Positions 1 to 64,000 of a stretch of DNA of 64,000 bases are shown piece by piece. The DNA lies in assembly GCA_027493445.1 (NCBI GenBank), contig JAOSKU010000001.1, forward strand, positions 2,996,822-3,060,821. The letters are read 5' to 3'. The notes beneath the pieces were generated by a model that made no database searches, was not told where the DNA came from, and saw only the letters and a list, made by a program, of their open reading frames with translations. This DNA is from Thermoleophilia bacterium. Its GTDB lineage: Bacteria > Actinomycetota > Thermoleophilia > RBG-16-64-13. A program made the position numbers and the translations under genes. Each line of letters starts with the position of its first letter. Position 1 is the first letter of the stretch.

Positions 1-1
1 G

Positions 2-478
2 GTGATCGCCGTGGGCCGCAACGACCTGAAGCTCGAGACCGCCGGCCGGCTGGGCGCCGGCGCCCTGGTCGATTTGCGGGAACCGGGCGACGCTCTGGAG
101 CGCATCCTGGAGTTGACCGATGAGGGCCGGGGAGTCGACGTGGCCATCGAAGCCGTCGGTCGGCCCGAGGTGTGGGATTTCGCCGTGAGCATGGTGCGCC
201 GGGGCGGGGTGGTCAACTTCTTTGGGGGCTGCGAGGAGGGTAGCGTCGCGTGCGTGGATACCTACCGGCTCCACTACGAAGAGCTGCACCTGACGGCGGC
301 CTTCCATCACACCCCCCGGCATGTGCGTATGGCCATGGATGTGCTCGCCAATCGAGATTTCCCCGACGAGGCTCTGACCACCCACCGGTATACTCTCGAG
401 GAGCTGGTGACGCCGCTTCGTGTCATGAACAAGGAGCTCGCGGTCGAAGGCTTCATCAAGGCGGCGGTGACGCCGTAG
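2..478 (+). CDS. Zinc-type alcohol/threonine dehydrogenase family protein, C-terminal part (5' end outside window)
   Basis: This is the C-terminal ~158 residues of a medium-chain dehydrogenase; the catalytic N-terminal domain lies off the left edge. Visible are the end of the Rossmann fold with GVDVAIEAVGRPE and the RRGGVVNFFGG strand-turn, followed by the typical C-terminal helix and strand ending in EGFIKAAVTP. Family members oxidise alcohols, threonine or polyols with NAD(P)+. The substrate cannot be told from this fragment. It ends in TAG about 75 bases before selA and points the same way. The N-terminal zinc ligands cannot be checked. Confidence 0.8.
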   Translation: MIAVGRNDLKLETAGRLGAGALVDLREPGDALERILELTDEGRGVDVAIEAVGRPEVWDFAVSMVRRGGVVNFFGGCEEGSVACVDTYRLHYEELHLTAAFHHTPRHVRMAMDVLANRDFPDEALTTHRYTLEELVTPLRVMNKELAVEGFIKAAVTP

Positions 479-554
479 AAGGGGCCGGCGACGGAAGGTG
501 CGGCGGCGACGAGTTGGTCGCGTCCGGTTCCCATTCGAGATGCAGGAGGGCGCA

Positions 555-2000
<1,446 letters not shown>

Positions 2001-2107
2001 GGCTTTCCGGTGATGCCGCAGGGGCGAGCGGGTCTGCGCTTGAGGACCCATGTGGGTCGAGGCCGCGGGCCAGCCCTCGGGAGCACCCGACCGCGCTCGA
2101 TTCTGGA

Positions 2108-2506
2108 CTACCGGGCGTCCTCGCCGAGGACGCCGCGGGCCCATGCGACCACGGCTTCAGCTATGCCAACGGCGTGCTGGAACTCGATTTCTCCGACCGG
2201 TTCCAGTAGCCCGGGATACCGAGCGTCGAGGGCGAAGCCAGTCAGGACCGCACTGTCCTTCACTTCCGCAGGGATCTCCAACCCGGACTCCTCGAGAGCC
2301 TTTCCGAGTTCGTCGAGGTCGTGGGTTCGACGAAAGGGCACCGCACGTTGGCGACACACTGCTTTGAGCGCCTTCTCGGCGGCCTGCTGCGCTTGGAAGC
2401 CCATGTCCTCCCAAAACGCCTCCGCCGGCTTCGACTGTTTGGCTAGGGCCAGATTACTCTCCGCCCTCGCAAGCCAGTCGCGAGGACTGCCTGGTTCAGG
2501 CCGCAC
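2108..2506 (-). CDS. HEPN-domain toxin of an MNT/HEPN pair
   Basis: A 132-residue HEPN protein starting at GTG. It has the family core WEDMGFQAQQAAEKALKAV followed by RTHDLDEL, the Arg-His segment that forms the RNase or AMP-acceptor site in MNT-linked HEPN proteins. Its start overlaps the end of the upstream nucleotidyltransferase gene by 11 bases, the standard arrangement of these two-gene toxin-antitoxin systems. In characterised pairs the nucleotidyltransferase modifies and silences HEPN. The pair lies on the strand opposite selA and selB, between them. Family assignment is firm; activity is inferred. Confidence 0.85.
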   Translation of the reverse strand: MRPEPGSPRDWLARAESNLALAKQSKPAEAFWEDMGFQAQQAAEKALKAVCRQRAVPFRRTHDLDELGKALEESGLEIPAEVKDSAVLTGFALDARYPGLLEPVGEIEFQHAVGIAEAVVAWARGVLGEDAR

Positions 2507-2822
2507 GGTAGAGCTCTTTTCCTTCCTCCAGAGCGGACTTGATGACCAAGAACGGGTCGGATCCGTGATCGCGGACGTCGCTCTCGGTCACGACTACGAT
2601 GTCTTTGGCGAAACCGAAGCCCCACAGCTGGCGATAGATATGCTGCGTCGTCCTGCGCCTGTGCGTCCCGTCAGGCATGACCACGAGGACGTCGAGGTCG
2701 CTCTCCGGGCTCATGTCTCCCCGAGCCGCCGATCCGAACAGGATGATACGCAGAGGCCGGGCCGCTGCCACGATGCGCCGTACGAGCTCCTCAAGCTTCT
2801 CCTGGTCGACCTGGGTCGTCAC
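2496..2822 (-). CDS. Minimal nucleotidyltransferase (MNT) antitoxin
   Basis: A pol-beta-type nucleotidyltransferase of about 108 residues. The signature GSAARGDMSPESDLDVLVV gives the Gly-Ser motif and the paired aspartates that bind metal and nucleotide. It precedes and overlaps the HEPN gene, so it is the likely antitoxin. The start is uncertain. GTG at 2822 has GAGGGG just upstream and fits family length. The frame stays open to another GTG at 2867 with no evident ribosome-binding site. Confidence 0.82.
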   Translation of the reverse strand: MTTQVDQEKLEELVRRIVAAARPLRIILFGSAARGDMSPESDLDVLVVMPDGTHRRRTTQHIYRQLWGFGFAKDIVVVTESDVRDHGSDPFLVIKSALEEGKELYRAA

Positions 2823-3174
2823 GTGCCCCTCGCTGGTGTGTGTCTCGGCAGCGGTCGTTGAGAGCACCCCGATGGTATCTCAGCGGTTGCAGCCTGTAAA
2901 CGAGGCATTCGAATGCGCGCTGCATTCGGAGAGCGTCCGACGGCACGGAACGACGAGCGAGTTACCTGCCTGGTGCGTCCGGCTGCCCGGTCAGACGGTA
3001 TCATTGCTATGTCTACCGGCAGGGAGAGGACAGTGATGCACGTTCGCAGAGATGTCCACCGTCTGGACCGGCCGCCGCCCGGAGTGAGCGCGGCCGCCGG
3101 CGCGCTAGTGGCGGTCGTCTCGGGGGTCGCCCTTCGGGTCGCTTTTCCTCCGCCCGTTTTCTCGGAGGCCCCCC
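2823..3174. other. Intergenic region between the MNT/HEPN pair and selB
   Basis: No convincing gene is seen here. It separates the leftward MNT/HEPN pair from rightward selB and must hold both promoters. GGAGG at 3164-3168 is the selB ribosome-binding site. A short open frame (from about 3036) that overlaps the selB start has no family features and is not called. Confidence 0.5.
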
Positions 3175-5103
3175 ATGCCTGAGCGCGGGCTGACTCTGGG
3201 CACCGCCGGGCACATCGACCACGGTAAGACCACCCTGGTGCGGGCCCTCACCGGCAAGGACACCGACCGGTTGAAAGAGGAGAAGGAGCGGGGCATCTCC
3301 ATCGAGCTGGGCTACGCCGAGCTGGCGCTGCCCAGCGGCCGGCACCTGAGCGTGGTCGACGTACCGGGCCATGAGCGCTTCGTCAAGAACATGGTGGCCG
3401 GGGCCACGGGCATCGACATCTTCCTGCTGGTAGTGGCCGCCGACGACGGCGTCATGCCCCAGACCCGCGAGCACCTGCGCATCATCGAGCTGCTGGACAT
3501 CCCCCTGGGGGCAGTGGCCTTGACCAAGACCGACATGGTCGACGAGGAGATGGTGGAGCTGGCCGCGGCCGACGTGGAGGACTTCCTGGCTACCTCGCGC
3601 TATGCAGGCGCTCAGGTTGTGCCGGTGAGCGGGACCACAGGCGCCGGTCTGGACGAGCTGGAAAGAGTTCTGGACGGGCTCGCGGAGCGGGCCCCCCGGC
3701 GGGCGGCCTATCCGGCGACGCGAATGCCCATCGACCGGGTCTTCTCACTGAAAGGGATCGGGACGGTGGTCACCGGGACCCTGTGGTCCGGCGAGCTACG
3801 GCCCGAGGAAACGGTATCGATCCTTCCCCACACGAACTCCGAACGCCTGAACGAGGTGCGGGTGCGCAGCATCCAGGTGCACGACCACGCCGTGGAGGCG
3901 GCCGAGGAGGGGCAGCGGGTGGCCCTCAACCTGACCGGGGTTGACCGGCAGCAGCTGCAGCGGGGGCAGTGGGTGATCAAGGACCCGGTGCTGGAGCCCA
4001 CCTACCTGGCCGACGTCGCCCTGGTACTGCTCGACGACGCCCCTGAGCCCCTGACGCGGGTGTCGCGTGTGCGGGTGGACCACGGCACCCAGGAGGTGCT
4101 GGCCAAGGTGGTGCTGGCCGACCGGGAGGAGCTGCGGCCGGGCGAGTCCTGCTACGCCCAGATCCGCTTCGAGGACCGCGCTGTGGTGTATCCAGGGGAC
4201 CACTTCATCCTGCGCTCGCTCACTCCGGTGACGACCATCGGGGGCGGCCGGGTTTTCGATCCTCACCCGCACAAGCACGGCACCGACCCCAAGTGGCGTG
4301 AGCGCCTCAATGTGCTCGAGGAGGGGCCCGCTGACGCCATCGTGGCGCTTCTCCTGAAGGAAGCCTTCCCCGGGGGCGTGGCCCGCCGCCATCTGGACGC
4401 CAGCCCCTATCTCTGGCGCTTCGAGGCGCCTCCGGCGGTCAAGGCGGTGCTGGCCGACGGCCGGGCGCTGGAGGGAGGTCAGCAGCGGCTGTTCCACGGG
4501 CCGTCGCTGCTGGCGCTGGAGGAACGGGTGGTGGAAACGTTGCGAGTTCGGGCCGCGCTCGACGCGCTCGACCCCTACCTCTCGGTGGGAGAGCTGCGGC
4601 GGGAGGTCTCGGGAGGGAAGGAGTGGCCTGCCCTCGAGGCCGCCCTGGAGCGGTTGCAGGAAGCCGGCGACGTGGTGCGCACCGAGCATGGGCTGCGTTG
4701 GGGGCAGGCGGCCGGGGCGCTCGAAGGGCCCGATGCGGCGAATGCCGAGAAGCTGCTGGCCCACTACGAAGCGATCGGTCTGGAGGCGCCGGCGGTGGTC
4801 GTGGCCGGGAGCGCGGTCGGGCTGGCGGATCGGGACGCCCGGCGGCTGGTCCAGGCTCTGGAGCGCCAGGGGCGTATGACCAAGGTAGGCGAGGACCTCT
4901 ACTTCGCCAGCAGCACCCTCAGCGGCCTTATGGACACGATCGCCGCCGAGATGGAAGCCCGCGGCACCATCACCTTGGCCGAGGTGCGGGACCTCTTCGG
5001 CACCTCACGCCGCTACGCTCAGGCGCTGCTGGAGCACATGGACTCCGAGGGGCTCACCCTGCGGGTGGGCGACGCCCGGCGCCTGCGCAAACGGCGGCGG
5101 TAG
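3175..5103 (+). CDS. selB: Selenocysteine-specific elongation factor
   Basis: SelB delivers Sec-tRNA to UGA codons followed by a SECIS hairpin. The 642-residue protein has a full GTPase domain: P-loop [10 protein letters not shown], switch [25 protein letters not shown] and TKTD. EF-Tu-like domains II/III follow, then a long C-terminal array of winged helices (from about residue 380) that binds SECIS RNA. Its presence means UGA is decoded as Sec somewhere in this genome. ATG 3175 has GGAGG six bases upstream. Stop is TAG. Confidence 0.96.
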
Positions 5104-5113
5104 GCGGCCGGGC

Positions 5114-5446
5114 ATGCGTATCGCCTACAAGATCTGGCTCGACAACGACGGCAAGGCGTTCGGCGAGGGCCCCCGCCAGCTGCTCCTGCTGGTGGAATGC
5201 CTTGGATCGCTGTCGGCTGCGGCCGCCGAGGTGGGCATGTCGTATAGCAAGGCCTGGCGTACCATCCGGCAGGTGGAGGCCCGCCTGGGTTTCCGCCTGA
5301 TCGAGCGGCGCACCGGCGGGGCGGCGGGGGGCGGGTCTACGCTCACGCCGCAGGCCCAGGATCTCCTGCGGCGCTACAGCGCCCTCGTGGACGACGCGCA
5401 CAAAGCCCTGGACGAACTATACGCACGGCACTTCGAGAACGGATGA
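5114..5446 (+). CDS. ModE/LysR-type winged-helix DNA-binding protein (HTH domain only)
   Basis: A 110-residue stand-alone helix-turn-helix of the ModE N-terminal / LysR type. The HTH is GSLSAAAAEVGMSYSKAWRT and the wing is around FRLIERRTGGAAGGGSTLT. No molybdate-binding (TOBE/MOP) domain follows, unlike full-length ModE. It starts ten bases after the selB stop and is probably co-transcribed. Small ModE-like regulators often sit near molybdoenzyme or formate dehydrogenase genes. Its target is unknown here. Confidence 0.85.
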   Translation: MRIAYKIWLDNDGKAFGEGPRQLLLLVECLGSLSAAAAEVGMSYSKAWRTIRQVEARLGFRLIERRTGGAAGGGSTLTPQAQDLLRRYSALVDDAHKALDELYARHFENG

Positions 5447-5513
5447 GCGTGCGGGTGGACGTGAGCGACCGGGATTCGTACAGGGGATGAGTCGGCGCGG
5501 ACGACCCTCACCT

Positions 5514-5774
5514 TCAGTAGGCGCGTACGACCTTCACGATGCCTGACAGCAGGAGGACGATGCTCGCCAGCAAGTACCCGAGCGCGACGAACGGCTGCTG
5601 CATGTAGGAGGCGACGTCGGCGGCGCCGATTCCTCCCGTGCCCAGGAAGATCATCGCCAGTCCCTGTATGAAACTCTGTGGCAACATGACTGAAGTATCG
5701 GTCTCTGTGGTCCTGGGCTTGAGCTCTGACCGCCCGGATTCGTTGGTTGTTGCTTCCTTTACTTCCCTTGACAA
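5514..5774 (-). CDS. Small two-helix membrane protein, function unknown
   Basis: Up to 86 residues with two predicted membrane helices (LAMIFLGTGGIGA and FVALGYLLASIVLLLSGIV) after a charged N-terminal tail. No family is recognised. The long form starts at TTG 5774; an internal ATG at 5687 would give a compact 57-residue membrane protein. It lies downstream of the cytochrome gene on the same strand, beyond a strong hairpin (5838-5875), so it is probably transcribed separately. Confidence 0.45.
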   Translation of the reverse strand: MSREVKEATTNESGRSELKPRTTETDTSVMLPQSFIQGLAMIFLGTGGIGAADVASYMQQPFVALGYLLASIVLLLSGIVKVVRAY

Positions 5775-5837
5775 TACTCATGTAAACCCCTGGGGGTATG
5801 GGGCAGTCCCCTCGGGGGCGTTGGATGTCCAAGAAGG

Positions 5838-5875
5838 CTGTGGGCTCCGGGGCCGAACGGCCCCGGAGCCCACAG
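5838..5875 (-). terminator. Strong hairpin, likely terminator of the cytochrome operon
   Basis: A perfect 17-bp inverted repeat, CTGTGGGCTCCGGGGCC and its complement, surrounds a four-base loop (GAAC). It lies 45 bases past the cytochrome stop codon. On the minus strand it is followed by a short pyrimidine-rich stretch rather than a pure T-run. Confidence 0.7.
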
Positions 5876-5919
5876 CGCCTGCCACCGCGCCGGCGGGATA
5901 GTCCCGCTCGACTAGGCTG

Positions 5920-7257
5920 TCAGAAGCCTATCGGCTCGTCCTTCAGGATGCCGCCGTTCGCCGCCTCCTCCTCGGCCAAATAAGGCGCCTGGATCCAGCC
6001 CTGGGCGTCGCCGACGGGGTCGGTGAGCCAGAACTTGGTGTAGTCGCCGCCGTGGCAGTTGGTGCAGGACGCGGTGATGGCGGTCGTACGCTGGATGGTG
6101 TGCGGGGTGGCGTGCTTCCACGTGGGACTGGCGGCCATGTCGGGGATGAGCCCGGCCACGGCGTTGGCTCCCGTGTAGGTGAACACGTCGCTGTCACCCG
6201 GCACGTGCCGCAGCACGGAGTACTTCTTGTGCTGGGTGTCGCCCTCGCCGGTCCACAAGGGGTTCAGGCCCGCTCGGAAGGTCATCAGGGCGTCGGGCGC
6301 CACCGTGGTGGGATCGGTGGCCGCCGCTTTGCGCGCGGCCAAGGTTGGATCGCCGCCGTTGATCTTGTAGAAGGCCAGACCGGTGCCGGTCACGTCGGTG
6401 TGACAGCTGAAGCAGTTCTTGTACGGCTGCGCATGGCAGACGTAGCAATCCATGGACTCTAGGTGATCCGACGTGTGCAGGCCCACCGCCGCAAAGGCGG
6501 ACGCATCGGCTTCGCCCGGACCGTGGCAGTCCTCGCAGCGCGGGGCGGTGGTCACCGCGTAGCGGTTGTCGTCGGTGGGCGCTCCCTCGCCGTGCATCTC
6601 CGCGGCGGGGTGACAGTTCATGCACTCCAGCCCGGCGGTCTTGTGCGCGTCGGCCTTTAGCGTGAAGTCCGTAGCTTTCCAGGGGCTGTCTGCGTCGTAG
6701 GCGGCCTTGTTCCGTTCGAGAAGGGCGCCGTTCTGCCCGTAGTACTCGTCCTTGACCCGCGAGCCATGACAGGCCGTGCAGTTGTTGTCCTGCGACGGGG
6801 TCTCCTGGAAGGCGTGGCCGGCCAGCAGGCCGCCTCCGGCCGTCTGGGGAACGCTCACGTGGCAGAAACCGCAGGCCGGTTCGCCTTCGGTGTTGGCCAC
6901 GTGGCATTTGGTGCACTGGGCATCGAAGCGCGCGCCGGCGGTGGCCGCGTCTACGGTGCCGAAACCGCGCTCGGCCAGATTAGCAGTGTAGCCGGCCAGG
7001 GTGGTGTGCAGGCTGTCACCGGCAGAGGCTACGGTGGCCGCGTGACAGGGGGTGCAGTCTCCGCTCCCGGGGACGGCTTCGAAGTCCCCGGCATGGGCCG
7101 TTTCGCGGGCGTTCGCTGTGTCGTCGCCACCGTGGCAGTCGGTGCAGGTCTTACCCATGTGCACGCTGCTGCCGGTGAGGACGCTGGGGTACTGCTCGAC
7201 GGATCCGTCGAAGATCCAGAACTTCTTCGGTGCCGGCACGGGCACCACAGATCCGCC
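5920..7257 (-). CDS. Decahaem c-type cytochrome; probably the C-terminal half of a Sec-containing fusion
   Basis: This frame carries ten CXXCH haem sites: CTDCH, CTPCH, CTKCH, CGFCH, CTACH, CMNCH, CEDCH, CYVCH, CFSCH and CTNCH. Multihaem c cytochromes are assembled outside the membrane and move electrons to or from extracellular acceptors. The first possible start (GTG 7248, VVPVPAPKKFW) has no signal peptide, which would prevent export and haem attachment. The frame is in phase with the upstream SLH-rhodanese frame and separated from it only by TGA 7258-7260. That frame supplies a signal peptide and an S-layer anchor. If independent, its GTG could be translated by coupling from GAGG overlapping the TGA. 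Ends in TGA. Confidence 0.9.
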   Translation of the reverse strand, partial: GGSVVPVPAPKKFWIFDGSVEQYPSVLTGSSVHMGKTCTDCHGGDDTANARETAHAGDFEAVPGSGDCTPCHAATVASAGDSLHTTLAGYTANLAERGFGTVDAATAGARFDAQCTKCHVANTEGEPACGFCHVSVPQTAGGGLLAGHAFQETPSQDNNCTACHGSRVKDEYYGQNGALLERNKAAYDADSPWKATDFTLKADAHKTAGLECMNCHPAAEMHGEGAPTDDNRYAVTTAPRCEDCHGPGEADASAFAAVGLHTSDHLESMDCYVCHAQPYKNCFSCHTDVTGTGLAFYKINGGDPTLAARKAAATDPTTVAPDALMTFRAGLNPLWTGEGDTQHKKYSVLRHVPGDSDVFTYTGANAVAGLIPDMAASPTWKHATPHTIQRTTAITASCTNCHGGDYTKFWLTDPVGDAQGWIQAPYLAEEEAANGGILKDEPIGF

Positions 7258-7260
7258 TCA
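7229..7260 (-). promoter_or_regulatory. Candidate selenocysteine TGA codon with SECIS-like hairpin
   Basis: The TGA (7260-7258) joins two in-phase frames. Eleven bases after it comes the stem GGTGCC / GGCACC (6 bp) with a six-base loop CGTGCC. The loop begins 17 bases past the TGA and has G in its second position. Bacterial SECIS elements are known to have an apical loop roughly 16-37 bases downstream with a G in the first two loop positions, and the E. coli fdhF hairpin also begins eleven bases after its UGA. selA, selB and tRNA-Sec flank this gene. The match is seen in sequence; decoding is inferred. Confidence 0.65.
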
Positions 7261-9075
7261 GCCTTCGCCTTCTGAGGGCGGTGCCTCCCCGGCCGCGACC
7301 GGATTGGCCACCTCGCGGTCATAGAAGATGCCGGTCAGGCTGGTGTGGCACGACTCACAGCCGCTGGGCGACTGGTAGTCGGCCAGGGAGTCCAGATCGT
7401 CGGCGCCGCCGTCGTTGACCGGGAAGTCCCAGGCTTTCATGAGGTCGAAGCTCTTGAGCTGCCCGGCGCCCGGAGCACCCCGGTTCCAGCCGTTCACGCC
7501 ATAGAGCAGGTTGCGCACGTCATAGCCCAGGATGCCCAGGGCCATGGTGGCGATACCACCGGTATGGCCTGTATAGCAGTAGGCGATGATCGGGTGCGAC
7601 GGGTCCACGAACTTGGTGAAGTTGGCCACGTCGGCCACCTTCTGGTAGGGGATGTTGATAGCTCCGGGGATGTGCCCGAGCGCGTAGTGGTTGGTCGCCC
7701 GTACGCTGACCAGCTGCGGGTCGTTGGCTGCGTTGCCGTCTTCGAGGTTCTGTGCCAGCGCGGACGGGTACACCTGGGTCTCGAATTGCGTGGTGAATCC
7801 GCCGAAGTAGTCCTTGGCCCGCAGCAGGGCCTTGGTCACAACGGCATCGGTCCCGAAGGCCGAGAAGGCAGGGTAGGCGCCCTGATCCACGCCGGCCACT
7901 GTTCCGGCTTCGAGCGGCTTCTGCACGATCACTCCGGCCGCGAGCGCGTCTTCGAAGCGGGTACCGGTCGGCACGAGATCGCGTTCGAACGACCAGGCGG
8001 TCATGCCCTGGAAGATCACCGTCGACTTCGGATAGGGGGTGGCCGTCTTGGCGTCGAGGGCGGCCTTCTGCGCCGCCGGGTCGGCGATGCGATAGAGGTT
8101 CACCAGCAGGTTGGCCATGTCGCCGTCGTCACCCCAGTAGGAGGCGATCACGATCTCCTGGTTCATGGGGATGCGGGGGTCGGCGGCTAGGAGGGCCTGC
8201 GGGACTTCCAGCAACGGGATATTCACCGCGCCCGGGATATGACCCTTGGCGAAATCGGCCGGTTCGCGCGTGTCGAGCACGAAGGGGTCGTTGGCCGCGT
8301 TGGCGTCGAAGAGGGCCTTCGCCACCACGTCCGGATTAGTGGTGTTGTAGCCCAGCGCCAGGACGGCGTTCAGGCGATCGGCGATCGCCTGAAAGTCGGC
8401 GGTCGGCTCGGCTGTCGTACCGATCACACGGCCCAGGGCCATCGTGTCGAGCAGCCGCGACACCATCTTGGCCACCTGGCCCCGGGTGGCGTTGGCGTAG
8501 GGGTCGAAGGTGGTGGCCGTCTTGCCGTCGAGGATGCCGTTGAACTTGGCCTTGGCCACCTCGGCTTGGGCGTAGTCGGGCACGTCGGTGAAGCCCGTCT
8601 GGTAGCCGGCGGGTGGATCAGCCAGGCCGCTCCCTCCGGCCCTAACGATGACCAGGGCCAGCTGCACCCGGGTGATGTTGTTGGCGGGGTTGAACTTGCC
8701 CTGGTCGCCCATGACGAAGCCGGCTTCGGCCGCTTCCTCGACGTAGTCGAAGGGATAGGGGACGCCCATGCCAGGCATGACGTCGGAGAACGTGGGGTTC
8801 TGCTCGTTATCGATCGCGTCCGTGTGGCGGTCGGTGGCGAGCACGATGATCTTGGCGAACTGCTGGCGGGTTACCGGGTCGTCGGGCTTGTAGGTGCCGT
8901 CGGGGAAGCCGCCCACGATCTCCAGGTCGGCCAGCCGAGTGATATCCGTGTAGAACGGATGGGTGCTCGGCACGTCGCTGAAGGCGGTGGCTCCCAGGGC
9001 GATTCCTACACCCAGGACCAACATCAGGGCCAGCACCACCAAGACCGAGAGGCTGAACATGTCACTTCGTCTCAA
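7258..9075 (-). CDS. Exported SLH-domain / tandem rhodanese protein with a C-terminal CXXCH; N-terminal half of candidate selenoprotein
   Basis: A 605-residue frame read up to the TGA. Residues 6-30 form a signal peptide. Three S-layer homology domains follow (about 31-85, 95-150, 158-212), which bind cell-wall polymer. There are two rhodanese domains: the first (about 250-370) lacks the catalytic cysteine (ASYWGDDGD), while the second (about 440-535) has Cys500 in CYTGHTGG. A single haem site CESCH is at 573-577, then a Gly/Glu/Pro-rich linker. The start is probably TTG 9075, with GAGGAG seven bases upstream; ATG 9060 is the alternative. The cell-surface location and the sulfur-transferase fold suggest sulfur, selenium or metal redox chemistry coupled to the following haems. 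Confidence 0.88.
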   Translation of the reverse strand: MRRSDMFSLSVLVVLALMLVLGVGIALGATAFSDVPSTHPFYTDITRLADLEIVGGFPDGTYKPDDPVTRQQFAKIIVLATDRHTDAIDNEQNPTFSDVMPGMGVPYPFDYVEEAAEAGFVMGDQGKFNPANNITRVQLALVIVRAGGSGLADPPAGYQTGFTDVPDYAQAEVAKAKFNGILDGKTATTFDPYANATRGQVAKMVSRLLDTMALGRVIGTTAEPTADFQAIADRLNAVLALGYNTTNPDVVAKALFDANAANDPFVLDTREPADFAKGHIPGAVNIPLLEVPQALLAADPRIPMNQEIVIASYWGDDGDMANLLVNLYRIADPAAQKAALDAKTATPYPKSTVIFQGMTAWSFERDLVPTGTRFEDALAAGVIVQKPLEAGTVAGVDQGAYPAFSAFGTDAVVTKALLRAKDYFGGFTTQFETQVYPSALAQNLEDGNAANDPQLVSVRATNHYALGHIPGAINIPYQKVADVANFTKFVDPSHPIIAYCYTGHTGGIATMALGILGYDVRNLLYGVNGWNRGAPGAGQLKSFDLMKAWDFPVNDGGADDLDSLADYQSPSGCESCHTSLTGIFYDREVANPVAAGEAPPSEGEG

Positions 9076-9311
9076 CGAGTCGCTCCTCTCCAGGTCGGCG
9101 GTCGGTCGGGTGGGTTGGCGGCATCACCTCCCGGGTACATGAGAGCGAATTCACAAACCAGCCCAGAGTACGCCTTATCGAGAGGATTGTCAAAGCCTCG
9201 AAATTCGGGTGGATTGCGCGGGCAAGGCGCTTGAGATGATCGGGTCAGGCGGGCTGCTGGGTTCCATTCGTCGCGCCCCGTCTGGATGCGCTACAATCGA
9301 GCTCCTGGCGC

Positions 9312-9408
9312 GGAGTGGCATCCGGTCTGGTGGCCGGCCCGGTCTTCAAAACCGCTGTTGGGCGGTGGTCCCGTCCAGGGTGGGTTCGATTCCCACGCCG
9401 CTCCGCCA
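9312..9408 (+). tRNA. selC: tRNA-Sec (anticodon UCA)
   Basis: A 97-base tRNA including encoded GCCA. The 8-bp acceptor stem pairs GGAGTGGC with GCCGCTCC. The 6-bp D stem CCGGTC/GGCCGG has a four-base loop. The anticodon loop CTTCAAA carries TCA at 9346-9348. A long variable arm follows, then the T arm GTGGG-TTCGATT-CCCAC. The 8-bp acceptor stem, long D stem and UCA anticodon are diagnostic of bacterial tRNA-Sec. One mismatch at the base of the anticodon stem was noted. Confidence 0.95.
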
Positions 9409-9891
9409 TTTGATTTGCAGGGGCTATTCGTGATTGGGAGCCCGGTCCTGGTGGCCGGGCTTTGGTGTTCGTGGGGGCGGTTGCTCTGCGATCGGCGACC
9501 AGAGCCTGGCCCACCTGTACGTGCTCGGATGAGAGTCGAAAGACCGCCCGGACGACCGACTCGAGAGCTCGCTCGCGACAGGTAAGACCGTTCAGTTGGC
9601 CCGGTTGGGCGCTCAGATGGTTGCCCTCGCCGGGCCCGTTACCCTCGGCGTGCAGCGAACGTCGAGAGTTGGCGTCGCCGGCTGCGATTGGCGCCTTCGA
9701 GTCACCGTGTGGACCGCCCGTCCATGATCTTCACCCTACGGTCTTGGCACGTGCGCACAGTTTTCCTCGCCGACACGCGGCGCACTGTTGGTGGGACGGT
9801 CCATACAAACGCGCCTTTCTGCCCGGTAGTCTCATGGGGATTCGCGGGGCGGCTCAGGCCGTGCGCGCCTATTCGGGCAAAAGGGGGGATC
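9409..9891. other. Intergenic region after tRNA-Sec, before the transporter operon
   Basis: No gene is supported. It contains the terminator-like hairpin at 9439-9461. AAGGGGGG just before ATG 9892 is the ribosome-binding site of the binding-protein gene, whose promoter must lie in this stretch. No riboswitch was recognised. Confidence 0.45.
9439..9465 (+). terminator. Hairpin downstream of tRNA-Sec
   Basis: Seven-bp stem AGCCCGG/CCGGGCT around a nine-base loop, followed by TTGGTGTT. It lies about 30 bases past the tRNA 3' end and is a plausible intrinsic terminator with a weak T-run. Confidence 0.5.
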
Positions 9892-11229
9892 ATGGAAGAT
9901 CGGGCGGCGAAGCAACCTTCTAGTGTTTCGAGGCGACAGTTCGTGACAGGCATGGGCGCGGCTGTGGTCGGGGGTCTGGTAGTCGGCGGGGGCGCCGGTT
10001 TTGGAGCTGGCTGGGCGGCGAGCGGCCCGGATTCTGGCGGCTCGGGTGGAGAGGGGACCGCGGGTGGCACTCTCAAGATCGGTTCCAGCCTTCCCCTCAC
10101 CGGGTTTGCGGCTGCGGACGGCCTCGAACAGAAGCAGGCGGTAACCCTCGCAATCGAGGAATGGAATGCTCGCGGAGGAGTTCTCGGCCGCCAGATCGAG
10201 TATGTAGTCGAGGACGTGGCCGACATGGCTCCCGAGACGATGCTGTCAAACTTCCGCTCCCTCACTACAAAAAGCAATGTTGACGCCATCATAAACGGCT
10301 ATCTCTTGTTCAGCGGGCCGGAGTACGATGTGGTTGCCGAGTCGGGCACTCCATACATACATGTGAACACGCTAGAATCGAACCCTGAGACATACAAGTC
10401 GAATCCAGACAAATACTGGATGACGTTCATGGCAGATCCGTCGCAGAAGTGGTACGGACTTGGTTTTCCAGCGTTCATCCAAGCGATAGAAGCTGAGGGC
10501 AAATGGAAGCCGGCCAAGAAGGAAATCGCCATCATCACCGCTTCCGATCCCTATGCGACAGGCATTGCCGATAACCTTCAGGCAAGCATGCAGAAGGTCG
10601 GGTGGACGGTCTCGCTCTTCGAGAAGATCGTAGCCCCCCTTAATGAGTGGGGACCTATTCTCCAGAAGATCAGAAGTAACTCGCCGGATGTAATCTTTGT
10701 TTCTGACCTCACTCTCGGCGATATCGCCTCGTTCACCAAGCAGTTCAGCGAGAACCCCACGCCGTCGCTCTTGTACGGTCAGTACGTGCCCTCGCTCAAG
10801 GAATACATCGACCTTGCTGGGGCCGCTTCGAACGGTGTGGTTTGGTCGACCGTGCTCGGAATTGTCCCGGGAAAGCAGGCCGATGAGTATCGAGCGGCCT
10901 ACGAAAAGCGGTGGGGCGTAAAGCCTGGCGGCAGCATTGGTGGAATCTTGTATGACGAGACCAATCTGTATCTGACAGCGGTCGCTATGGCTGGAGGGCC
11001 CGAAGACCGCAAGAAGGTATGCGACATCGTGAATCGCAATTGGTATCGGGGTCTCTGTGGCGTGTATCACTTCACCGACGAGCGAACCGTCGCCCCATAT
11101 CCTGACGACACGCCTGACCCCGCCACGGGTGTATCCCACTTGTATGTGCAAATCCAAAACGGTGAGCAGAAGATCATCTACCCGAAACCCTACACGGAGT
11201 CGACATTCGAGCTTCCCGCTTGGTTCTAG
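9892..11229 (+). CDS. Tat-exported substrate-binding protein of a branched-chain/amide-type ABC transporter
   Basis: A 445-residue periplasmic-type binding protein (LivJ/UrtA/AmiC fold). ATG 9892 is preceded by AAGGGGGG. A twin-arginine signal, SRRQFVTGMGAAVVGG, spans about residues 13-45, so it is exported folded. The mature domain starts at about residue 60 with LKIGSSLPLTGFAAADGLEQ, the class's ligand-binding entry. It heads the transporter genes livG/F/H/M. A closely similar domain is fused to the regulator at 21934, so both probably bind the same ligand. The ligand is unknown; neighbours suggest an amide, ureide or hydantoin-like compound. Confidence 0.9.
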   Translation: MEDRAAKQPSSVSRRQFVTGMGAAVVGGLVVGGGAGFGAGWAASGPDSGGSGGEGTAGGTLKIGSSLPLTGFAAADGLEQKQAVTLAIEEWNARGGVLGRQIEYVVEDVADMAPETMLSNFRSLTTKSNVDAIINGYLLFSGPEYDVVAESGTPYIHVNTLESNPETYKSNPDKYWMTFMADPSQKWYGLGFPAFIQAIEAEGKWKPAKKEIAIITASDPYATGIADNLQASMQKVGWTVSLFEKIVAPLNEWGPILQKIRSNSPDVIFVSDLTLGDIASFTKQFSENPTPSLLYGQYVPSLKEYIDLAGAASNGVVWSTVLGIVPGKQADEYRAAYEKRWGVKPGGSIGGILYDETNLYLTAVAMAGGPEDRKKVCDIVNRNWYRGLCGVYHFTDERTVAPYPDDTPDPATGVSHLYVQIQNGEQKIIYPKPYTESTFELPAWF

Positions 11230-11262
11230 CTCTGTTCTGTCAACTCGACTCTACGGGGGATC

Positions 11263-12036
11263 TTGGTGCAACCGGGTACGGATCGCGTTCTTCTCGATTG
11301 CCGGGGCGTGCATAAGGACTATGGAGGTGTGCGGGCTCTCGATGGTGTGCACTTCTCGGTATCCCGCGACGAGATCGTCGGTCTCGCTGGGGCCAACGGT
11401 GCCGGCAAGAGCACGCTACTGAACGCCATTGGCGGACAGATCCGCGTCGACGGCGGGAGCATTTCCCTCTCCGGCACTCCGATCGAACGGGTCGGAGCGC
11501 ACAAGGTGTGCCATCTGGGCGTGGCGCGGACCTTCCAAGATACCCGGGTGTACCCATCTGCAACTGTGCTGGAGAACGTCGCTCTGGCTGTTGCGTACGC
11601 GGAGGGTAGCCGGGCGGGCCGGTGGCTGTTCGGATCGCGGCGATTGACGACGGCTATGCAACAGCTGCGTCGCCTCGCCCTGGATGGCCGGGCGCAGCAG
11701 CTCGCCGGCCGACTCTCCGTGTATGAGAAGAAGCGGCTCATGCTGGCCTGTGCGCTGGCCACACGGCCTCGGCTCCTCCTGCTCGACGAGCCGGCCGGCG
11801 GCCTCTCGCCGGAGGAAGTGCTCGAGACCGTAGAGGTGTGCCGGTCTGTCAGGCGGGAGGGCACGGCAATCGTGGTCGTCGAGCACATCATGAGCTTCCT
11901 CAGCGCTCTGGCCGACAGGGTGGTCATCTTGCATGAGGGCAAGACCCTGTTCGAGGGGTCACCCGCACAAGTCTCGCATGAGCCACGAGTGCGGGCGGCC
12001 TGGTTGGGCGAAAGAGTAGGGAGCGGCCGGCGATGA
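11263..12036 (+). CDS. ABC transporter ATP-binding protein, LivG type
   Basis: About 257 residues. Walker A is GANGAGKST and Walker B is RLLLLDEPAGGLSPEE, with the LivG-type insert around GVARTFQDTRVYPSATVLENV. The ABC signature is degenerate: LSVYEKKRLMLA instead of the usual LSGGQ/LSYGQQ pattern. TTG 11263 or GTG 11266 can start it behind GGGGGA. Its stop overlaps the next gene (ATGA). It energises uptake together with the LivF-like partner. Confidence 0.9.
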   Translation: MVQPGTDRVLLDCRGVHKDYGGVRALDGVHFSVSRDEIVGLAGANGAGKSTLLNAIGGQIRVDGGSISLSGTPIERVGAHKVCHLGVARTFQDTRVYPSATVLENVALAVAYAEGSRAGRWLFGSRRLTTAMQQLRRLALDGRAQQLAGRLSVYEKKRLMLACALATRPRLLLLDEPAGGLSPEEVLETVEVCRSVRREGTAIVVVEHIMSFLSALADRVVILHEGKTLFEGSPAQVSHEPRVRAAWLGERVGSGRR

Positions 12037-12770
12037 ATGTGCTGGAAGTGTCCGACCTTAGCTGCGGCTATGGGGCTACCGAAGTGGTGTCCGGAGTCAG
12101 TTTCTCCGTTGGTGCGGGCGAATGCCTGGGGGTCATTGGGCCGAACGGCCACGGCAAGACGACCATCCTGCGGGCCATCTCCGGCTTGGTTCCTCCTTGG
12201 GGCGGCTCTATCCGGCTTCAAGGCAGGGAATTGCGCAAGTGCTCGCCGCACAGCATAGCTCGCTTCGGCCTGGCGCATGTCCCTCAGGGGGACATGATCT
12301 TCCCTGACTTGTCGGTTGAAGACAATCTCAATGCCGCCCTCTATGGTGCGGGGAAATGGAGGGACCGCCGGCGCGTCATCGATGAGGTCTGCGGTGTGTT
12401 TCCACGTCTGAAGGAGCGTCGCGGGCAGCTCTCCATGACGCTCAGCGGCGGGGAGAAGCGCATGCTGGCTCTGGGGCGAGGCCTCGTGCTCGATGCCCAG
12501 CTGCTCATGATCGACGAGCCGTCCCTGGGGCTGGCGCCGCGGGTGATCGCGGAAGTCTATGAGCGCATTTGTCACATGCGGGAGCGGGGCCTGTCGATGA
12601 TCATCGTGGACGAGAGTCCGGCGCGCCTGGAAGGCGTAGCCGACCGCCTTTGCCTTATCGACGCGGGGCGGGTGATCGAGGTCGGACCCACCGCGGACAT
12701 GCTGGAGCACGAGAAGGTACTGGAGACCTACTTGGGCTTCTCGGTCGACGAAGAGGGGACTAGCCCATGA
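12033..12770 (+). CDS. ABC transporter ATP-binding protein, LivF type
   Basis: A 245-residue ATPase with Walker A GPNGHGKTT, intact signature LSGGEKRMLALGR and Walker B LLMIDEPSLGLAP, plus the LivF-type VPQGDMIFPDLSVEDN. It overlaps the LivG-like gene by four bases at the start and the permease gene by four at the end, so it is translationally coupled. It pairs with the LivG-like subunit, whose signature is degenerate. Confidence 0.92.
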   Translation: MNVLEVSDLSCGYGATEVVSGVSFSVGAGECLGVIGPNGHGKTTILRAISGLVPPWGGSIRLQGRELRKCSPHSIARFGLAHVPQGDMIFPDLSVEDNLNAALYGAGKWRDRRRVIDEVCGVFPRLKERRGQLSMTLSGGEKRMLALGRGLVLDAQLLMIDEPSLGLAPRVIAEVYERICHMRERGLSMIIVDESPARLEGVADRLCLIDAGRVIEVGPTADMLEHEKVLETYLGFSVDEEGTSP

Positions 12771-13651
12771 GAAGCGACATGGTGCAAGTGCTGTACACGG
12801 CGGTCGTGTTGGGGTCGACCTACGCGCTGATGGCGTCCGGTTTGACGTTGATATGGGGAGGACTGCGGTTTCTCAATCTCGCGTACGGCGCGGTCTTCTC
12901 GGTGGGAGCGTTCGCCGCCTACTGGGCTGTGTCGACTTGGGGACTGCCCGCAGTCGCTGCTCTTCCCGTGGGGTTCGCCACCTCGGCCGTTCTCGGTGCC
13001 ATCGTCCATGTTGGCGTTTTCCGGCCACTGCTCAAGAGACCTGACGGACAGACGTCTACTTTGGTGGCGGGTTTGGGAGTGGCCCTCTTCTTGCAGGCGG
13101 CTCTCGTTATCCAGTTCTCACCCCGAGACCGCTCACTACCGGCTTTGGTGGAGGGCAGCGTCCATTTGCCCGGGGGAGTCGTTGCGAGTGCGTCGGCCGC
13201 CCTCGTTGTTGGGGCCGCCGTGATCACCCTGACCATCTTGGGCACGTTCTTGACTCGCTCCCGGTACGGAGTCGGGATTCGCGCCCTGGCCAATCATAGG
13301 GATGGCGCCGAACTCCTCGGTATCAACACTGGGCGACTCGTCCTCCTGGTCATGGTCCTCGGCAGTGGTCTCGCGGGGTTGGCGGGAGTTCTCCTCAGCT
13401 CGTTCTACTTCGTTTCCATCGGGGCCGGCTTCACTGCGCTTGTGAAAGGTCTGATCGTCACGATAACGGGTGGCCTCGGCAATCTTCGGGGCACGTTGAT
13501 TGCCGCCTATCTGGTCGGCTTGGTCGAATCGAGCGTGTCTCTGTGGCTCGGAGCGCGCTGGTCGTTGCCATTGCTTTTCGCCGCCGTGTTGATCCTGCTC
13601 GTCGCCCGTCCTCAGGGCATCGCAGGCCGTATCTCCTTCGAGGGGCGGTAG
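12767..13651 (+). CDS. ABC transporter permease, LivH type
   Basis: A 294-residue inner-membrane permease with about eight hydrophobic helices. It starts within the ATGA overlap. The opening YTAVVLGSTYALMASGLTLIWGGLRFLNLAYG is the LivH family signature region, and GLIVTITGGLGNLRGTLIAA is the conserved late loop. It forms the translocation path with the LivM-like subunit that starts two bases later. Confidence 0.92.
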   Translation: MRSDMVQVLYTAVVLGSTYALMASGLTLIWGGLRFLNLAYGAVFSVGAFAAYWAVSTWGLPAVAALPVGFATSAVLGAIVHVGVFRPLLKRPDGQTSTLVAGLGVALFLQAALVIQFSPRDRSLPALVEGSVHLPGGVVASASAALVVGAAVITLTILGTFLTRSRYGVGIRALANHRDGAELLGINTGRLVLLVMVLGSGLAGLAGVLLSSFYFVSIGAGFTALVKGLIVTITGGLGNLRGTLIAAYLVGLVESSVSLWLGARWSLPLLFAAVLILLVARPQGIAGRISFEGR

Positions 13652-13652
13652 C

Positions 13653-14954
13653 ATGGAGCATCGACAGCCGCACGTCGCCGAGACCGGAGACCTTGGGCCG
13701 ACCAGCGAGGGGCACATCGCACCCGCCAGGAGCGATCTCCCTCTCGATCGGCCCGCACCGATTCGTCTACGGCCTCGCCCCTACTTCAGTACAGCCGTGC
13801 TTGCGGTCGCGACGGTGCTCATGCTCCTCCTTCCCTATGTCTCCGGACCCTATCTCGTGGGCTTGGTGACCTTGGTGCTCGTGTTCTCCATCGTGAACAT
13901 CGCCTGGAATCTGCTCTTGGGCTATGGAGGAGTCTTCTCCTTTGGGCAGCTCGGCTTTTTCGCCGTGGGTGGGTACACGGCGGCCAACCTCGACCTGCAC
14001 ACGGCTCTGCCTTTGTGGGTTTCCATTCCCGCCGCGGCCGCCGTCGGCGGGTTGGTCGGGTTGGCCATCGGGATACCTTCACTACGGCTGTACGGCCCCT
14101 ACATGGTGCTCTTCACGCTTGCCTTTCAGCTCAGTCTCTCCGCTTTGGTCACTACAGACTCGAGCCGGTTGACGGGCGGGGCCGGCGGCCTTGGTAGCCT
14201 CCAATCGATCGAGTTCTGGGGTCTCGACCGGCAGCAGGCCACCCTCTACGTGGGGGTCCTGCTCTTTCTGCTCACATACGGTGGGGTCGCGTTCTTGCTG
14301 CGCTCGCCACTGGGACTAGCCTTGCAGGCCGTGCGCGACAGCCGGGAGGCCGCCGAGGCTCGCGGAGTCAACCTGTTCCGGCACCGGGTTGCGCTGTTCA
14401 CGATCTCCGCTTTCCTCACGGCTCTTTCCGGAGCTTTCTACGCACACTATGTGGGGGTGATCGTTCCCACCGTACTAGGACTCGGTCTGCTCCTCAGTCT
14501 GCTGGCCATGCTCGTGCTCGGAGGTATCGGCACACAGGCCGGCCCGGTCGTGGGCACGTTGGTTCTGGTCTATCTCAACGACCGACTCTCTTCGACAGAG
14601 GAGTATCGCCAGGCGATCTGGGGTGCACTCATCGTTGTTGTCGCGCTGCTGCTCCCCGGCGGGTTAGTGGGCACAGCCAGCGGACTGTTCGGCCGGGCGC
14701 GCTCCTTCGTCGAGGAGTGGATGCAGGAAGGCTCTCCGCCAACAGGTGCCGGGGCGGGGGATGCGGAGAAGGAAACGAGTGCTGAAGGTCTGCCACCCGA
14801 ATCCGCGGCTGTCGACCTGGCGAGCGCGGACAGCTCGCAAGAAGGGGCGCAGAGAGATGCGCGAGCCGATTGCGCGGGAATGGGTGGGCCAACTGGCGAT
14901 CAGGGCGGAGGGTCCGGCCGAGGAATTCTCGACTCGAGTATGTCAAACCACTAA
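13653..14954 (+). CDS. ABC transporter permease, LivM type, with long C-terminal tail
   Basis: A 433-residue permease. The membrane core is LivM-like: NIAWNLLLGYGGVFSFGQ near residue 80, the AVRDSREAAEARGVN loop and the GGIGTQAGPVVG loop. N-terminal (about 45 residues) and C-terminal (about 75 residues after RARSFVEEW) extensions are hydrophilic and low in complexity, and unusual for LivM. The ORF runs almost to the start of the hyuA-like gene (18 bases apart). The tail could be cytoplasmic or partly spurious, but no alternative stop is present. Confidence 0.9.
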   Translation: MEHRQPHVAETGDLGPTSEGHIAPARSDLPLDRPAPIRLRPRPYFSTAVLAVATVLMLLLPYVSGPYLVGLVTLVLVFSIVNIAWNLLLGYGGVFSFGQLGFFAVGGYTAANLDLHTALPLWVSIPAAAAVGGLVGLAIGIPSLRLYGPYMVLFTLAFQLSLSALVTTDSSRLTGGAGGLGSLQSIEFWGLDRQQATLYVGVLLFLLTYGGVAFLLRSPLGLALQAVRDSREAAEARGVNLFRHRVALFTISAFLTALSGAFYAHYVGVIVPTVLGLGLLLSLLAMLVLGGIGTQAGPVVGTLVLVYLNDRLSSTEEYRQAIWGALIVVVALLLPGGLVGTASGLFGRARSFVEEWMQEGSPPTGAGAGDAEKETSAEGLPPESAAVDLASADSSQEGAQRDARADCAGMGGPTGDQGGGSGRGILDSSMSNH

Positions 14955-14971
14955 CGATGGAGGGAAGAGCA

Positions 14972-17020
14972 ATGCTTCGTGTTGGAATCGACGTTGGCGG
15001 GACGTTCACAGATCTATTCGCCTGGGATCCAGGTGCCAAGACAGGTCGTACCGCAAAGGTGCTCACCACTAGGCAGAACCTCGCGGAAGGCGTGTTGAAC
15101 GCCCTGGTTCAGGCCGAGATCGACCCCGCCGATATCGGCGTCTTCGTGCATGGAAGCACGACTGCGACCAATGCACTGATCGAGCGCAGCTACCCGGAAC
15201 CGGCGCTCATAACGACAGAGGGCTTTCGGGACACGATCGAGATAGGGAGACAGCGCAGAGCGCACCTCTATGACCCGTACCAGCATAAGCCCGCGCCATT
15301 GATCCGTCGTCGTAACCGTTACACGGTGGCCGAGCGCATTCGAGCAGATGGTTCGGTCCGGATCGAGCTCGATGAGGGCCGCGTCCGAGAGATCGCTGCC
15401 CGTATCCGCGACAAAGGCAACCGAAGCGTGGCCGTGGCCTTCATAAACAGCTACGCGAATCCGCTGCACGAGCAACGCGTCCGGGACATTCTGCAACACG
15501 AGACCCCGGGCGTGAAAGTCGCCTTGTCGTCCGATGTCTCGAAGTTCCGAGAGCTGGGGCGCTTCGTCACTGCCGCCGTGCGGGCAGCTCTCCTGCCCGT
15601 GATGGGGGACTATCTCGAGCAGCTGGAGGGAGACCTCGAAACGCGAGGTTTTCGGGGCGTGTTCTACGTCATCAAGTCGAACGGTGGCGTCATGAGAGCC
15701 GCTGCCGCGAAAGAGCGACCAGAGGAGTTGATCGAATCGGGGCCTGCGGGAGGAGTGGCTGCGGCGCAGCACGTCGCCGATCAGATTCGTGAGCCAGAGC
15801 TCGTTTCCACCGACATGGGGGGCACGAGCTTTGATGTGTGTCTCATCGAGGGTGGCAGGGGGCTGGTGAGCGACAGCTACCAGCTCGAGTGGGACATGCC
15901 CATAATCGTCCCGATGCTGGACATTCGCAGCATTGGGTCAGGCGGGGGCAGTATTGCGTGGATCGATGAGGGAGGTTCCCTTCGCGTGGGGCCCCGAAGC
16001 GCCGGCTCGTCGCCCGGTCCAGCCTGCTATGGACGTGGCGGCACCGAGGCGACGATCACAGACGCGAATCTCCTGCTCGGACGTCTGGACCCGACGCTTG
16101 GCGGCAAGTTCCAGCTTGACCGGGAGGCCGCGGAGCGGGCGGTAGGAGTCTTGGCAGACCGTCTCGGTATGGATCTGCTGCGGTGCGCAGAAGGCATCGT
16201 GGAGATCTGTGCGGAGAACATGGCGTCGGCCATCAAGATGGTCTCCATCGACCGTGGACGGGATCCCCGCGACTTCTCCATGGTGAGCTTCGGGGGCGCC
16301 GGCGCCATGCACGCATGGGCCATCGCCCCGTCGGTGGGCATCGACAAGGTCATCGTGCCCCCGTTCGCGGGGGTGGCATCGGCCTTCGGGGCCACCGTCA
16401 TGGACGTGCGGCACGACATCGAAGCTACGTACTACATGGCGTGCGACACGGCTGACTTGGCCGAGCTCAACGCAAAGTACAAGGAACTTGAGGATTCCAG
16501 CCTAGCCCTGCTCGAGGGCGAAGGCTTCAGTCGCGATCAAGTAGGGATCATCCGGACTGCGGGCATGAGATATGTGGGTCAGTCGTACGAAGTGGACACT
16601 CCCATCCCACTTGGGACGATAGGCCAGGACGCCCTACGCGATATCGTCGCCAACTTCCACGTGGTCCACCGCCAGGAGCACGGGGTGGCCTCCGACATCT
16701 TCGGCGTGGCCTTCGTGAACCTACGCGTGACTGCGGTAGGCAAGGTGGAAAAGCCAGGCTTCGAGACTCTCAAGCTGTCCAGTGGTGTCGGGGGGACGGA
16801 CGGGGGCTCGGCGGGCAAAGGCAACCGGGACGTCTACTTCGATGGTCGGTTCGTGTCCGCGTCGATCCTCCGAGGGGACAGACTGGAGCCCGGGTACGTG
16901 GTCAAAGGTCCGAGCATCATAGAGTATGCCGACGCGGAGATCGTCGTGCCGCCTCTTATGACCGCTGAGACCGATGACTACGGAAACGTCGTGATCACTG
17001 GCAACCACAGCCGCAGCTAA
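14972..17020 (+). CDS. Hydantoinase/oxoprolinase family protein, A subunit
   Basis: A 682-residue ATP-dependent HyuA-type subunit. ATG 14972 lies eight bases after GGAGG. The N-terminal phosphate-binding motif is VGIDVGGTFTDLFAWDPGA. Further family motifs are STTATNALIER, ESGPAGGVAAAQ, STDMGGTSFDV and the glycine-rich GSGGGSIAWIDEGG. The family, acting with a B subunit, opens cyclic amides (N-methylhydantoin, oxoproline) using ATP; related acetone carboxylases add a third subunit, which is absent here. It follows the uptake genes directly. The exact substrate is unknown. Confidence 0.9.
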   Translation: MLRVGIDVGGTFTDLFAWDPGAKTGRTAKVLTTRQNLAEGVLNALVQAEIDPADIGVFVHGSTTATNALIERSYPEPALITTEGFRDTIEIGRQRRAHLYDPYQHKPAPLIRRRNRYTVAERIRADGSVRIELDEGRVREIAARIRDKGNRSVAVAFINSYANPLHEQRVRDILQHETPGVKVALSSDVSKFRELGRFVTAAVRAALLPVMGDYLEQLEGDLETRGFRGVFYVIKSNGGVMRAAAAKERPEELIESGPAGGVAAAQHVADQIREPELVSTDMGGTSFDVCLIEGGRGLVSDSYQLEWDMPIIVPMLDIRSIGSGGGSIAWIDEGGSLRVGPRSAGSSPGPACYGRGGTEATITDANLLLGRLDPTLGGKFQLDREAAERAVGVLADRLGMDLLRCAEGIVEICAENMASAIKMVSIDRGRDPRDFSMVSFGGAGAMHAWAIAPSVGIDKVIVPPFAGVASAFGATVMDVRHDIEATYYMACDTADLAELNAKYKELEDSSLALLEGEGFSRDQVGIIRTAGMRYVGQSYEVDTPIPLGTIGQDALRDIVANFHVVHRQEHGVASDIFGVAFVNLRVTAVGKVEKPGFETLKLSSGVGGTDGGSAGKGNRDVYFDGRFVSASILRGDRLEPGYVVKGPSIIEYADAEIVVPPLMTAETDDYGNVVITGNHSRS

Positions 17021-17085
17021 CGATGTAGGCATCGCTCATAACAGCTCGCGCACCCCGCTAGCCACTCGAACACCGGAGGTCGAAG

Positions 17086-18861
17086 ATGTCAGTCGAAACA
17101 ACGAAACTTGATCCCATAACCTTTGAGGTTATGCGAAGCTCCTTTGAATACACCTGCGAGAGGATGAGTAACGTTCTCCAGCGGGCATCATTCTCTCCGA
17201 TCATATATGACATGGTTGACTATTCGAATGGCATATTCGATTCCAATATTCAACTCTTGGGTCAGACCGCGAATTGCCCTGTCCACCTTGCCGCTATGCA
17301 TTTCAGCGCACAAGCCTGTGTTGCGAAGTATGGGGTTCTTGCGCCCGGTGATGTGGTGGTTCTCAATGATCCCTACCAGGGAGGAACTCATACTCCCGAC
17401 GTCACGATGACTTCTCCTATCTACTTCGGCGATGAGCTGCTCGGCTATGGCGTGAGTCGCGCTCACTGGACCGACGTAGGCGGTGGCGGCGCGGGCGGGC
17501 AGGCGTTTGGGACGCATATTGCCGCCGAGGGCCTTCGCCTTCCGCCGGTGAAGCTTGCCGAAGGAGGGAAGCTGAACGACGATCTTGTCGCCATCATCAG
17601 GAATGCCACGCGCGTGCCCCAGTACGTGGACGGAGACATCCAGGCGCAGCTCGGGGCGTTGCGAGCGGCCGAGATGGAGCTCACGCGACTGGCCAAGAAG
17701 TATGGTGTTCACGCGCTTCGCGAGGGAATGCGTGAGGTGATCGACTACACGGAACGCATGACCCGAGCAGCTATTGAACGCATCCCCGATGGGACGTACG
17801 AAGCCGACGACTACGCCGATACGGACGGGTTCCAACCAGACCCCATACGCCTGCACGTGAAGCTCACTGTGAAGGGCGACGAGCTCAACGTCGATTTTGA
17901 AGGCACGGACCCAGCCTCTCTCGGCTCGATCAACTCACCCATGGCCAACACGGTGTCTGCCGTCTACTACTCGCTGAAGTTCTTCCTCAATCCAGATGCC
18001 CCGGCCAACGCGGGTTTGTATCGGCCGATCACTATCGACATCCCCGAGAAGACCTGGCTCAATCCCGTGTGGCCTTCACCCACCATCGGTTGCACGACGT
18101 TGGCCTCGTCCAAGATCTGTGCGGCCATCTGGCAGGCTTTGGCCAAGGCGATTCCCGAACGGATAGTCGCTCCGACGTTCAGCGAATGCAACTGGTTTGT
18201 CGCCTCGGTGGCGGATTCGACGGGGGACCTGTATGTGTTCTCGGACCTCCCGGCCGGCGGTTGGGGTGGCACTCCTTACGGTGACGGCATGAATGTGACC
18301 ATGGACCCCCTCGGCAATTGCATGAATCTGCCTGCGGAAAACGCTGAGATGCTCTTCCCCGTGGAATACGACTCCGTCGAGATGCGGACGGACTCGGGAG
18401 GACCAGGCAAGTACCGCGGCGGCGTCGGCATGGAGTTCCAGGTCCGATTCGGTGGTCGCGGAGAGCTCAACATGGAATGCTCTCGCACTCGGGCAGGATC
18501 GCCTGGGGTGAACGGCGGGCATGCCAGCCCGCCTCAGCGGCAGTCCCGAATCGCATTGGACGGCAGCCGGCACACCATTGGGGGCCTCACGCCCGAGGGC
18601 GAGTTCCTCAGCTGCCTGCTTGCCGGCAGCCCTTTCACCGCCGGGGAGGCGTTCCTATTCGAGAGCACTGGCGGCGGTGGTTGGGGCGATCCCTTGGAGC
18701 GTGATCCAGCTGCGGTCTTGGATGACGTGCTGGACGAATACGTCTCACCTGAAGCCGCCCATGACGTCTACGGGGTCGTTCTGGATCTCGGGGCCGAGAG
18801 TGTGAATGAAGAGGCCACGCGTTCTCGGCGGGAAGAGATCCGGGCGTCGCGGACCTCGTAG
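17086..18861 (+). CDS. Hydantoinase/oxoprolinase family protein, B subunit
   Basis: A 591-residue HyuB-type subunit. It begins KLDPITFEVMRSSFEYTCERM and carries the family blocks VVLNDPYQGGTHTPD, DLPAGGWGGTPYGDG, DSGGPGKYRGGVGM and STGGGGWGDPLERDP. HyuB forms the partner of HyuA (65 bases upstream); both are needed for ATP-dependent ring opening. Together with the transporter, this points to catabolism of a cyclic amide or ureide. Confidence 0.9.
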   Translation: MSVETTKLDPITFEVMRSSFEYTCERMSNVLQRASFSPIIYDMVDYSNGIFDSNIQLLGQTANCPVHLAAMHFSAQACVAKYGVLAPGDVVVLNDPYQGGTHTPDVTMTSPIYFGDELLGYGVSRAHWTDVGGGGAGGQAFGTHIAAEGLRLPPVKLAEGGKLNDDLVAIIRNATRVPQYVDGDIQAQLGALRAAEMELTRLAKKYGVHALREGMREVIDYTERMTRAAIERIPDGTYEADDYADTDGFQPDPIRLHVKLTVKGDELNVDFEGTDPASLGSINSPMANTVSAVYYSLKFFLNPDAPANAGLYRPITIDIPEKTWLNPVWPSPTIGCTTLASSKICAAIWQALAKAIPERIVAPTFSECNWFVASVADSTGDLYVFSDLPAGGWGGTPYGDGMNVTMDPLGNCMNLPAENAEMLFPVEYDSVEMRTDSGGPGKYRGGVGMEFQVRFGGRGELNMECSRTRAGSPGVNGGHASPPQRQSRIALDGSRHTIGGLTPEGEFLSCLLAGSPFTAGEAFLFESTGGGGWGDPLERDPAAVLDDVLDEYVSPEAAHDVYGVVLDLGAESVNEEATRSRREEIRASRTS

Positions 18862-18929
18862 AGAGCGCCAGTCGATCGACGATGCGGGGCGAACCAACCC
18901 TTCGGGATTGATTGCTGCGTACCTGACCA

Positions 18930-19340
18930 ATGTGGCTGTTCTATACATTGTGCACCGTGCTCATGTGGGCTGCGTGGGCGACCCTTGGGAAGGTCGCTCT
19001 GCGCGGCGCAAGTTGGGCGCAATTGAGCCTGCTGTTCGGGCTCGCCACTGTCGCAATCGCGGTTGGGCTGTTGGCGGCCGGGGCCCACAGAGGTACCTGG
19101 TCGCTGGCAAGCCTGCCCGTGGCGGCTATCACCGGTACTCTCGGGGCGGCTGGCGTGTTTACGTTCTACATGGCCCTGGACAGAGCGGATGCAAGCAGGG
19201 TGGCGCCGATTGTGGGCATTTACCCCGCAGTGGTTGCGCTGACGTCTGCGGCGTTTCTTGGCGAGAAGCTCAGCCGCACCCAGATGCTCGGGGTTGCGCT
19301 GGCTCTTGTCGGTATCGCCCTTGTTGGTCGAGGTCGGTAG
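18930..19340 (+). CDS. Small EamA/DMT-type membrane protein
   Basis: 136 residues with four to five hydrophobic helices and a single EamA repeat, ending EKLSRTQMLGVALALVGIALVGRGR as in drug/metabolite transporters. Single-repeat EamA proteins usually dimerise. It lies between hyuB and the molybdoenzyme on the same strand and may export a product or import a substrate of this pathway. Confidence 0.75.
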   Translation: MWLFYTLCTVLMWAAWATLGKVALRGASWAQLSLLFGLATVAIAVGLLAAGAHRGTWSLASLPVAAITGTLGAAGVFTFYMALDRADASRVAPIVGIYPAVVALTSAAFLGEKLSRTQMLGVALALVGIALVGRGR

Positions 19341-19401
19341 CCTTGGCCTCTCGCCATGGACGCCGGCCGGCTCTTGAGATCGACTCGGGAGAGACGAGCG
19401 G

Positions 19402-21513
19402 ATGAGTGCTGAGCGCTACAAAGTCGTCCACTGCGTCTGTCCCCATGACTGCCCCGACTCGTGCTCGATGCTCGTCACGGTCGATCGGGATTCCGGCCGA
19501 GCAGTGCGTGTGCAGGGTGATCCAAGTCATCCGATCACGGCGGGCTTTCTGTGCTCCAAGGTGAGCCGCTACTTGGACTTCGTGTATGGACGCGAGCGGA
19601 TCCTCTACCCTCAAAGGCGAGTTGGCCCCAGGGGCTCTAGGGCCAGCTTCGAGCGAATCGAGTGGGGCGATGCCTTGGCGTGTATCGCCGAGACGTTCAC
19701 CAAGATCATCAAGGAAGAGGGGGCGGAGGCTATCCAGCCCTTCTCGTCCACGGGCACGCTCGGGATGCTCGGCTATTGGGGCATGAGCGAGCGCTTCTGG
19801 CACGCGTTGGGCTCGGCCCGTATTGCGCGGACTATTTGCATCGCTGCAGACTACGCGGCGGGCGGCCTCACCTATGGCATGGTGGGTGGGGCGAACATCG
19901 AGGCGATCCCCGAGATGGACCTCGTTTTGCTCTGGGGAACCAATATCTTGAGCACGGGGATTCACATCACTCCCTTCCTCCGCAAAGCGCGTGCGCGCGG
20001 GGCCACGATCGTCGCGATCGACCCCCGGGTCACCCGGACCACGGCGTTCGCCGATCGCCACATTCAGCCTCGGCCCGGCACAGACCATGCGCTTGCTCTG
20101 GGGATCATGAATGCGATCGTGAGGGCCGGCCGGCACGACGAGGCCTTTCTCTCCCGGTACGTGGAGGGTTGGGAGGGGTTCCGCGCTGGCGAGCTCCAGA
20201 ACTACTCTCTTGAGAGGGTGGCGGATATTACGGGTGTCTCCAGCGAAGAAACAGCGCGCCTCGCCGATGAGTACGGTGGTACGAAACGGAGCTTCATCCG
20301 CCTTAACTATGGCCTTCAGAGGCACGACAACGGGGGGATGATGAGTCGCTGCATCAGGCTGCTTCCGGCTGTGACCGGCGCCTGGGACAGCGGTGGCGGG
20401 GCCTGTGTGGGGACGCTGGAGGAGATGTGGGCTGTCGACCTCGAGTATCTCCAGCGTCCCGACCTCCTGGCCGGTCGCGAACCCCGGACGCTCAACCAGG
20501 TGCAGCTTGGGCAGGCGCTTCGTGACCGCGAGCTTGACCCACCGATCAGAGCACTCTACGTGTGGAACTCGGATCCCTTCAACTCGCTTCCCGATAGCCA
20601 CAGCGTGAGGGAAGGACTCCAGCGGGACGATCTCTTCGTGGCCGTGCACGACGTAGTGTGGACCGACACAACTCTACAGGCAGATATCGTGCTGCCCTCG
20701 ACCACGCAGCTCGAGCAGACGGATATTCACGCCGCGTACGGTCACTACTACATCGGCCTGAGCCAGCAAGCCATTGACCCGATAGGCCAGAGTAAGAGTA
20801 ACCAGGAGACGTTTCGTCTCCTTGCCCAAACCATGGGCCTTGAGGAACCGGCGCTCGCCCAATCGGACGAGGACATGGTGAGAGGGCTCCTCGAGGCCAC
20901 GAGGCGGATCAATCCCCTCTATGAGAACCTGAGCCACGAGGAATTGGTCGCCAGAGGCTGGGCGAGGACCGCCGCGGAATCACCGAGACGCCCCGGGCTG
21001 AACAGCGGCCGCTGGCCCACTCCCACGGGCAAGATCGAGCTGTACTCGCGCTCGCTCGAAGAACAGGGATGCCCGTGGCCCACCTACACTGCTGAGAAGG
21101 AGGGTTTGGGGTGCCTGGATGAAGGATTGAGCACGTACCCTCTGCAGGTCATCAGCTCCGCCATGCACTTCTTCATCGGCAGTACGTTTCAGCACGTGCC
21201 CACGTTGCGGAGATGGGTGCCGCAGCACGAGTTCGAGCTGAACCCACTCGACGCGGCCGAGCGTGAGATCGTGGAGGGTGATCAGTGCCGGCTCTTCAAT
21301 GACCGCGGGGAGACCTTTGGCATCGCCAGGATTGTCGAAGGTCTCTTGAGGGGCGTCGTCGGGGCTCAGAAGCAGTTCACCAGCTCTCTGACCCCCGGCG
21401 GATTCAACGTCAATGCACTCACCTCTCAGCGCACGAGTGATATGGGTGATGGGCCGGTCTTCTACTCTGTCAAGGCGGAAATCGAGAAGGTGTCTGAGGA
21501 CCTGAATAGGTAA
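19402..21513 (+). CDS. Molybdopterin oxidoreductase (DMSO-reductase superfamily) with Fe-S site
   Basis: 703 residues. The N-terminus VCPHDCPDSCSML with GFLCSK supplies cysteines 13, 17, 21 and 51 for a 4Fe-4S cluster. WGTNILSTGIHITPFLRKARARGA with IDPRVTRTTAFAD is the bis-MGD-binding region, and QADIVLPSTTQLEQTDIH is the late conserved motif. No signal peptide is evident, so it is probably cytoplasmic. No dedicated electron-transfer subunit lies beside it. The substrate is unknown; position suggests oxidation or hydroxylation of a pathway intermediate. No in-frame UGA or Sec site is present. Confidence 0.88.
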   Translation: MSAERYKVVHCVCPHDCPDSCSMLVTVDRDSGRAVRVQGDPSHPITAGFLCSKVSRYLDFVYGRERILYPQRRVGPRGSRASFERIEWGDALACIAETFTKIIKEEGAEAIQPFSSTGTLGMLGYWGMSERFWHALGSARIARTICIAADYAAGGLTYGMVGGANIEAIPEMDLVLLWGTNILSTGIHITPFLRKARARGATIVAIDPRVTRTTAFADRHIQPRPGTDHALALGIMNAIVRAGRHDEAFLSRYVEGWEGFRAGELQNYSLERVADITGVSSEETARLADEYGGTKRSFIRLNYGLQRHDNGGMMSRCIRLLPAVTGAWDSGGGACVGTLEEMWAVDLEYLQRPDLLAGREPRTLNQVQLGQALRDRELDPPIRALYVWNSDPFNSLPDSHSVREGLQRDDLFVAVHDVVWTDTTLQADIVLPSTTQLEQTDIHAAYGHYYIGLSQQAIDPIGQSKSNQETFRLLAQTMGLEEPALAQSDEDMVRGLLEATRRINPLYENLSHEELVARGWARTAAESPRRPGLNSGRWPTPTGKIELYSRSLEEQGCPWPTYTAEKEGLGCLDEGLSTYPLQVISSAMHFFIGSTFQHVPTLRRWVPQHEFELNPLDAAEREIVEGDQCRLFNDRGETFGIARIVEGLLRGVVGAQKQFTSSLTPGGFNVNALTSQRTSDMGDGPVFYSVKAEIEKVSEDLNR

Positions 21514-21933
21514 AGGGACGCCAATGCTGGCTCCTCACTACCCCGCACGCGCGACGGTTTCCCCCCACATACACCCGCGAGCCGAATGAGCTCCCCCGGG
21601 TTCAATAACGGCTCGTGAGTGATCGCCGGGGCGCATCACCCGCTTTGCGGGTTCCAGGTGTGATGCCACTGTGTTTGTTGATAGAATTGCAAAGAGAAAT
21701 GCGTCTTCAGACATCCTGACCGACAGGGGGGTTCGTCCGGATGCCGGGCATCGATCGACTGCTTCCCGCTCACTTTGGCGCCACGCTTCGCCCTACACAT
21801 TCTGCAGGGCGCCCCGCCGAGGCTTGGCAGTCACTCCCCAACGCCTCTGGCAGCGGCATCCGAAGGATTACTCCCTGCGAGCCGGCTGATGTGGCTGCTC
21901 TTCCCCGTCCGTCCTCTCCGATTGGAGGGGAAG
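21514..21933. other. Intergenic region before the regulator gene
   Basis: 420 bases. The frame of the next gene stays open upstream to 21775, but GTG 21934 with GGAGGGG is the likely start and the upstream translation looks non-coding. It contains a hairpin (ACCCGC-TTT-GCGGGT, 21638-21652) inside an outer CATCAC/GTGATG pairing, a possible terminator of the hyu/molybdoenzyme operon. Promoter(s) of the regulator must be here. Confidence 0.45.
21638..21652 (+). terminator. Hairpin after the molybdoenzyme gene
   Basis: Perfect six-bp stem with TTT loop, extended by an imperfect outer stem. There is no clear T-run after it, so terminator function is only plausible. Confidence 0.35.
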
Positions 21934-24498
21934 GTGACCCTCGATAGCGCGGGTGGTATGCGAAGCGGAGGTCCACCGGGGCTCAGCTCGGACAGACCTC
22001 GAATGCAGCAGGTGATCTACGAGAAGATCAGGGAAGCCGGAGCCTCAGGGGAGGGGCTCGAAGGCCTCTGTCGGGCGGCCGCCCGAGCCGTGGACGTGGT
22101 GGCGTTTGTCACAACGCGTGACGGCAAGGTTCTTGCATGTGGTCTTCCTGACACAGAACAGTTAGTGGAGCGACTGGGTGGCCCCGACTGGCCGTATGGC
22201 TTCCAGTGCGGCCACGCTGTGCGGTCGGCGCTCAAAAACGTGCGTGGGACGACCTTCGCACAGCCTGTCACGGTCGACCTTCCCCCAAGATCGAATAGAC
22301 GAACGCTCAGTCTCCGGCCTGCCGTCCTGGAGGGAAACATCGAGGGCGTGGCCTGTCTGCTATACGAAGGTGAGCAGACGGAGGTGGTTTCCTGGGCCCT
22401 ACTCTGTCTGTCGGGCGAGGCGGAACACCATTTCCGAGAGATCAGGCTGATGGCGGAGCTGGAGCACCGTTTCCTCTCCGGCCTGGTTGACGACTTGATG
22501 TCGCCGTCGGCATCAAGCAGCGCCATGTTGGTCGAGCGGCTGACTGCGCAAGGCTACGAGACCAGCGCTCCTTTCTTCGTTGTTCTCTTGGAGTTGGCGT
22601 CGCCGGAAGATGCGGCGGCGGTCCGCGCCAGGGTCATGCAGCTCGTCCGGGACTTGGATAGCGGCGGAAGTCGCAGGACTCTCGTAAAGTGTCAGGGGTC
22701 ACGCCTCGCCGTCGTTCACCAGCCGCGCCATGGAGTCCGCTCTTTGCTGGACGAGCCCGGGGACTTCTATCAACGCGTTGCGCGTCGCGAAAGCGGAATT
22801 CCGGTCTGGGTGTCGAGTGGCCGACCGTACCGGATGGCCGAGGGCGTGTACAGGAGCCACGAGGAGGCCGAACGGGCGCTGGAGATAGTTCGTCAGCGCG
22901 CCCCGACCGGGGGCGTTCTGGCGTTCGCGGACCTTGGCATGCTGAACGTCCTCTTCGAGTCTCTGGGTTCCTCGGCCTCCCTGGAATTCATGGACGAGTT
23001 GCTGGAGCCACTACTCAGCTATGACGCCAAGAAGAAGCACAACGTACTCATCCACACCATCGCTTCCTACTTGAGCCACGACTGCAATCTCGCGGAAACA
23101 GCCTCCGCTCTCTACCTGCACAAGAACACTCTCCGCTACAGGTTGACCCTCATCGAACGGTTGACCGGCCACCGCCTCAGTTCGCTAGAGACGCGAACAG
23201 CCTTCCTAGTGGCTCTGAACCTCAAATCGCTCATGCCACCAGCCCAGGCCACCCACTCGTCGCGAAACGGGAGCGTACCGGCGGCCGATCGCAGTGGCCT
23301 GGTCGCTTGGTCATCAAGTGGTTCGACTGTAGCAAAACCGATCAAGATCGGCTCTGTCTTGCCTCTTTCGGGTTTCGCGGCGGCGGATGGCCTCGAGCAG
23401 CGGCAAGCCGCCACCTTGGCGGTCGAGCAGTGGAATGCGCGTGGAGGGGCCGCGGGCCGCGATATAGACTACGTCGTTGTGGATGTTGGCGACATGGAAC
23501 CTGAGAACATGATGTTCGCCTTCCACAAGCTAATCGTAGAAGAAAACGTCGATGCGATTGTAAACGGTTACCTACTTTTCTCTGGCCCTGAATACGAAAT
23601 GGTTGCGGACCTAGAGACTATATACTTGCATGTCAATACGCTTGAATCAAATCCGCAACTCTACAGTTCCAATCCAGAGCGATACTGGATGTGCTTTATG
23701 TGCGACCCATCTCAGAAATGGTACGGCATAGGTTTTCCATACTTCTTGGAAGAAATAGAACGAAACAAACTGTGGATACCAAGTAAGAAGAGTGTTGCTA
23801 TCGTATCTGCTACTGATCCATATGCATCGGGAATTGCTGATAATCTCAGTACGAGTATGACTAAGCACGGCTGGGATATTTCCATGTATGATGTGGTGCA
23901 ATCGCCCGTCCGGGACTGGGACGCAATACTGGAGAAAGTGCACAGTCGTAAGCCAGATGTGGTGTTCGTGTCGGATTTGGCACTGAATGACATAGCTTCG
24001 TTCACCTTAAGATTTAAGGAAAACCCTACACAGGCACTGTTGTATGGTCAATACGTGCCATCCTTACAAGAATATGTGGATATTACCGGTGAAGCGTGTG
24101 ATGGCGTTGTATGGTCTACAGTAGTAGGGGTAGTGCCCGGCGATTTGGCTGACCAGTTTTATGAAGATTATGAGGGGAGATGGGGCGTTCTGCCGGGGCG
24201 CAGCATAGGGGGGATACTGTATGATGAGATTAATCTGTATCTGACTGCTGTCGCAGTGGCGCATGGTACAAGGGACAAGCGCGAAATTGCTGCCACATTG
24301 GGAAAGATGTGGTATAGAGGCGTGTGCGGGGTTTATCGCTTTACAAGCGATAGACATGTCCCGTCGTATCCATACGAGGTGCAGGATCCGGCCTCAGGGC
24401 AAGCCCACTTGTTCGTTCAGATTCAGGACGGTCAACATCGTATCGTCTATCCCCGCCCCTACACCGAGGGCACATTCCGGATTCCGAGCTGGTTCTAG
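21934..24498 (+). CDS. PucR/CdaR-type transcription factor fused to a C-terminal ABC-type substrate-binding domain
   Basis: 854 residues from GTG 21934 (GGAGGGG upstream). Residues ~15-180 are a GAF-like sensor region and ~200-360 a CdaR/GGDEF-like segment. ~365-425 hold the PucR HTH: DCNLAETASALYLHKNTLRYRL. From ~468 to the end is a full branched-chain-type binding domain, aligning end to end with the mature part of the binding protein at 9892 and about 60% identical by eye (IKIGSVLPLSGFAAADGLEQ; both end in WF). There is no signal peptide, so the domain should sense ligand in the cytoplasm. It probably controls the transporter/hyu genes. The fused domain uses visibly more A/T-ending codons than its neighbours. 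Confidence 0.88.
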   Translation: MTLDSAGGMRSGGPPGLSSDRPRMQQVIYEKIREAGASGEGLEGLCRAAARAVDVVAFVTTRDGKVLACGLPDTEQLVERLGGPDWPYGFQCGHAVRSALKNVRGTTFAQPVTVDLPPRSNRRTLSLRPAVLEGNIEGVACLLYEGEQTEVVSWALLCLSGEAEHHFREIRLMAELEHRFLSGLVDDLMSPSASSSAMLVERLTAQGYETSAPFFVVLLELASPEDAAAVRARVMQLVRDLDSGGSRRTLVKCQGSRLAVVHQPRHGVRSLLDEPGDFYQRVARRESGIPVWVSSGRPYRMAEGVYRSHEEAERALEIVRQRAPTGGVLAFADLGMLNVLFESLGSSASLEFMDELLEPLLSYDAKKKHNVLIHTIASYLSHDCNLAETASALYLHKNTLRYRLTLIERLTGHRLSSLETRTAFLVALNLKSLMPPAQATHSSRNGSVPAADRSGLVAWSSSGSTVAKPIKIGSVLPLSGFAAADGLEQRQAATLAVEQWNARGGAAGRDIDYVVVDVGDMEPENMMFAFHKLIVEENVDAIVNGYLLFSGPEYEMVADLETIYLHVNTLESNPQLYSSNPERYWMCFMCDPSQKWYGIGFPYFLEEIERNKLWIPSKKSVAIVSATDPYASGIADNLSTSMTKHGWDISMYDVVQSPVRDWDAILEKVHSRKPDVVFVSDLALNDIASFTLRFKENPTQALLYGQYVPSLQEYVDITGEACDGVVWSTVVGVVPGDLADQFYEDYEGRWGVLPGRSIGGILYDEINLYLTAVAVAHGTRDKREIAATLGKMWYRGVCGVYRFTSDRHVPSYPYEVQDPASGQAHLFVQIQDGQHRIVYPRPYTEGTFRIPSWF

Positions 24499-25007
24499 GG
24501 AGAAGACCGCGGGGCTTGTCTGCCATTGGGAGCAAGCCGCGCCGGGGCAGCGCGGTCGTATCCCCGGAGCACGGGTGGGGGATCGGCCAAAGACCTATCT
24601 CCGTAGAGTCCCGTAGTGGACGTCGAATACTCTGACCGTCCGGTCATCTGACCCCCGCTTCGGAGGAGGAACCAAGGGACTCTTCGATCGCGACGACGGC
24701 TGAGACAAGTTGCGCGTCCCGGCATGGCGGGCCCACCGGTGGGTGGTGGAAGCCTGCCATTCCTGGCTCAACCGCAACCGCGGCCTGCTCATCCGCGCGT
24801 CGCGTCCCTCAGAGAGCAGGCCTGGCAACGGCCCAACTGGTGCCGAAAGCTGACGAGGGTTGGCTGCCGAGCACAAGCCGCAGATAGCACTTGCGTCGGA
24901 GTTCTGTGACGGACGTCCATGGTGAACCGTCTGGGCCACTGTTAGTGTTCAAGTGGGTCAGGCTGGACGCTTCCGATGGGTTTCACCACGAGAAGGAGGC
25001 TGCGGGG
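24499..25007. other. Intergenic region with transposase remnant
   Basis: 509 bases between the regulator and mtbB. Apart from the IS5-type remnant at 24704-24856, nothing is recognised. AAGGAGG at 24993-24999 is the mtbB ribosome-binding site. Confidence 0.4.
24704..24856 (+). pseudogene. IS5-family transposase C-terminal remnant
   Basis: One frame reads KLRVPAWRAHRWVVEACHSWLNRNRGLLIRASRPSES before drifting to a stop. RWVVE-x3-SWLNR-x3-LLIR is the conserved C-terminal segment of IS5-type DDE transposases, including the catalytic glutamate. An in-frame stop lies just upstream and no inverted repeats were found, so this is a decayed fragment. Confidence 0.6.
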
Positions 25008-26414
25008 ATGGGTATCATTCGCACTCGGATGGGTGACGGCCGCGCGGTAGAGTTGACCGTCGACGACATACGCGCCGACATCCAGGCGGGCACCGAGGAG
25101 GCCGCCGACAGAGGCAGGATCCCCGCATTGACCGGCAACGAGCAGGAGTGGCTGGTAGAGCTCTTCTGCAGGCCCGATCGGGTCGTTGGCGTTGAGCAGG
25201 GCCACGAGGTGGTGCTCACCGACGACGGCTCCGTGAACGCTCTGTACGGCGCCCAGAGCTCAAGTGGCGTTGGCGTGCCCGTGAGCCGGGAGATGGGGAT
25301 CAGGGTGTACGAGCGGGCCTTCTGCATGGACACCATGGAGGTGGGACATCCCGACTACTCCTTTAAGCCGGTCAGGCCCATCGTGGCCCTGGAGCAGCAG
25401 GCCATGGAGTCGACTCTGCTGGGGACCATCATCCCCATGTATTACGGTGCTATGCCCAATCTTGCTCTCTACGCCCGGCCGGATGGGCCGTTTCCGAACC
25501 CTGCCGACCTTCTGCCTGCGGGTCGGATCGCCGATGCTCGTATCGCACAGGAAGAAGCCGCCGAGGTGTGCTCTCGAGACATGGTGTATGTGGCGCGGAA
25601 GATGTGGGAGGTCGGCGCCGACGGCATCAACTTCGACACCACTGCCTCGGCCGGTGACGCGGAGTTCCTCGCGACGCTGCGGGCGGTGGAGCAGGTAGCT
25701 GGGACCACGGGCTTGAGCATCGAGGTCGGCATGGCTGCCGAATTCGTCCTGGGCATGCATGGCGAAGTCGAGTACCAGGGTACTCGTTTGGCCGGCCTAT
25801 ATCCGCACGAACAGGTCAGGCTGGTCGAGATGGCCGGCGCGCACGTCTTCGGCCCTGCGGTCAACACCAACACCCGCCGCTCGAGCCCCTGGAATGTCTC
25901 CCGTGCGGTCACGTTCGTCAAGGCCTGCTCACAAGCCGCGGGGATCCCGGTTCACGCCAACGTCGGCATTGGGGTGGGCGGGGTCCCCATGTGTGAGACT
26001 GCCCCTGTCAGCATGGTCACGCGGGCCTCGGCTGCCATGGTTGAGATCGGCCGCGTGGACGGCTTATAGGTGGGTGCGGGCGATCCTTTTGGGATGCCCG
26101 TATCTCATGCGCTTGCCTCCGGAATGGGGGGCATCCGTACGGCCGGAGATCTGGTGGCTCGGATGCAACTCCACCGCAAGATGCGACTTCCTGAGGCAAA
26201 GGCGTATGTCGCTGACAGGCTCAAGGTGTCCACCGTGGACCTGTCTGACGAAGTGATCATGCGAGAGTTGAGGGAGGAGCTGGACATCGGGGTTATTACG
26301 TCGGTTCCGGGTGCGGCTAAGGGTCTTGCGGCCAAAGCACGCATCGCACGCCTGCTGGACATACGCGTCAACTCGGTCGACGTATTGAAGGAGAAGATGG
26401 AGTTGGGTTCCTAG
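25008..26414 (+). CDS. mtbB: Dimethylamine methyltransferase with in-frame amber (pyrrolysine) codon
   Basis: MtbB moves a methyl group from dimethylamine to a corrinoid protein. The frame starts at ATG 25008 (AAGGAGG eight bases upstream) and is interrupted only by TAG at 26067-26069. Reading through gives 468 residues with pyrrolysine at 354, close to Pyl356 of the Methanosarcina enzyme. It is flanked by the family context [27 protein letters not shown]. Upstream family blocks include [31 protein letters not shown] and [15 protein letters not shown]; downstream [21 protein letters not shown] cognate corrinoid protein follows. Pyl tRNA and synthetase genes are not in this window. Confidence 0.93.
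26067..26069 (+). other. Amber codon read as pyrrolysine in mtbB
   Basis: TAG in phase with conserved MtbB sequence on both sides, at the position where the family carries pyrrolysine. TAG is also the ordinary terminal stop of many genes here (selB, the 9892 binding protein, the fusion regulator, the corrinoid gene), so decoding must be context- or condition-dependent. Confidence 0.88.
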
Positions 26415-26551
26415 CGGGTGAAGGCGACTGACGCATCGTGAGCTGGCCGTCACGCCTCTGGGGGTCGTGCGCCCATGAGAGGCCACGTTTCTGGGAACGC
26501 TGACAGAAAAGGCGGGAAGATCGTGATCCCCAACGGAGAAAGTAGGGTCTC

Positions 26552-27199
26552 ATGACCGAACAAGAGCTCCTCGACGCCGCGAAAGCTGCCGTGGTGGCCG
26601 CCGACGAAGAAAAAGCCATCGAGGTGGCCCGCCAGGCGGTAGCCCTGGGCCTCGATCCCCTGCGAGTCATAAACGAAGGCTTTACCCCGGGCATGCGGCA
26701 GGTGGGCGACCTCTTCGAGCGGGGCACCATGTTCTTGCCCGAGGTGATCATCGCCAGTGAAGCCATGGTGGCCGCCGTGGCCATCTTGGAAGAGAACCTG
26801 CCCGCCGAGCAAAAGGAGAAGCAAGCCGGCATCGCCGTGCTTGGCACCATCGAAGGGGACGTGCACGACATCGGCAAGGGCATCGTGGCCACCCTCATGC
26901 GGGTCTACGGCTTTAAGGTGCACGACTTAGGTAGAGACGTGCCCCTCCAGAGGTTCGTGGACGAGGCCAAGAGCTCCGGGGCCCAGCTCGTGGGCTCCTC
27001 CGCTCTTATGACCACCACCATGGTGGGCCAGAAGCAGCTGGAGAAGCTGCTGAAAGAGGCCGGCATCCGCGAGCAGGTGAAGACCATGGTGGGCGGGGCG
27101 GTGGTCACCCAGTACTGGGCCGACAAGATCGGAGCCGACGCCTACGCCGAGAACGCCCAGGAAGCGGTGGCCAAGGCCCTTGAGCTGGTGGAAGGGTAG
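26552..27199 (+). CDS. mtbC: Dimethylamine corrinoid protein, MtbC-like
   Basis: 215 residues. The N-terminal helical cap is about 1-85. The B12-binding Rossmann domain has EGDVHDIGKGIV, where His105 is the lower cobalt ligand, then GSSALMTTTM and the GG-containing VGGAVVTQYWADKIGADAYAENA. It accepts methyl from MtbB and passes it to a methyltransferase (MtbA or a methyl-H4folate enzyme), not seen here. It lies 137 bases after mtbB on the same strand. Confidence 0.9.
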   Translation: MTEQELLDAAKAAVVAADEEKAIEVARQAVALGLDPLRVINEGFTPGMRQVGDLFERGTMFLPEVIIASEAMVAAVAILEENLPAEQKEKQAGIAVLGTIEGDVHDIGKGIVATLMRVYGFKVHDLGRDVPLQRFVDEAKSSGAQLVGSSALMTTTMVGQKQLEKLLKEAGIREQVKTMVGGAVVTQYWADKIGADAYAENAQEAVAKALELVEG

Positions 27200-27243
27200 G
27201 CAGTCTAGGCCGAGAGACTACCGTCGCGTTTTACAGCATCTTT

Positions 27244-27264
27244 GGCCCCGCCAGCGGCGGGGCC
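27244..27264. terminator. Hairpin between convergent mtbC and helicase genes
   Basis: Perfect nine-bp stem GGCCCCGCC/GGCGGGGCC with AGC loop, sited between two convergent gene ends. It could act in both directions. No strong T-run follows. Confidence 0.6.
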
Positions 27265-27284
27265 TGCTTAGTTCTGCCGCGTGG

Positions 27285-30200
27285 TCAAGCGTCACGACCC
27301 CGCTCGAACCAACTCCCCTCCGCCTTGAGCTCGTCCGCCTTGTCCTTGCCGATCAAGTGTCGCGCGAGGCGGCGGAAGTGGTTCGTCATCGCGCCCTGGT
27401 CGTCGAGCTCGGTGGCCGCCACGGCGATGACCAGGTACCCCCGGGCCATGAGCTCTGCCCGAATGGCTCTGTCCACTGCGGCGGTCTCCGGATTGCCGTG
27501 AAGGTGGCTGCTCAAGCCGTCGAGATAGATGCACACACCGGGGTCGTCATCGTCCTCTCCGGCATAGAAGAAGTCGGGCACGGTCCGTTCGTATGGTTTC
27601 CCGAGGGCTAGCGGGTGCTGGGCCACAGGTTCGGCGAAACCGGCCGCGAGCAGTAGATGACGCAGCTTCTGCTCCGCCAGATTGACGGCTCCCTCCCCGA
27701 CCCCGGGGGCGAGAGTCGACCCGGCTTGGGCGGGGATGGCGTGCGAGAAGGAGAGATCCGAGCTCCACTCAAGGAGTCGGCTTCTTGCGAGGTGTCGATC
27801 TAGATGTCGGTGGTAGTGCGCGTTGCGGAATGTCCACAGGCAATCGATGCAGGCGCGGTCGCAGGCGGCCGGACAGCTCTCGGCCAGAGCAAGGGTGGCG
27901 CCCACCACCTCGGGCCAACGGGCGAGCGCCTGGTTGAGGAGGCCGGACCCACCCGGCATCGGGTCGTAGAGCAAGGCGTGGGCGAATTCGGCCCCGGGTT
28001 CGCCGATCACCAGCACATGAAGATCCTCCAGTTCCATCTCGAGCACCGCCGCCATCCCCTGCCGCAGCGTCTCAACGAGGGAGTAGGCTTCGGTCTTGTC
28101 GGCACAGCCGGGGAGGGAGAGGGCGTCGGCCACGGTGTCGGCGTAGAAGCCAACCGCCTGGACGGGCGCGCCGCACCGCTCCAGGTGGGTCTGCGTGAAA
28201 TGGTCTTGCTCCGCTTGAGAGGAGAAGGGCGAGCGACTCTGGCCGCAGACGAGGCACAGGGGATACCCAAGCTCGCCCGCCTGGACGCTTCGGCTCGCAC
28301 CGACGTTGACCAACCGCAGGTGCACGCCGCGCCGGAAGTGGAGGGCCCGCTCGCCCCAGGTGAACGCCCTCCCGGGGCCGTGCCTGCCCTGCTCGTATCC
28401 GTAGACCGCCACCGGCATCTGGAAGCGGAACTCCTCGTCGTCGGATATGTGGGACACGTGGGGCAGCTCCACATCGCAGATGGGGACGGCGGGGAGTCCG
28501 GCGGCGCCGAGGGTCTCGACTGCGGGTGCCGCCCCGGGAGTGGGGAGGGCGCCCACCTCGCGGATGGCCTCGTGAGCTGCGTCCACTTGGAATAGCACCG
28601 GTTCCACCGGTTCGAGGTGGTAGCGCCGGGCAATGAAGCGGTTGGCATTCGCGTAGATGAGGTTGCCGGGCACGTACTCCCGCAATGCCAGAGCCGGCGG
28701 TCGGGGCAGACTGAAGTCCCGACTGCCGGAGAGAAAGCGCGGCACCTGGGCGTGGCCGACGATCGATCCGGAGTCGAGGCCGTATCCGGGCAGGAAGCCC
28801 TCGATGGCGAGCGCGGCGTACGTGGAGCGCTCGTCGTAGCCCTCGGCGGCGAGCCGGTCCCCGCCCCCGCCTTTCAAGCGCTGGATCATGCGCTTGCAGC
28901 GTTCGTGGAGAGCTTCTTCGTCGGGGTCAAGGGCTCCCTTTCGGCGCTGCACAGCCTGCAGTCGGGCTGTTTGAGCCATGGCCCAGTCGAGTCGGCGCCG
29001 CAAGGTACGGGTGACCTCGGCCAAGTGGGCGCCGGCTCCGAGAAGCTCCTCGCGCAACCGCTCTACGGTGACGAGATCGGCGGCTTCGTCCGGCCATCCC
29101 TGCGTGAAAGCGGCGACGAGGTGGGGCAGCAGCTCGGACCCATGCGTGCGAACGACACCGTCGAGCGGTGACGGGTCGAAGGCCTGCGGGAGGATGTGAC
29201 CGTCGTCGTCGAAAAGGTATCCGCGGACGAAAGTCGGGAAGCAGCGCTGAAGGGCCCGCGTGATCTGTTGGCGCTGATTCTCCTCAAGGCCGCCTCCCGC
29301 GCGCGCCAGCTGGTGCAGGCGGGTGAGCATCGCGGCGTGCACGTGCTTGCGTATGAGGAGCGGGTTCTGCATGTTGAAATGGGGGAGGCGACACGGCGCC
29401 GTCCAGCATCTTCACCGGATCGGCGAAGTAGGCGCGGTCGTGGCTCGCCGGGCGGGCGTAGGTCAGGTTCACCGCCATGCGGTGACGTCGCCCTGCCCGT
29501 CCCACCCGCTGCCAGTAGTTCGCGGGGAGGGGTGGGACGTTCCGCATCAGCACCGTGTCGAGGGCGCCGATGTCCACGCCGAGCTCGAGGGTGGGCGTCG
29601 CCACCAGGGTGTTAACCCGATCCTGGCGCTCGTCCTTGAAGGACATCTCGAGAGCTTCGCGTACGTCGTCGGGCACTTGGGCCGAGTGCTCGGCGGGCCG
29701 GAGCATGGCGAAGTCGCCCTGGCCGGCGGTGAGGTCGAGCACGGTGAGGTCGTAGTCGTCGGGGTTCTCCTCCTCGAACTGCACGGTTCCGTCACAGCGC
29801 CAGGCCATACACCGCCCTCTCGGCCCACGGCGCAGCTGGGCCCGGCGGCAGGTGGAGCAACGCCAGAGGCCCCGGTGGGGGTGGAGCTCGAGGAGGTCGG
29901 CGTCTATCTGGTGGGCCCCCGCGGTACCCGCGAGGGGCTTCCCGGCGGCCGACTCGAGCCTTGCGGGCGCGAGCAGGCGCAGATCGTTCGCGAGCAGACC
30001 CCACAAGCGGGTGAGGAACTCGTCCACCTGCTCCGCCGGCACGCCCCAACCGCGCACCACCTGTTTCGCGAGTGTGCCTCCGCCGGAGCTCAGCCACTGC
30101 GTCACCCGTCCAGGGCGGTCCCCTGGGTTGCGGGCGAGCTTGAGTCCCTTCGGCCCCCCCGGGAGGAGCGGAAGATACCCCCGTTGGATCTCCCGAGCGC

Positions 30201-32832
30201 CTTCGCGCAGGAACTTCGAGAAGAGCCGGCCGTCGCGATCGAGCAGGTGCGTCCCCCGGCGGTAGACGTCGAGGAGTGCCGCGATGCCTTCGGCCAGGTC
30301 GGCGGGATCGGCGGCCGTTCGCGGCGCCCACTCCTCCACGAAGGGCAGAGTTGGCTCCAGACCCCGGTACCCGACTCGGAGCCGCCCCCAGGGCTCGAGG
30401 CCCACGCGCTGCTTGACGCCGGTAACCACCTCGCGAAGCACCTGAATGCGCAGGAAGTACCGCCGCTCTTCGGCGTGCTTGAGGGGCTCGCCCGCCTTCC
30501 GATGCATCTGCCACACCTCGGGGGCCAGTGCCCGCGACAGCTCGTCATCGGCGTCGAGGAGAGCGTCGAGTCGTGCCACCAGATCTCCGACTCCGATGCC
30601 GGGGGCGCCGGCAATCTCTTGCGCCATCAGCGCCCGCAGGCGGAAGCGCCGAGCGTGATCGTGCATCCAGCCGGCCTGGAAGGCGGCGTCCTGCCGGTTG
30701 TCGGCGAAGACGAGCAGGCGCCGCCGATCGGCGTACTGGATCATGTTCTGGGCGAGCACGTGGACGTCGGACACGGTCACCGCGCGCACCGGTCGCGCCG
30801 GCTCGCGGTAGCGGCCCCCCCACGGTCGCCTGCCCTGGGCGCCACAGGACAAGCATGAGGTCAGAAACCCTGCGTGCTTCTCGCTCTGCTCCGTCGCTAG
30901 GAGGGGCACGAGAGCGTCCGTCCTCCCGCACGAGAGACATGCGGTCCCCTGTTCGTGGTGGAGGGCACCGCAGGTGCGGCAGAAGAACGTCCTGTGAGCG
31001 CGGGAGGGGGAGGGTGGTGCCCGCATCGTCGGGCGGTCTGTCATCGTCTGGTCCGTTCCCGGCGGGTTCGCTGTCGCCGTCGCCGGTGAGCAGGCGATCG
31101 GTGAGCACCACTCTGTTTCCGCCGAGGCTCTCTTCGAGGTGCGGCCACACTACCGCCTCGCCGCAGGCGTCACCGCCCCCAGGCCCTTGGAGCTCACGGT
31201 GAGGTCTTTCACGAAGTGCCAGTAGTAGTGCTGGCCGCAGGTGCTGCAGGTCATGACCGGCAGGGGGAAGAGGGTCGCGCTGTCGCCGTCTGCCGCACCG
31301 TCAGGTTGCGCGACAGGTTGTGGCCGGGCAACGCCTACGGTGCCTGCTTCGTCTTCAGCCGAGAGCCACAAACGGGGGCCCGGCTGATCTTCCGGGAAGG
31401 TCACCACCGCCCCGGGGATGCCGCGGGTGAAACCGTGGACCACGGGTCGAAGAAGTGGCCGACCGTCTTTCCGAGCGGCCGCCCCCAGGGCGAGCCAGAC
31501 GAGCACCTCCTCCTCGGTGACGGTGCGACCGAGTGCCTTACTCACCGAGTCGAGCAGGTCGGTCAGAGGGCGCGGCCGATCGAGGGTGCCGGTGAGCTGA
31601 AACACCGCCTCGTGCCCAGCCAGGAGATCGAAGAGAGCTTCCCGCCATCCATCCTCGGTGGAGATGTGCCGGCCCACCATCGCCCGCACCACCTGGGCCA
31701 CGCCAGGGCCGGCGTCGTCGCGATCCAAAGCCTGCAGGACATATGGGAGGTGCGTGGCCGCATCGCCCTTGAAGTCGGTGATACGCAGTCCGGGAGCGGC
31801 CCAATCTTGGTCCTCGTATTCCTCGCCGACGTAGACCACGTCGTGCCGCGGCACTCCGAACAGGCGAGAGGCGAACTCTCGTCCGGCATCAGCTCGGGCG
31901 GCGTCGGCGATCGTGGCCGAGGTAGCAACGAACACCGTATCGGCCGCCGACGCCCCCAGGAAGGACCGCAGCCGGCGTACCAAGCAGGCGGTCTCCGCGC
32001 CGGCGGTTCCCGAGATGGTGTGGGCCTCGTCGAACACCAGGTATTCGAGTCGGGCGCCTTCGAAGAGCTCGACATCGCGGTGGCGGGTCAACAGCAGCTC
32101 GAGCTGCTTGACGTTCGTCAGCAAGATGAGCGGCTGCGCTCCCGCCGTCCGCATGGATTCGCGGGAGGCCCGCTCCTCGGGTGGGTGCACGGTTCGACCG
32201 CCCCCGCCCTGAGCCTGCTCTTTCGCCACAGCCGCCAGATAGTCGGCCTGGGACGCGCCTGCCCTCAAGCGAACCCCGCCGACCTCCGCCTCGTTTTCCG
32301 GCGTCTTGCCTACGTACATGCCGAAGGTGACTCCCGTCCCCGCCAGCAGCTGCCGCAGGCGGCCCAGCTGGTCTTCCGCCAAGGCGTTCATCGGGTAGAC
32401 AAGGACGGCAATGATTCCAGACGGCGCCTTCCGATCCCGCAATTCCAGGCACCGGCTGACGATGGGATAGAGAAAGCACTCGGTCTTGCCCGAGCCGGTT
32501 CCGGTGGAGACGATAGTAGGGTGACGCGCGGCGATGGCCCGCACCGCCTGCTCCTGATGGCCGTAGAGATTCGGGAAGGGAACCAGCTGTTGCATGTGCG
32601 GATCCAGCAGTTCTTGCGCTACGAGGTCGGCCACGTTCGCGCCCTCGCGGAACGGCCGGGACAGACTGATATACGGGCCCTTGAGGAGGGGCGTGCGCCG
32701 CGATTCTTCCAACGAAAGGAGCGAGCGCAGCTGGGCGTAGAGCCCCGGGTCGGCGAAGGGGTAGGTGGTCAGCTGGTAGCGCAGGAAATCGCCGACGACT
32801 TTCTCCGTGTAGGCGATGGGGTTCAGGGCCAT
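27285..32832 (-). pseudogene. Giant DEAD/DEAH helicase with DUF1998 domain, broken by three frameshifts
   Basis: About 1,850 residues if repaired. The N-terminal helicase domain has GTGSGKTE (Walker A), YPMNALAEDQ and FDEAH (DEAH box). The middle part has CxxC zinc motifs (CRTCGALHHEQG) and the C-terminal helicase motif LVATPTLELGVDIG...QRVGRAGRR. The C-terminus has the DUF1998 cysteine cluster CPAACDRACIDCLW. Frame breaks lie near C-run 31176-31180, G-rich 31002-31013 and G-run 29381-29385, each repairable by one base, so this may be an intact gene with assembly errors. Size and domains resemble helicases of anti-phage systems such as DruE (Druantia) or DrmA/DrmB, but no partner genes of those systems adjoin. 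Open fragments: 31150-32832, 29284-31044, 27285-29372. Confidence 0.8.
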
Positions 32833-33216
32833 CGGACGACTTTCACGAGTCCACGGTTACCGGCCATAGGTCAGCTTTCAGTCGAGCGCGAATGCGTGCT
32901 CCGGACGGGTGGAGCGATTACAGGGTGGTTCCTCTCGCGCCCGCGTTCGGCGCATAGGGGTTGTGCCGAGGATTAGTGTGGGTCCCTTCCCGGGCCGCGA
33001 CCATCTTTTCAAGCTAGACTGATCCTATCAACTTACGATAAAGCATCAATAGACTGAAAAAGGGAGACCGAGGGGCTCGCGAGTAGCCTCGGGAATCATA
33101 CTACGACCTCTCGATCCACTCCGCGCTTCTTCGCATGAACCTCTTGCCTTCTCCGTTTCCTCCATATATAGTGTTTCCAATTTGGGAAACGGGGCACTGC
33201 CAGGAAACAGGCCACC
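32833..33216. other. Divergent promoter region, helicase versus first AbiE-like cassette
   Basis: 384 bases without a gene. It is locally AT-rich (33015-33060) compared with the rest of the window and holds the operator repeats at 33155-33208. Confidence 0.5.
33155..33208 (+). promoter_or_regulatory. Symmetric nested operator of the first AbiEi-like gene
   Basis: Two GTTTCC half-sites (33155, 33173) and two GGAAAC half-sites (33185, 33203) are each spaced 18 bases apart and share one centre of symmetry. TATATA (about 33165-33170), a likely -10 box, lies between them. The cassette starts at 33217. AbiEi antitoxins are known to autorepress by binding inverted repeats in their promoter. Confidence 0.7.
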
Positions 33217-34281
33217 ATGGAGCACATCCAGCGAGATATCGAATCCGGGCTGAGGGATCTCTTCCCCGGCTGGGATGTCGCTCGGACGCCCGGGCCGGCG
33301 CCCGATTTCGGGCCCCCCGCATTTGGCGCGCGCCTGCGAAACGCAGACGCCGAGGTCAATCTCAGGGTGGAGTTCGCACCGGTTGCAAGCCGTGCACGAC
33401 TGCGTGACGCCGCCCGCTTGTTCGTTCAACGCCAGGCGGGCGGGCAAGGGGCGGTTTACATGCTCGCCGCCGCATTCATCAGCCCAACCAACCAGCAGAT
33501 ACTGCGAGAGGCAGGAGTGCCCTTCTTCGACTTTGCGGGCAACGCCTGGCTGGTGCACGATCGGTTCCACATTGATCGACGAGGCTTTGCCAACCCCTCG
33601 AAGGAGAGCCGTCCCGCCCGCGATCCGTTCTCGGACAAAGCTTCGTTGGTGCTCCGACTTCTCATGAGCACGCGGGAACACATGGGTATCCGGCAGATCG
33701 CCGAAGAAGCAGACCTTACGGCGGGCTACGTCTCCAAGGTAGCGCAGGAGCTGGAGCGACGGGGATACCTTGACAGGAAGCGAGAAGGCATCGCCTTGCG
33801 TCATGCGACTGATCTCCTCCAGGAGTGGGTCTACTCCTATCGAAAGCGCCGATCCACAGCCGGCGCAAGCTACTTTGTGCCCGCGCGGCATGCGGAGGAG
33901 CTGATTGGGCGGCTGTCACATGCGCAGGCTGCCGGTTCTGACAACTACGTTCTCACGCTTCATGCCGGCGCAAGCCTTGTCGACCGGTACGCGGACTTCG
34001 ACACGGTCGATCTCTATGTCAGGAACCTGGCGTTCGCCGATGCCATCACTGCTGAACTCGGTGGACGGGCGGTCGAGCGCGGAGGCAACCTGTCCATGCG
34101 TGTGCCCTATTATCGCGTGTCCGCGTTCTTTGGGAAGCGCCAGGTGGGCGGACTATGGGTGGCGTCAGACCTCCAACTCTATCTCGACCTGTACGACTAC
34201 CCCGTGCGCGGTCGCGAGCAGGCTGAACATCTCTACAACCGCTGGCTGCAACCCCTCTTGGAGGCAAACGACACGCTGTGA
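33217..34281 (+). CDS. AbiEi-like antitoxin/transcriptional autoregulator (type IV TA), cassette 1
   Basis: 354 residues. The N-terminal half resembles the endonuclease-like fold seen in this family (EVNLRVEFAPVASRARLRDAA; ISPTNQQILREAGVPFFDFAGNAWL). The middle has a winged helix, MGIRQIAEEADLTAGYVSKV (about residues 160-200). The C-terminal part is the AbiEi-type domain. Its last bases overlap the nucleotidyltransferase gene (GTGA). The gene pair and the operator fit an AbiE-type system that blocks phage growth by abortive infection. Assignment is by context and overall pattern. Confidence 0.7.
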   Translation: MEHIQRDIESGLRDLFPGWDVARTPGPAPDFGPPAFGARLRNADAEVNLRVEFAPVASRARLRDAARLFVQRQAGGQGAVYMLAAAFISPTNQQILREAGVPFFDFAGNAWLVHDRFHIDRRGFANPSKESRPARDPFSDKASLVLRLLMSTREHMGIRQIAEEADLTAGYVSKVAQELERRGYLDRKREGIALRHATDLLQEWVYSYRKRRSTAGASYFVPARHAEELIGRLSHAQAAGSDNYVLTLHAGASLVDRYADFDTVDLYVRNLAFADAITAELGGRAVERGGNLSMRVPYYRVSAFFGKRQVGGLWVASDLQLYLDLYDYPVRGREQAEHLYNRWLQPLLEANDTL

Positions 34282-35111
34282 GAACCGAGATCGACCCCAC
34301 CTTGCTGATCGGCCTGCGCGCGCTCGAACCGTATCTGGCCGACATCGTGATCGTCGGAGGCTGGGCTCCCTATCTCTACGCCTTGCACCAGGGGGCCGTC
34401 CGGTCAAGCCCTCCGCGGACAGCGGATATCGACATCGCGGTTCCTCGAGCCCTTCCCCCGCGGGGGCCTTCGATCGACGAGCTTCTCTCGCGGGCCGGAT
34501 TTGAGTGCGAGTTCCGCTCACGAGACGTGCCGCCCGTTACCGCGTATGTCGCGCGCCGTGGCGACGATGACGTTGAGATAGAGTTCATCACCGATTCGCT
34601 GGGTGCCGACGAGCAGGTCGTCGAGGTTCAGGACGGCCTGACCGCACAAGAACTTCATTACGTGCGGCTGCTCCTCGAGAATACGTGGACCATCGACCTT
34701 GCGAAATTCTTTCATGGCGACGCCGGCCAGGAGGTCCGAGTCCCCACTCCCGCGGCGTTCATGTTGCACAAAGGACTGGTCTACCGGAAGCGGTCCGATC
34801 AACTGAAGAAGGAGAAGGACCTCTACTACGTTTTCTACGTGGTGGACACCTTCGTCGAATGGCATGACTGGATCAGGTCTGACCTGTCGACGCTCGCCGC
34901 CCGGTGGCCGGCATGGTTGAAACGCTGTGCTGCCAACCTGGGCGGCGCCTTCGCTGCTTCCGATTCTGCAGGGGTGCAGGCGCTCCTGAATCAGCGTCCG
35001 CAAACCGCATACTCGGGATTGAACGACGACCAATTCCGGGAGTACGCCTGGTCTACGATGAAAGCCCTCGAAGAAATGATGCGGACCGCACCACAGTCTT
35101 CGGGGCGATGA
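34278..35111 (+). CDS. Nucleotidyltransferase, AbiEii-like toxin, cassette 1
   Basis: 277 residues. DIVIVGGWAPYLYALHQG followed by RTADIDIAVPR supplies the GG-W and paired-aspartate motifs of AbiEii/DUF1814-type nucleotidyltransferases, and the late HKGLVYRKRSDQLKKEKDLYYVFY block is typical. It starts at GTG 34278, overlapping the AbiEi-like gene by four bases. Family toxins add nucleotides to RNA or protein targets; the target here is unknown. Confidence 0.75.
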   Translation: MRTEIDPTLLIGLRALEPYLADIVIVGGWAPYLYALHQGAVRSSPPRTADIDIAVPRALPPRGPSIDELLSRAGFECEFRSRDVPPVTAYVARRGDDDVEIEFITDSLGADEQVVEVQDGLTAQELHYVRLLLENTWTIDLAKFFHGDAGQEVRVPTPAAFMLHKGLVYRKRSDQLKKEKDLYYVFYVVDTFVEWHDWIRSDLSTLAARWPAWLKRCAANLGGAFAASDSAGVQALLNQRPQTAYSGLNDDQFREYAWSTMKALEEMMRTAPQSSGR

Positions 35112-35115
35112 TGAG

Positions 35116-35550
35116 CGGGCGTGATGGGCCGCTTGTCGGGCTTGAAGCCTTTCGCGAGGAGTGAGGCCTCCACGGCGCGCCTATCTCTCGGCACGAGCGA
35201 CTTCTTCCATTCGAGCGAGTAGTCCGCGCTTCCGCTCGGTAGCCGCAGGACTGAGTCTGTCATCGTCGGCCTTGGCGTAGTTGCGCCACAGGACGTCGAA
35301 CTCCACCATGAGCGCTTCATCGAGCTCGTCGCGAGTAAAGGCGCACATGTCGATGCCGAGCGAGGGATTGGTCAGACATATCAGCTGCTTCGACTGGTCC
35401 AGATCCGGAGTCAGAACCAATGGTTCGTGTAGCCTGAGAACGTAGTCCGGCAGCTGAACTTCGGCCAGGTAGAAGGGTGACAGATCCACTTCACGAATGT
35501 CGTTCACCTGGTTCTCGAAGAGAAGGTCTTCGACCCCTTCCTCGTAGACA
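35116..35550 (-). pseudogene. Truncated duplicate of the segment at 38.86-39.35 kb
   Basis: This stretch repeats 38860-39350 nearly base for base. The minus strand reads NDIREVDLSPFYLAEVQLPDYVLRL... to ARMEEVARAER, the C-terminal ~108 residues of the 38914-39986 gene, followed by the first residues (PRDRRAVEASLLAKGF) of its small downstream neighbour. An internal block present in the other copy (about 39240-39312) is deleted, and the 5' part of the gene is missing. It is a dead copy left by duplication around the second AbiE-like cassette. Confidence 0.75.
35116..35550. repeat. Direct repeat, copy 1 (other copy 38860-39350)
   Basis: About 400 bases in the same orientation as 38860-39350 with only scattered substitutions (for example 'gtcatcgtcggcc' shared) and one deletion. 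The two copies bracket the HigA/HigB remnant and AbiE-like cassette 2. Confidence 0.8.
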
Positions 35551-35724
35551 CAGCCGCCGGCATGATGCAGAGAGCCGCATCGCGCCTCTCTGGGGCAAGA
35601 ATCGCGGCCGGAATACTTGGCTTTGCGCCCGATGCACCGCCGCTGGGCGAAGTGAGCCGATCATACCTCCCGGCCCCGCGAACGCAACGAGTGACCAACG
35701 GCGGCCGGCGTCCTCAACAGTGTA

Positions 35725-35739
35725 TACGCCAATGGCGTA
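35725..35739 (+). promoter_or_regulatory. Palindromic operator of the HigBA-like unit
   Basis: TACGCCAATGGCGTA is a perfect palindrome about a central A, lying 11 bases before the ATG of the toxin remnant. This is the expected place for HigA autorepression of the higBA promoter. Confidence 0.6.
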
Positions 35740-35749
35740 GCATAGACCC

Positions 35750-35940
35750 ATGGTCATCGTCGAGACTCCGATCTTCACGAAACAGGTTCTGGACACTTCG
35801 TTCCGGTGACGAATACCGCCTCTCTCAGCGGACGTTGCCGGAGCATCCGGACACCGGGTCATCCCCGGCAGCGGTGGCCTCCGCAAGCTGCGCGGGTCGA
35901 CACAGGGCGCGGCAAACGCGGCGGAGTGAAGATCGTCGAG
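35750..35940 (+). pseudogene. HigB/RelE-type toxin remnant
   Basis: Starts MVIVETPIFTKQVLDT as family toxins do, then jumps frame: (GDEYRLSQRTLPEHPDTG) to (VIPGSGGLRKLRGSTQG) to (RGKRGGVKIV), where the product ends by running into the antitoxin start. The usual C-terminal strand is missing. At least three frame changes that do not lie in long homopolymers indicate genuine decay. The antitoxin gene behind it is intact. Confidence 0.7.
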
Positions 35941-35950
35941 GAGGAATACC

Positions 35951-36289
35951 ATGAAGGATGAGCTCTTCCAGGAACTTCTGCCAAGCGTGAAGCAGGGCGC
36001 GGCCATCATGAGGGGTACGCTGCAGCCAAGTCGCACGTTCGAATTCCCCGAGACTGAGGTGCGCGCCCTGAGGAGGCAATTCGGCCTCACGCAGGACAAG
36101 TTCGCGCACCTAATGGGTATCAGCGTCGGCACGCTGCGAAACTGGGAGCAGGGTCGGCGCCGGCCGGAGGGCGCGGCGAGGGTGCTGTTGCGGGTCGCAT
36201 CTACGCACCCTGAGGCGCTGTTGGATGCGGCCGGCGAAAGCAAACAGGATTGCCAAATAGGCCCAGAAAAACTATCAAATGGATTCTGA
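35951..36289 (+). CDS. HigA/NadS-type XRE-family antitoxin
   Basis: 112 residues with an XRE helix-turn-helix, ALRRQFGLTQDKFAHLMGISVGTLRNWEQGRRRPEGAA (about 38-75), the hallmark of HigA antitoxins that follow a HigB gene. GAGGAGGAA lies just upstream of ATG 35951. With the toxin ruined, it may persist as an orphan repressor of its own palindromic operator. Confidence 0.82.
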   Translation: MKDELFQELLPSVKQGAAIMRGTLQPSRTFEFPETEVRALRRQFGLTQDKFAHLMGISVGTLRNWEQGRRRPEGAARVLLRVASTHPEALLDAAGESKQDCQIGPEKLSNGF

Positions 36290-36425
36290 CTGACCAAATG
36301 GCAAGGGGAGAGCGCCAGACACGCCACCTGGTCGAACGAACCCGGTGTTCGCCACCCAGCAGTTCCGCGCAGGGCTCTCCTGCTAACCGCTCAACGCGGT
36401 TCGTCTTGCTTTCAGCTCGTCGGTC

Positions 36426-36514
36426 GTTTCAGTGCTACAATGAAACGCATATAGGACTGAAAACATGACAATCCCAGATCCCTGAGCGCTGCAAGGGTTT
36501 CGGGGAGAGAAACC
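36426..36514 (+). promoter_or_regulatory. Inverted-repeat operators of the second AbiEi-like gene
   Basis: Two inverted repeats precede ATG 36533: CGTTTCA...TGAAACG (36425-36447) and GGTTTC...GAAACC (36496-36514). They share the GTTTC/GAAAC core with the cassette 1 operator but are arranged differently. Confidence 0.6.
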
Positions 36515-36532
36515 ATTTGATGAGGCACTGAA

Positions 36533-37570
36533 ATGACCAATGCACTGAAAATCGCGGGTCCTCTCACTCCTCACGCCCTTCGTGTTGCGCGGAGTCTCCC
36601 GCTGGCGACCGCTGAGCCCGCGGCTGATGCTGTGCTGGCCATCGGTGACCGCGCGTTTCCCGTCGAGATCAAGTATCAGGCGCGGATCGGGGCGGCTGAG
36701 GCCTGGGCGGTTGTGAGGAGAAGCCGAGAACGTGGGTCTACATACGGCCCCACCATACTCGCGCTCGGCGATAGGACCACTGAAGAAGCCCGTCGCATCC
36801 TGGAGCAGAATGGAGTCGCGTACATCGACGGCACCGGCAACGCGCATGTCGACCTGCCCGGCCTCTACGTCCATGTGGAGCGGCCTCAGCCCAGCAGGCA
36901 GACTCGAAGGGGTGCAGGTTCCCCAAGGTTGGCCGGCAAGGCGGGAGTGGTCGCTCAAGCGCTCCTGTTGGAACCGGACCGCGATTGGCGCGTGATTGAT
37001 CTCGCAGCACGGGCGAAGGTGTCGCTTGGGTCGGCACACGCTGTGCTGGCCCGTCTCGAGGAGCTGGGCATCATGGAGGCCGGTGGCGAACAACGTGCGG
37101 AGAGTCGTCGCGTCAGCAACCGGACAGCGCTGCTCGATACATGGGCGGAAGAGAATCGCGACCTCGGCGTCCGGCAGGTTGGGGCCTACGTGCTCCCCAC
37201 TCGCGAAGGCGATATTGCCCTGACAATCGGCCGCGTTCTTCGCCAAGAGAAAGTTGTGTACGCTCTTTCCGGAGTCGCGGCTGCCGCCATGCTCGCCCCA
37301 TTACTCACGGCTGTTCCCGTGACCACCTTCTGGATCGACGAGGCGCACCCGCTGGAAGACGTCGTCGTCATGCTCAGGGCCGAGGTTGTAGAGAGCGGGG
37401 CAAACGTGCTTCTTAGGCAGGCCAAGAACAGTACGGCTCTCGCGTTCTCTGAAGAGCGAGACAATCTTCATCTGGCGAACGTGTTCAGGATTTACTATGA
37501 CGCTCGCCGCGATCCGAGGCGCGGACGCGAACAGGCGGAACACTTTCGTGAGGAGGTGATCGGCTGGTGA
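36533..37570 (+). CDS. AbiEi-like antitoxin/regulator, cassette 2
   Basis: 345 residues. DRAFPVEIKYQARIGAAEAWAV and ILEQNGVAYIDGTGNAHVDLPGLYVHVER match the same general layout as cassette 1 (nuclease-like N-terminus ending in the 'GN' block). A winged helix follows (WRVIDLAARAKVSLGSAHAVLARLEELG), then the C-terminal domain ending RRGREQAEHFREEV, comparable to RGREQAEHLYNRW of cassette 1. It overlaps the next gene by four bases. Probably the antitoxin and autorepressor. Confidence 0.68.
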   Translation: MTNALKIAGPLTPHALRVARSLPLATAEPAADAVLAIGDRAFPVEIKYQARIGAAEAWAVVRRSRERGSTYGPTILALGDRTTEEARRILEQNGVAYIDGTGNAHVDLPGLYVHVERPQPSRQTRRGAGSPRLAGKAGVVAQALLLEPDRDWRVIDLAARAKVSLGSAHAVLARLEELGIMEAGGEQRAESRRVSNRTALLDTWAEENRDLGVRQVGAYVLPTREGDIALTIGRVLRQEKVVYALSGVAAAAMLAPLLTAVPVTTFWIDEAHPLEDVVVMLRAEVVESGANVLLRQAKNSTALAFSEERDNLHLANVFRIYYDARRDPRRGREQAEHFREEVIGW

Positions 37571-38415
37571 TGAAGATGGCGAAAGACTACACGCGCGAGG
37601 CGACGGAGCGCTGCGAGCAGGTTCTTGTCACGTTGCTCGGGAGCCTCGGTCCTTGGCGAGACCGAATGTTCTTGGCCGGGGGCCTGGCGCCACGGTACCT
37701 GGTGGGGGAACTCCCCGCCGAGGTACGTCCCCACATGGGTACAACTGATGTCGATTTGGTCGTGGGGCTTTCCCTGGATGAGGTCGACGCCGAGGGGTAC
37801 AAGACACTCGAGCGGAACCTGAGAGACGCGGACTTCCGGCAGGACTCACAGAGCTACCGGTGGAAGCGGGATGTCGACGGGGTCACCGTGATGGTCGACC
37901 TCCTGTGTGAGACCGACAAGGTTGATCCGGGGAAGATCTTCAGGCCCAGGGAGGGGCTGGGCTCGAAGCTGACTGCCTTGAACGTCGCCGGCGCCCAACT
38001 TGCTGCCCGCGACTTCATCGAAGTGACTGTGCGGGCCGCGCGACTTGATGACGGAGACCGCTCGAGTGTCCGTGTGCGCGTGACCAATCTGCTGCCGTAC
38101 GTCCTGTTGAAGATCAACGCCTTTCAGGACCGTCACGAGAACAAGGACGCGTATGACCTCATCTTCTGCCTCCGCAACTATCGGGAGTACCCGGAGGAGA
38201 CCGGCCGGGAGCTGGCGCAAAGCCCAGTCGCAGGCCACCCGCAGGTCCAAGCCGCACTCTTGCTGCTTGAGGAGCGCTTCGGCGAGATCATTGACGACGG
38301 GCCCACCTCCTACGCCGCATTCTTGGGAGAGGATGAGAACGAGGAAGTCCGTCGGCGTTACCAGCTGGAGGCTGTGGCCGTGGTCAGGGGTTTCCTGGGA
38401 GGATTCCGTGAGTAG
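37567..38415 (+). CDS. Nucleotidyltransferase, AbiEii-like toxin, cassette 2
   Basis: 282 residues. MFLAGGLAPRYLVGELP and GTTDVDLVVGLSL give the GG and paired-aspartate motifs of the AbiEii/DUF1814-like fold. LPYVLLKINAFQDRHENKDAYDLIFCLRNY is the conserved lysine/DAYD block. It starts within an ATG-TGA overlap with the AbiEi-like gene. It is not obviously a recent copy of the 34278 toxin, so the two cassettes were probably acquired separately. Confidence 0.72.
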   Translation: MMKMAKDYTREATERCEQVLVTLLGSLGPWRDRMFLAGGLAPRYLVGELPAEVRPHMGTTDVDLVVGLSLDEVDAEGYKTLERNLRDADFRQDSQSYRWKRDVDGVTVMVDLLCETDKVDPGKIFRPREGLGSKLTALNVAGAQLAARDFIEVTVRAARLDDGDRSSVRVRVTNLLPYVLLKINAFQDRHENKDAYDLIFCLRNYREYPEETGRELAQSPVAGHPQVQAALLLLEERFGEIIDDGPTSYAAFLGEDENEEVRRRYQLEAVAVVRGFLGGFRE

Positions 38416-38642
38416 CACCCGGGAACTCGAGTCGGGTGAATACGCGGGCGGTCGCATCCATGGGTCGGTAACTGCGCATGAAGGCAACCTCGATGTCGTG
38501 CCGCAACACCTCCGACGCGGGGGCGACGAAGACCGGCACCAGCTCATACTGTCGGTTGCGTTCCTCAGTGATAGGCGGGATGGAGGAGTATCGTGTGGCC
38601 GCGGCGGCCGGAATCGACGCCCGTCGCGCGACTTGACTCCCT

Positions 38643-38927
38643 TTAGATCAACCTCCGCTCCCTCAGGAGCCGTTCGTAAGCGTCCCGGTCGAGGGGGCAG
38701 TCGACCAAGCTTACGAACTGAGGTTTCGTAACACCGCACTGCTTGGCCATCTGAGCCAAGAGAGGTTCACCGAGCGTCCTGCTGCCGGAGCCGTGGCTCG
38801 TCTTGGTCTTGACAGGCATGCAAGTGCCATCGGAGGCGTGATAGATGAAATAGTGATGGTCCCTCTCATCGAGTTCGAAGCCTTTCGCGAGGAGTGAGGC
38901 CTCCACGGCGCGCCTATCTCTCGGCAC
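38643..38927 (-). CDS. Small conserved protein of unknown function, HicA-like size
   Basis: 94 residues from GTG 38927: MPRDRRAVEASLLAKGFELDERDHHYFIYH, then SGSRTLGEPLLAQMAKQCGVTKPQF. The early 'LLAKGF-x-HH' strand and lysine-rich middle faintly recall double-stranded-RNA-binding HicA toxins, but the match is not secure. It overlaps the upstream gene by 14 bases, suggesting a two-gene unit. A 5' scrap of it also exists in the duplicated copy at 35.1 kb. Confidence 0.6.
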   Translation of the reverse strand: MPRDRRAVEASLLAKGFELDERDHHYFIYHASDGTCMPVKTKTSHGSGSRTLGEPLLAQMAKQCGVTKPQFVSLVDCPLDRDAYERLLRERRLI

Positions 38928-39350
38928 GAGCGACTTCTTCCATTCGAGCGAGTAGTCCGCGCTTCAGCTCGGTAGCCGCAGGACTGAGTACGTCATCGTC
39001 GGCCTTGGCGTAGTTGCGCCACAGGACGTCGAACTCCACCATGAGCGCTTCGTCGAGCTCGTCGCGAGTAAAGGCGCACACGTCGATGCCGAGCCAGGGA
39101 TTGGTCAGACATATCAGCTGCTTCGACTCGTCCAGATCCGGAGTGATAACCAATGGTTCGTGTAGCCTGAGAACGTAGTCCGGCAGCTGAATTTCGGCCA
39201 GGTAGAAGGGTGACAGATCCACTTCACGAATGTCGTTCACGTCGACAATGCGCTTAGGCTGGTTGTCTTCGTCGACGATAACTTCGCCCGTCACCTGAAT
39301 CAGTTCTCTTGGGTTCTCGAGGAGAAGATCTTCGATCCCCTCCTCGTAAA
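38860..39350. repeat. Direct repeat, copy 2 (other copy 35116-35550)
   Basis: The complete version of the duplicated segment, lying within intact genes, so it is probably the parental copy. Confidence 0.8.
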
Positions 39351-39986
39351 TGCACTCCAGCTCCCGGTTGGTGGGCGGGTAGACGATTGTCACCTTCCGC
39401 TCGTCGAAGTCGATCCGGGTGAGTCTGCCTGTCACTGTCTGAAGCGCCGGTTCTGCCTGGCTCACCGCCATGATGCCCTTCAGTCCTTGACCAAGTCGTT
39501 CGGTGGACACAATAAGCTCTCCCCCGGCACCTCGCACGTCGAGGCCGACACCGCTGCCCTTCTTTGGGATGATCGACCGGAAAGCCTCAACCACTCGCAG
39601 GCGCCGCACCCGGTCAGGAACCAGGCCCGCGAGTTCCTGCGCGTTCGCCTTCACCATGGCACTCGATACCAGCCCGAATCTCTCCCGGACCGCGACGATG
39701 TCTTGGGGGCAAAAAGGTCGGATGCCGGGTCACCGATCGTTGCGGTTATCACTACGGACCCCGGTTTGAGGTCGGACACCAAGAGCGCGTACTTCCGCTC
39801 GAGTTCTCGCGACAGACGGTCCCTGCGGCGGACCTCGACACCCTCGTGGTCCATGGCCAGTAGGTGGATCGCGCGCTGCAATCCTTGCAAGGCATCAGTC
39901 AGGGCGGCCACCGGGACACGATGCTCATCGGCCAAACGGCCGGTGAACACAAGCTGGAGCTCCTCGGCGCCAGGAGGCTCAGTCAT
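38914..39986 (-). CDS. Hypothetical protein, one gene apparently split by a frameshift
   Basis: Two frames (39651-39986 and 38914-39657) join cleanly if one base is added to the C/G run at 39705-39709: ...GDPASDLFAP(Q)DIVAVRERFGLVSSAMVKANAQELAG... The repaired protein would be about 357 residues. No known family is recognised. The N-terminal part predicts helices (VAALTDALQGLQRAIHLLAMDHEG), the middle beta-rich segments, and the C-terminus contains the duplicated NDIREVDLSPFY block. ATG 39986 has GAGG eight bases upstream. It is probably partnered with the small overlapping gene downstream. Confidence 0.6.
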
Positions 39987-40391
39987 CAAAGCGTCCTCAT
40001 GAGATAGAACGAAGGCTGAGTATACATTCTTCCCGTGCTCGGCTGTCACCTGCTCGCCATCCTCCTCGGAGCCACTTGTCGCGTCGCCATTGCCGGCGGA
40101 GGTCCGGCTGCCGGATTACGGTATCGATCGCTCGGCGAGGTAGAAATACGCCGAAAGGATGAGACGGCAGAGTTTGCCTTCGAGCGAGCCGCCAGCTTGC
40201 GTGAACCGTTTGCCTCTCGAGGGCGAGCTGGTCAGAGCCCGGGAACTCGCCGCGGTGGCGATGAACATGCCCTAGGTGACGGTCCAGTTGGGGCAGTTCC
40301 GGCAGCGGGTGCGGGCTGCGGCGGGGCAGGCATAGAGCCGGTGCGAGGAATCATCAGGGGCGAAAAGGATCAAGGGAGCGGTGTACCGGGC
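39987..40391. other. Intergenic region with repeat R1
   Basis: 405 bases with no credible gene. 40075-40180 is similar to 41580-41690; both lie upstream of leftward genes. Confidence 0.4.
40075..40180. repeat. Dispersed repeat R1 (partner 41580-41690)
   Basis: The best block, around 'aatac(g/a)ccgaaag(g/a)atgagacgg' and the following 'cagagtt-gc-ttcg', matches at most positions. Similarity fades toward 'ttgtcgcg'. Position 100-150 bases upstream of a leftward gene in both cases suggests a shared promoter or regulatory segment. Confidence 0.5.
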
Positions 40392-41087
40392 TCATGACAG
40401 ACGCGGCGGCGCGTATACACCAATGCAAGAGAACTGCGTCGGGTGGCTGATGGTGGTCCCCACGAAAAGGTGGACGTTTCTGCTGCGAGGGCCCATCTGG
40501 TCATTGTACTTATCCAGGACGTCGTGCTTGGCCTTTTCAAGGTTCCACCGTTTCAGCTGGCCCCGCAGCAGTTCGTAGGGCTCCCAATCAAAGACCTGGA
40601 AATCGTGGCCGCCGCACTCGGGGTTGTCGGCGCAGCGGAATTTGTATCGAAAGGTCCATGGTATGTTTTGAAGAGGCCTTCGAGACGATTCAAACAGGCT
40701 TTCCTGGTTTATGATTGCCAGCTGCTTCTCGCTCCACTCGGGAGCATCGGGCTGCATGTAGAACTGCGCGTCATCGGTGATGCGCACCAGGCCGATCGAG
40801 CCTTCGAACGCCTCCGCCGTCTTTCCCAGCCGCTCGAGGTCTGATGCCAAGGGAAGCACCAGGCCATCTCTCCTGCGCCAATCCGGCTTGTTGCTCTTGT
40901 AGAACCTGTCGACCGGCTTGATTGAGTCGGGGTCCGGCGTGTATGTGTCGCCTCTTGCGTCACGGCTGCGGCGAACGAACCTGTGGGTGTCCAGATCGAC
41001 ACCGGCCGTGCAGACGGTCTCGTCGTACTTCGTGGACGGGTTGGGGTAGGTCTTGACGGTGACGACAATGCGCACGTGACTAGGCAT
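40392..41087 (-). CDS. Conserved hypothetical protein, partner of DUF488
   Basis: 231 residues from ATG 41087. It begins MPSHVRIVVTVKTYPNPSTKYDETVCTAGVD and contains WTFRYKFRCADNPECGGHDFQVFDWEPYE, with cysteines that may bind metal. From memory, proteins with this N-terminus are commonly found next to DUF488 genes. Here it overlaps the DUF488 gene by eight bases. Function unknown. Confidence 0.75.
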   Translation of the reverse strand: MPSHVRIVVTVKTYPNPSTKYDETVCTAGVDLDTHRFVRRSRDARGDTYTPDPDSIKPVDRFYKSNKPDWRRRDGLVLPLASDLERLGKTAEAFEGSIGLVRITDDAQFYMQPDAPEWSEKQLAIINQESLFESSRRPLQNIPWTFRYKFRCADNPECGGHDFQVFDWEPYELLRGQLKRWNLEKAKHDVLDKYNDQMGPRSRNVHLFVGTTISHPTQFSCIGVYAPPRLS

Positions 41088-41523
41088 ACCTAAGGTGGCT
41101 GACTCGTAAGTCAGGACGCGACTCGGACACGTACTCGGCGACGATGCTTCTGTGGCAGGCGGCCGGGTCTTCTTCGAAGCACAAGAGGCAGATCCGCCTG
41201 TGCATCGCGAGTGCCACAAGTACGTCGAGGGCCTCCGGTTGAGCGTCCAGAATGCGCCGATATTCATCGGCGAATTCGACGAAGTCCCAGCCATCACGAA
41301 GTCGATCACGGTACGCCTTGGGGTTCCCCAAGGACCTGAAGTGCACGTAGTCGATCCCCTTTGATCTGAGCATCTCAGCTAGACGCGTTTTGGAAAAGCC
41401 TGGCTTGCGACTCAGGGGCATCTCACGCACGTCGACAACGATCTCCACCCGGTTGGCCGCGAGTGATTCGAGCCACTCGTCGGCGGAATAGCCCTCGTAT
41501 CCAATCGTGCACAGTAGCGTCAT
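41080..41523 (-). CDS. DUF488 family protein
   Basis: 147 residues from ATG 41523. It has the family signature TIGYEGYSADEWLESL near the start, VVDVREMPLSRKPGFSKTRLAEMLRSKGI in the middle and LLCFEEDPAACHRSIVAEYV (Cys-His) near the end. The biochemical role of DUF488 is not established. It is paired with the following gene, which it overlaps. Confidence 0.88.
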   Translation of the reverse strand: MTLLCTIGYEGYSADEWLESLAANRVEIVVDVREMPLSRKPGFSKTRLAEMLRSKGIDYVHFRSLGNPKAYRDRLRDGWDFVEFADEYRRILDAQPEALDVLVALAMHRRICLLCFEEDPAACHRSIVAEYVSESRPDLRVSHLRYA

Positions 41524-41986
41524 ACGCGTCGACCTCACGAATGCATCAAGAGCGCGTTTGCCGGAGCTACATCTCCTCGGCAGCATAGCACTGGTTGTCG
41601 CGGCCGCTGGCCCATGGTACCGACTCTTCGGCGGGGCGCGAATACACCGAAAGAATGAGACGGGCAGAGTTGGCATTCGGCAGGCGCATTTCGGCGGCCG
41701 GTGGTCTGACATGAAACGCTGGGCGGCCGCACCCTGATTCCCGCTCTGTCGATGGGACCAAGGACTTGCCTCCCGCACTGCGCAGAACGCAGCACAACCG
41801 ATCGCCGGCGAGCGGGTAGTCAGCCTCCGCCGACGCCGGTGGGGCCGCCGCCCTCGCCACCAGCGACGCCGACATCCTGGGCGGACGCGATCGAACGGAT
41901 CCCGGTCCCCGTCTTCTCACCCCGCGAGCTCTGGGCCCACGCCCGCGGCCAGCCGCACCTCAGCTCCGCAGGCGGGCAGGCCTAGG
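41524..41986. other. Intergenic region with repeat R2
   Basis: 463 bases with no supported gene. 41580-41690 is repeat R2, the partner of R1. Confidence 0.4.
41580..41690. repeat. Dispersed repeat R2 (partner 40075-40180)
   Basis: See R1. It lies 60-170 bases upstream of the DUF488 start (41523, leftward). Confidence 0.5.
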
Positions 41987-42607
41987 TCACCCCCGGCGGA
42001 ACACCCGGACGGCGTGGATGGCCGTCCCCCGGTCCGAGAGCCGCACCAGCTCCCTCTCCTGATTCAAGGGGTCCATGGCCAGGTATTCGCTGCCCTCCTT
42101 CCCGACTACCAAGAGCCAGTGAGGGACCGTCTCCCCGAGCATGATCTTGACGATGACCGGACGGCCTTCGCGCAGCTCGGTGTCGATGACTTCGGGGTTC
42201 GGGGCCGGCAACCCGATACCTACGGCCCCACCGGTGATGTCGCTGACGGCCGCCCAGATTATTTGGCCCGAGCCCGTGAAACCGCCGGCTTCCTCGAGAG
42301 CGGCGCAGGCCTCCGCCGGGTCCATCTCCTGCCCAAGAGCCGAGAGCCCCATGGCGATACTCGTCACAGTGCAACCCGCGGCCGCCATCGTCTCCTCGCT
42401 CTCGCCGAGAGTCTCGGCCGCCCACGCGGGGTCGTTCTGCAGGTAGTAGGGCACGCCGGAGACGGGCGTGATGCTGAGTGGCGCGCCACCGGCCGATGGG
42501 ATGGGCTCGCTCCGGGCCCCTCGCTGGTGGAGGAAGAGCATGACCCCACCGCCGAGCGCCACCAGGAGCACGAGGGCCATCGCGAGGTACACCGTGCGTT
42601 TCGCCAT
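41987..42607 (-). CDS. Membrane-anchored C39-like cysteine peptidase
   Basis: 206 residues from ATG 42607. An N-terminal signal anchor, TVYLAMALVLLVALGGGVML, precedes a papain-like C39_2 domain. It has VSGVPYYLQNDPAWA, the likely nucleophile in AAGCTVTSIAMGLSALG, a histidine in ETVPHWLLVVG and an Asp in YLAMDPLN. Bacterial C39_2 proteins act outside the membrane, often on cell-wall or peptide substrates; the target here is unknown. Confidence 0.82.
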   Translation of the reverse strand: MAKRTVYLAMALVLLVALGGGVMLFLHQRGARSEPIPSAGGAPLSITPVSGVPYYLQNDPAWAAETLGESEETMAAAGCTVTSIAMGLSALGQEMDPAEACAALEEAGGFTGSGQIIWAAVSDITGGAVGIGLPAPNPEVIDTELREGRPVIVKIMLGETVPHWLLVVGKEGSEYLAMDPLNQERELVRLSDRGTAIHAVRVFRRG

Positions 42608-42891
42608 CAAGCCGCCTGCCTCCCTGCCGTGCGTCCTGGTGGACTGTACCAGATACGGGCGACCCTGCCGGGCCGGATGCGAACCCATGCACAATGTTCC
42701 CCGGCCGTCTTCCTCGGCCCGAGGTCCCCCACCGCCCACACGAACCATGCGGTCGCAGATTCCCAGCGCCGCCCGGATGGCGGTAAGCAGACGCGCACTA
42801 CGCTTCCGCCCGCCGGGCGGCGCCCCGGGTGTCGCCCAAGCCGCGGCCGCAAGCCTCAAGCACTTGCGTGAGAAGCCTGCGATCCGCCTAG
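42608..42891. other. Intergenic stretch between the C39 gene and the MazF remnant
   Basis: About 280 bases; no gene recognised. A MazE-like antitoxin was looked for upstream of the MazF remnant and not found. Confidence 0.35.
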
Positions 42892-43210
42892 GATCGACGG
42901 GTGGACTTCGAACCCGCCCGGGGATCCGGGCCGTACAAGGTGCCCCGCTCTTGTCGTGCAGAATGACATCGGCAACCAGTTTGCCTCCACCACCATCGTG
43001 GCGCCGATCACCTCGCGGATACCGGCGAAGGAGCACCCATTCCTGGTTCGATTGCCTGATCAGCTTCTGCCGAAGCCGTCGGCGGTGGTATGTGCTCTGC
43101 TCAGGGTGGTCTCTCGGGGCCGTCTGTCCGGGCGCCCCCTGGCCGTGTGCGATGCCGCCACGATGGTTCGGGTGGATGAGGCCCTGCGTCACTCCCTCGC
43201 CCTGAGCTGA
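42892..43210 (+). pseudogene. MazF/PemK-type toxin remnant
   Basis: VDFEPARGSGPYKV (42901-42942), then after a frame change near 42941-42945 PALVVQNDIGNQFASTTIVAPITSRIP...DQLLPKPSAVV...DAATMVRVDEALRHSLAL. These are the MazF core motifs in order. The usual start (RRGEIWW-like) is replaced by an in-frame stop at 42889. The broken frame and missing N-terminus mean it is probably inactive. Confidence 0.75.
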
Positions 43211-43492
43211 GCTTCGCCCCAGGAGCCCACCCGGCACAGGGCCGGCGCTATGACGCCCGGCCATCCGGCGAGATGCTCTCCTAGCTTTGTGACTTGCACC
43301 ATGGCAGTTCAAGTCGTAGAGTAAAGGTCCGGAAAGGGGGGCAGCGGGAAATGAGCAGACTCGAGTTGAGCACCACAACGGCTTCTGCGCAAGGGGCCAC
43401 GACTCTCTCTTCAACAAGAGCCACGAGCTCCTGCGCCCGATCAACAGCGGGCGCATCGCCGGGGAGAACGCGACCGCGTATGGGAGATGCCA

Positions 43493-44473
43493 ATGAAGCT
43501 GCTGGGACTGACCTGCGGTACGGAGATGGGGAACACCGAGGTGCTGGTGCGAGAGGCCTTGATGGCGGCGGAGGCGGCCGGTGTGGAGGTTGCCCTTGTC
43601 CGCCTGCTGGATCTGGACCTCAAGCCCTGCACGGGCTGTAAGTCTTGCGTCGAGAGCCTGATGAAGGGCGGGGCCGGCAACTGCATCATCAAAGACGACT
43701 TTCCCTTCCTCGACGACTTGATCATGGAGAGCGACGGCGTGATCCTGGGCGCGCCCGTGTTCGTCTTGGGGGCGCACGGCCTGGTGAAGCTGCTGGCCGA
43801 CCGGATGGGCCCCTCGCACGATCTGGCTTGGCGGCTCGAGGCGAGGAAGATCCGGGAGGAGAGCGGCCGGACACAAGGCAAAGGGCCCGACGGCCGCTCC
43901 TTCAAGCGGCGGATCGGGGGGTTCGTCAGCGTGGGCGGAGCAAGCACGCAGAACTGGCTGTCGTTGGGCCTACCTACGATGCACCTCCTCTCCTTCCCCT
44001 CGCACATCACGGTGGTCGACCAGATGCAGGTCAGAGGGACGACCGCCATCGGCAATGTGGTTCTGACCCCCGAGGCGCTAGAGAGGGCGCAGGGTCTGGG
44101 AAGGAACGTGGCCGAGGCCATGCTGAAGCCGGACGAGGAGCCGAGGTGGCGGGGCGCCGAGGGCATCTGTCCCGTGTGCCACTGCGACCTCCTCTCCATC
44201 ACCGGCGGCCGCCTCGTCGAGTGCGCCGTTTGTGGCATCGCCGGGACCCTGACGACCGACGGCGGCCGCATCACCGTCACGTTCAACGAGGAGGAGCAAC
44301 GCCGGTCCCGCCTGGCTCTGGGGGGCAAGAAGGAGCATTGGGACGAGGTGCGCGCCGCCCTCGGTACGTTCTTCCAGCGCCCCGACCTGCCGCAGATCCC
44401 GCAGCGGCTCGAGAAGTACGCTCGTCACCCCATCCCGCTGCTGACTGCGGATGGAGAGGTCGCGCGGACGTGA
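43493..44473 (+). CDS. Flavodoxin-like NAD(P)H-dependent oxidoreductase with C-terminal zinc ribbon
   Basis: 326 residues. ATG 43493 has GGGAG six bases upstream; ATG 43487 overlaps that site. The N-terminal flavodoxin/NADPH-FMN-reductase fold is KLLGLTCGTEMGNTEVLVREAL with PCTGCKSCVES, a cysteine motif that in iron-sulfur flavoproteins holds a 4Fe-4S cluster. The C-terminus CPVCHCDLL...ECAVCGIAG is a zinc-ribbon-like pair. It may shuttle electrons in the ferredoxin-based metabolism implied by the nearby pyruvate:ferredoxin oxidoreductase. Confidence 0.82.
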   Translation: MKLLGLTCGTEMGNTEVLVREALMAAEAAGVEVALVRLLDLDLKPCTGCKSCVESLMKGGAGNCIIKDDFPFLDDLIMESDGVILGAPVFVLGAHGLVKLLADRMGPSHDLAWRLEARKIREESGRTQGKGPDGRSFKRRIGGFVSVGGASTQNWLSLGLPTMHLLSFPSHITVVDQMQVRGTTAIGNVVLTPEALERAQGLGRNVAEAMLKPDEEPRWRGAEGICPVCHCDLLSITGGRLVECAVCGIAGTLTTDGGRITVTFNEEEQRRSRLALGGKKEHWDEVRAALGTFFQRPDLPQIPQRLEKYARHPIPLLTADGEVART

Positions 44474-44545
44474 AGACGCGGCCCGGTGGGGGGCCCGGCG
44501 GAGTGGACTCCGCGGCCGCGGCCGAGGGGAGACGGTTCCACCGGG

Positions 44546-45334
44546 TCATTCCGCGAACAAACAGGTGGCGCTCACGGCCTCGCCCGGCGGGACGACGACG
44601 ATCTCGCTGTCCCACGGCCCACGGAAGAGGCGCTCCAGCAGCTGGGTGGAGCCTGCCACCAGCCGGTGGTCGAGCTCCAGGTCGTCGGCGTGGGCTTGGC
44701 TGTGCTCCAGCCAGTCGTCGACGTCGTAGGCGCCCGTGTCGATGAGGGTCACGCGTTCGTAGGCGGCATACATGAGCCTGCGCAGGTGCCGGGCCTTCTC
44801 CTCGCCGTAGCGCTCGACCCAGGTGTCGAAGCTGTCGCTCCAGGAGCTGGAGTGGCAGAACCAGCCCCGCGTGAGGTAGTAGCTGCGCGCGTCGCGCTCG
44901 ATCTCCTCGCGGGTGCAACCGGGGTTGAGGAAGAGCGAGATGCAGTCGTCGACTCGGGGAAAGACAAGGTGCGCTTCCCGGGACACCAGGCCCCGGAGCG
45001 CGGTGCCGCAGTAGCCCATGGCCAGCAGGATGGTCTCCGCGGGAGCGACTTCGACCTCCACTCGGCGCGACTCCAGCGGGCCCTGGCCGGGAATGACCGA
45101 CGGCAGGACCGCGGGTTGGCCGGAGCGGGCCCCCTCATCGAGCAGGTCGATCAGTCCCTGAAGTGCGGTCTGCAAACGCTCGGGACGGTCGTGCAGGCCG
45201 CTCTCGAACCAGATGAGGGTCGGGCGAGGGCCCCCGTCGTAGCTCTTCTCCAGGGCGAGAAGGACCTCGTCCTCCATCATCTCGCAGGCGATGATGACCG
45301 ATCCCGTCGGGCTGCTTGGCATCGAGGGCTCCAT
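44546..45334 (-). CDS. DUF1638 family protein
   Basis: About 262 residues from ATG 45334 (frame open further upstream). SVIIACEMMEDEVLLAL at the start, LLAMGYCGTALRGL in the middle and TRGWFCHSSSWSDSFDTW later are DUF1638 blocks. The family is of unknown function but is frequent in anaerobes near corrinoid methyltransferase genes, which occur at 25-27 kb here. It lies downstream of the DHOD-like gene on the same strand. Confidence 0.85.
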   Translation of the reverse strand: MEPSMPSSPTGSVIIACEMMEDEVLLALEKSYDGGPRPTLIWFESGLHDRPERLQTALQGLIDLLDEGARSGQPAVLPSVIPGQGPLESRRVEVEVAPAETILLAMGYCGTALRGLVSREAHLVFPRVDDCISLFLNPGCTREEIERDARSYYLTRGWFCHSSSWSDSFDTWVERYGEEKARHLRRLMYAAYERVTLIDTGAYDVDDWLEHSQAHADDLELDHRLVAGSTQLLERLFRGPWDSEIVVVPPGEAVSATCLFAE

Positions 45335-45414
45335 CCTGATTGCTGCTGGGCCAGGAACCAGTATACCGGGGACGTGCGCCTCGCACGGCTCCGGCGGGCG
45401 AGGCCGGCCGGTCC

Positions 45415-46415
45415 TCACACGTACTTCACGCCGCCCTGGATGATGCGGATGTAGTTGCCCCGTTCGAAGGCGGCCGGATCGGGGGAGGTGAGCAGGCTCA
45501 TGCTCCCCCGCATCTGCTCGATGGACTCGTACTCGTGGGCCTCCATCCAGGCGGACATCTCGTCCAGGACCAGGCGCAGGTGTTCCGGTCCGTTACGCAA
45601 CAGGGCGGAGACCAGCTGCACAGCGTGAGCGCCGCACATGACCGACTTGATGGCGTCGGCGGCTGTGTGCACCCCCCGGTGGCGGCCAGCGACACGTCCA
45701 CACGCCCCGAGAGGATGGCCAGCCAGCGCAGGCGGAGCAGCAGCTCGGAGGAGTCCGAGAGCCGCAGGCGGGGCACCACCTCCAGTTCCTCGATGTCGAT
45801 GTCGGGCTGGTAGAAGCGGTTGAAGAGCACCACGCCCGCCGCGCCGGCCTCCGCCAAACGGATGATGAGGTTGGGCAGCGAGGAGAAGAAGGGCGACAGC
45901 TTGACGGCGATGGGCACGGATACATGGGGCCTGACCGAGCGGAGCAGCTCGACCACCCGGTCTTCGACCAGGGCGCCGGACTGCTCCGGGTCGGCGCTGA
46001 GCAGGTAGAGGTTCAGCTCGAGGGCGTCAGCGCCGGCCTCCTCGAGATAGCGGGCGTACTCCACCCAACCGCCTGGGGTGGCGCCGTTCAGGGAGGCGAT
46101 CACGGGCACGGCCACCGCCTCGCGGATGCGCCGCACCTGCTCCAGGTAGAGGTCGATGCCCGCGAGGCGGTACTCGTCGCGGCGGGGGTAGTAGGTCACG
46201 GCCTCATACCAGGTGTCCTCGGCGGCCTCGACGTCCTGGATCTCCCGGAACTGCTCGTTGATGATCTGCTCCTCGAACAGCGAGCGCAGGACGATGGCCG
46301 ACGCGCCCGCCTCCTCCAGACGGCGCACTGTGTCCAGGTCGTCGGCCAGCGGTGAAGCCCCCGGCATGAGGGGGTGCGCCAGTCTGAGCCCCAGGTACGT
46401 CGTGGAAAGATCCAT
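45415..46415 (-). CDS. Dihydroorotate dehydrogenase-like flavoprotein (one frameshift)
   Basis: About 333 residues when repaired. MDLSTTYLGLRLAHPLMPGASPLADD, PVIASLNGATPGGWVEYAR and AVKLSPFF...AGAAGVVLFNRFYQPDID are DHOD-like TIM-barrel blocks. The frame breaks in the C-run 45672-45677: with one more base it reads SLAATGGVHTAADAIKSVMCGAHAVQLVS, which continues to 45415. It follows the pyruvate:ferredoxin oxidoreductase gene by eight bases, an arrangement common for this DHOD-like subfamily. It is probably not the pyrimidine enzyme itself. Confidence 0.82.
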
Positions 46416-46422
46416 CGCCTCT

Positions 46423-49400
46423 TTACCTCCCCTCGTCTTCGCCCACGGTCAGCCGGCTCAGCTGCTCGTACAAACGGTAGTGCCGCCTGGAGCGCTGCTC
46501 GGCCTTCCGGAAGAGCACCTTGGCCCGGTCGGGGTCGAGCCTCTCCAGCATGCGAAAGCGCGTCTCGCGTTCCACGAATTCGCGCATGGAGGCCTTGGGA
46601 GCGGCGGAGTCGAGTTGCAGGGGGTTCTCTCCGCGCTCCTCCAGCCGCGGATCGTACCGGTAGAGCAGCCAGCGGCCGGACTCCACGGCCAGCTTCTGCT
46701 GTGCGGCCCCGTAGGCCAGATCGTAGCCGTGGCCAATGCAGTGCGCGTAGCCGATGATGAGCGAGGTGCCCGGATAGGCCTCCGCCTCCTCGAAGGCGCG
46801 CACCGTGTGGGTGTCGCGGGCCCCCCAGGCCACCTGCGCCACGTAGACATTGCCGTAGGTCATGGCCATCAGGCCCAGGTCCTTCTTGTCGGCCGCCTTG
46901 CCGCCCGCGGCGAACTTGGCGATGGCCCCCATGGGGGTCGACTTCGACATCTGCCCGCCGGTGTTCGAATAGACCTCGGTGTCCAGCACCAGGATGTTGA
47001 CGTCGCGGTCCATGAAGAGCACATGGTCGAGCCCCCCGTAGCCGATGTCGTAGGCCCAGCCATCGCCTCCCACGATCCACACGCTCTTCTTCACGAGATG
47101 GTCGGCGAGGCTCTCCAGGCGGCGGGCTTCCGGACGGTCGATCGATCCCAGCTTCGTTCTCAGGGCGGCCACGCGCTCCCGCTGCGTCGCAATGGCGGCG
47201 GCATTCGACTGGTCGGCATTCAGGAGCTGCTCGACGGTATCGGGGCTCACCTCCGGGGCCAGCAGCGACAGCAGCTCCCGGGCCATGTCTGTCTGCTTGT
47301 CTACGGCGAGCCGCATGCCCAACCCGAACTCGGCGTTGTCCTCGAACAGCGAGTTCGACCAGGCGGGTCCCCGGCCGGCCGCGTTGGTCGTGTAGGGCGT
47401 GGTGGGTAGGTTGCCGCCGTAGATCGACGAGCAGCCAGTGGCGTTTGCTATGAGGGCTCGATCCCCGAAGAGCTGGGTCAGCAGCTTGATGTACTGGGTC
47501 TCGCCGCAGCCGGCGCAGGCCCCCGAGAACTCGAAGAGCGGCTGCAGGAGCTGGGAGGTCTTCACGTCGAGCTTGGTTTCGGCCGCGGGGAGCTCCTCCC
47601 GGGAGCTCTCGGGGAGCGACAGGAAGAACTCATAGCTGACCTTCTCCGTCTCGACATGCTCCCGATGGGAGGCCATGTTGATGGCCTTGTGGCTCGGGTT
47701 CGCGCGGTCCTTGCCGGGACAGACCATGACGCACAGGCGGCAGCCCGTGCAGTCCTCCGGCGCCACCTGCACGGTGTAACGCCGCTCCTCGAACTGCCGG
47801 CCACGCCCCTCGACCGACCTGAAGCCGGCGGGGGCAGCCTCCAGCGCCGCGGGATCGTAGAGCTTGGTGCGGATGGTGGCGTGGGGGCAGGCGAAGGCGC
47901 ACTTGCCGCACTGGATGCAGACCGCCGGGTCCCAGATGGGAATCTCCAGGGCGATGTTGCGCTTCTCCCACTTCGTGGTTCCGGTGGGCCAGGTGCCGTC
48001 CACGGGGAGGGCGCTCACGGGCAGCTCGTCGCCGTGCCCCACCATCATCGCGGCCGTGACCTCCTTGACGAAGGCGGGCGCCCGCTCGGCCACGGCCGGC
48101 GGCCGGCCGCGCGTCGCCGTGACCTCCGCGGGAACCTCCACTTGGAAGAGCCCGGCCAGGGTGCCGTCCACCGCCTCGAAGTTGCGCCGCACGATGTCCG
48201 TGCCCTTCCGCCCATAGGTCTTTTCGATGGACCCTTTGATCTGCGCGATGGCCTCCTCCCGAGGGAGCACCCCCGAGATGGCGAAGAAGCAGGTCTGCAT
48301 GATGGTGTTGATGCGGAAGCCCAGCCCGAGCTCACCGGCCACCGCGAAGGCGTCGATCACCCACAGATCGATCTCCTTGTCGTGGATCTGCCGCTGCACC
48401 TCGCGGGGCAGCTCATCCCATACCTCGTCGGGCCCGTAAGGCGTGTTGAGTAAGAAGGTGGCCCCTTGTCCGGCGTAGGCGAGCACGTCGATCTTGTCGA
48501 GAAGGCGGTACTGGTGACAAGCGACGAAGCTCGCCTTCTTGATCAGGTAGCTCGACCGGATGGGCCGGGGTCCGAAGCGCAGGTGGGAGATGGTGACCCC
48601 TCCGGACTTCTTGGAGTCGTACACGAAGTAGCCCTGGGCGTAGTTGCCGGTCTCCTCGCCGATGATTTTGATGGAGTTCTTGTTGGCGCCCACCGTGCCG
48701 TCGGCTCCCAGCCCCACGAAGACGGCCCGCACCACGTCGTCGGGCTCGATGTCCCATTGGGGGTCGTAGTCCACAGAGGTGCCGGCCACGTCGTCGCGGA
48801 TGCCCATGGTGAAGTGATTCTTCGGGGAAGCCTGGGCCAGCTCGTCGAGAACCCCTATGACCATGGCCGGGTCGAGCTCCTTGGAGCCGATGCCGTAGCG
48901 GCCGCCGATCACCGTGATCTCGGAGCGGCGGCCTGTCTGCCGCGCGTCCTGCAAGGCCGCCACCACGTCCAGATAGAGGGGCTCGCCCGGGCTCCCCGGC
49001 TCCTTGGTGCGGTCGAGCACGGCGATGGCCCGGGTGGTCACGGGGAGCGTCTGCAGGACGTGCTCCACCGAGAAGGGCCGGTAGAGACGGACCTTGACCA
49101 CTCCCACCCTCTCGCCTCGAGCAGCTTGGTACTCCACCGTCTCCTCAGTCACGTCGGCCGCCGAGCCCATCACCACGATGACCCGCTCTGCCTCGGGGTG
49201 CCCGGCGTAGTCGAAGAGGCGGTAGCGCCGGCCGGTGAGGGCGGCGAAGCGATCCATCGTGTCCTGCACGATCCCTGGGCAGGCGAGGTAGAAGGGGTTG
49301 ACCGCCTCGCGGCTCTGGAAGTAAGTGTCGGGGTTGGCCGCCGTCCCCCGGATGACGGGACGATCGGGGGTGAGGGCCCGGGCCCGGTGGGCCAGCACGG

Positions 49401-49998
49401 CCTGCTCGTCGAGCATGTGGCGGAGGTCGTCGTCGGACAGCTCCTCCATGGTGCTCACCTCGTGCGAGGTGCGGAAGCCGTCGAAGAAGTGCAGGAAGGG
49501 GATGCGCGAGCGTAGGCCGGCGGCATGGGCTACGCAGGCCAGGTCGTGCACCTCCTGCACCGAGCCGGAGGCCAGCAGGGCGAAGCCGGTCTGCCGGCAG
49601 GCCATCACGTCGGAGTGGTCGCCGAAGATGGAGAGCGCGCTGGTGGCTATCGCCCGGGCGGCCACGTGCATGGTGAAGCCGGTCAGCTCTCCGGCTATCT
49701 TGTACATGGCGGGGAGCATGAGCAGCAGGCCTTGGGAGGCGGTGAAGGTGGTGGAGAGGGCTCCCGCCTGCAACGCCCCGTGGACCGCCCCCGCCGCGCC
49801 GGCCTCAGACTGCATCTCGGCCACCTGAGGAACGGTTCCCCACAGGTTCCGCCTGCCTTTGACCGACCACTCGTCGGCCAGCTCGGCCATGGGCGAAGAA
49901 GGCGTGATGGGGTAGATGGCGATGACCTCGCTGGCGCGGTAGGCAACCGAGGTGGCCGCCTCGTTGCCATCCACGGTCACCCTGTGCCGTGTCTCCAC
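46423..49998 (-). CDS. nifJ: Pyruvate:ferredoxin (flavodoxin) oxidoreductase, single-chain
   Basis: 1,191 residues containing all domains of the homodimeric enzyme that converts pyruvate and CoA to acetyl-CoA, CO2 and reduced ferredoxin. The N-terminal TPP/pyruvate region is YRASEVIAIYPITPSSPMAEL. Two 4Fe-4S motifs follow, CIQCGKCAFACPHA and CTGCRLCVMVCPGKD, then the proximal cluster/TPP domain with CAGCGETQY and GGDGWAYDIGYGGLDH. It starts at GTG 49998 with AAGGAGG five bases upstream. It is a core anaerobic enzyme here. Confidence 0.96.
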   Translation of the reverse strand: METRHRVTVDGNEAATSVAYRASEVIAIYPITPSSPMAELADEWSVKGRRNLWGTVPQVAEMQSEAGAAGAVHGALQAGALSTTFTASQGLLLMLPAMYKIAGELTGFTMHVAARAIATSALSIFGDHSDVMACRQTGFALLASGSVQEVHDLACVAHAAGLRSRIPFLHFFDGFRTSHEVSTMEELSDDDLRHMLDEQAVLAHRARALTPDRPVIRGTAANPDTYFQSREAVNPFYLACPGIVQDTMDRFAALTGRRYRLFDYAGHPEAERVIVVMGSAADVTEETVEYQAARGERVGVVKVRLYRPFSVEHVLQTLPVTTRAIAVLDRTKEPGSPGEPLYLDVVAALQDARQTGRRSEITVIGGRYGIGSKELDPAMVIGVLDELAQASPKNHFTMGIRDDVAGTSVDYDPQWDIEPDDVVRAVFVGLGADGTVGANKNSIKIIGEETGNYAQGYFVYDSKKSGGVTISHLRFGPRPIRSSYLIKKASFVACHQYRLLDKIDVLAYAGQGATFLLNTPYGPDEVWDELPREVQRQIHDKEIDLWVIDAFAVAGELGLGFRINTIMQTCFFAISGVLPREEAIAQIKGSIEKTYGRKGTDIVRRNFEAVDGTLAGLFQVEVPAEVTATRGRPPAVAERAPAFVKEVTAAMMVGHGDELPVSALPVDGTWPTGTTKWEKRNIALEIPIWDPAVCIQCGKCAFACPHATIRTKLYDPAALEAAPAGFRSVEGRGRQFEERRYTVQVAPEDCTGCRLCVMVCPGKDRANPSHKAINMASHREHVETEKVSYEFFLSLPESSREELPAAETKLDVKTSQLLQPLFEFSGACAGCGETQYIKLLTQLFGDRALIANATGCSSIYGGNLPTTPYTTNAAGRGPAWSNSLFEDNAEFGLGMRLAVDKQTDMARELLSLLAPEVSPDTVEQLLNADQSNAAAIATQRERVAALRTKLGSIDRPEARRLESLADHLVKKSVWIVGGDGWAYDIGYGGLDHVLFMDRDVNILVLDTEVYSNTGGQMSKSTPMGAIAKFAAGGKAADKKDLGLMAMTYGNVYVAQVAWGARDTHTVRAFEEAEAYPGTSLIIGYAHCIGHGYDLAYGAAQQKLAVESGRWLLYRYDPRLEERGENPLQLDSAAPKASMREFVERETRFRMLERLDPDRAKVLFRKAEQRSRRHYRLYEQLSRLTVGEDEGR

Positions 49999-50027
49999 GG
50001 GAACCTCCTTGACATGCGCCGGCCGGC

Positions 50028-50197
50028 TTGAGAACTCGCTTCAAAATGAAGCCTTGGCTGCCGCGGCCGCACTCGCCGGCGCGATGCGGCGTCCTCAGTC
50101 GCGCCCGTAGCGCTGCTACGAGCGCTCCCTGCGTCCTTGCCTCGCACTCGCCCATCGCGACCTGACAGCGAAGCGTCATTCTGAAACGAGTTCTGAG
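50028..50197 (+). repeat. Dispersed inverted-repeat element, copy A (full length)
   Basis: 170 bases with imperfect terminal inverted repeats (AGAACTCGCTTCAAAATGA at the left; complement of AGAACTCGTTTCAGAATGA at the right). Inside is a hairpin CGTAGC-GCT-GCTACG and the core GTCCTCAGTCGCGCCCGTAG shared with copy B. No coding capacity. It lies between the PFOR start and the SUOX-type gene end. Confidence 0.8.
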
Positions 50198-50259
50198 ACC
50201 GGTGCTGCTTTTCTCGAACTACCCCCTACCCTGGGTGGACCGCCGGTACTCGGGTCGTG

Positions 50260-51951
50260 TCAGAGCCGGGCCTTGCGGGAGTGGATGCCCGTGGCCCCGT
50301 CGGGAAAGGTGCCGCTCCTCTCGGCGATCTGCAGGTTCCCCTCCTGATCACGGCAGCGCACGCTGAAGGTGTGCTCGCCCGCCTGGTAGGGCCACTCGAA
50401 GCGCCAGATGACCCAGGTCATCTTCGAGAGAGGCGCCCGCAGAGTCGCTTGCTGCCAGTCCCCGTCATCGACCTGCACCTCCACTTGGGAGATGCTCCGT
50501 GCCCCGGCGTGCGCGATGCCTCCTACCGGGACGAACTGCGCGCCGTCCCGCTCGATGATGTCGTCGACCGCGACGATGTCGATCACCGACGTGGCCCGCA
50601 TGATCGCCTCCTGGTTCCAGTTCCGGGCCACCCAGAAGCCGGGTACGAACTCAGCCGTCAGATCGATCTGCGTGATCCACTTGGGCTGCTTCATGCCGTA
50701 GCGGTCGGGGATGTAGATGCGGAGGGGATATCCGTGCTCGCGCGGCAGCGGGGCTCCGTTCCACTGGTAGGTAAGCATGATGCGCGGTTCGGAACGCACC
50801 AGGTCGAGGGGCACGGTCTCGTGGAAGCCGTCGACCGAGGTGACTCGGGCATAGGCTGCCGCTGACTGGACACCGGCGCCCTCGAGCACGTCCCGGAACC
50901 GGGCTCCGGTCCACAAGGTCGTGCCGATGAGCGGTCCGGCCACCGGGTTGGAGATGCAGGAGAGCGTGACGAACTGGTTGGCGGGCTCGTAGTCCGCCAT
51001 GATCTCATCGAGGGTGAGTGTCAGGGGCCGGGCGACCAGGCCCGTGACGGGGAGCCGCCACTCCGCCCCATCGACGTTGGGGGGCAGGGTATTGATGTCG
51101 ATGCGGTAGTGGTCGGCCACGGGGGGATACTCGGGTCGGGTGCCCGGGACCGGTTGCACCGGCGAGTCGGCGTTGGGGAAGGGGATGGGCGGTGCGACCG
51201 GCGGCTCGACGGTGGGCTCTCCGGTCCTCACGACCGCACCCAGACCGGTCCCCACCAGGGTGATCGCGGCGGTGGCCCCGCCCAGCCGGATGAGGAAGCG
51301 TCGGCGGTCGATGAGCACCACCTGTCCGGCGTCGGCCGCAAAGGAAGAAACCGCGGGCAGGGCCCCCTCGGCCTGAGCCGTCTCGCCCTCGCCTGTCAGG
51401 CGGGGTCCGGCGGCGAGCGGCCGCTCCGCGGGCATGCCTGCCCGGAGGGCTGACCAGGAGAGGCTCGACCCCCATCCGAGAAACGCGAACAGGATCCAGA
51501 TGACGGTGACAGCCCGGGGTGCAGTGGCCGACGTGTTCAGGGTGAGGACAATCACCAGGACGACGCTGCCCATCAAGAGTCCCGCGCCCAGTCCGTAGAA
51601 CCATACGCGGACGCGGTCGGCGGAGCGCACAAATGCGAAGAAGACCAGACCAATCAATGCCCCGGTCACGAGAAAACCGGCAACGGCCTGCAGGTGCTCC
51701 GCGGTCTTGGCTGTGTCCTTGATGTTCAGGCCGAGAAGCTCCAGGACGGCCACCATCTGATCGATGCCGAAAATGATCAACCGGCCGGGCAACACCCGCG
51801 TGAGCCAGTCGAATACATCGAAGGGGATGAAGGGCAGGCCGGCCACGCGGTAGCCCAGGAAGAAGAGGGCCGTGAGGGCAGCCGTGAGAGCCAGGCCCAC
51901 CAGAAGCCCTGAGCCCAGCGGCCGACCTGTCGTCTCTCGTGGTGTCACCAT
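50260..51951 (-). CDS. SUOX-family molybdopterin oxidoreductase with N-terminal membrane domain
   Basis: 563 residues from ATG 51951. The first ~200 residues contain about five hydrophobic helices. A further signal-like helix follows (RRRFLIRLGGATAAITLVG), then a sulfite-oxidase-type molybdopterin domain: NVDGAEWRLPVTGLV, the cysteine Mo-ligand in VTLSCISNPVAGPLIG, REHGYPLRIYIPDRYGMKQPKW, and a C-terminal Ig-like dimer domain (SISQVEVQVDDGDWQ). The RRRFLIRLGG motif resembles a Tat signal and would place the active site outside. Substrate unknown; no haem or cytochrome partner is adjacent. Confidence 0.88.
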   Translation of the reverse strand: MVTPRETTGRPLGSGLLVGLALTAALTALFFLGYRVAGLPFIPFDVFDWLTRVLPGRLIIFGIDQMVAVLELLGLNIKDTAKTAEHLQAVAGFLVTGALIGLVFFAFVRSADRVRVWFYGLGAGLLMGSVVLVIVLTLNTSATAPRAVTVIWILFAFLGWGSSLSWSALRAGMPAERPLAAGPRLTGEGETAQAEGALPAVSSFAADAGQVVLIDRRRFLIRLGGATAAITLVGTGLGAVVRTGEPTVEPPVAPPIPFPNADSPVQPVPGTRPEYPPVADHYRIDINTLPPNVDGAEWRLPVTGLVARPLTLTLDEIMADYEPANQFVTLSCISNPVAGPLIGTTLWTGARFRDVLEGAGVQSAAAYARVTSVDGFHETVPLDLVRSEPRIMLTYQWNGAPLPREHGYPLRIYIPDRYGMKQPKWITQIDLTAEFVPGFWVARNWNQEAIMRATSVIDIVAVDDIIERDGAQFVPVGGIAHAGARSISQVEVQVDDGDWQQATLRAPLSKMTWVIWRFEWPYQAGEHTFSVRCRDQEGNLQIAERSGTFPDGATGIHSRKARL

Positions 51952-52114
51952 TCCTGGCACTCCCGGCTTCGCTTTGTTGCCTGGACTCCCGCGCGGGCCG
52001 GCGCCTGGCGTGGCTCGATGTCTACCCGGTCCATCCGCCGGGTATGCGTATCCACGATTTCGCGCACACCCCAGAGGGATGCTCAGTCGGCGCAACGAGA
52101 ATCCGGGAGGAGAC

Positions 52115-52348
52115 ATGCCTGCTCGACGTTGGAGTGAGATGGGCGCCCTGCAGCGCGCCCTCGTGCTGGCCGCCTCGGTGGTGCAGTTCGCGTTGCTCGG
52201 GGCGGCACTGTGGGACCTGCGCCGCCGCGACGGTTCCCAGATCCGGGGGCCGAAACGGCTCTGGTCGGGGATCGTTTTCGTCAACTACGTGGGCCCCATC
52301 GCGTACTTCGCCCTGGGCCGGAAGAGCCCAGAGTTCGTTTCGGAATGA
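52115..52348 (+). CDS. PLDc_N-type small membrane protein
   Basis: 77 residues from ATG 52115 (GGGAGGAG upstream). Two helices (LVLAASVVQFALLGAALWDL; GIVFVNYVGPIAYFALGRKS) form a phospholipase-D-nuclease N-terminal domain, found alone in many small bacterial membrane proteins. Its last residues and stop (TCGGAATGA) lie in repeat copy C. Divergent from the SUOX-type gene. Confidence 0.75.
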   Translation: MPARRWSEMGALQRALVLAASVVQFALLGAALWDLRRRDGSQIRGPKRLWSGIVFVNYVGPIAYFALGRKSPEFVSE

Positions 52349-52405
52349 CGCTTCGTGCCGGCCAGTGCGGCCGCGGCGGCCAGGGCTTCGTTTTGAAGCG
52401 AGCTC
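52335..52405 (-). repeat. Dispersed inverted-repeat element, copy C (internally deleted)
   Basis: Matches the two ends of the reverse complement of copy A: GTTTCGGAATGACGCTTCG at one end, GTGCGGCCGCGGCGGCC and CTTCGTTTTGAAGCGAGC at the other. About 95 central bases are missing. It sits at the junction of two convergent genes and supplies the stop region of the PLDc_N gene. Confidence 0.75.
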
Positions 52406-53122
52406 CTAGTAGCGGGGAGCCTCTCGATCGTCGGTCACCCGTCCGTCGCCGGTGATGGGGATGACCGGACCGAGGAAGCGCGGCCTCGAGTGGAGCACGT
52501 GCAGTTGCACGAGCGCCTTGCAGCGGGCCGCCCACTCGCGGATCGCGAAACGCCACGCGTTTCGGTACACGTGCAGGTCGGCGGGGACACCGGTGGCCTG
52601 GAGGCCGAGGGCGCGGGCGGTGTAGACCGCCCGGTCGAGGTGGAAGGCCTGGGTCACCACCAGAACCTCCCTCACCTGGAAGACATCCCTGGCCCGGTAC
52701 ATCGTGTCGTAGGTGCTGAAGCCCGCATGATCCATGAACACGTCTTCCGCCGGCACGCCTCGGGCCACCACGTAGTCGCGCATGGCGCGCACCTCGTCAT
52801 AGGTCGTGCGGCCGTGATCGCCGGAGAGGAGCAGCTTCTGCACCTGCCCGCTCCGGTAGAGATCGACCCCGGTCTGGAGACGGTCCCGCAGCATGTGGCT
52901 GGGGGAGCCGCCAGGGAGCACGCGCGCGCCCAGGACGATGGCCGCCGTAGCGCCCGGTGCTGCCTCGGGCCCGCCCACACAGTGCCGGCCCCCCTGCCAG
53001 GTCACCAGGACGTTGGCTCCGGTCACGAGGGCGGTCGCGGCTACTGCAAGACCGCCGGCGGTCAGGGCCAGGCGGCGCAGGCGGCCGCGGCCGAGAGTGC
53101 GGGTGGTGTGGGAACGCCTCAT
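52406..53122 (-). CDS. YdcF/SanA family (DUF218) protein
   Basis: 238 residues. An N-terminal membrane anchor (LALTAGGLAVAATALVTGANVLV) precedes the DUF218 core: AAIVLGARVLPGGSPSHMLRDRLQTG, SGDHGRTTYDEVRAMRDYVVARGV, MDHAGFSTYDTMYRARDVF and VVTQAFHLDRAVYTAR. Closest to SanA-type proteins, implicated in envelope barrier function. Its stop adjoins repeat copy C. Confidence 0.9.
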   Translation of the reverse strand: MRRSHTTRTLGRGRLRRLALTAGGLAVAATALVTGANVLVTWQGGRHCVGGPEAAPGATAAIVLGARVLPGGSPSHMLRDRLQTGVDLYRSGQVQKLLLSGDHGRTTYDEVRAMRDYVVARGVPAEDVFMDHAGFSTYDTMYRARDVFQVREVLVVTQAFHLDRAVYTARALGLQATGVPADLHVYRNAWRFAIREWAARCKALVQLHVLHSRPRFLGPVIPITGDGRVTDDREAPRY

Positions 53123-53312
53123 GGGTGTGCCTGCCTGCTCGACTGTTCGATCGTCCGGATTGTAGCCCAGGGCGATCTCCGGCCCCAGGAAACGAGCTCC
53201 AAGCCGGTAGGTTCGGGCGTGGACCTCCTTCGAGCCCGCGGTTGGGTTAAGCTGGACTCCACATGCACCCGAGAGACATCACAGCTTCTTCGTCGCGATC
53301 GCCGGGGCTCCG

Positions 53313-54707
53313 GTGAGCGTCGTGATTGAGGAGCCCACCGCCGAGCCGCTGAGCCTGCGCCGCATTGCTACGACGTGGTGGCCCCTGGCCGCCAGCTGGC
53401 TGCTGATGGGCGTCGAGGGCCCGGCCATCAGTGCCGTCGTGGCCCGGCTGATCGACCCGAAGATCAACCTCGCGGCATATGGCGGCGTGGTCTTCCCCCT
53501 GGCCTTGCTCATCGAATCGCCCGTGGTCATGCTGCTGGCCGCCTCCACGGCTCTGAGCAAAGACCTGCCCTCCTATCGACGGCTGCGCACCTTCATGCAC
53601 GGGCTGAGTGCCCTCCTCACTTTGGCTCACGTCGTGATCGCTTTCACTCCGCTCTCCTACGTGGTGGTACGAGACATCATCGGCGCCCCTCCCGAGGTGG
53701 TCGCCCCGGCCCGTTTGGGGCTCATGATCATGGTTCCCTGGACCTGGGCCATCGCCTACCGGCGCTTCAACCAGGGCGTGCTCATCCGCTACGGTCACTC
53801 GCTGGCTGTGGGCGTCGGTACGCTCGTCCGTCTGAGCGCCGACGGTCTGGTGCTTCTCGTGGGCTACATGTTGGGCTCCGTCCCGGGGATCATCGTGGCG
53901 GTTCTGGCCATCGACGCCGGCGTGCTGAGTGAGGCGATCTACGTACGACTGCGGGTGCGTCCGGTGGTGCGGGAGCGACTAAAGGTGAAAAGCGACGGCC
54001 CGCGGCTGGGTTTCCGGGCGTTTCTGGCCTTCTACCTGCCCCTCTCGCTCACCTCGGTCATCTCCTTGATGACCAGCCCCGTGGGGAGTGCGGCTCTCAG
54101 CCGAATGCCCAGCGCACTGGAGTCCCTGGCCGTGTGGCCGGTGGCCACCGGGGTCAGCTTCCTGTTCCGCAGCTTCGGCTTTGCCTACAACGAGGTGGTG
54201 GTGGCCCTGATCGAGGAGCCAGGGGTGGCTCCCCGCCTGCGTCGTTTCACTCTGCTCATCGCCGTAGCCACCACCCTGGCCCTGACCATTCTCCTGATTC
54301 CGCCGGTGGGGAGCTTCTTGTTCTTGACGGTGTTCGGTCTTCCGCTCAACCTCGCCGACCTGGCCCGCGCCAGCGTCTGGCTGGCCTTGCCCATGCCTGC
54401 CCTGAGCGTGCTGCAGAGCTGGTACCAGGGCATCATCCTGAACAGCCGCCGCACGCGCGTCATCTCGGAGGCGGTTATCCTCAGCCTGGCCGTGATCGTC
54501 GCGCTGCTCGGAACGGGGGTGGTGCATGGCGGTGTCACAGGCCTGTACGTAGGCGTGGGGGCGCTCACCGCCGGCGAGCTGCTCCGCACTTTCTGGCTGT
54601 GGTGGCGCAGCCGCGGGGTGCGGGCCCACCTCTATCTACGGGACGCTCCGCTGGTCACGCCCCCGGCATCCGACGCTCGACCGCCCGGGGCTCAGCCCGT
54701 CGGGTGA
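53313..54707 (+). CDS. Polytopic membrane protein, MATE/MOP-like fold, function unknown
   Basis: 464 residues from GTG 53313 with 10-12 hydrophobic helices. The sequence WWPLAASWLLMGVEGPAISAVVARLIDP opens it and a second-half repeat begins at FRAFLAFYLPLSLTSVISL, giving the two-bundle layout of MOP-type flippases and the ANKH group. No substrate motif is recognised. It overlaps the convergent gene at its 3' end by 16 bases. Confidence 0.7.
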   Translation: MSVVIEEPTAEPLSLRRIATTWWPLAASWLLMGVEGPAISAVVARLIDPKINLAAYGGVVFPLALLIESPVVMLLAASTALSKDLPSYRRLRTFMHGLSALLTLAHVVIAFTPLSYVVVRDIIGAPPEVVAPARLGLMIMVPWTWAIAYRRFNQGVLIRYGHSLAVGVGTLVRLSADGLVLLVGYMLGSVPGIIVAVLAIDAGVLSEAIYVRLRVRPVVRERLKVKSDGPRLGFRAFLAFYLPLSLTSVISLMTSPVGSAALSRMPSALESLAVWPVATGVSFLFRSFGFAYNEVVVALIEEPGVAPRLRRFTLLIAVATTLALTILLIPPVGSFLFLTVFGLPLNLADLARASVWLALPMPALSVLQSWYQGIILNSRRTRVISEAVILSLAVIVALLGTGVVHGGVTGLYVGVGALTAGELLRTFWLWWRSRGVRAHLYLRDAPLVTPPASDARPPGAQPVG

Positions 54708-55000
54708 AGGGTGGTGTAGGCTTCCATGAAGGCCGGAAACCCGCAGGTAGGGATGATGAGAAGCAGCGCCTGGGTGATCTCCTCGGACCCGGTACCTGCC
54801 TCCCGGGCGGCCTGGAGCTGGGTTTCCAGAGCCCTCTGGTGACCGGTGGCGGCGGCGACGGCCACCTTGATCAGCGCGCGAGTCTTGGCGTCCAGCGGCC
54901 CGGAGTTCTCGTGTATCTCTCGGCCCAGAGCCTCGTGACGGGTGTAGACTTCGGGAAAGTCGCTCTTGAAGCGGGTGAAGATCGGGTGGATGTCCTCCAT
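54692..55000 (-). CDS. Carboxymuconolactone decarboxylase/AhpD-like protein
   Basis: 102 residues with AAGGAGGG before ATG 55000. DAKTRALIKVAVAAATGHQRALETQLQAAREAGTGSEEI is the CMD fold's core. The CxxC pair of AhpD peroxidase-type members is absent (ATGHQRAL keeps the histidine only), so it is unlikely to be a thiol peroxidase. Function unknown. Confidence 0.8.
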   Translation of the reverse strand: MEDIHPIFTRFKSDFPEVYTRHEALGREIHENSGPLDAKTRALIKVAVAAATGHQRALETQLQAAREAGTGSEEITQALLLIIPTCGFPAFMEAYTTLHPTG

Positions 55001-55141
55001 GGTGCTCCCTCCTTGGGTTGTGTCGGCCCGGCCCGATTCCTCCCGGCCCGCAGGGGGAATCCTTCCGCTGCCACCGTGCGTGTACCCCGCGTGGGGTGAC
55101 GGTCAAGCCCGCATCTGGAATTCAGCGACCTGGAGGTCGGC

Positions 55142-56017
55142 ATGTCACGCCGCGTCATCGACATCATCGACGCAATCACCACCCGGGAAGGCGGGGGTTT
55201 CCCGGTGCGCCGTCCCTTCCCCACTCAGGATCTGGATCAGGTCGACCCCTTCCTGCTGTTGGACGAGATGGGCCCGGTGGACTGGCCTCCCGGGGAGGCC
55301 GTGGGCGCTCCAGACCATCCGCACAAGGGCTTCGAAACGGTCACGTACCTGCTGGCCGGACGTATGGTGCACCGCGACTCTCAGGGGCGGTCGGGGCGGC
55401 TGGGTCCGGGCGACGCTCAGTGGATGACGGCCGGCGCGGGGGTGGTACACTCCGAGATGCCCGACCCGGAGTACACGCGTGAGGGGGGCCGGATGCACGG
55501 CTTCCAGCTCTGGGTCAACCTACCTCGGCGCGACAAGGGGCTGGTTGCCCGCTACCAGGACATCCCGGCGGGGCGAATCCCCCGGGCCAGCAGCAACGAC
55601 GGGCTGGCGCAGGTACGGGTGCTTGCGGGGGAGGCCATGGGCCGCCGGGCAGCAATCGAGACCCGTACCCCCATTCTCTACCTGCACTACACCATCCAGC
55701 CGGGGGGATCGGTGGTGCAGCCCGTGCCGGTGAACTTCAACCTCTTCGCCTACGTGTTCCGGGGAGAGGCCGCGCTGGGGGAAGAGCGTGCGGCGGAGCG
55801 AGCCCGCGAGGGGCAGCTGGTGCTCTTCGACGCCGGCGGCGACACGCGCCTGGCGGTGGACCGCGGAGCGGCCGGACCCACGGAAGTGCTTCTGATCGGA
55901 GGGGTCCCCCTCAACGAGCCCGTCGCCCGCTACGGGCCCTTCGTCATGAACACCGAGGAAGAGATCTCCCAGGCCTTCCAGGAGTACCGCGCCGGACGCA
56001 TGGGAGCGATCGCGTAG
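55142..56017 (+). CDS. Pirin family protein
   Basis: 291 residues, bicupin. The N-terminal metal-binding cupin has DHPHKGFETVTYLLAGRMVHRDS with SEMPDPEY; the C-terminal cupin begins near FNLFAYVFRGEAALG. Pirins include quercetinases and redox-linked regulators; the role here is open. GGAGG lies about seven bases before ATG 55142. Confidence 0.9.
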   Translation: MSRRVIDIIDAITTREGGGFPVRRPFPTQDLDQVDPFLLLDEMGPVDWPPGEAVGAPDHPHKGFETVTYLLAGRMVHRDSQGRSGRLGPGDAQWMTAGAGVVHSEMPDPEYTREGGRMHGFQLWVNLPRRDKGLVARYQDIPAGRIPRASSNDGLAQVRVLAGEAMGRRAAIETRTPILYLHYTIQPGGSVVQPVPVNFNLFAYVFRGEAALGEERAAERAREGQLVLFDAGGDTRLAVDRGAAGPTEVLLIGGVPLNEPVARYGPFVMNTEEEISQAFQEYRAGRMGAIA

Positions 56018-56048
56018 CCCGGAGCCCGTCAGGCGGTTGCGTGCACGG

Positions 56049-56972
56049 TCACAGCCGGCCCAGGGCGGTCAACACGCCCCCGGCCACGACGAGGCCCACG
56101 AGCAAACCCAGCCGGAAGCTGATGCGCTCCCAGCGGGCGAGGACCACGCCGGCCAGCAAGAAGGTGAACAGGGGCATCGTGTTCTTGAGGGCGGTGGCCA
56201 CGGCCACGGTGGCATCGAACTGGAGGGCCAGAAAGAAGGCCACCATGCCGGTGCTGGCCGCGATTCCCGATCCGGCCAGACAAAGGACCACTTTCCCCTG
56301 CAGGCGACGCAGTCCCTGGGCCTGGCGCCGGCGGACCAGGTTGACCGCGGTGACCACAAGAGCCACAAGGCTGCCCACCGTGGCACCAAGCAGGGCCGAG
56401 GGCAGCAGGTTCATGCCCACCTGGCGCAACACCCCGGCGGCTGCATAGAACAGGCCCGAGGTGAGGGCGAGCGCGGTGCCGGCCCCAATGCGGGTCAACG
56501 GTTCCCGCCGGTCGAAACGAGGCAGAGCCTGCCCGAGTGTGCGCCCGATCTCGTTCACGAAGAGGACGGTGCCGGCGATCAGGATCACCATGCCTGCGCC
56601 GGTGATGGGGGAGACGGTCTGATCCAGAGCCACATAGGCGATGACGCCCGCGAACAGGCTTTCGCTCATGCCCAGGGAGGCGGTCCGGGTCGCTCCGATC
56701 CGTTCGATCGCCAGGAAGTTGATGCTCCGCCCTGCGAGGGGGGCCATCATGCCGGCCAGTGCGAACACAGCAACGCCGGACCATCGCAGGGGGAGCGGAG
56801 AGAGGCCCCAGCCCAGCGCGAGGGCCAGCGCCAGCCCCGCGCAGGCGGCGGCCAGGTTGAGGAAAAGAGCCTGCAAGGCGGTGATCGTCCCGCTGCGGAA
56901 GCCCAGCTGGGTCAGCACCTGTCCCACTCCGAAGCCGAACGCGGAGAGCACGGCGAAGCCTATGCCGAGCAC
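56049..56972 (-). CDS. EamA/DMT-family transporter
   Basis: 307 residues from GTG 56972 (GGAAGAG upstream), with ten hydrophobic helices in two EamA repeats: LNFLAIERIGATRTASLGMSES-type end of repeat 1, and FFLALQFDATVAVATALKNTMPLFTFLLAG in repeat 2. The frame stays open upstream to 57371, but that part does not look like protein. Substrate unknown. Confidence 0.88.
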   Translation of the reverse strand: MLGIGFAVLSAFGFGVGQVLTQLGFRSGTITALQALFLNLAAACAGLALALALGWGLSPLPLRWSGVAVFALAGMMAPLAGRSINFLAIERIGATRTASLGMSESLFAGVIAYVALDQTVSPITGAGMVILIAGTVLFVNEIGRTLGQALPRFDRREPLTRIGAGTALALTSGLFYAAAGVLRQVGMNLLPSALLGATVGSLVALVVTAVNLVRRRQAQGLRRLQGKVVLCLAGSGIAASTGMVAFFLALQFDATVAVATALKNTMPLFTFLLAGVVLARWERISFRLGLLVGLVVAGGVLTALGRL

Positions 56973-57160
56973 GTCGTCTCTTCCGCGCGGTCCCAGACTC
57001 TCACACCGAGGGCCTCCGATTTGGTCTGACCGCTGGCATGATACCGTACTCCGACCGCACCCGAGCCGGGAGTTTCGCGAGCCGCTCGCCGGGGGAGACG
57101 TCGAGCGCACGCATGGCACCGCCGGCGATTCCACGGCACCCCAATAGAGGAGCTCTCCGC

Positions 57161-58207
57161 ATGAACGATCCGTCCTGGCCGTTCGCGCCTCCCGTCTTTC
57201 CGATGGAGGCCAGGGTACGAGATGAGCTGCCGGCTCCCCCGGGATGGGCCTACGAGCCGAAGTGGGATGGCTTCCGGACTGTGGCCTGGTCGGGTCCCGA
57301 GCCTCGTCTGGACAGCCGGAATCAGCGACCGCTCCTGCGCTATTTCCCAGAGCTGGTCCCGGCTCTGGCATCGCTGCCCGGTGGGACGGTGGTCGACGGC
57401 GAAGTGGTGGTCGTGCGCGCCGGTCGGCTGGACTTCCAGGCCTTGCAGAACCGCCTCCATCCGGCCGAGAGCCGCGTTCGGCTCCTGGCCGCGGAGACGC
57501 CGGCCGCCCTGCTGGCTTTCGACCTCCTAGCGGACCGGGGGGACGATCTCCGCGCCCTCCCGTACGACACCAGGCGGGCGAGGCTGGAGCGGCTCTTCAC
57601 GTCCCTGAGTCCGTCCTGGCACCTCACGCCGTCCACTCGGGACGCGGAGATCGCCGCGCTCTGGTTCCGGGAATTCGAGTCGGCCGGCTGCGACGGCATT
57701 GTGGCCAAGCGTGTCGGCGGACTCTATGTCGAAGGCAAACGCGAGATGGTCAAGGTCAAGCACCGGCGCAGCGTGGACGCGGTCGTGGCCGGCTACCGAC
57801 TCCACAAAGACGGGGACCGGGTAGGCTCGTTGCTGCTGGGGCTCTACGACGGACGGGGGAAGCTGCACTTCGTGGGTCACTGCTCGTCGTTCAGCGACGT
57901 CCAGGCGGTGGCCGTTCTCGACCTCCTGCGGGGGCTGGCTGGTAGCGACGCCTTCGGTCCCGAGGCGCGCCGGCCCGGGGCTGAGAGCCGCTGGACCGGG
58001 GACAAGGACCTCTCCTGGGAGCCCCTGCGCCCGGAGCTCGTGGTTCAGGTGAGCTACGATCAGCTCACGGGGGGACGGTTCCGGCACGCAACCCGATTCG
58101 AGCGCTGGCGCCCCGACAAGGACCCCGAGGACTGCACCTTCGACCAGCTCGAGCGCCCCGCGGGTCCAGGTTTCGCCGACGTCGTTGGCGGGGCGAGGGT
58201 CGCGTAG
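57161..58207 (+). CDS. ATP-dependent DNA ligase, LigC/LigD-ligase type
   Basis: 348 residues from ATG 57161 (GAGGAG upstream). Adenylation motif I is EPKWDGFR with the nucleotidyl lysine. Motif III-like DGEVVVV, motif IV CDGIVAKR and motif V VKVKHRRSVDAVV follow, then an OB-fold domain. It seals nicks in double-strand-break repair. The convergent neighbour is a LigD-type polymerase, so polymerase and ligase are separate genes rather than one LigD. No Ku gene is in this window. Confidence 0.92.
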   Translation: MNDPSWPFAPPVFPMEARVRDELPAPPGWAYEPKWDGFRTVAWSGPEPRLDSRNQRPLLRYFPELVPALASLPGGTVVDGEVVVVRAGRLDFQALQNRLHPAESRVRLLAAETPAALLAFDLLADRGDDLRALPYDTRRARLERLFTSLSPSWHLTPSTRDAEIAALWFREFESAGCDGIVAKRVGGLYVEGKREMVKVKHRRSVDAVVAGYRLHKDGDRVGSLLLGLYDGRGKLHFVGHCSSFSDVQAVAVLDLLRGLAGSDAFGPEARRPGAESRWTGDKDLSWEPLRPELVVQVSYDQLTGGRFRHATRFERWRPDKDPEDCTFDQLERPAGPGFADVVGGARVA

Positions 58208-58224
58208 GCGTCGGTGCGGGGGCC

Positions 58225-59232
58225 TCACGCCCTCCTTCGCCGGGAGGGTTGCACGCGGGGTGGTTCCCCCGGGCCCTTGGGAAAGTGCGGCGGGTAGGGG
58301 GCTTCTCCCTGACCGGCACCAGCCTGGGCTTGAGAGAGCTCCAGGAGGGCGTCGAGGCGCCCGGGGGTGTCGTCCATGCCGGCCATGAGGTCCCCAACGC
58401 GTGCGTAGCGGGCGGCGAACGTGTCCATGGGGAAGTCCTCCAGTTCCGCCTCGGGCACCTCGTCCCAAGTCAGGGGTGCCGAGACCAGGCCCGTCGGGCG
58501 CACCGAGTAGGCACTGGCCATGGTGCGGTCGCGGGCATTCTGGTTGTAGTCGACGAACACTCCATGGCGCTCCTCTTTCCACCAAGCGCTGGTGGCCTGG
58601 TGGGGGCAGCGGCGCTCCACTTCCCGAGCCAGAGCCAAGGCGGCCCGCCGCACCTGGCTGAAGCTCCACTCAGGCGCGATCCGGGCGTAGATGTGGATGC
58701 CCCGCGATCCCGACGTCTTGGCCCATCCTGTCAGGCCGTGGTCCTGCAGGACTTCGCGGCAGACCAGGGCCACCTGACGCACAGCGGCGTAGTCCGCGTC
58801 GGGAGAAGGGTCGAGGTCCACCCGCAGCTCGTCTGGGTGATCCACGTCCTCGGCCCGCACCGGCCAGGGATTGAAGTCGAGGCAGTGCAGCTGCGTCATC
58901 CACACCAGATCGGCCGGGTGGCGGGGCACGAAGAGGTCGGCGGAGCGCCCGGATGGAAAGCGCACGGTGGCGTACTCCCGTTGCCAGCCATCCGCGGGGC
59001 CAGGTTTGGGGGCGCGCTTCTGGAAGAACGGCTCACCGGCCGTGCCGTCCGGCCAGCGCTTCAGGACGGTGGGTCTCCCATAGACCGCCCGGAGCGCGCC
59101 GCCAGAGCAGACAACATAGTGCGTGGCCAGGTCGAGCTTGGTCCAGCCCTGCCGGGCGAACATGACTCTATCCGGGTGGCTGAGGCGCACCGGTCGGCCC
59201 TGGACGGCGAGCGTGAGCTCTCTTCGGCCCAT
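58225..59232 (-). CDS. LigD-type polymerase/primase domain protein
   Basis: 335 residues. It has the archaeo-eukaryotic primase fold of LigD-Pol: FFQKRAPK, WMTQLHCLDFNPWPVR, catalytic aspartates in ELRVDLDPSPDADY, and AKTSGSRGIHIYARI. It adds (ribo)nucleotides at breaks during end joining. A C-terminal tail of ~45 basic/proline-rich residues follows. It ends 18 bases from the convergent ligase. Confidence 0.92.
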   Translation of the reverse strand: MGRRELTLAVQGRPVRLSHPDRVMFARQGWTKLDLATHYVVCSGGALRAVYGRPTVLKRWPDGTAGEPFFQKRAPKPGPADGWQREYATVRFPSGRSADLFVPRHPADLVWMTQLHCLDFNPWPVRAEDVDHPDELRVDLDPSPDADYAAVRQVALVCREVLQDHGLTGWAKTSGSRGIHIYARIAPEWSFSQVRRAALALAREVERRCPHQATSAWWKEERHGVFVDYNQNARDRTMASAYSVRPTGLVSAPLTWDEVPEAELEDFPMDTFAARYARVGDLMAGMDDTPGRLDALLELSQAQAGAGQGEAPYPPHFPKGPGEPPRVQPSRRRRA

Positions 59233-59264
59233 GCCCGGTCCCTACGCCGTGGTCAGAGGGTTGG

Positions 59265-59425
59265 CAGGCTGCTGAAAAACGAAACCTCGGCCGCCGGACC
59301 GCACTGGGCGGCGCCATGCATTGTCCTCAGTCGCGCCCGTAGCGCCGCTACTAGCGCTCCCTGCGTCCTAGCCTTGCGCGTACCCAGCGCACCTCGGCGG
59401 CGAAGCGTCATTTCTCAGCAGCCTG
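59265..59425 (+). repeat. Dispersed inverted-repeat element, copy B
   Basis: 161 bases bounded by a perfect 11-bp inverted repeat CAGGCTGCTGA / TCAGCAGCCTG. It shares with copy A the core GTCCTCAGTCGCGCCCGTAG, the adjacent AGCGCTCCCTGCGTCCT and the distal GCGAAGCGTCATT. Its right end supplies the last codons and stop of the nitronate monooxygenase-like gene. Confidence 0.8.
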
Positions 59426-60510
59426 TTAGCGCCGGCTGCTCGACCGCCTGGAAGCGCAGCTCTTCGAGGACCTCGCGCACCGTCATGATGCGGTCGACCC
59501 GCCACCCATTCGCGCCGGTGGAGTAGAGCCCGCCGTCGTCGGCCAGAGCGCCGGCCGAGCAGAGAAGGCTGTTGCAGAGGCAAGCGTACAGATCGGGTTC
59601 CAGGTTGGCCCTGCAACGCCCATCGGAATCGACCAGATAGCGATGCCGGCAGGGGTTCCTGGCCTTGGGTACCTGGGCCCGGGGGAGCGCAGGGTGATGC
59701 GGAAAGGGTAGCCGCAGGGGGAGGCCGGCTGAGCCAGTACGATCTCATCGGCGGTGGTCTCGACGATGGCCTGCTTGAACTCCGGAGTGGCGCTGCTCTC
59801 CTCGGTGGCGAGGAACCGGGTGCCCATCTGGACGGCGGCGCAGCCTAAGGCCAGGTAGCGGTCGACGTCCTCTCGCGTGTAGATGCCCCCGCGGCGATCA
59901 CGGGGACGGCGGCCAGCTCGGCGGCCACGTAGTCCAGAATGGGGGTCACCAGGTTCTCCAGGCGGTTGTCCTCAGCGTCGACCTCGTCGGCCGAGAAGCC
60001 CAGGTGGCCACCGGCCAGCGGGCCCTCCACAATGACGGCGTCGGCGAGCCGGGGCGCCTTTCTGCGCAGCCACTGCTTGACCAGGATGCGCAGGGCGCGC
60101 AGCGACGAGACGATGGGGATCAAGGCCACGTCGGGTGCATCGGCCATGATGAAGGGCAGGTCGACCGGGAGGCCGGCGCCCGAGACGATGGCGTCGATGT
60201 CGCCCTCGATCGCCCCCAGGACCGAAGCTTCGTATGTGGTGGCCGCGGCGCACATGACGTTGGCGGCCAGGTATCCCGAGCCGGCGATCTCCCGAGCGGC
60301 GCGGGCCTCGTGGGCCGCTGCCTCGCGGGGGGTGAAAGGTCGATCCTCACGCAGGGAGAGAAGGTCGTCCAGTGCTGCGGTGGAGAGCGTGCCTACGCCG
60401 CCCAGCCGGGCTACCTCGCCGGCGAGGGGGGCAAGGGAGACGCCTACACCCATGCCTCCCTGAACGATAGGCAGGGCAATGGTCTTGCCCCGAATGCGGA
60501 GTGGTATCAA
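59415..60510 (-). CDS. Nitronate monooxygenase/2-nitropropane dioxygenase-like protein (two frameshifts)
   Basis: About 365 residues if repaired. IALPIVQGGMGVGVSLAPLAG opens the FMN barrel and VEGPLAGGHLGFSADEVD is the phosphate/FMN block. The frame breaks in the C-run 59886-59890 (one added base gives AAGGIYTREDVDRYLALG) and again near 59678-59685 (RSPRAQVPKARNPCRHRYLVDSDGRC). It then continues to TGA 59415-59417 inside repeat copy B. Both breaks are single missing bases at homopolymers, so the gene may be intact. TTG 60510 is the likely start. Confidence 0.8.
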
Positions 60511-60614
60511 CGTGTGGGAACCTCGTGTGCGCCTCTGGGTGAACAACTGGGTCCATGGTAGCACGCAGGCCGTCGCAGCCGCGTGTTTGGAGGCGCCGGG
60601 GCTCCTAGCCGGCG

Positions 60615-61409
60615 TTACTCGAGCAGGTCGCGCGTGACCTGGATGTGGACGTGGCTGCCGGAGTCGTGAGTGAGTGTGGCCAGTCGCTCGCCGAGGTCGC
60701 CTTGGGCCGCGCGGACTTTCCCTAGCTGTGTTTTGCCCTCGTCCAGCGTCTGGCCGATGGTCACCACCGGGTCCTTCACGAACAGCAACGAAAGAGTCAC
60801 GCCGCTGATACCTTTGGGCCGGATGTCGATCTGAATATCGTCGTACTTGCCGTAGAGCCGGTACTCCTTGACGCCGGTCACCACTCCGGATACGGGGCTC
60901 GTGATAGGGGCGTCCGCCGGCGCGCCCACGTCCACCGAGGCGGTGTCGGCCGCCGAGCGGCCGCTCCCTTTGAGGATGTAGTAGCGGGTGGACGATTCGC
61001 CCGAGAACACCCGACCGATGCTGCGCGAGACAACGCCGCCGTTGATCTGGGAGCCGATGGGGGTCAGCGCCACCGTCCGCTCGTCGCCCAGGGGATGGTA
61101 CGCGATGATGGTGGCGTCGCCCGCGAGGACAGGCAAGGAGAGGTTGAGACCGTCCAGCCGGGCGAAGACCGGATGTTGCGGGCCCTTCGCGTCGACCGGG
61201 CTGGCCGGACTGGCCGCGTCGGCGACGAGGAGTCGACCCTCATCGACCTGGGCGGAAGAACGGTCGGCCAGGGACATGACCGTGTATCCGCCTACAGCCA
61301 GGCTGCAGAGCACGAAGAGTGCAAGAAACCGAGCCCTTCGCCGGCGTACTATCAGCTGGCGACGCCGTTGGCGAAGCCAGCGTTCGTGTACAAACTCCTG
61401 TACTGGCAT
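60615..61409 (-). CDS. Membrane-anchored M23-like (degenerate) envelope protein
   Basis: 264 residues. A basic N-terminus and one helix (FLALFVLCSLAVGGYTVMSL) are followed by an extracytoplasmic domain. The C-terminal part APITSPVSGVVTGVKEYRLYG...GQTLDEGKTQLG...SGSHVHIQVTRD has the outline of a peptidase M23 lysostaphin fold, keeping the terminal HxH but lacking a clear second metal-site motif. It is probably structural or a divergent peptidase. Divergent from the AI-2E-type transporter. Confidence 0.6.
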   Translation of the reverse strand: MPVQEFVHERWLRQRRRQLIVRRRRARFLALFVLCSLAVGGYTVMSLADRSSAQVDEGRLLVADAASPASPVDAKGPQHPVFARLDGLNLSLPVLAGDATIIAYHPLGDERTVALTPIGSQINGGVVSRSIGRVFSGESSTRYYILKGSGRSAADTASVDVGAPADAPITSPVSGVVTGVKEYRLYGKYDDIQIDIRPKGISGVTLSLLFVKDPVVTIGQTLDEGKTQLGKVRAAQGDLGERLATLTHDSGSHVHIQVTRDLLE

Positions 61410-61460
61410 TGGCCGTACACTAGCACCTGGTGCAGGGAAACGCCAGACAGCCGGAGGCTA

Positions 61461-61536
61461 CGGACGCGACCAAGGACGCCGCATCGGACGGCCCAGTGCG
61501 GCCGCGGGGCCGGGGGCTTCGTTTTGAAGCGGGCTC
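61461..61536 (-). repeat. Dispersed inverted-repeat element, copy D (partial)
   Basis: Matches one half of the reverse complement of copy A: AGGACGCCGCATCG, AGTGCGGCCGCGG and GGCTTCGTTTTGAAGCGGGCTC. It lies between divergent genes. Confidence 0.72.
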
Positions 61537-61629
61537 CTGCTGGAGCTTCCGCGTTGGAGCGGGAAGCAAAGAGCATATAATCAACGGACCACGCCGCGGA
61601 CTCCGGCCCAGGAGAGGGAGGTGCAGCAC

Positions 61630-62901
61630 GTGCAGGTGACGATTCCACGTTGGGCTCAACTGATCGTGATTCCGTTGGCGGTCGTCCTCGGTGTCTATTT
61701 CGCGCGCTCCATAACCCACGCGCTCTTCGTCTTCCTCATGGCCACCTTGCTGGCTTTGCTGCTCAACCCCCTGGTGGAGATGCTGCGCCGGATTCATGTG
61801 CCCCGCGGGGTGGGCGTTCCTCTGGTCTACCTTTCGTTCACGGCCGGGATCACGGTCTTGTTCATCTTGGGGGTGCCTCCTCTCATCCGCCAGGCTCAGG
61901 CCCTAATTGCCCGCATCCCGGAGTGGAGCGCCGTTATTGAGCGGCAGCTGGAAGCCCTGCAGGTCTATCTGGACGCTAGGAACATCCAGGTCGACCTGGC
62001 CACGATCATCGCGCGCGCCGGAGAGTGGCTGCAGTCGAAGGGCTTCCAATCGGCGGGCACCCTCTTCACATTTGGGATCGGACTGGCCGGCGCTGGAGCC
62101 ACCGTGCTGCTCGTGTTGATCATCAGCTTCTACATGCTCATCGACGGACGGCGCATCCGCGCGTATCTGAGCCGCGTGCTGCCCGGGCCGGACGACCAGA
62201 TGGACGCATACATTCAGGGCCTGCAGTTCTCGTTCACCCGCTGGGTCAAGGGTCAGCTCGTGCTGGCCATCTCGGTGGGCTCGGCCGCTGGCTTGGGCGT
62301 GTGGATCCTGGGGTGGGATGTGGTGGGAATCTGGCCGGAGGGAGCGCAGTATGCCTTGCTCTTCGGGGTGTGGGCGGGAGTCACCGAGGTCATCCCCTAC
62401 GTGGGGCCCTGGCTGGGGGCCTTCCCCCCCGTGGTGCTCGCGCTCTTCCATTCGCCCGGCACCGCCTTGTGGGTGGCCTTCATCTACTGGCTGGTGCAGC
62501 TCCTCGAGAATCACATTCTGGTCCCCAACATCATGGGGAGTACGGTGGGCGTGCACCCTTTGGTGGTGATCTTCGCCTTGCTGGCCGGCGCCGAGGTGGG
62601 CGGCATTCTCGGCATGATCGCCGTCTTGCCCTTGTTGGCCATGCTGCGCCACACCCTCGATTTCTTCCACATCGGCTTCTCCAGGGCTCCCTGGATCGCC
62701 GACGACGGAGTCACGCTCCTGAGCGCCCAGACGGTCGGGGAACAGCGGCCCCGCGAGCGGATCGAGGACGGGGGTCGGCGACGGAGGCCGCCGATCAGGA
62801 GGAGGGGGAGGAAGGCGGCCGCTCCCAAGCGCGATCCGCCCCGAGGAGCCGATTGTGAGGGGTTCGTTATCTTGCTAGAATCGACCCGTTTTGCAGCATA
62901 A
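61630..62901 (+). CDS. AI-2E family transporter
   Basis: About 423 residues from GTG 61630 (GGAGAGGGAG nine bases upstream; GTG 61621 also possible). Eight hydrophobic helices; VPLVYLSFTAGITVLFILGVPPL, ITEVIPYVGPWLGAFPPVVLAL-type block and ENHILVPNIMGSTVGVHPLVV are AI-2E signatures. Members export AI-2 or exchange Na+/H+. A ~60-residue basic C-terminal tail is unusual. It overlaps the next gene by 11 bases. Confidence 0.88.
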   Translation: MQVTIPRWAQLIVIPLAVVLGVYFARSITHALFVFLMATLLALLLNPLVEMLRRIHVPRGVGVPLVYLSFTAGITVLFILGVPPLIRQAQALIARIPEWSAVIERQLEALQVYLDARNIQVDLATIIARAGEWLQSKGFQSAGTLFTFGIGLAGAGATVLLVLIISFYMLIDGRRIRAYLSRVLPGPDDQMDAYIQGLQFSFTRWVKGQLVLAISVGSAAGLGVWILGWDVVGIWPEGAQYALLFGVWAGVTEVIPYVGPWLGAFPPVVLALFHSPGTALWVAFIYWLVQLLENHILVPNIMGSTVGVHPLVVIFALLAGAEVGGILGMIAVLPLLAMLRHTLDFFHIGFSRAPWIADDGVTLLSAQTVGEQRPRERIEDGGRRRRPPIRRRGRKAAAPKRDPPRGADCEGFVILLESTRFAA

Positions 62902-63499
62902 GGAAGAGCACATAGCCACGATCCGCGACTTCCTGGGCGACCGGCTGCGCAAAGCCTTCGAGCCGTTCACGCGCGCCTTCCAGCGGATGCACGTCACCCC
63001 CAACCAGATCACGATCGCAGGTGCTGTCCTGAACCTGGCGGCGGCCTTGCTGGTCGTGCGGGGCGATTTGATCGTCGCCGGGGTGGTGTTTGTGGCGGCC
63101 GGCCTGTTCGACGTGCTTGACGGGTCGCTCGCCCGCTTGTCGAAGATGGTCACACCCTTCGGCGCCTTCCTCGACTCTACCCTCGATCGAGCTTCGGAGG
63201 GCGCCATCCTGGTGGCTATCGCCTACCGGTTCGCCGACATGGGTCACGCCTTCGACGTGGCCGTCGTGGTGGTGGCTCTCCTGGGCTCCTTACTGGTGAG
63301 CTACACGCGGGCTCGGGCCGAGGCCCTCGGCCTGGAGTGCAAGGTTGGCCTCATGAGCCGGCCGGAACGGGTGGTGCTCATCGCCATCGGGCTATTCTTC
63401 AACGTGTTACCCTACGTGGTCTACATCCTTGCCGTGCTGACCATCTACACGGTGGTACAGCGCGTCGTTCATACCTACAGAGGACTCCGGATCCGCTAG
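62891..63499 (+). CDS. CDP-alcohol phosphatidyltransferase, probably phosphatidylinositol-phosphate synthase
   Basis: 202 residues with six hydrophobic helices. The family motif is complete: [27 protein letters not shown] (D-x2-D-G-x2-A-R-x8-G-x3-D-x3-D). It starts at TTG 62891 within the end of the previous gene. The inositol-3-phosphate synthase gene directly downstream supports an inositol-phosphate acceptor, as in actinobacterial phosphatidylinositol synthesis, rather than glycerol phosphate. Confidence 0.88.
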
Positions 63500-63545
63500 G
63501 GACCTGCCGGCGGACGGGACCGCGGGAGATGCCAAGGAGGGCGCA

Positions 63546-64000
63546 GTGAGCGGTAAAGTGAGGGTCGCGATCGTCGGCGTGGGAAACTGTGCCTCGTCGT
63601 TCATCCAAGGCGTGCACTACTACCGGGAAGCGAAGGACGGCGAGTTCGTGCCCGGGCTCATGCACGTGAACTTGGGCGGCTACCACATCTCCGACATCGA
63701 GTTCACCGCCGCCTTCGACATCGACAAGACGAAGGTGGGCAAGGACCTCTCCCAGGCCATCCTCGCGGGAATGAACAACACGATCAAGTTCACCGACGTT
63801 CCCGAGATCGGGGTGAGGGTGTCGCGGGGCATGACCCACGACGGCCTGGGCAAGTACCTCTCGCAGGTCATCGAGAAGGCTCCCGGCCCCACCGACGACG
63901 TAGTCGGCATCCTCAAAGATACCAAGACCGACGTGGTGGTGAGCTACCTGCCCGTGGGCAGCGAGATGGCCACCAAATGGTATGTGGAGCAGGTGCTCGA
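63546..64000 (+). CDS. ino1: myo-Inositol-1(3)-phosphate synthase, N-terminal part (runs off window)
   Basis: The frame from GTG 63546 (GGAGG six bases upstream) is open to the window end: [19 protein letters not shown] (NAD-binding), [24 protein letters not shown] and [17 protein letters not shown]. These are signatures of the actinobacterial/archaeal type of inositol-phosphate synthase, which makes inositol phosphate from glucose-6-phosphate. It follows the phosphatidyltransferase by 46 bases, forming an inositol-lipid operon. Confidence 0.92.

Follow-up and report, generated by a model that had tools for sequence, protein, structure and literature searches.

A predicted selenocysteine-containing rhodanese–multihaem cytochrome at the cell surface of a Thermoleophilia bacterium

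Within the window, i.e., the entire 64,000-nucleotide stretch of Thermoleophilia bacterium DNA that was analyzed (assembly GCA_027493445.1, contig JAOSKU010000001.1), the gene at positions 9075-5920 is predicted to encode one exported selenoprotein of approximately 1,051 residues, in which an SLH-tethered tandem rhodanese is combined with an 11-haem cytochrome carrying selenocysteine (Sec) in its hinge. A probability of roughly 0.75 was assigned to this reading. Decoding of the TGA at 7260-7258 as Sec, via a hairpin located just downstream and the genome's own Sec machinery, is strongly supported by sequence comparison. The following features were recorded for the locus:

9312-9408, plus strand: tRNA-Sec gene, oriented divergently to the cytochrome gene (ARAGORN; Rfam RF01852, 74 bits)
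AGGAG approximately 7 nt 5' of the TTG start, minus strand (by inspection)
8989-9075, minus strand: signal peptide with its TTG start codon, residues 1-29, MRRSDMFSLSVLVVLALMLVLGVGIALGA (by inspection)
8446-8988, minus strand: three SLH (S-layer homology) domains, residues ~30-210, predicted surface anchor (PF00395)
7981-8292, minus strand: rhodanese domain 1, limits approximate, lacking the active-site Cys (ASYWGDDGD; PF00581, alignment A2)
7483-7761, minus strand: rhodanese domain 2, spanning residues 439-531, whose catalytic loop IIAYCYTGHTGG includes Cys ~500 (PF00581, loop scan)
7345-7359, minus strand: haem motif 1, CESCH, residues 573-577, N-terminal to the Sec site
7258-7260, minus strand: in-frame TGA, predicted Sec606, in the linker SEGEG-U-GGS (TGA conservation in homologues)
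7228-7247, minus strand: predicted bacterial SECIS hairpin with 7-bp stem and 6-nt loop CGUGCC, located 17 nt 3' of the TGA (covariation, bSECIS fit)
5923-7257, minus strand: decahaem part of the c-type cytochrome, with 10 CXXCH but lacking a separate signal peptide (PF14522, PF14537)
5922-5920, minus strand: final TGA of the gene
5838-5875, minus strand: terminator-like perfect 17-bp hairpin 3' of the final TGA (sequence)
3175-5103, plus strand: selB (TIGR00475, 345.6 bits, cut-off 242)
498-2000, plus strand: selA (TIGR00474, 563 bits, cut-off 268)

The first-pass annotation had described two minus-strand open reading frames (ORFs) in one phase, and re-examination of the frame 9075-5920 confirmed both (9075-7258 and the downstream one ending at 5920), with the TGA at 7260-7258 as the sole internal one and a read-through length of 1,051 residues as stated before. 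Likewise, Pfam searches and motif counts agreed with the composition given for the two halves. The first contains the signal peptide, followed by the SLH match (95.3 bits) typical of S-layer homology proteins, a rhodanese match in two stretches (90.1 bits vs. a gathering score of 22.2) and one CXXCH; the active-site loop YCYTGHTGG of the second rhodanese domain keeps the catalytic Cys missing from the first. The second half, which begins with VVPVPAPKKFW, contains ten CXXCH and no signal peptide, and matched the cytochrome c7/c3 families PF14522 (43.6 bits vs. 24.8) and PF14537 (43.6 vs. 25). With 11 CXXCH in total, one before and ten after the TGA, and a signal peptide, the product is predicted to be a multihaem c-type cytochrome. 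The gene and the terminator-like hairpin probably form one transcription unit. Furthermore, selA, selB and the tRNA-Sec gene flank the gene, as had been claimed, and selD of the same genome itself features a canonical in-frame TGA (GSG-U-ACK). Hence, selA, selB, selD and tRNA-Sec, as required for bacterial selenoproteins, are all encoded in this genome. Co-occurrence with SelB was dropped as evidence for the family, since it is non-discriminating (56 of 60 family-positive genomes vs. 17 of 20 controls).

In order to follow the TGA through related proteins, 62 homologous sequences sharing 29-82% identity were collected from Actinomycetota and Desulfobacterota-type genomes, apparently for the most part unfinished multi-contig assemblies. 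TGA was found at exactly the same linker site in 61 of these 62 sequences and in both bacterial groups, with conserved protein on either side, whereas TAA, TAG or a Cys codon occurred in none of the 62. The only homologue devoid of TGA (L068) has TAC (Tyr) at this site and is a single uninterrupted polypeptide. Both outcomes that the first-pass annotation had named for a comparison of homologues were thus observed, namely TGA accompanied by a covarying hairpin (61/62) and an uninterrupted form, and together they support the Sec decoding it had proposed. The location of Sec in a Gly/Glu-rich linker, previously regarded as a puzzle, proved to be a conserved trait of the whole family: the linker reads G-U-(G/A)G, Gly precedes Sec in 62 of 62 sequences and the Sec column is invariant in alignment A7 (58 rows). 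Moreover, eight of the 62 members lack any start codon ahead of the first haem motif of the downstream half.

The hairpin GGUGCC-CGUGCC-GGCACC begins 11 nt after the TGA and has G at loop position 2, exactly as described earlier. Published limits for bSECIS elements include a loop of 3-9 nt, a stem of 4-16 bp, G in the first two loop positions and a spacing of 16-37 nt (PMC13188914); the values for the window gene (6 nt, 7 bp, position 2 and 17 nt) lie within these four. Across 32 sequences, six of the seven stem pairs showed changes on both sides, and pairing in two registers amounted to 89.7% and 92.7% as compared to 77% and 82% in shuffles. The covariation score was matched by no shuffle and was abolished when the partner strand was slid. 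Taken alone, the hairpin of the window gene is not significant (folding z -1.56, 15 of 200 shuffles equally good), so proof rests on the homologues.

Over 50 bacterial genomes were found to share this arrangement, and 48 of 395 sampled genomes of one large phylum (~12%) possess the family. The predicted window protein is the surface-anchored, fused form of this wider family of Sec-decahaem cytochromes. Almost without exception, family members are coupled to a rhodanese that is exported, and this holds for every member open to judgement. Among 60 loci, N-terminal fusions, the form of the window gene, account for six and C-terminal fusions for three; in 48, the rhodanese is encoded downstream in the same orientation, no more than 3 kb away and mostly within 0.5 kb. 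These figures are domain-level counts; the ORF-level adjacency count (23/30) was not used since ORF calling cuts the genes at TGA and thus undercounts. As background, seven of 422 other nearby ORFs have a rhodanese neighbor (ORF-level count). Conserved neighbors of the family gene other than the rhodanese were not found, and searches for related loci yielded none in viral contigs and only ordinary rhodanese matches in plasmids.

Comparison with known selenoproteins revealed partial resemblances. Rhodanese-type selenoproteins of forms 1-5, including TsoB, likewise combine rhodanese and Sec in one protein; however, their Sec is located in UxxS, UxxG, CxU or UxxxxU motifs and no multihaem partner is given (PMC13188914, Table 1), whereas in the window protein the rhodanese keeps its Cys and Sec resides in the cytochrome linker. 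Membership of any of the listed rhodanese selenoproteins was rejected. The GSU2204-family CXXCH selenoprotein (NF041027) and the Sec-containing octahaem protein of the tetrathionate reductase family (TIGR04315) are already listed selenoproteins with haem motifs, and neither model matched any family member scanned. In general, no match to the named NCBIfam selenoprotein models reached its cut-off, and the family is not among the entries of a 2026 inventory covering 119 prokaryotic selenoprotein families. The family looks undescribed as a selenoprotein family, and the absence of a Cys counterpart would explain why discovery by the usual Cys/Sec pairs missed it, which exposes a blind spot of that approach. 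It adds a multihaem cytochrome in which Sec lies between haems and outside any known motif, almost invariably together with a sulfur-transfer enzyme. Many genes annotated as 'two genes' or 'truncated cytochromes' in the phylum sampled probably encode single selenoproteins.

Regarding function, the product would be held at the cell surface by its SLH domains, with the tandem rhodanese joined to the 11-haem c-type cytochrome and Sec placed in a flexible, glycine-rich hinge that separates haem 1 from haems 2-11. Rhodanese domain 2 could draw sulfane sulfur (or selenium) from a donor such as thiosulfate or polysulfide and carry it as a Cys-persulfide; the Sec selenolate would then accept it as a selenenyl-sulfide, and electrons from the haem chain would cleave the latter, releasing HS- or HSe-. 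Alternatively, the cycle may run in reverse with electrons fed outward. As a whole, this route for sulfur or selenium from rhodanese via Sec to the haem chain, the role considered most likely, is tentative, at somewhat less than even odds. The broader proposal of a widespread, undescribed family of exported Sec-containing 11-haem cytochromes with an obligate dedicated rhodanese, acting as a persulfide/selenide redox device in which Sec on the glycine hinge would connect a haem wire to sulfur transfer, falls just short of an even chance. A related setting is found in sulfur disproportionators, where a secreted rhodanese encoded beside polysulfide reductase is thought to pass sulfur to this extracytoplasmic reductase (PMC12142623); the rhodanese is likewise exported, but its partner is Psr instead of a Sec cytochrome. 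With both modules in a single polypeptide, the suspected coupling of rhodanese chemistry to selenium and extracellular electron transfer becomes directly testable. Cys homologues at the Sec site are usual for bacterial selenoproteins, although not strictly required. Their absence among the 62 sequences is unusual for a redox-active Sec and, together with the homologue managing with Tyr, counts against the main reading.

The gene could instead encode a selenite/tellurite (or Se0) reductase module that resembles the ext system of Geobacter and whose rhodanese handles selenium and not sulfur; this is considered unlikely. Besides the rhodanese ExtH and the Sec cytochrome ExtKL, the ext cluster encodes the multihaem cytochromes ExtM/ExtN, and reduction of selenite/tellurite is impaired when extI is mutated (PMC5877670). 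ExtKL, listed as 'cyt_C_like_Sec' (NF040886, GSU2937+GSU2936; Fujita et al. 2007, PMC1914089; PMC5877670), is a multihaem c-type cytochrome found in Desulfuromonadia; its gene contains a single in-frame TGA and its cluster the rhodanese gene. However, its five haems all precede Sec, which lies in a different domain, the haem-free C-terminal region (IPDG-U-PTPN), whereas in the window protein one haem precedes Sec and ten follow it. Since NF040886 (cut-off 250 bits) matched neither the window protein nor the genome as a whole and the Sec position differs, ExtKL membership was rejected. ExtM and ExtN (NF040943, NF040967) are distantly homologous to the decahaem part, but the scores of 41.3 and 47.6 bits are far below the curated cut-offs of 800 and 200, and membership was likewise rejected. 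ExtM-like proteins beside ExtKL, among those read, have neither the Gly-U-Gly linker nor an in-frame TGA in the haem region. Moreover, no porin or Rieske/cytochrome b partner was recognized beside the window gene.

Slightly less probable still is that Sec serves one haem as axial ligand or as partner in its active site, with the rhodanese only supplying or removing sulfur. Haems ligated by Cys (persulfide), as in SoxAX and TsdA, offer a comparison. Only nine distal His are conserved across the 62 sequences as compared to 11 CXXCH, leaving two haems devoid of a conserved His ligand, and throughout the family Sec follows haem motif 1 at a constrained distance of 22-32 residues. On the other hand, these two sites could be open or have non-conserved ligands, and the Sec segment appears as a linker of low to medium confidence in the haem-free AlphaFold model. 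This model, covering the 482-residue Sec-decahaem part with 58 aligned rows, reached pLDDT 74 and pTM 0.78, while modelling of residues 225-1051 from an 11-row alignment was useless (pLDDT 39). A Foldseek search of the former against the PDB found no relative (E above 1). Given the weak confidence of the Sec segment and this result, closeness of Sec to either the rhodanese Cys or a haem is hypothetical.

That the TGA is a true stop separating two proteins, a recent nonsense mutation or a sequencing error is highly improbable: the window copy has a GTG start 10 nt past the TGA, and same-frame ORFs split by a single stop are not rare in this GC-rich window, as a further pair (400 codons or more) at 31152 demonstrates, but the 61 homologues bearing exclusively TGA, with conserved flanks and a covarying hairpin, led to rejection of this reading, in line with the missing signal peptide of the second half, the eight members without a usable start and the uninterrupted sense-codon homologue.

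The near-universal rhodanese pairing, the absence of a Cys form and the lineage-specific SLH part go beyond what had been noticed at first. The SLH portion is peculiar to the lineage of the window gene. Another SLH protein with a TGA inside its match (L010) was discarded as chance read-through past a normal C-terminus, and one homologue (L019) has a lipoprotein signal in place of the SLH anchor.

A single minus-strand frame at 9075-5920, broken once by a TGA at 7260-7258, was confirmed in the sequence. As described in the first-pass annotation, the 605 codons ahead of the TGA specify a signal peptide, SLH domains, a pair of rhodanese domains and a single CXXCH motif, while the 445 codons 3' of the TGA encode ten CXXCH motifs and no signal peptide. 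The Sec-machinery genes reported there were likewise all found adjoining the gene; they are listed here together with a terminator-like hairpin:

498-1997, plus strand, selA
3175-5100, plus strand, selB
9312-9408, plus strand, tRNA-Sec
5875-5838, terminator-like hairpin, after the second TGA and not after the first

The geometry of the frame is by itself weak evidence for Sec, because a stop-separated pair of long frames also occurs at 31152 in this GC-rich window and because folding of the window hairpin, as a single sequence, beats shuffles only modestly (z -1.56). The selD gene of the same genome (L112, G000:C1:1135976-1136899) carries a canonical in-frame TGA (LSHGSG-U-ACKIG) and is a predicted selenoprotein itself, by which the genome would rely on Sec decoding outside the window gene too. 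SelB was found in 56 of 60 family-positive genomes; since 17 of 20 control genomes also encode it, this co-occurrence is only consistent with the Sec reading.

Homologues, searched for at the protein level with no stop required in the query, appear to settle the Sec question. Relatives with 61-82% identity were detected within the window's family of genomes, and further ones in an Actinomycetes MAG (JAJZQZ010000004.1) and a Desulfuromonadales MAG (JAGXHI010000063.1), all featuring TGA in the same context, SEGEG-U-GGSV. Shorter relatives (≤38% identity) from the class of the latter MAG have TGA at the same site. The family profile matched 48 of 395 genomes in that MAG's phylum and 4 of 397 in the window's phylum at E 1e-30, a threshold that could leave out more divergent Sec-less relatives and just past which ExtM-like proteins lie. 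As the first-pass annotation had anticipated, the linker TGA recurs at this site, in 61 of 62 distinct members, and neither Cys nor TAA or TAG was observed there in any of the 62. The exception, L068, has TAC (Tyr) within one uninterrupted open frame of 717 codons. Neither the Sec column nor the preceding Gly varies across an alignment of 58 TGA-containing members. A decayed second copy (L071, G899), with a one-base deletion causing a frameshift just after the SECIS, was excluded; the same genome holds an intact copy (L051). The Sec-less L068 (258-2387, minus strand) ends in a double rhodanese, its genome still has SelB, and the ORF upstream resembles an outer-membrane porin.

The SECIS pattern proposed for the window hairpin was borne out by agreement with the bSECIS loop, stem, guanosine and spacing constraints (model quoted in PMC13188914) and by covariation in homologues, which fall into two registers. 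In the window's register (32 sequences), pairing covers 89.7% of cells versus a shuffled mean of 77%, with changes on both sides in 6 of 7 pairs; corresponding values for the other register (24 sequences) are 92.7%, 81.8% and 4 of 8 pairs. The second alignment omits a few divergent sequences that match both registers poorly. In both registers the covariation score was reached by 0 of 500 shuffles, which take no account of relatedness and should not be read as probabilities. When the partner is slid by 1-3 bases, a control retaining relatedness, pairing drops to 29-53%. Moreover, the whole-stem swap from GCUCC-GUU-GGAGC to GAGCC-GUU-GGCUC turns V-A-P-L-E into V-E-P-L-A. Since such swaps alter the protein, the amino acids there appear to be set by RNA structure.

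A reading as two separate genes was rejected. The downstream half is devoid of a signal peptide in the members read; in eight of 62 members, the stretch from the TGA to the next haem motif contains no ATG, GTG or TTG; and the terminator-like hairpin follows the second TGA, not the first. Based on these comparisons, the in-frame TGA is predicted to be decoded as Sec, with a probability of roughly 95%.

Rhodanese is fused N-terminally in 6 of 60 distinct loci (window, L018, L019, L020, L024, L069) and C-terminally in three (L029, L068, L070), and 48 of the 60 encode a separate rhodanese no more than 3 kb downstream in the same orientation, mostly within 0.5 kb. Among the remainder, two lie at a contig edge, and at G974 the contig runs on for just 192 bp past the gene's upstream side. 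Pfam verified the rhodanese domains in 10 of 10 proteins checked; most partner rhodaneses start with a signal peptide, and many show a YCxxG-type active-site loop. For the other ORFs of these stretches, rhodanese is the next gene in 7 of 422 cases, versus 23 of 30 for the family at the same cruder ORF level. In the tree, the N-terminal fusions form one branch (100/100) holding both Actinomycetota and Desulfuromonadia, and two C-terminal fusions are placed on another; fusion thus occurred at least twice, in opposite orders, which is strong evidence that rhodanese and Sec-cytochrome work together. At L081 and L082, a 13-haem cytochrome and a small membrane protein that could be a cytochrome b adjoin the pair and might supply it with electrons.

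Of the Sec cytochromes described so far, ExtKL (NF040886) comes closest; it carries Sec in IPDG-U-PTPN, after five haems (PMC1914089, PMC5877670). The window's genome has no NF040886 match. ExtM/ExtN are distant relatives of the decahaem part, with scores far under cut-offs. The 119 prokaryotic selenoprotein families listed in 2026 (PMC13188914) include no decahaem or rhodanese-cytochrome family, and none was found in full-text searches of open-access papers. Judged against these sources, NCBIfam and Pfam, the family paired with rhodanese is very probably undescribed.

The window protein is predicted to be exported and SLH-anchored, with one haem, a hinge bearing the Sec, and ten haems; its second rhodanese domain retains the putative catalytic Cys. 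Tentatively, and at somewhat below even odds, the Sec would take sulfane sulfur or selenium from a rhodanese persulfide and then be reduced by the haem chain or feed electrons into it. The main alternatives are an ext-like role in selenite/tellurite reduction and a Sec serving as haem ligand. Nine distal His are conserved for eleven haems, leaving two haems without a conserved His ligand. An oxyanion might be bound by Arg and Glu residues that are also conserved. An AlphaFold model of the Sec-decahaem part (pLDDT 74, pTM 0.78), in which much of the Sec-flanking linker scores under 50, had no structural match in the PDB.

About 50 SLH matches occur in the window's genome; several of these proteins share 52-82% identity with the window protein's SLH part and have other C-terminal parts, which suggests domain shuffling. 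Branched-chain amino-acid-type ABC transporter genes, then hydantoinase/oxoprolinase A and B genes, occupy 9688-18861 (plus strand). Furthermore, a dimethylamine methyltransferase gene (mtbB; 24891-26411, plus strand) has an in-frame TAG at 26067-26069; read as pyrrolysine, the product matches PF09505 over 4-462 of 463 residues (682 bits). PylS also scored above cut-off in this genome, which is therefore likely to decode Pyl as well as Sec. At 29284-32832 (minus strand), one TAG (31152-31150) interrupts, in frame, the coding sequence of a DEAD/helicase-C protein; this could represent read-through, decay or error. An ORF with an MrfA Zn-binding domain comes next, in another frame.

Follow-up and report, generated by a model that had tools for sequence, protein, structure and literature searches.

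When UAG remains in use as a stop codon, how are those UAGs which are to be read as pyrrolysine (Pyl) told apart from those at which translation simply ends? This choice of UAGs has been described as an unsolved problem, one for which no cis signals had been found (PMC8211752). The question is raised here by mtbB, a gene found within a 64,000-nucleotide stretch of Thermoleophilia bacterium DNA ('the window', meaning that whole stretch), with this gene and its downstream neighbor consisting of the following:

25008 to 26414, plus strand: mtbB, encoding dimethylamine:corrinoid methyltransferase, with UAG-354 read through (PF09505 match across the TAG; homologues).
26067 to 26069, plus strand: the internal UAG, codon 354, pyrrolysine (TAG in 71 of 71 actinobacterial MtbB).
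26412 to 26414, plus strand: the terminal stop of mtbB, also UAG (frame translation).
26552 to 27199, plus strand: the cognate corrinoid protein, MtbC-like (TIGR02370, 258.4 bits vs a cut-off of 215.3; B12-binding Pfam domains).

Translated from its ATG at 25008, the mtbB frame has a TAG at codon 354 and is otherwise open until the second TAG at 26412-26414. The Pfam profile Dimeth_PyL (PF09505) matches this frame at full length, i.e., over profile positions 4-462 of 463, and does so straight through the TAG (682.5 bits against a cut-off of 25; E 3e-205). Translated homologues from 13 other loci also align through the amber point, with exactly one TAG there in each, and across 15 related genomes about 80 of about 80 mtbB matches spanning the amber site possess one internal stop, which always is TAG. 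Four further matches in those genomes have no stop, these being N-terminal fragments that end short of the amber site. An earlier note on this DNA had placed a TAG at residue 354 within continuous MtbB sequence, and this is confirmed by the open frame, by the profile match across the TAG, and by the homologues. The same note expected gene callers to split mtbB into a 353-residue protein and a 114-residue tail. The tail, taken as its own ORF, indeed is 114 aa long (26070-26414). For the front part a naive ORF finder starts from a TTG at 24891, upstream of the ATG, giving a product of 392 aa rather than 353. Beyond the terminal UAG an in-frame TGA is found 9 codons on (window 26412-26441), so that terminal read-through would add a short tail.

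The assembly surrounding the window is 4.70 Mb in 12 contigs and 91.8% complete, and named relatives of the window's mtbB are mostly from Actinomycetota MAGs, one of which is labelled Thermoleophilia. A pyl cluster is found on the 4.6-Mb contig which also holds the window (C1), at C1:87-120 kb and so at a distance of about 2.9 Mb. It includes tRNA-Pyl(CUA), the product of pylT, at C1:102705-102776 along with, as judged by NCBIfam curated cut-offs, PylSc (279.6 bits, cut-off 178), PylB (434 bits, cut-off 348), PylC (321 bits, cut-off 248), and PylD (222 bits, cut-off 150), and also mtbB, mtmB, mttB, and corrinoid protein genes. Pyl genes of this genome with an in-frame TAG include three mtbB, mtmB, and two mttB. 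The search for pyl genes which the earlier note had proposed thus succeeds for pylT, pylSc, pylB, pylC, and pylD and, as these occupy the same genome, that note's interpretation of the amber codon as pyrrolysine therefore stands. As for pylSn, this gene lies between pylT and pylSc but, as assembled, its frame is broken by an indel of one base within a G7 run (L016:13023-13036; C1 about 103023-103036), while the same 92-93 residues constitute one open frame in four relatives. A second mtmB copy is frameshifted as well, with C4 where the first copy has C5 (L016:9481-10871; C1:99481-100871). The simplest reading is that both frameshifts probably are homopolymer errors of assembly.

Those two frameshifts are what could be cited in favor of the amber codon being a true stop, with mtbB then a pseudogene or else the source of a 353-residue product only. 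That we hold to be very improbable, as no other pyl gene is disrupted, every relative keeps the tail, the TAG is common to about 80 homologues, and the frameshifts fall at homopolymers. The window's mtbB is, that is, an ordinary pyrrolysine MtbB, sharing with methanogen MtbB (Methanosarcina; PF09505) the full-length family match, the position of the Pyl UAG, and an adjoining corrinoid protein, and differing in having a bacterial host. With PylB, PylC, and PylD making Pyl, tRNA-Pyl(CUA) as charged by PylSn plus PylSc would read UAG-354, and the Pyl of the MtbB active site would, going by homology to known enzymes, pass a methyl group from dimethylamine to the neighboring corrinoid protein. The scanned genes of the pyl cluster yielded no Pyl-specific elongation factor; ordinary EF-Tu is what Pyl-tRNA binds to (PMC2933860). 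The genome appears to encode selenocysteine as well as pyrrolysine, with a tRNA-Sec (UCA) found at window 9312-9408 on the plus strand. An MttB gene at C1:4427833 with two internal TGAs was considered as a selenocysteine candidate and rejected, its TGAs lying upstream of the real start.

That UAG also still serves as a stop in this genome is seen with a census of stop codons over 259 kb, in which a home-made, simple gene caller yielded 194 genes, 110 ending with TGA, 68 with TAG, and 16 with TAA. Of the 68 TAG-ending calls, 7 at most end at the internal amber of a Pyl gene. UAG is a common stop, mtbB's own terminator included, so the code is not fully reassigned, and a UAG that is to be read as Pyl therefore must be told apart. 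Indeed, with UAG closing roughly a third of genes, the question of how a sense UAG is recognized becomes a sharp one. The features of mtbB which may bear on that recognition are these:

26064 to 26066, plus strand: the UUA Leu codon directly 5' of UAG (UUR in 61 of 63 actinobacterial MtbB vs 5% elsewhere in the same genes).
26131 to 26146, plus strand: 5' arm of a hairpin, codons 375-380 (covariation; fold z -3.75).
26147 to 26150, plus strand: the loop, AGAU, its A being the third base of GGA codon 380 (invariant, 71 of 71 Actinomycetota and 6 of 6 Desulfitobacteriia).
26151 to 26166, plus strand: 3' arm of the hairpin, codons 382-387 (covariation).
26067 to 26166, plus strand: match to Rfam PYLIS_2 (RF02509; 87.2 bits, gathering score 36).

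Codon choice was assessed over 71 distinct actinobacterial mtbB, drawn from two families of one class, the window's own among them, and 45-99% identical to the query. Every conserved column was set against the remaining codons of those genes, and two deviate strongly, codon 353 for Leu (UUA 18, UUG 43, CUG 2; 5.1 bits) and codon 380 for Gly (GGA in 71 of 71; 4.4 bits), the next column reaching 1.2 bits only. The other 22 conserved Leu columns of mtbB range from 0 to 12% UUR, and in the genes sampled from the window's genome UUA makes up just 38 of the 6903 Leu codons. The same preference is seen with other Pyl genes, i.e., UUG in 16 of 16 cases of Leu preceding UAG in Pyl-mttB and UUR before UAG in 6 of 6 actinobacterial mtmB. 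The codon before UAG is under selection in bacterial Pyl genes. In archaeal MtbB, from the class of a Methanomassiliicoccaceae genome, Ile or Val precedes Pyl in 25 of 26. Over the 259 kb, long frames having an in-frame UUA-UAG consist only of the genome's five Pyl genes and one 151-codon frame; the latter, found in L023, was considered as a gene and rejected as a spurious ORF. Genomes of one family (f76, G410-G423) carry 5 to 11 mtbB-family matches each, some of them contig-end fragments, and in some a Tyr (UAC) replaces the Leu before Pyl; this set possibly includes enzymes with new substrates.

The GGA of codon 380 sits in a motif, GCN-GGA-GAY-CUN-GU, and is present as well in the one Gemmatimonadota mtbB. 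What constrains this codon becomes apparent upon an unbiased scan of the whole mtbB gene for mutual information between third codon positions (8290 pairs). The antidiagonal pairs 378/383, 376/385, 379/382, and 377/384 are four of the top nine, and the sum for this antidiagonal is 2.07, with 0.73 for the next. A model at window 26131-26166, with 16 stem positions and AGAY as the loop, has 86.1% of its cells paired vs 26-40% when it is slid, and scores 0.205 for covariation, with 0.079 for shuffles. Third bases pair at 0.83 in Actinomycetota mtbB vs 0.45 for synonymous shuffles and at 0.88 vs 0.40 in six Desulfitobacteriia mtbB, where A-U often stands in place of G-C. With independent contrasts on the protein tree, which are few, the two inner codon pairs come out at about 4.8:0 and 4.3:0 and a third at 3.7:0.6; the outermost, 376-385, is at 3.3:2.2 and so is unsupported on its own. 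Archaeal mtbB (n=26) show no pairing above chance at the hairpin (third-base pairing 0.40 vs 0.35 for shuffles). The window's own copy has mismatches mid-stem and yet its fold z is -3.75. Re-centred folding-energy windows give a mean z of -1.2 for mtbB and -1.5 for mttB, while windows on a fixed grid cut the stem and missed the hairpin. RNAalifold by itself gives only a weak hairpin, the third-position covariation being decisive.

The mtbB hairpin lacks the trailing U-run of an intrinsic terminator and hence is not one. A pairing between the motif GGAGAU and the UAG itself, as checked by eye, was unsupported. GGAG was also considered as an internal Shine-Dalgarno site, a reading that was abandoned since the covarying stem accounts for the constraint on codons and a conserved start codon at a suitable distance is missing.

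This hairpin is in part a known one, as its inner 7 pairs and loop coincide with the second hairpin of PYLIS_2, although the hairpin in the window is the longer of the two, at 16 positions with covariation. Covariation thus supports the distal of the PYLIS_2 hairpins, while none of the pairs of the UAG-proximal one are among the top covarying pairs in the whole-gene ranking. PYLIS was proposed for mtmB, where its replacement reduced Pyl insertion without eliminating it, with limited covariance for the mtmB element and nothing similar seen in mtbB (PMC2933860). A 2013 study (PMC3639795) predicted structures for mtmB and mtbB but no significant one for mttB. Pyl in bacteria of this phylum also is already published. 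Actinobacteriota MAGs from Stordalen Mire express Pyl mttB and mtbB (PMC10805028), the same trait and phylum as here; cis elements are not described in the passages compared. Relative to the literature compared, with subscription papers and preprints outside of that comparison and no absolute priority claimed, what appears to be new is the strength and the bacterial restriction of the mtbB covariation, to which may be added the mttB hairpin (below), the UUR rule, and the finding that a genome of this kind commonly ends its genes with UAG.

The MtbB family does not include non-Pyl members for comparison, and such a control instead is supplied by mttB. In 41 actinobacterial Pyl-mttB the codons +22 to +25 after UAG read GCG-UUG-GCA-GGN, with strictness as in mtbB, while in 56 non-Pyl mttB of the same genomes no codon column exceeds 0.72 bits. 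The block folds as GUUGG-CAGGNN-CCAAC, that is, as a hairpin different from that of mtbB but at a similar distance from UAG. The mttB genes match Rfam PYLIS_3 (RF02510); this bacterial mttB hairpin is absent from the PYLIS_3 structure. All five pairs are formed in 40 of the 41 (0.6 expected with synonymous codon draws) vs 2 of 55 non-Pyl mttB, and in 1 of 26 archaeal Pyl-mttB. Compensations are seen as well, in that GCA is matched by AAU, CUG by AGC (an Asn-to-Ser change), and UUA, in Desulfitobacteriia, by GCU. The residues ALAGAN are encoded too by the three closest non-Pyl paralogues, but without the UUG-GCA (TTG-GCA) codons. Among Pyl-mttB, 11 of 28 from Desulfitobacteriia and one actinobacterial gene (L219) are without the hairpin.

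Also in the pyl cluster is an MttB homologue which has no TAG (L016:2643-4103; C1:92643-94103; PYLIS_3 score 58.9 bits), and which looks like a Pyl-MttB whose amber and hairpin codons have been lost. TAG is likewise absent from a set of homologues in the MtmB family (PF05369; L164, L149-L155, L158-L163, L165, L167), these being non-Pyl relatives of MtmB with about 25-33% identity to Pyl-MtmB.

This control bears on a rival explanation. With amber suppression of a plain sort, tRNA-Pyl would do no more than compete with release factor 1, and the hairpin and UUR codon would be kept for some other reason, e.g., to stabilize the mRNA or to help the barrel fold during translation. Reviews indeed describe Pyl incorporation as resting on competition, and insertion required no cis element in E. 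coli or when mtmB1 was tested (cited in PMC2933860, PMC8211752), while the hairpin lies beyond the ribosome's footprint. A general mRNA function, however, predicts neither a hairpin that tracks the presence of UAG, as seen with mttB, nor a codon anomaly which abuts UAG in three gene families, and this counts against plain suppression, which we consider fairly unlikely. There is good support for the hairpin being an RNA structure under selection and linked, in bacteria, to amber decoding.

How such a structure might act is less readily seen. Bacterial SECIS elements likewise are hairpins within coding sequence, 3' of a recoded stop. SECIS is directly adjacent to that stop, whereas the mtbB hairpin starts 61 nt past UAG (26069 to the stem at 26131), and SECIS has SelB, while no SelB-like factor is known for Pyl. 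At 61 nt the hairpin is beyond the footprint of a ribosome that is decoding UAG, so that a direct action is not obvious, and because of this distance the hairpin probably acts either via a bound factor or by sensing the passage of ribosomes. The latter could take the form of a sensor of termination: When charged tRNA-Pyl is scarce, translation would stop at UAG, the then ribosome-free hairpin would fold, and a nuclease or other factor would bind its loop and shut down the transcript, whereas read-through would melt the hairpin. A spacing of 61-70 nt fits a structure whose folding requires that ribosomes do not pass, the conservation of a loop A by two unrelated genes hints at a binding partner, and Acetohalobium makes Pyl only on trimethylamine (PMC8211752). 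Such a sensor nevertheless leaves the UUR codon unexplained, and no nuclease site or factor for it has been identified, making it a distinctly unlikely account.

The explanation we instead find somewhat probable is that UAG-354 is decoded as Pyl with both the UUR codon and the hairpin biasing that decoding. With UAG in the A-site, the UUR codon (here UUA) would be in the P-site, where its tRNA-Leu may help to tilt decoding. The hairpin, perhaps by way of a loop-binding factor, would contribute to the same shift in competition at UAG, i.e., from release factor 1 to Pyl-tRNA. Any such effect of hairpin or UUR codon on decoding we infer from patterns of conservation. More generally, and tentatively enough that we would stop short of calling it probable, Pyl bacteria, unlike methanogens, may mark their sense UAGs by means of a UUR codon together with a family-specific hairpin about 60-90 nt on, one with a conserved loop A and a putative trans factor. 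Bacterial sense UAGs do come with a hairpin that covaries and a rare codon that is nearly fixed, both being absent from archaeal orthologues and from close non-Pyl paralogues, and together these supply concrete bases to mutate. Should they act on decoding, they would be useful as context elements for genetic code expansion.

Two potential regulators adjoin the genes considered here. Upstream of mtbB (window 21775-24498, plus strand) is a 907-aa PucR-type regulator (GGDEF_2, HTH_30) fused to a C-terminal periplasmic-binding-protein domain, which possibly is an amine-sensing regulator. Adjoining a Pyl mttB, at L017:9199-10353 (C1:119199-120353), an Lrp/AsnC-type DNA-binding domain is fused to an MtbC-like corrinoid-binding protein, possibly as a regulator sensing corrinoid or methyl state.
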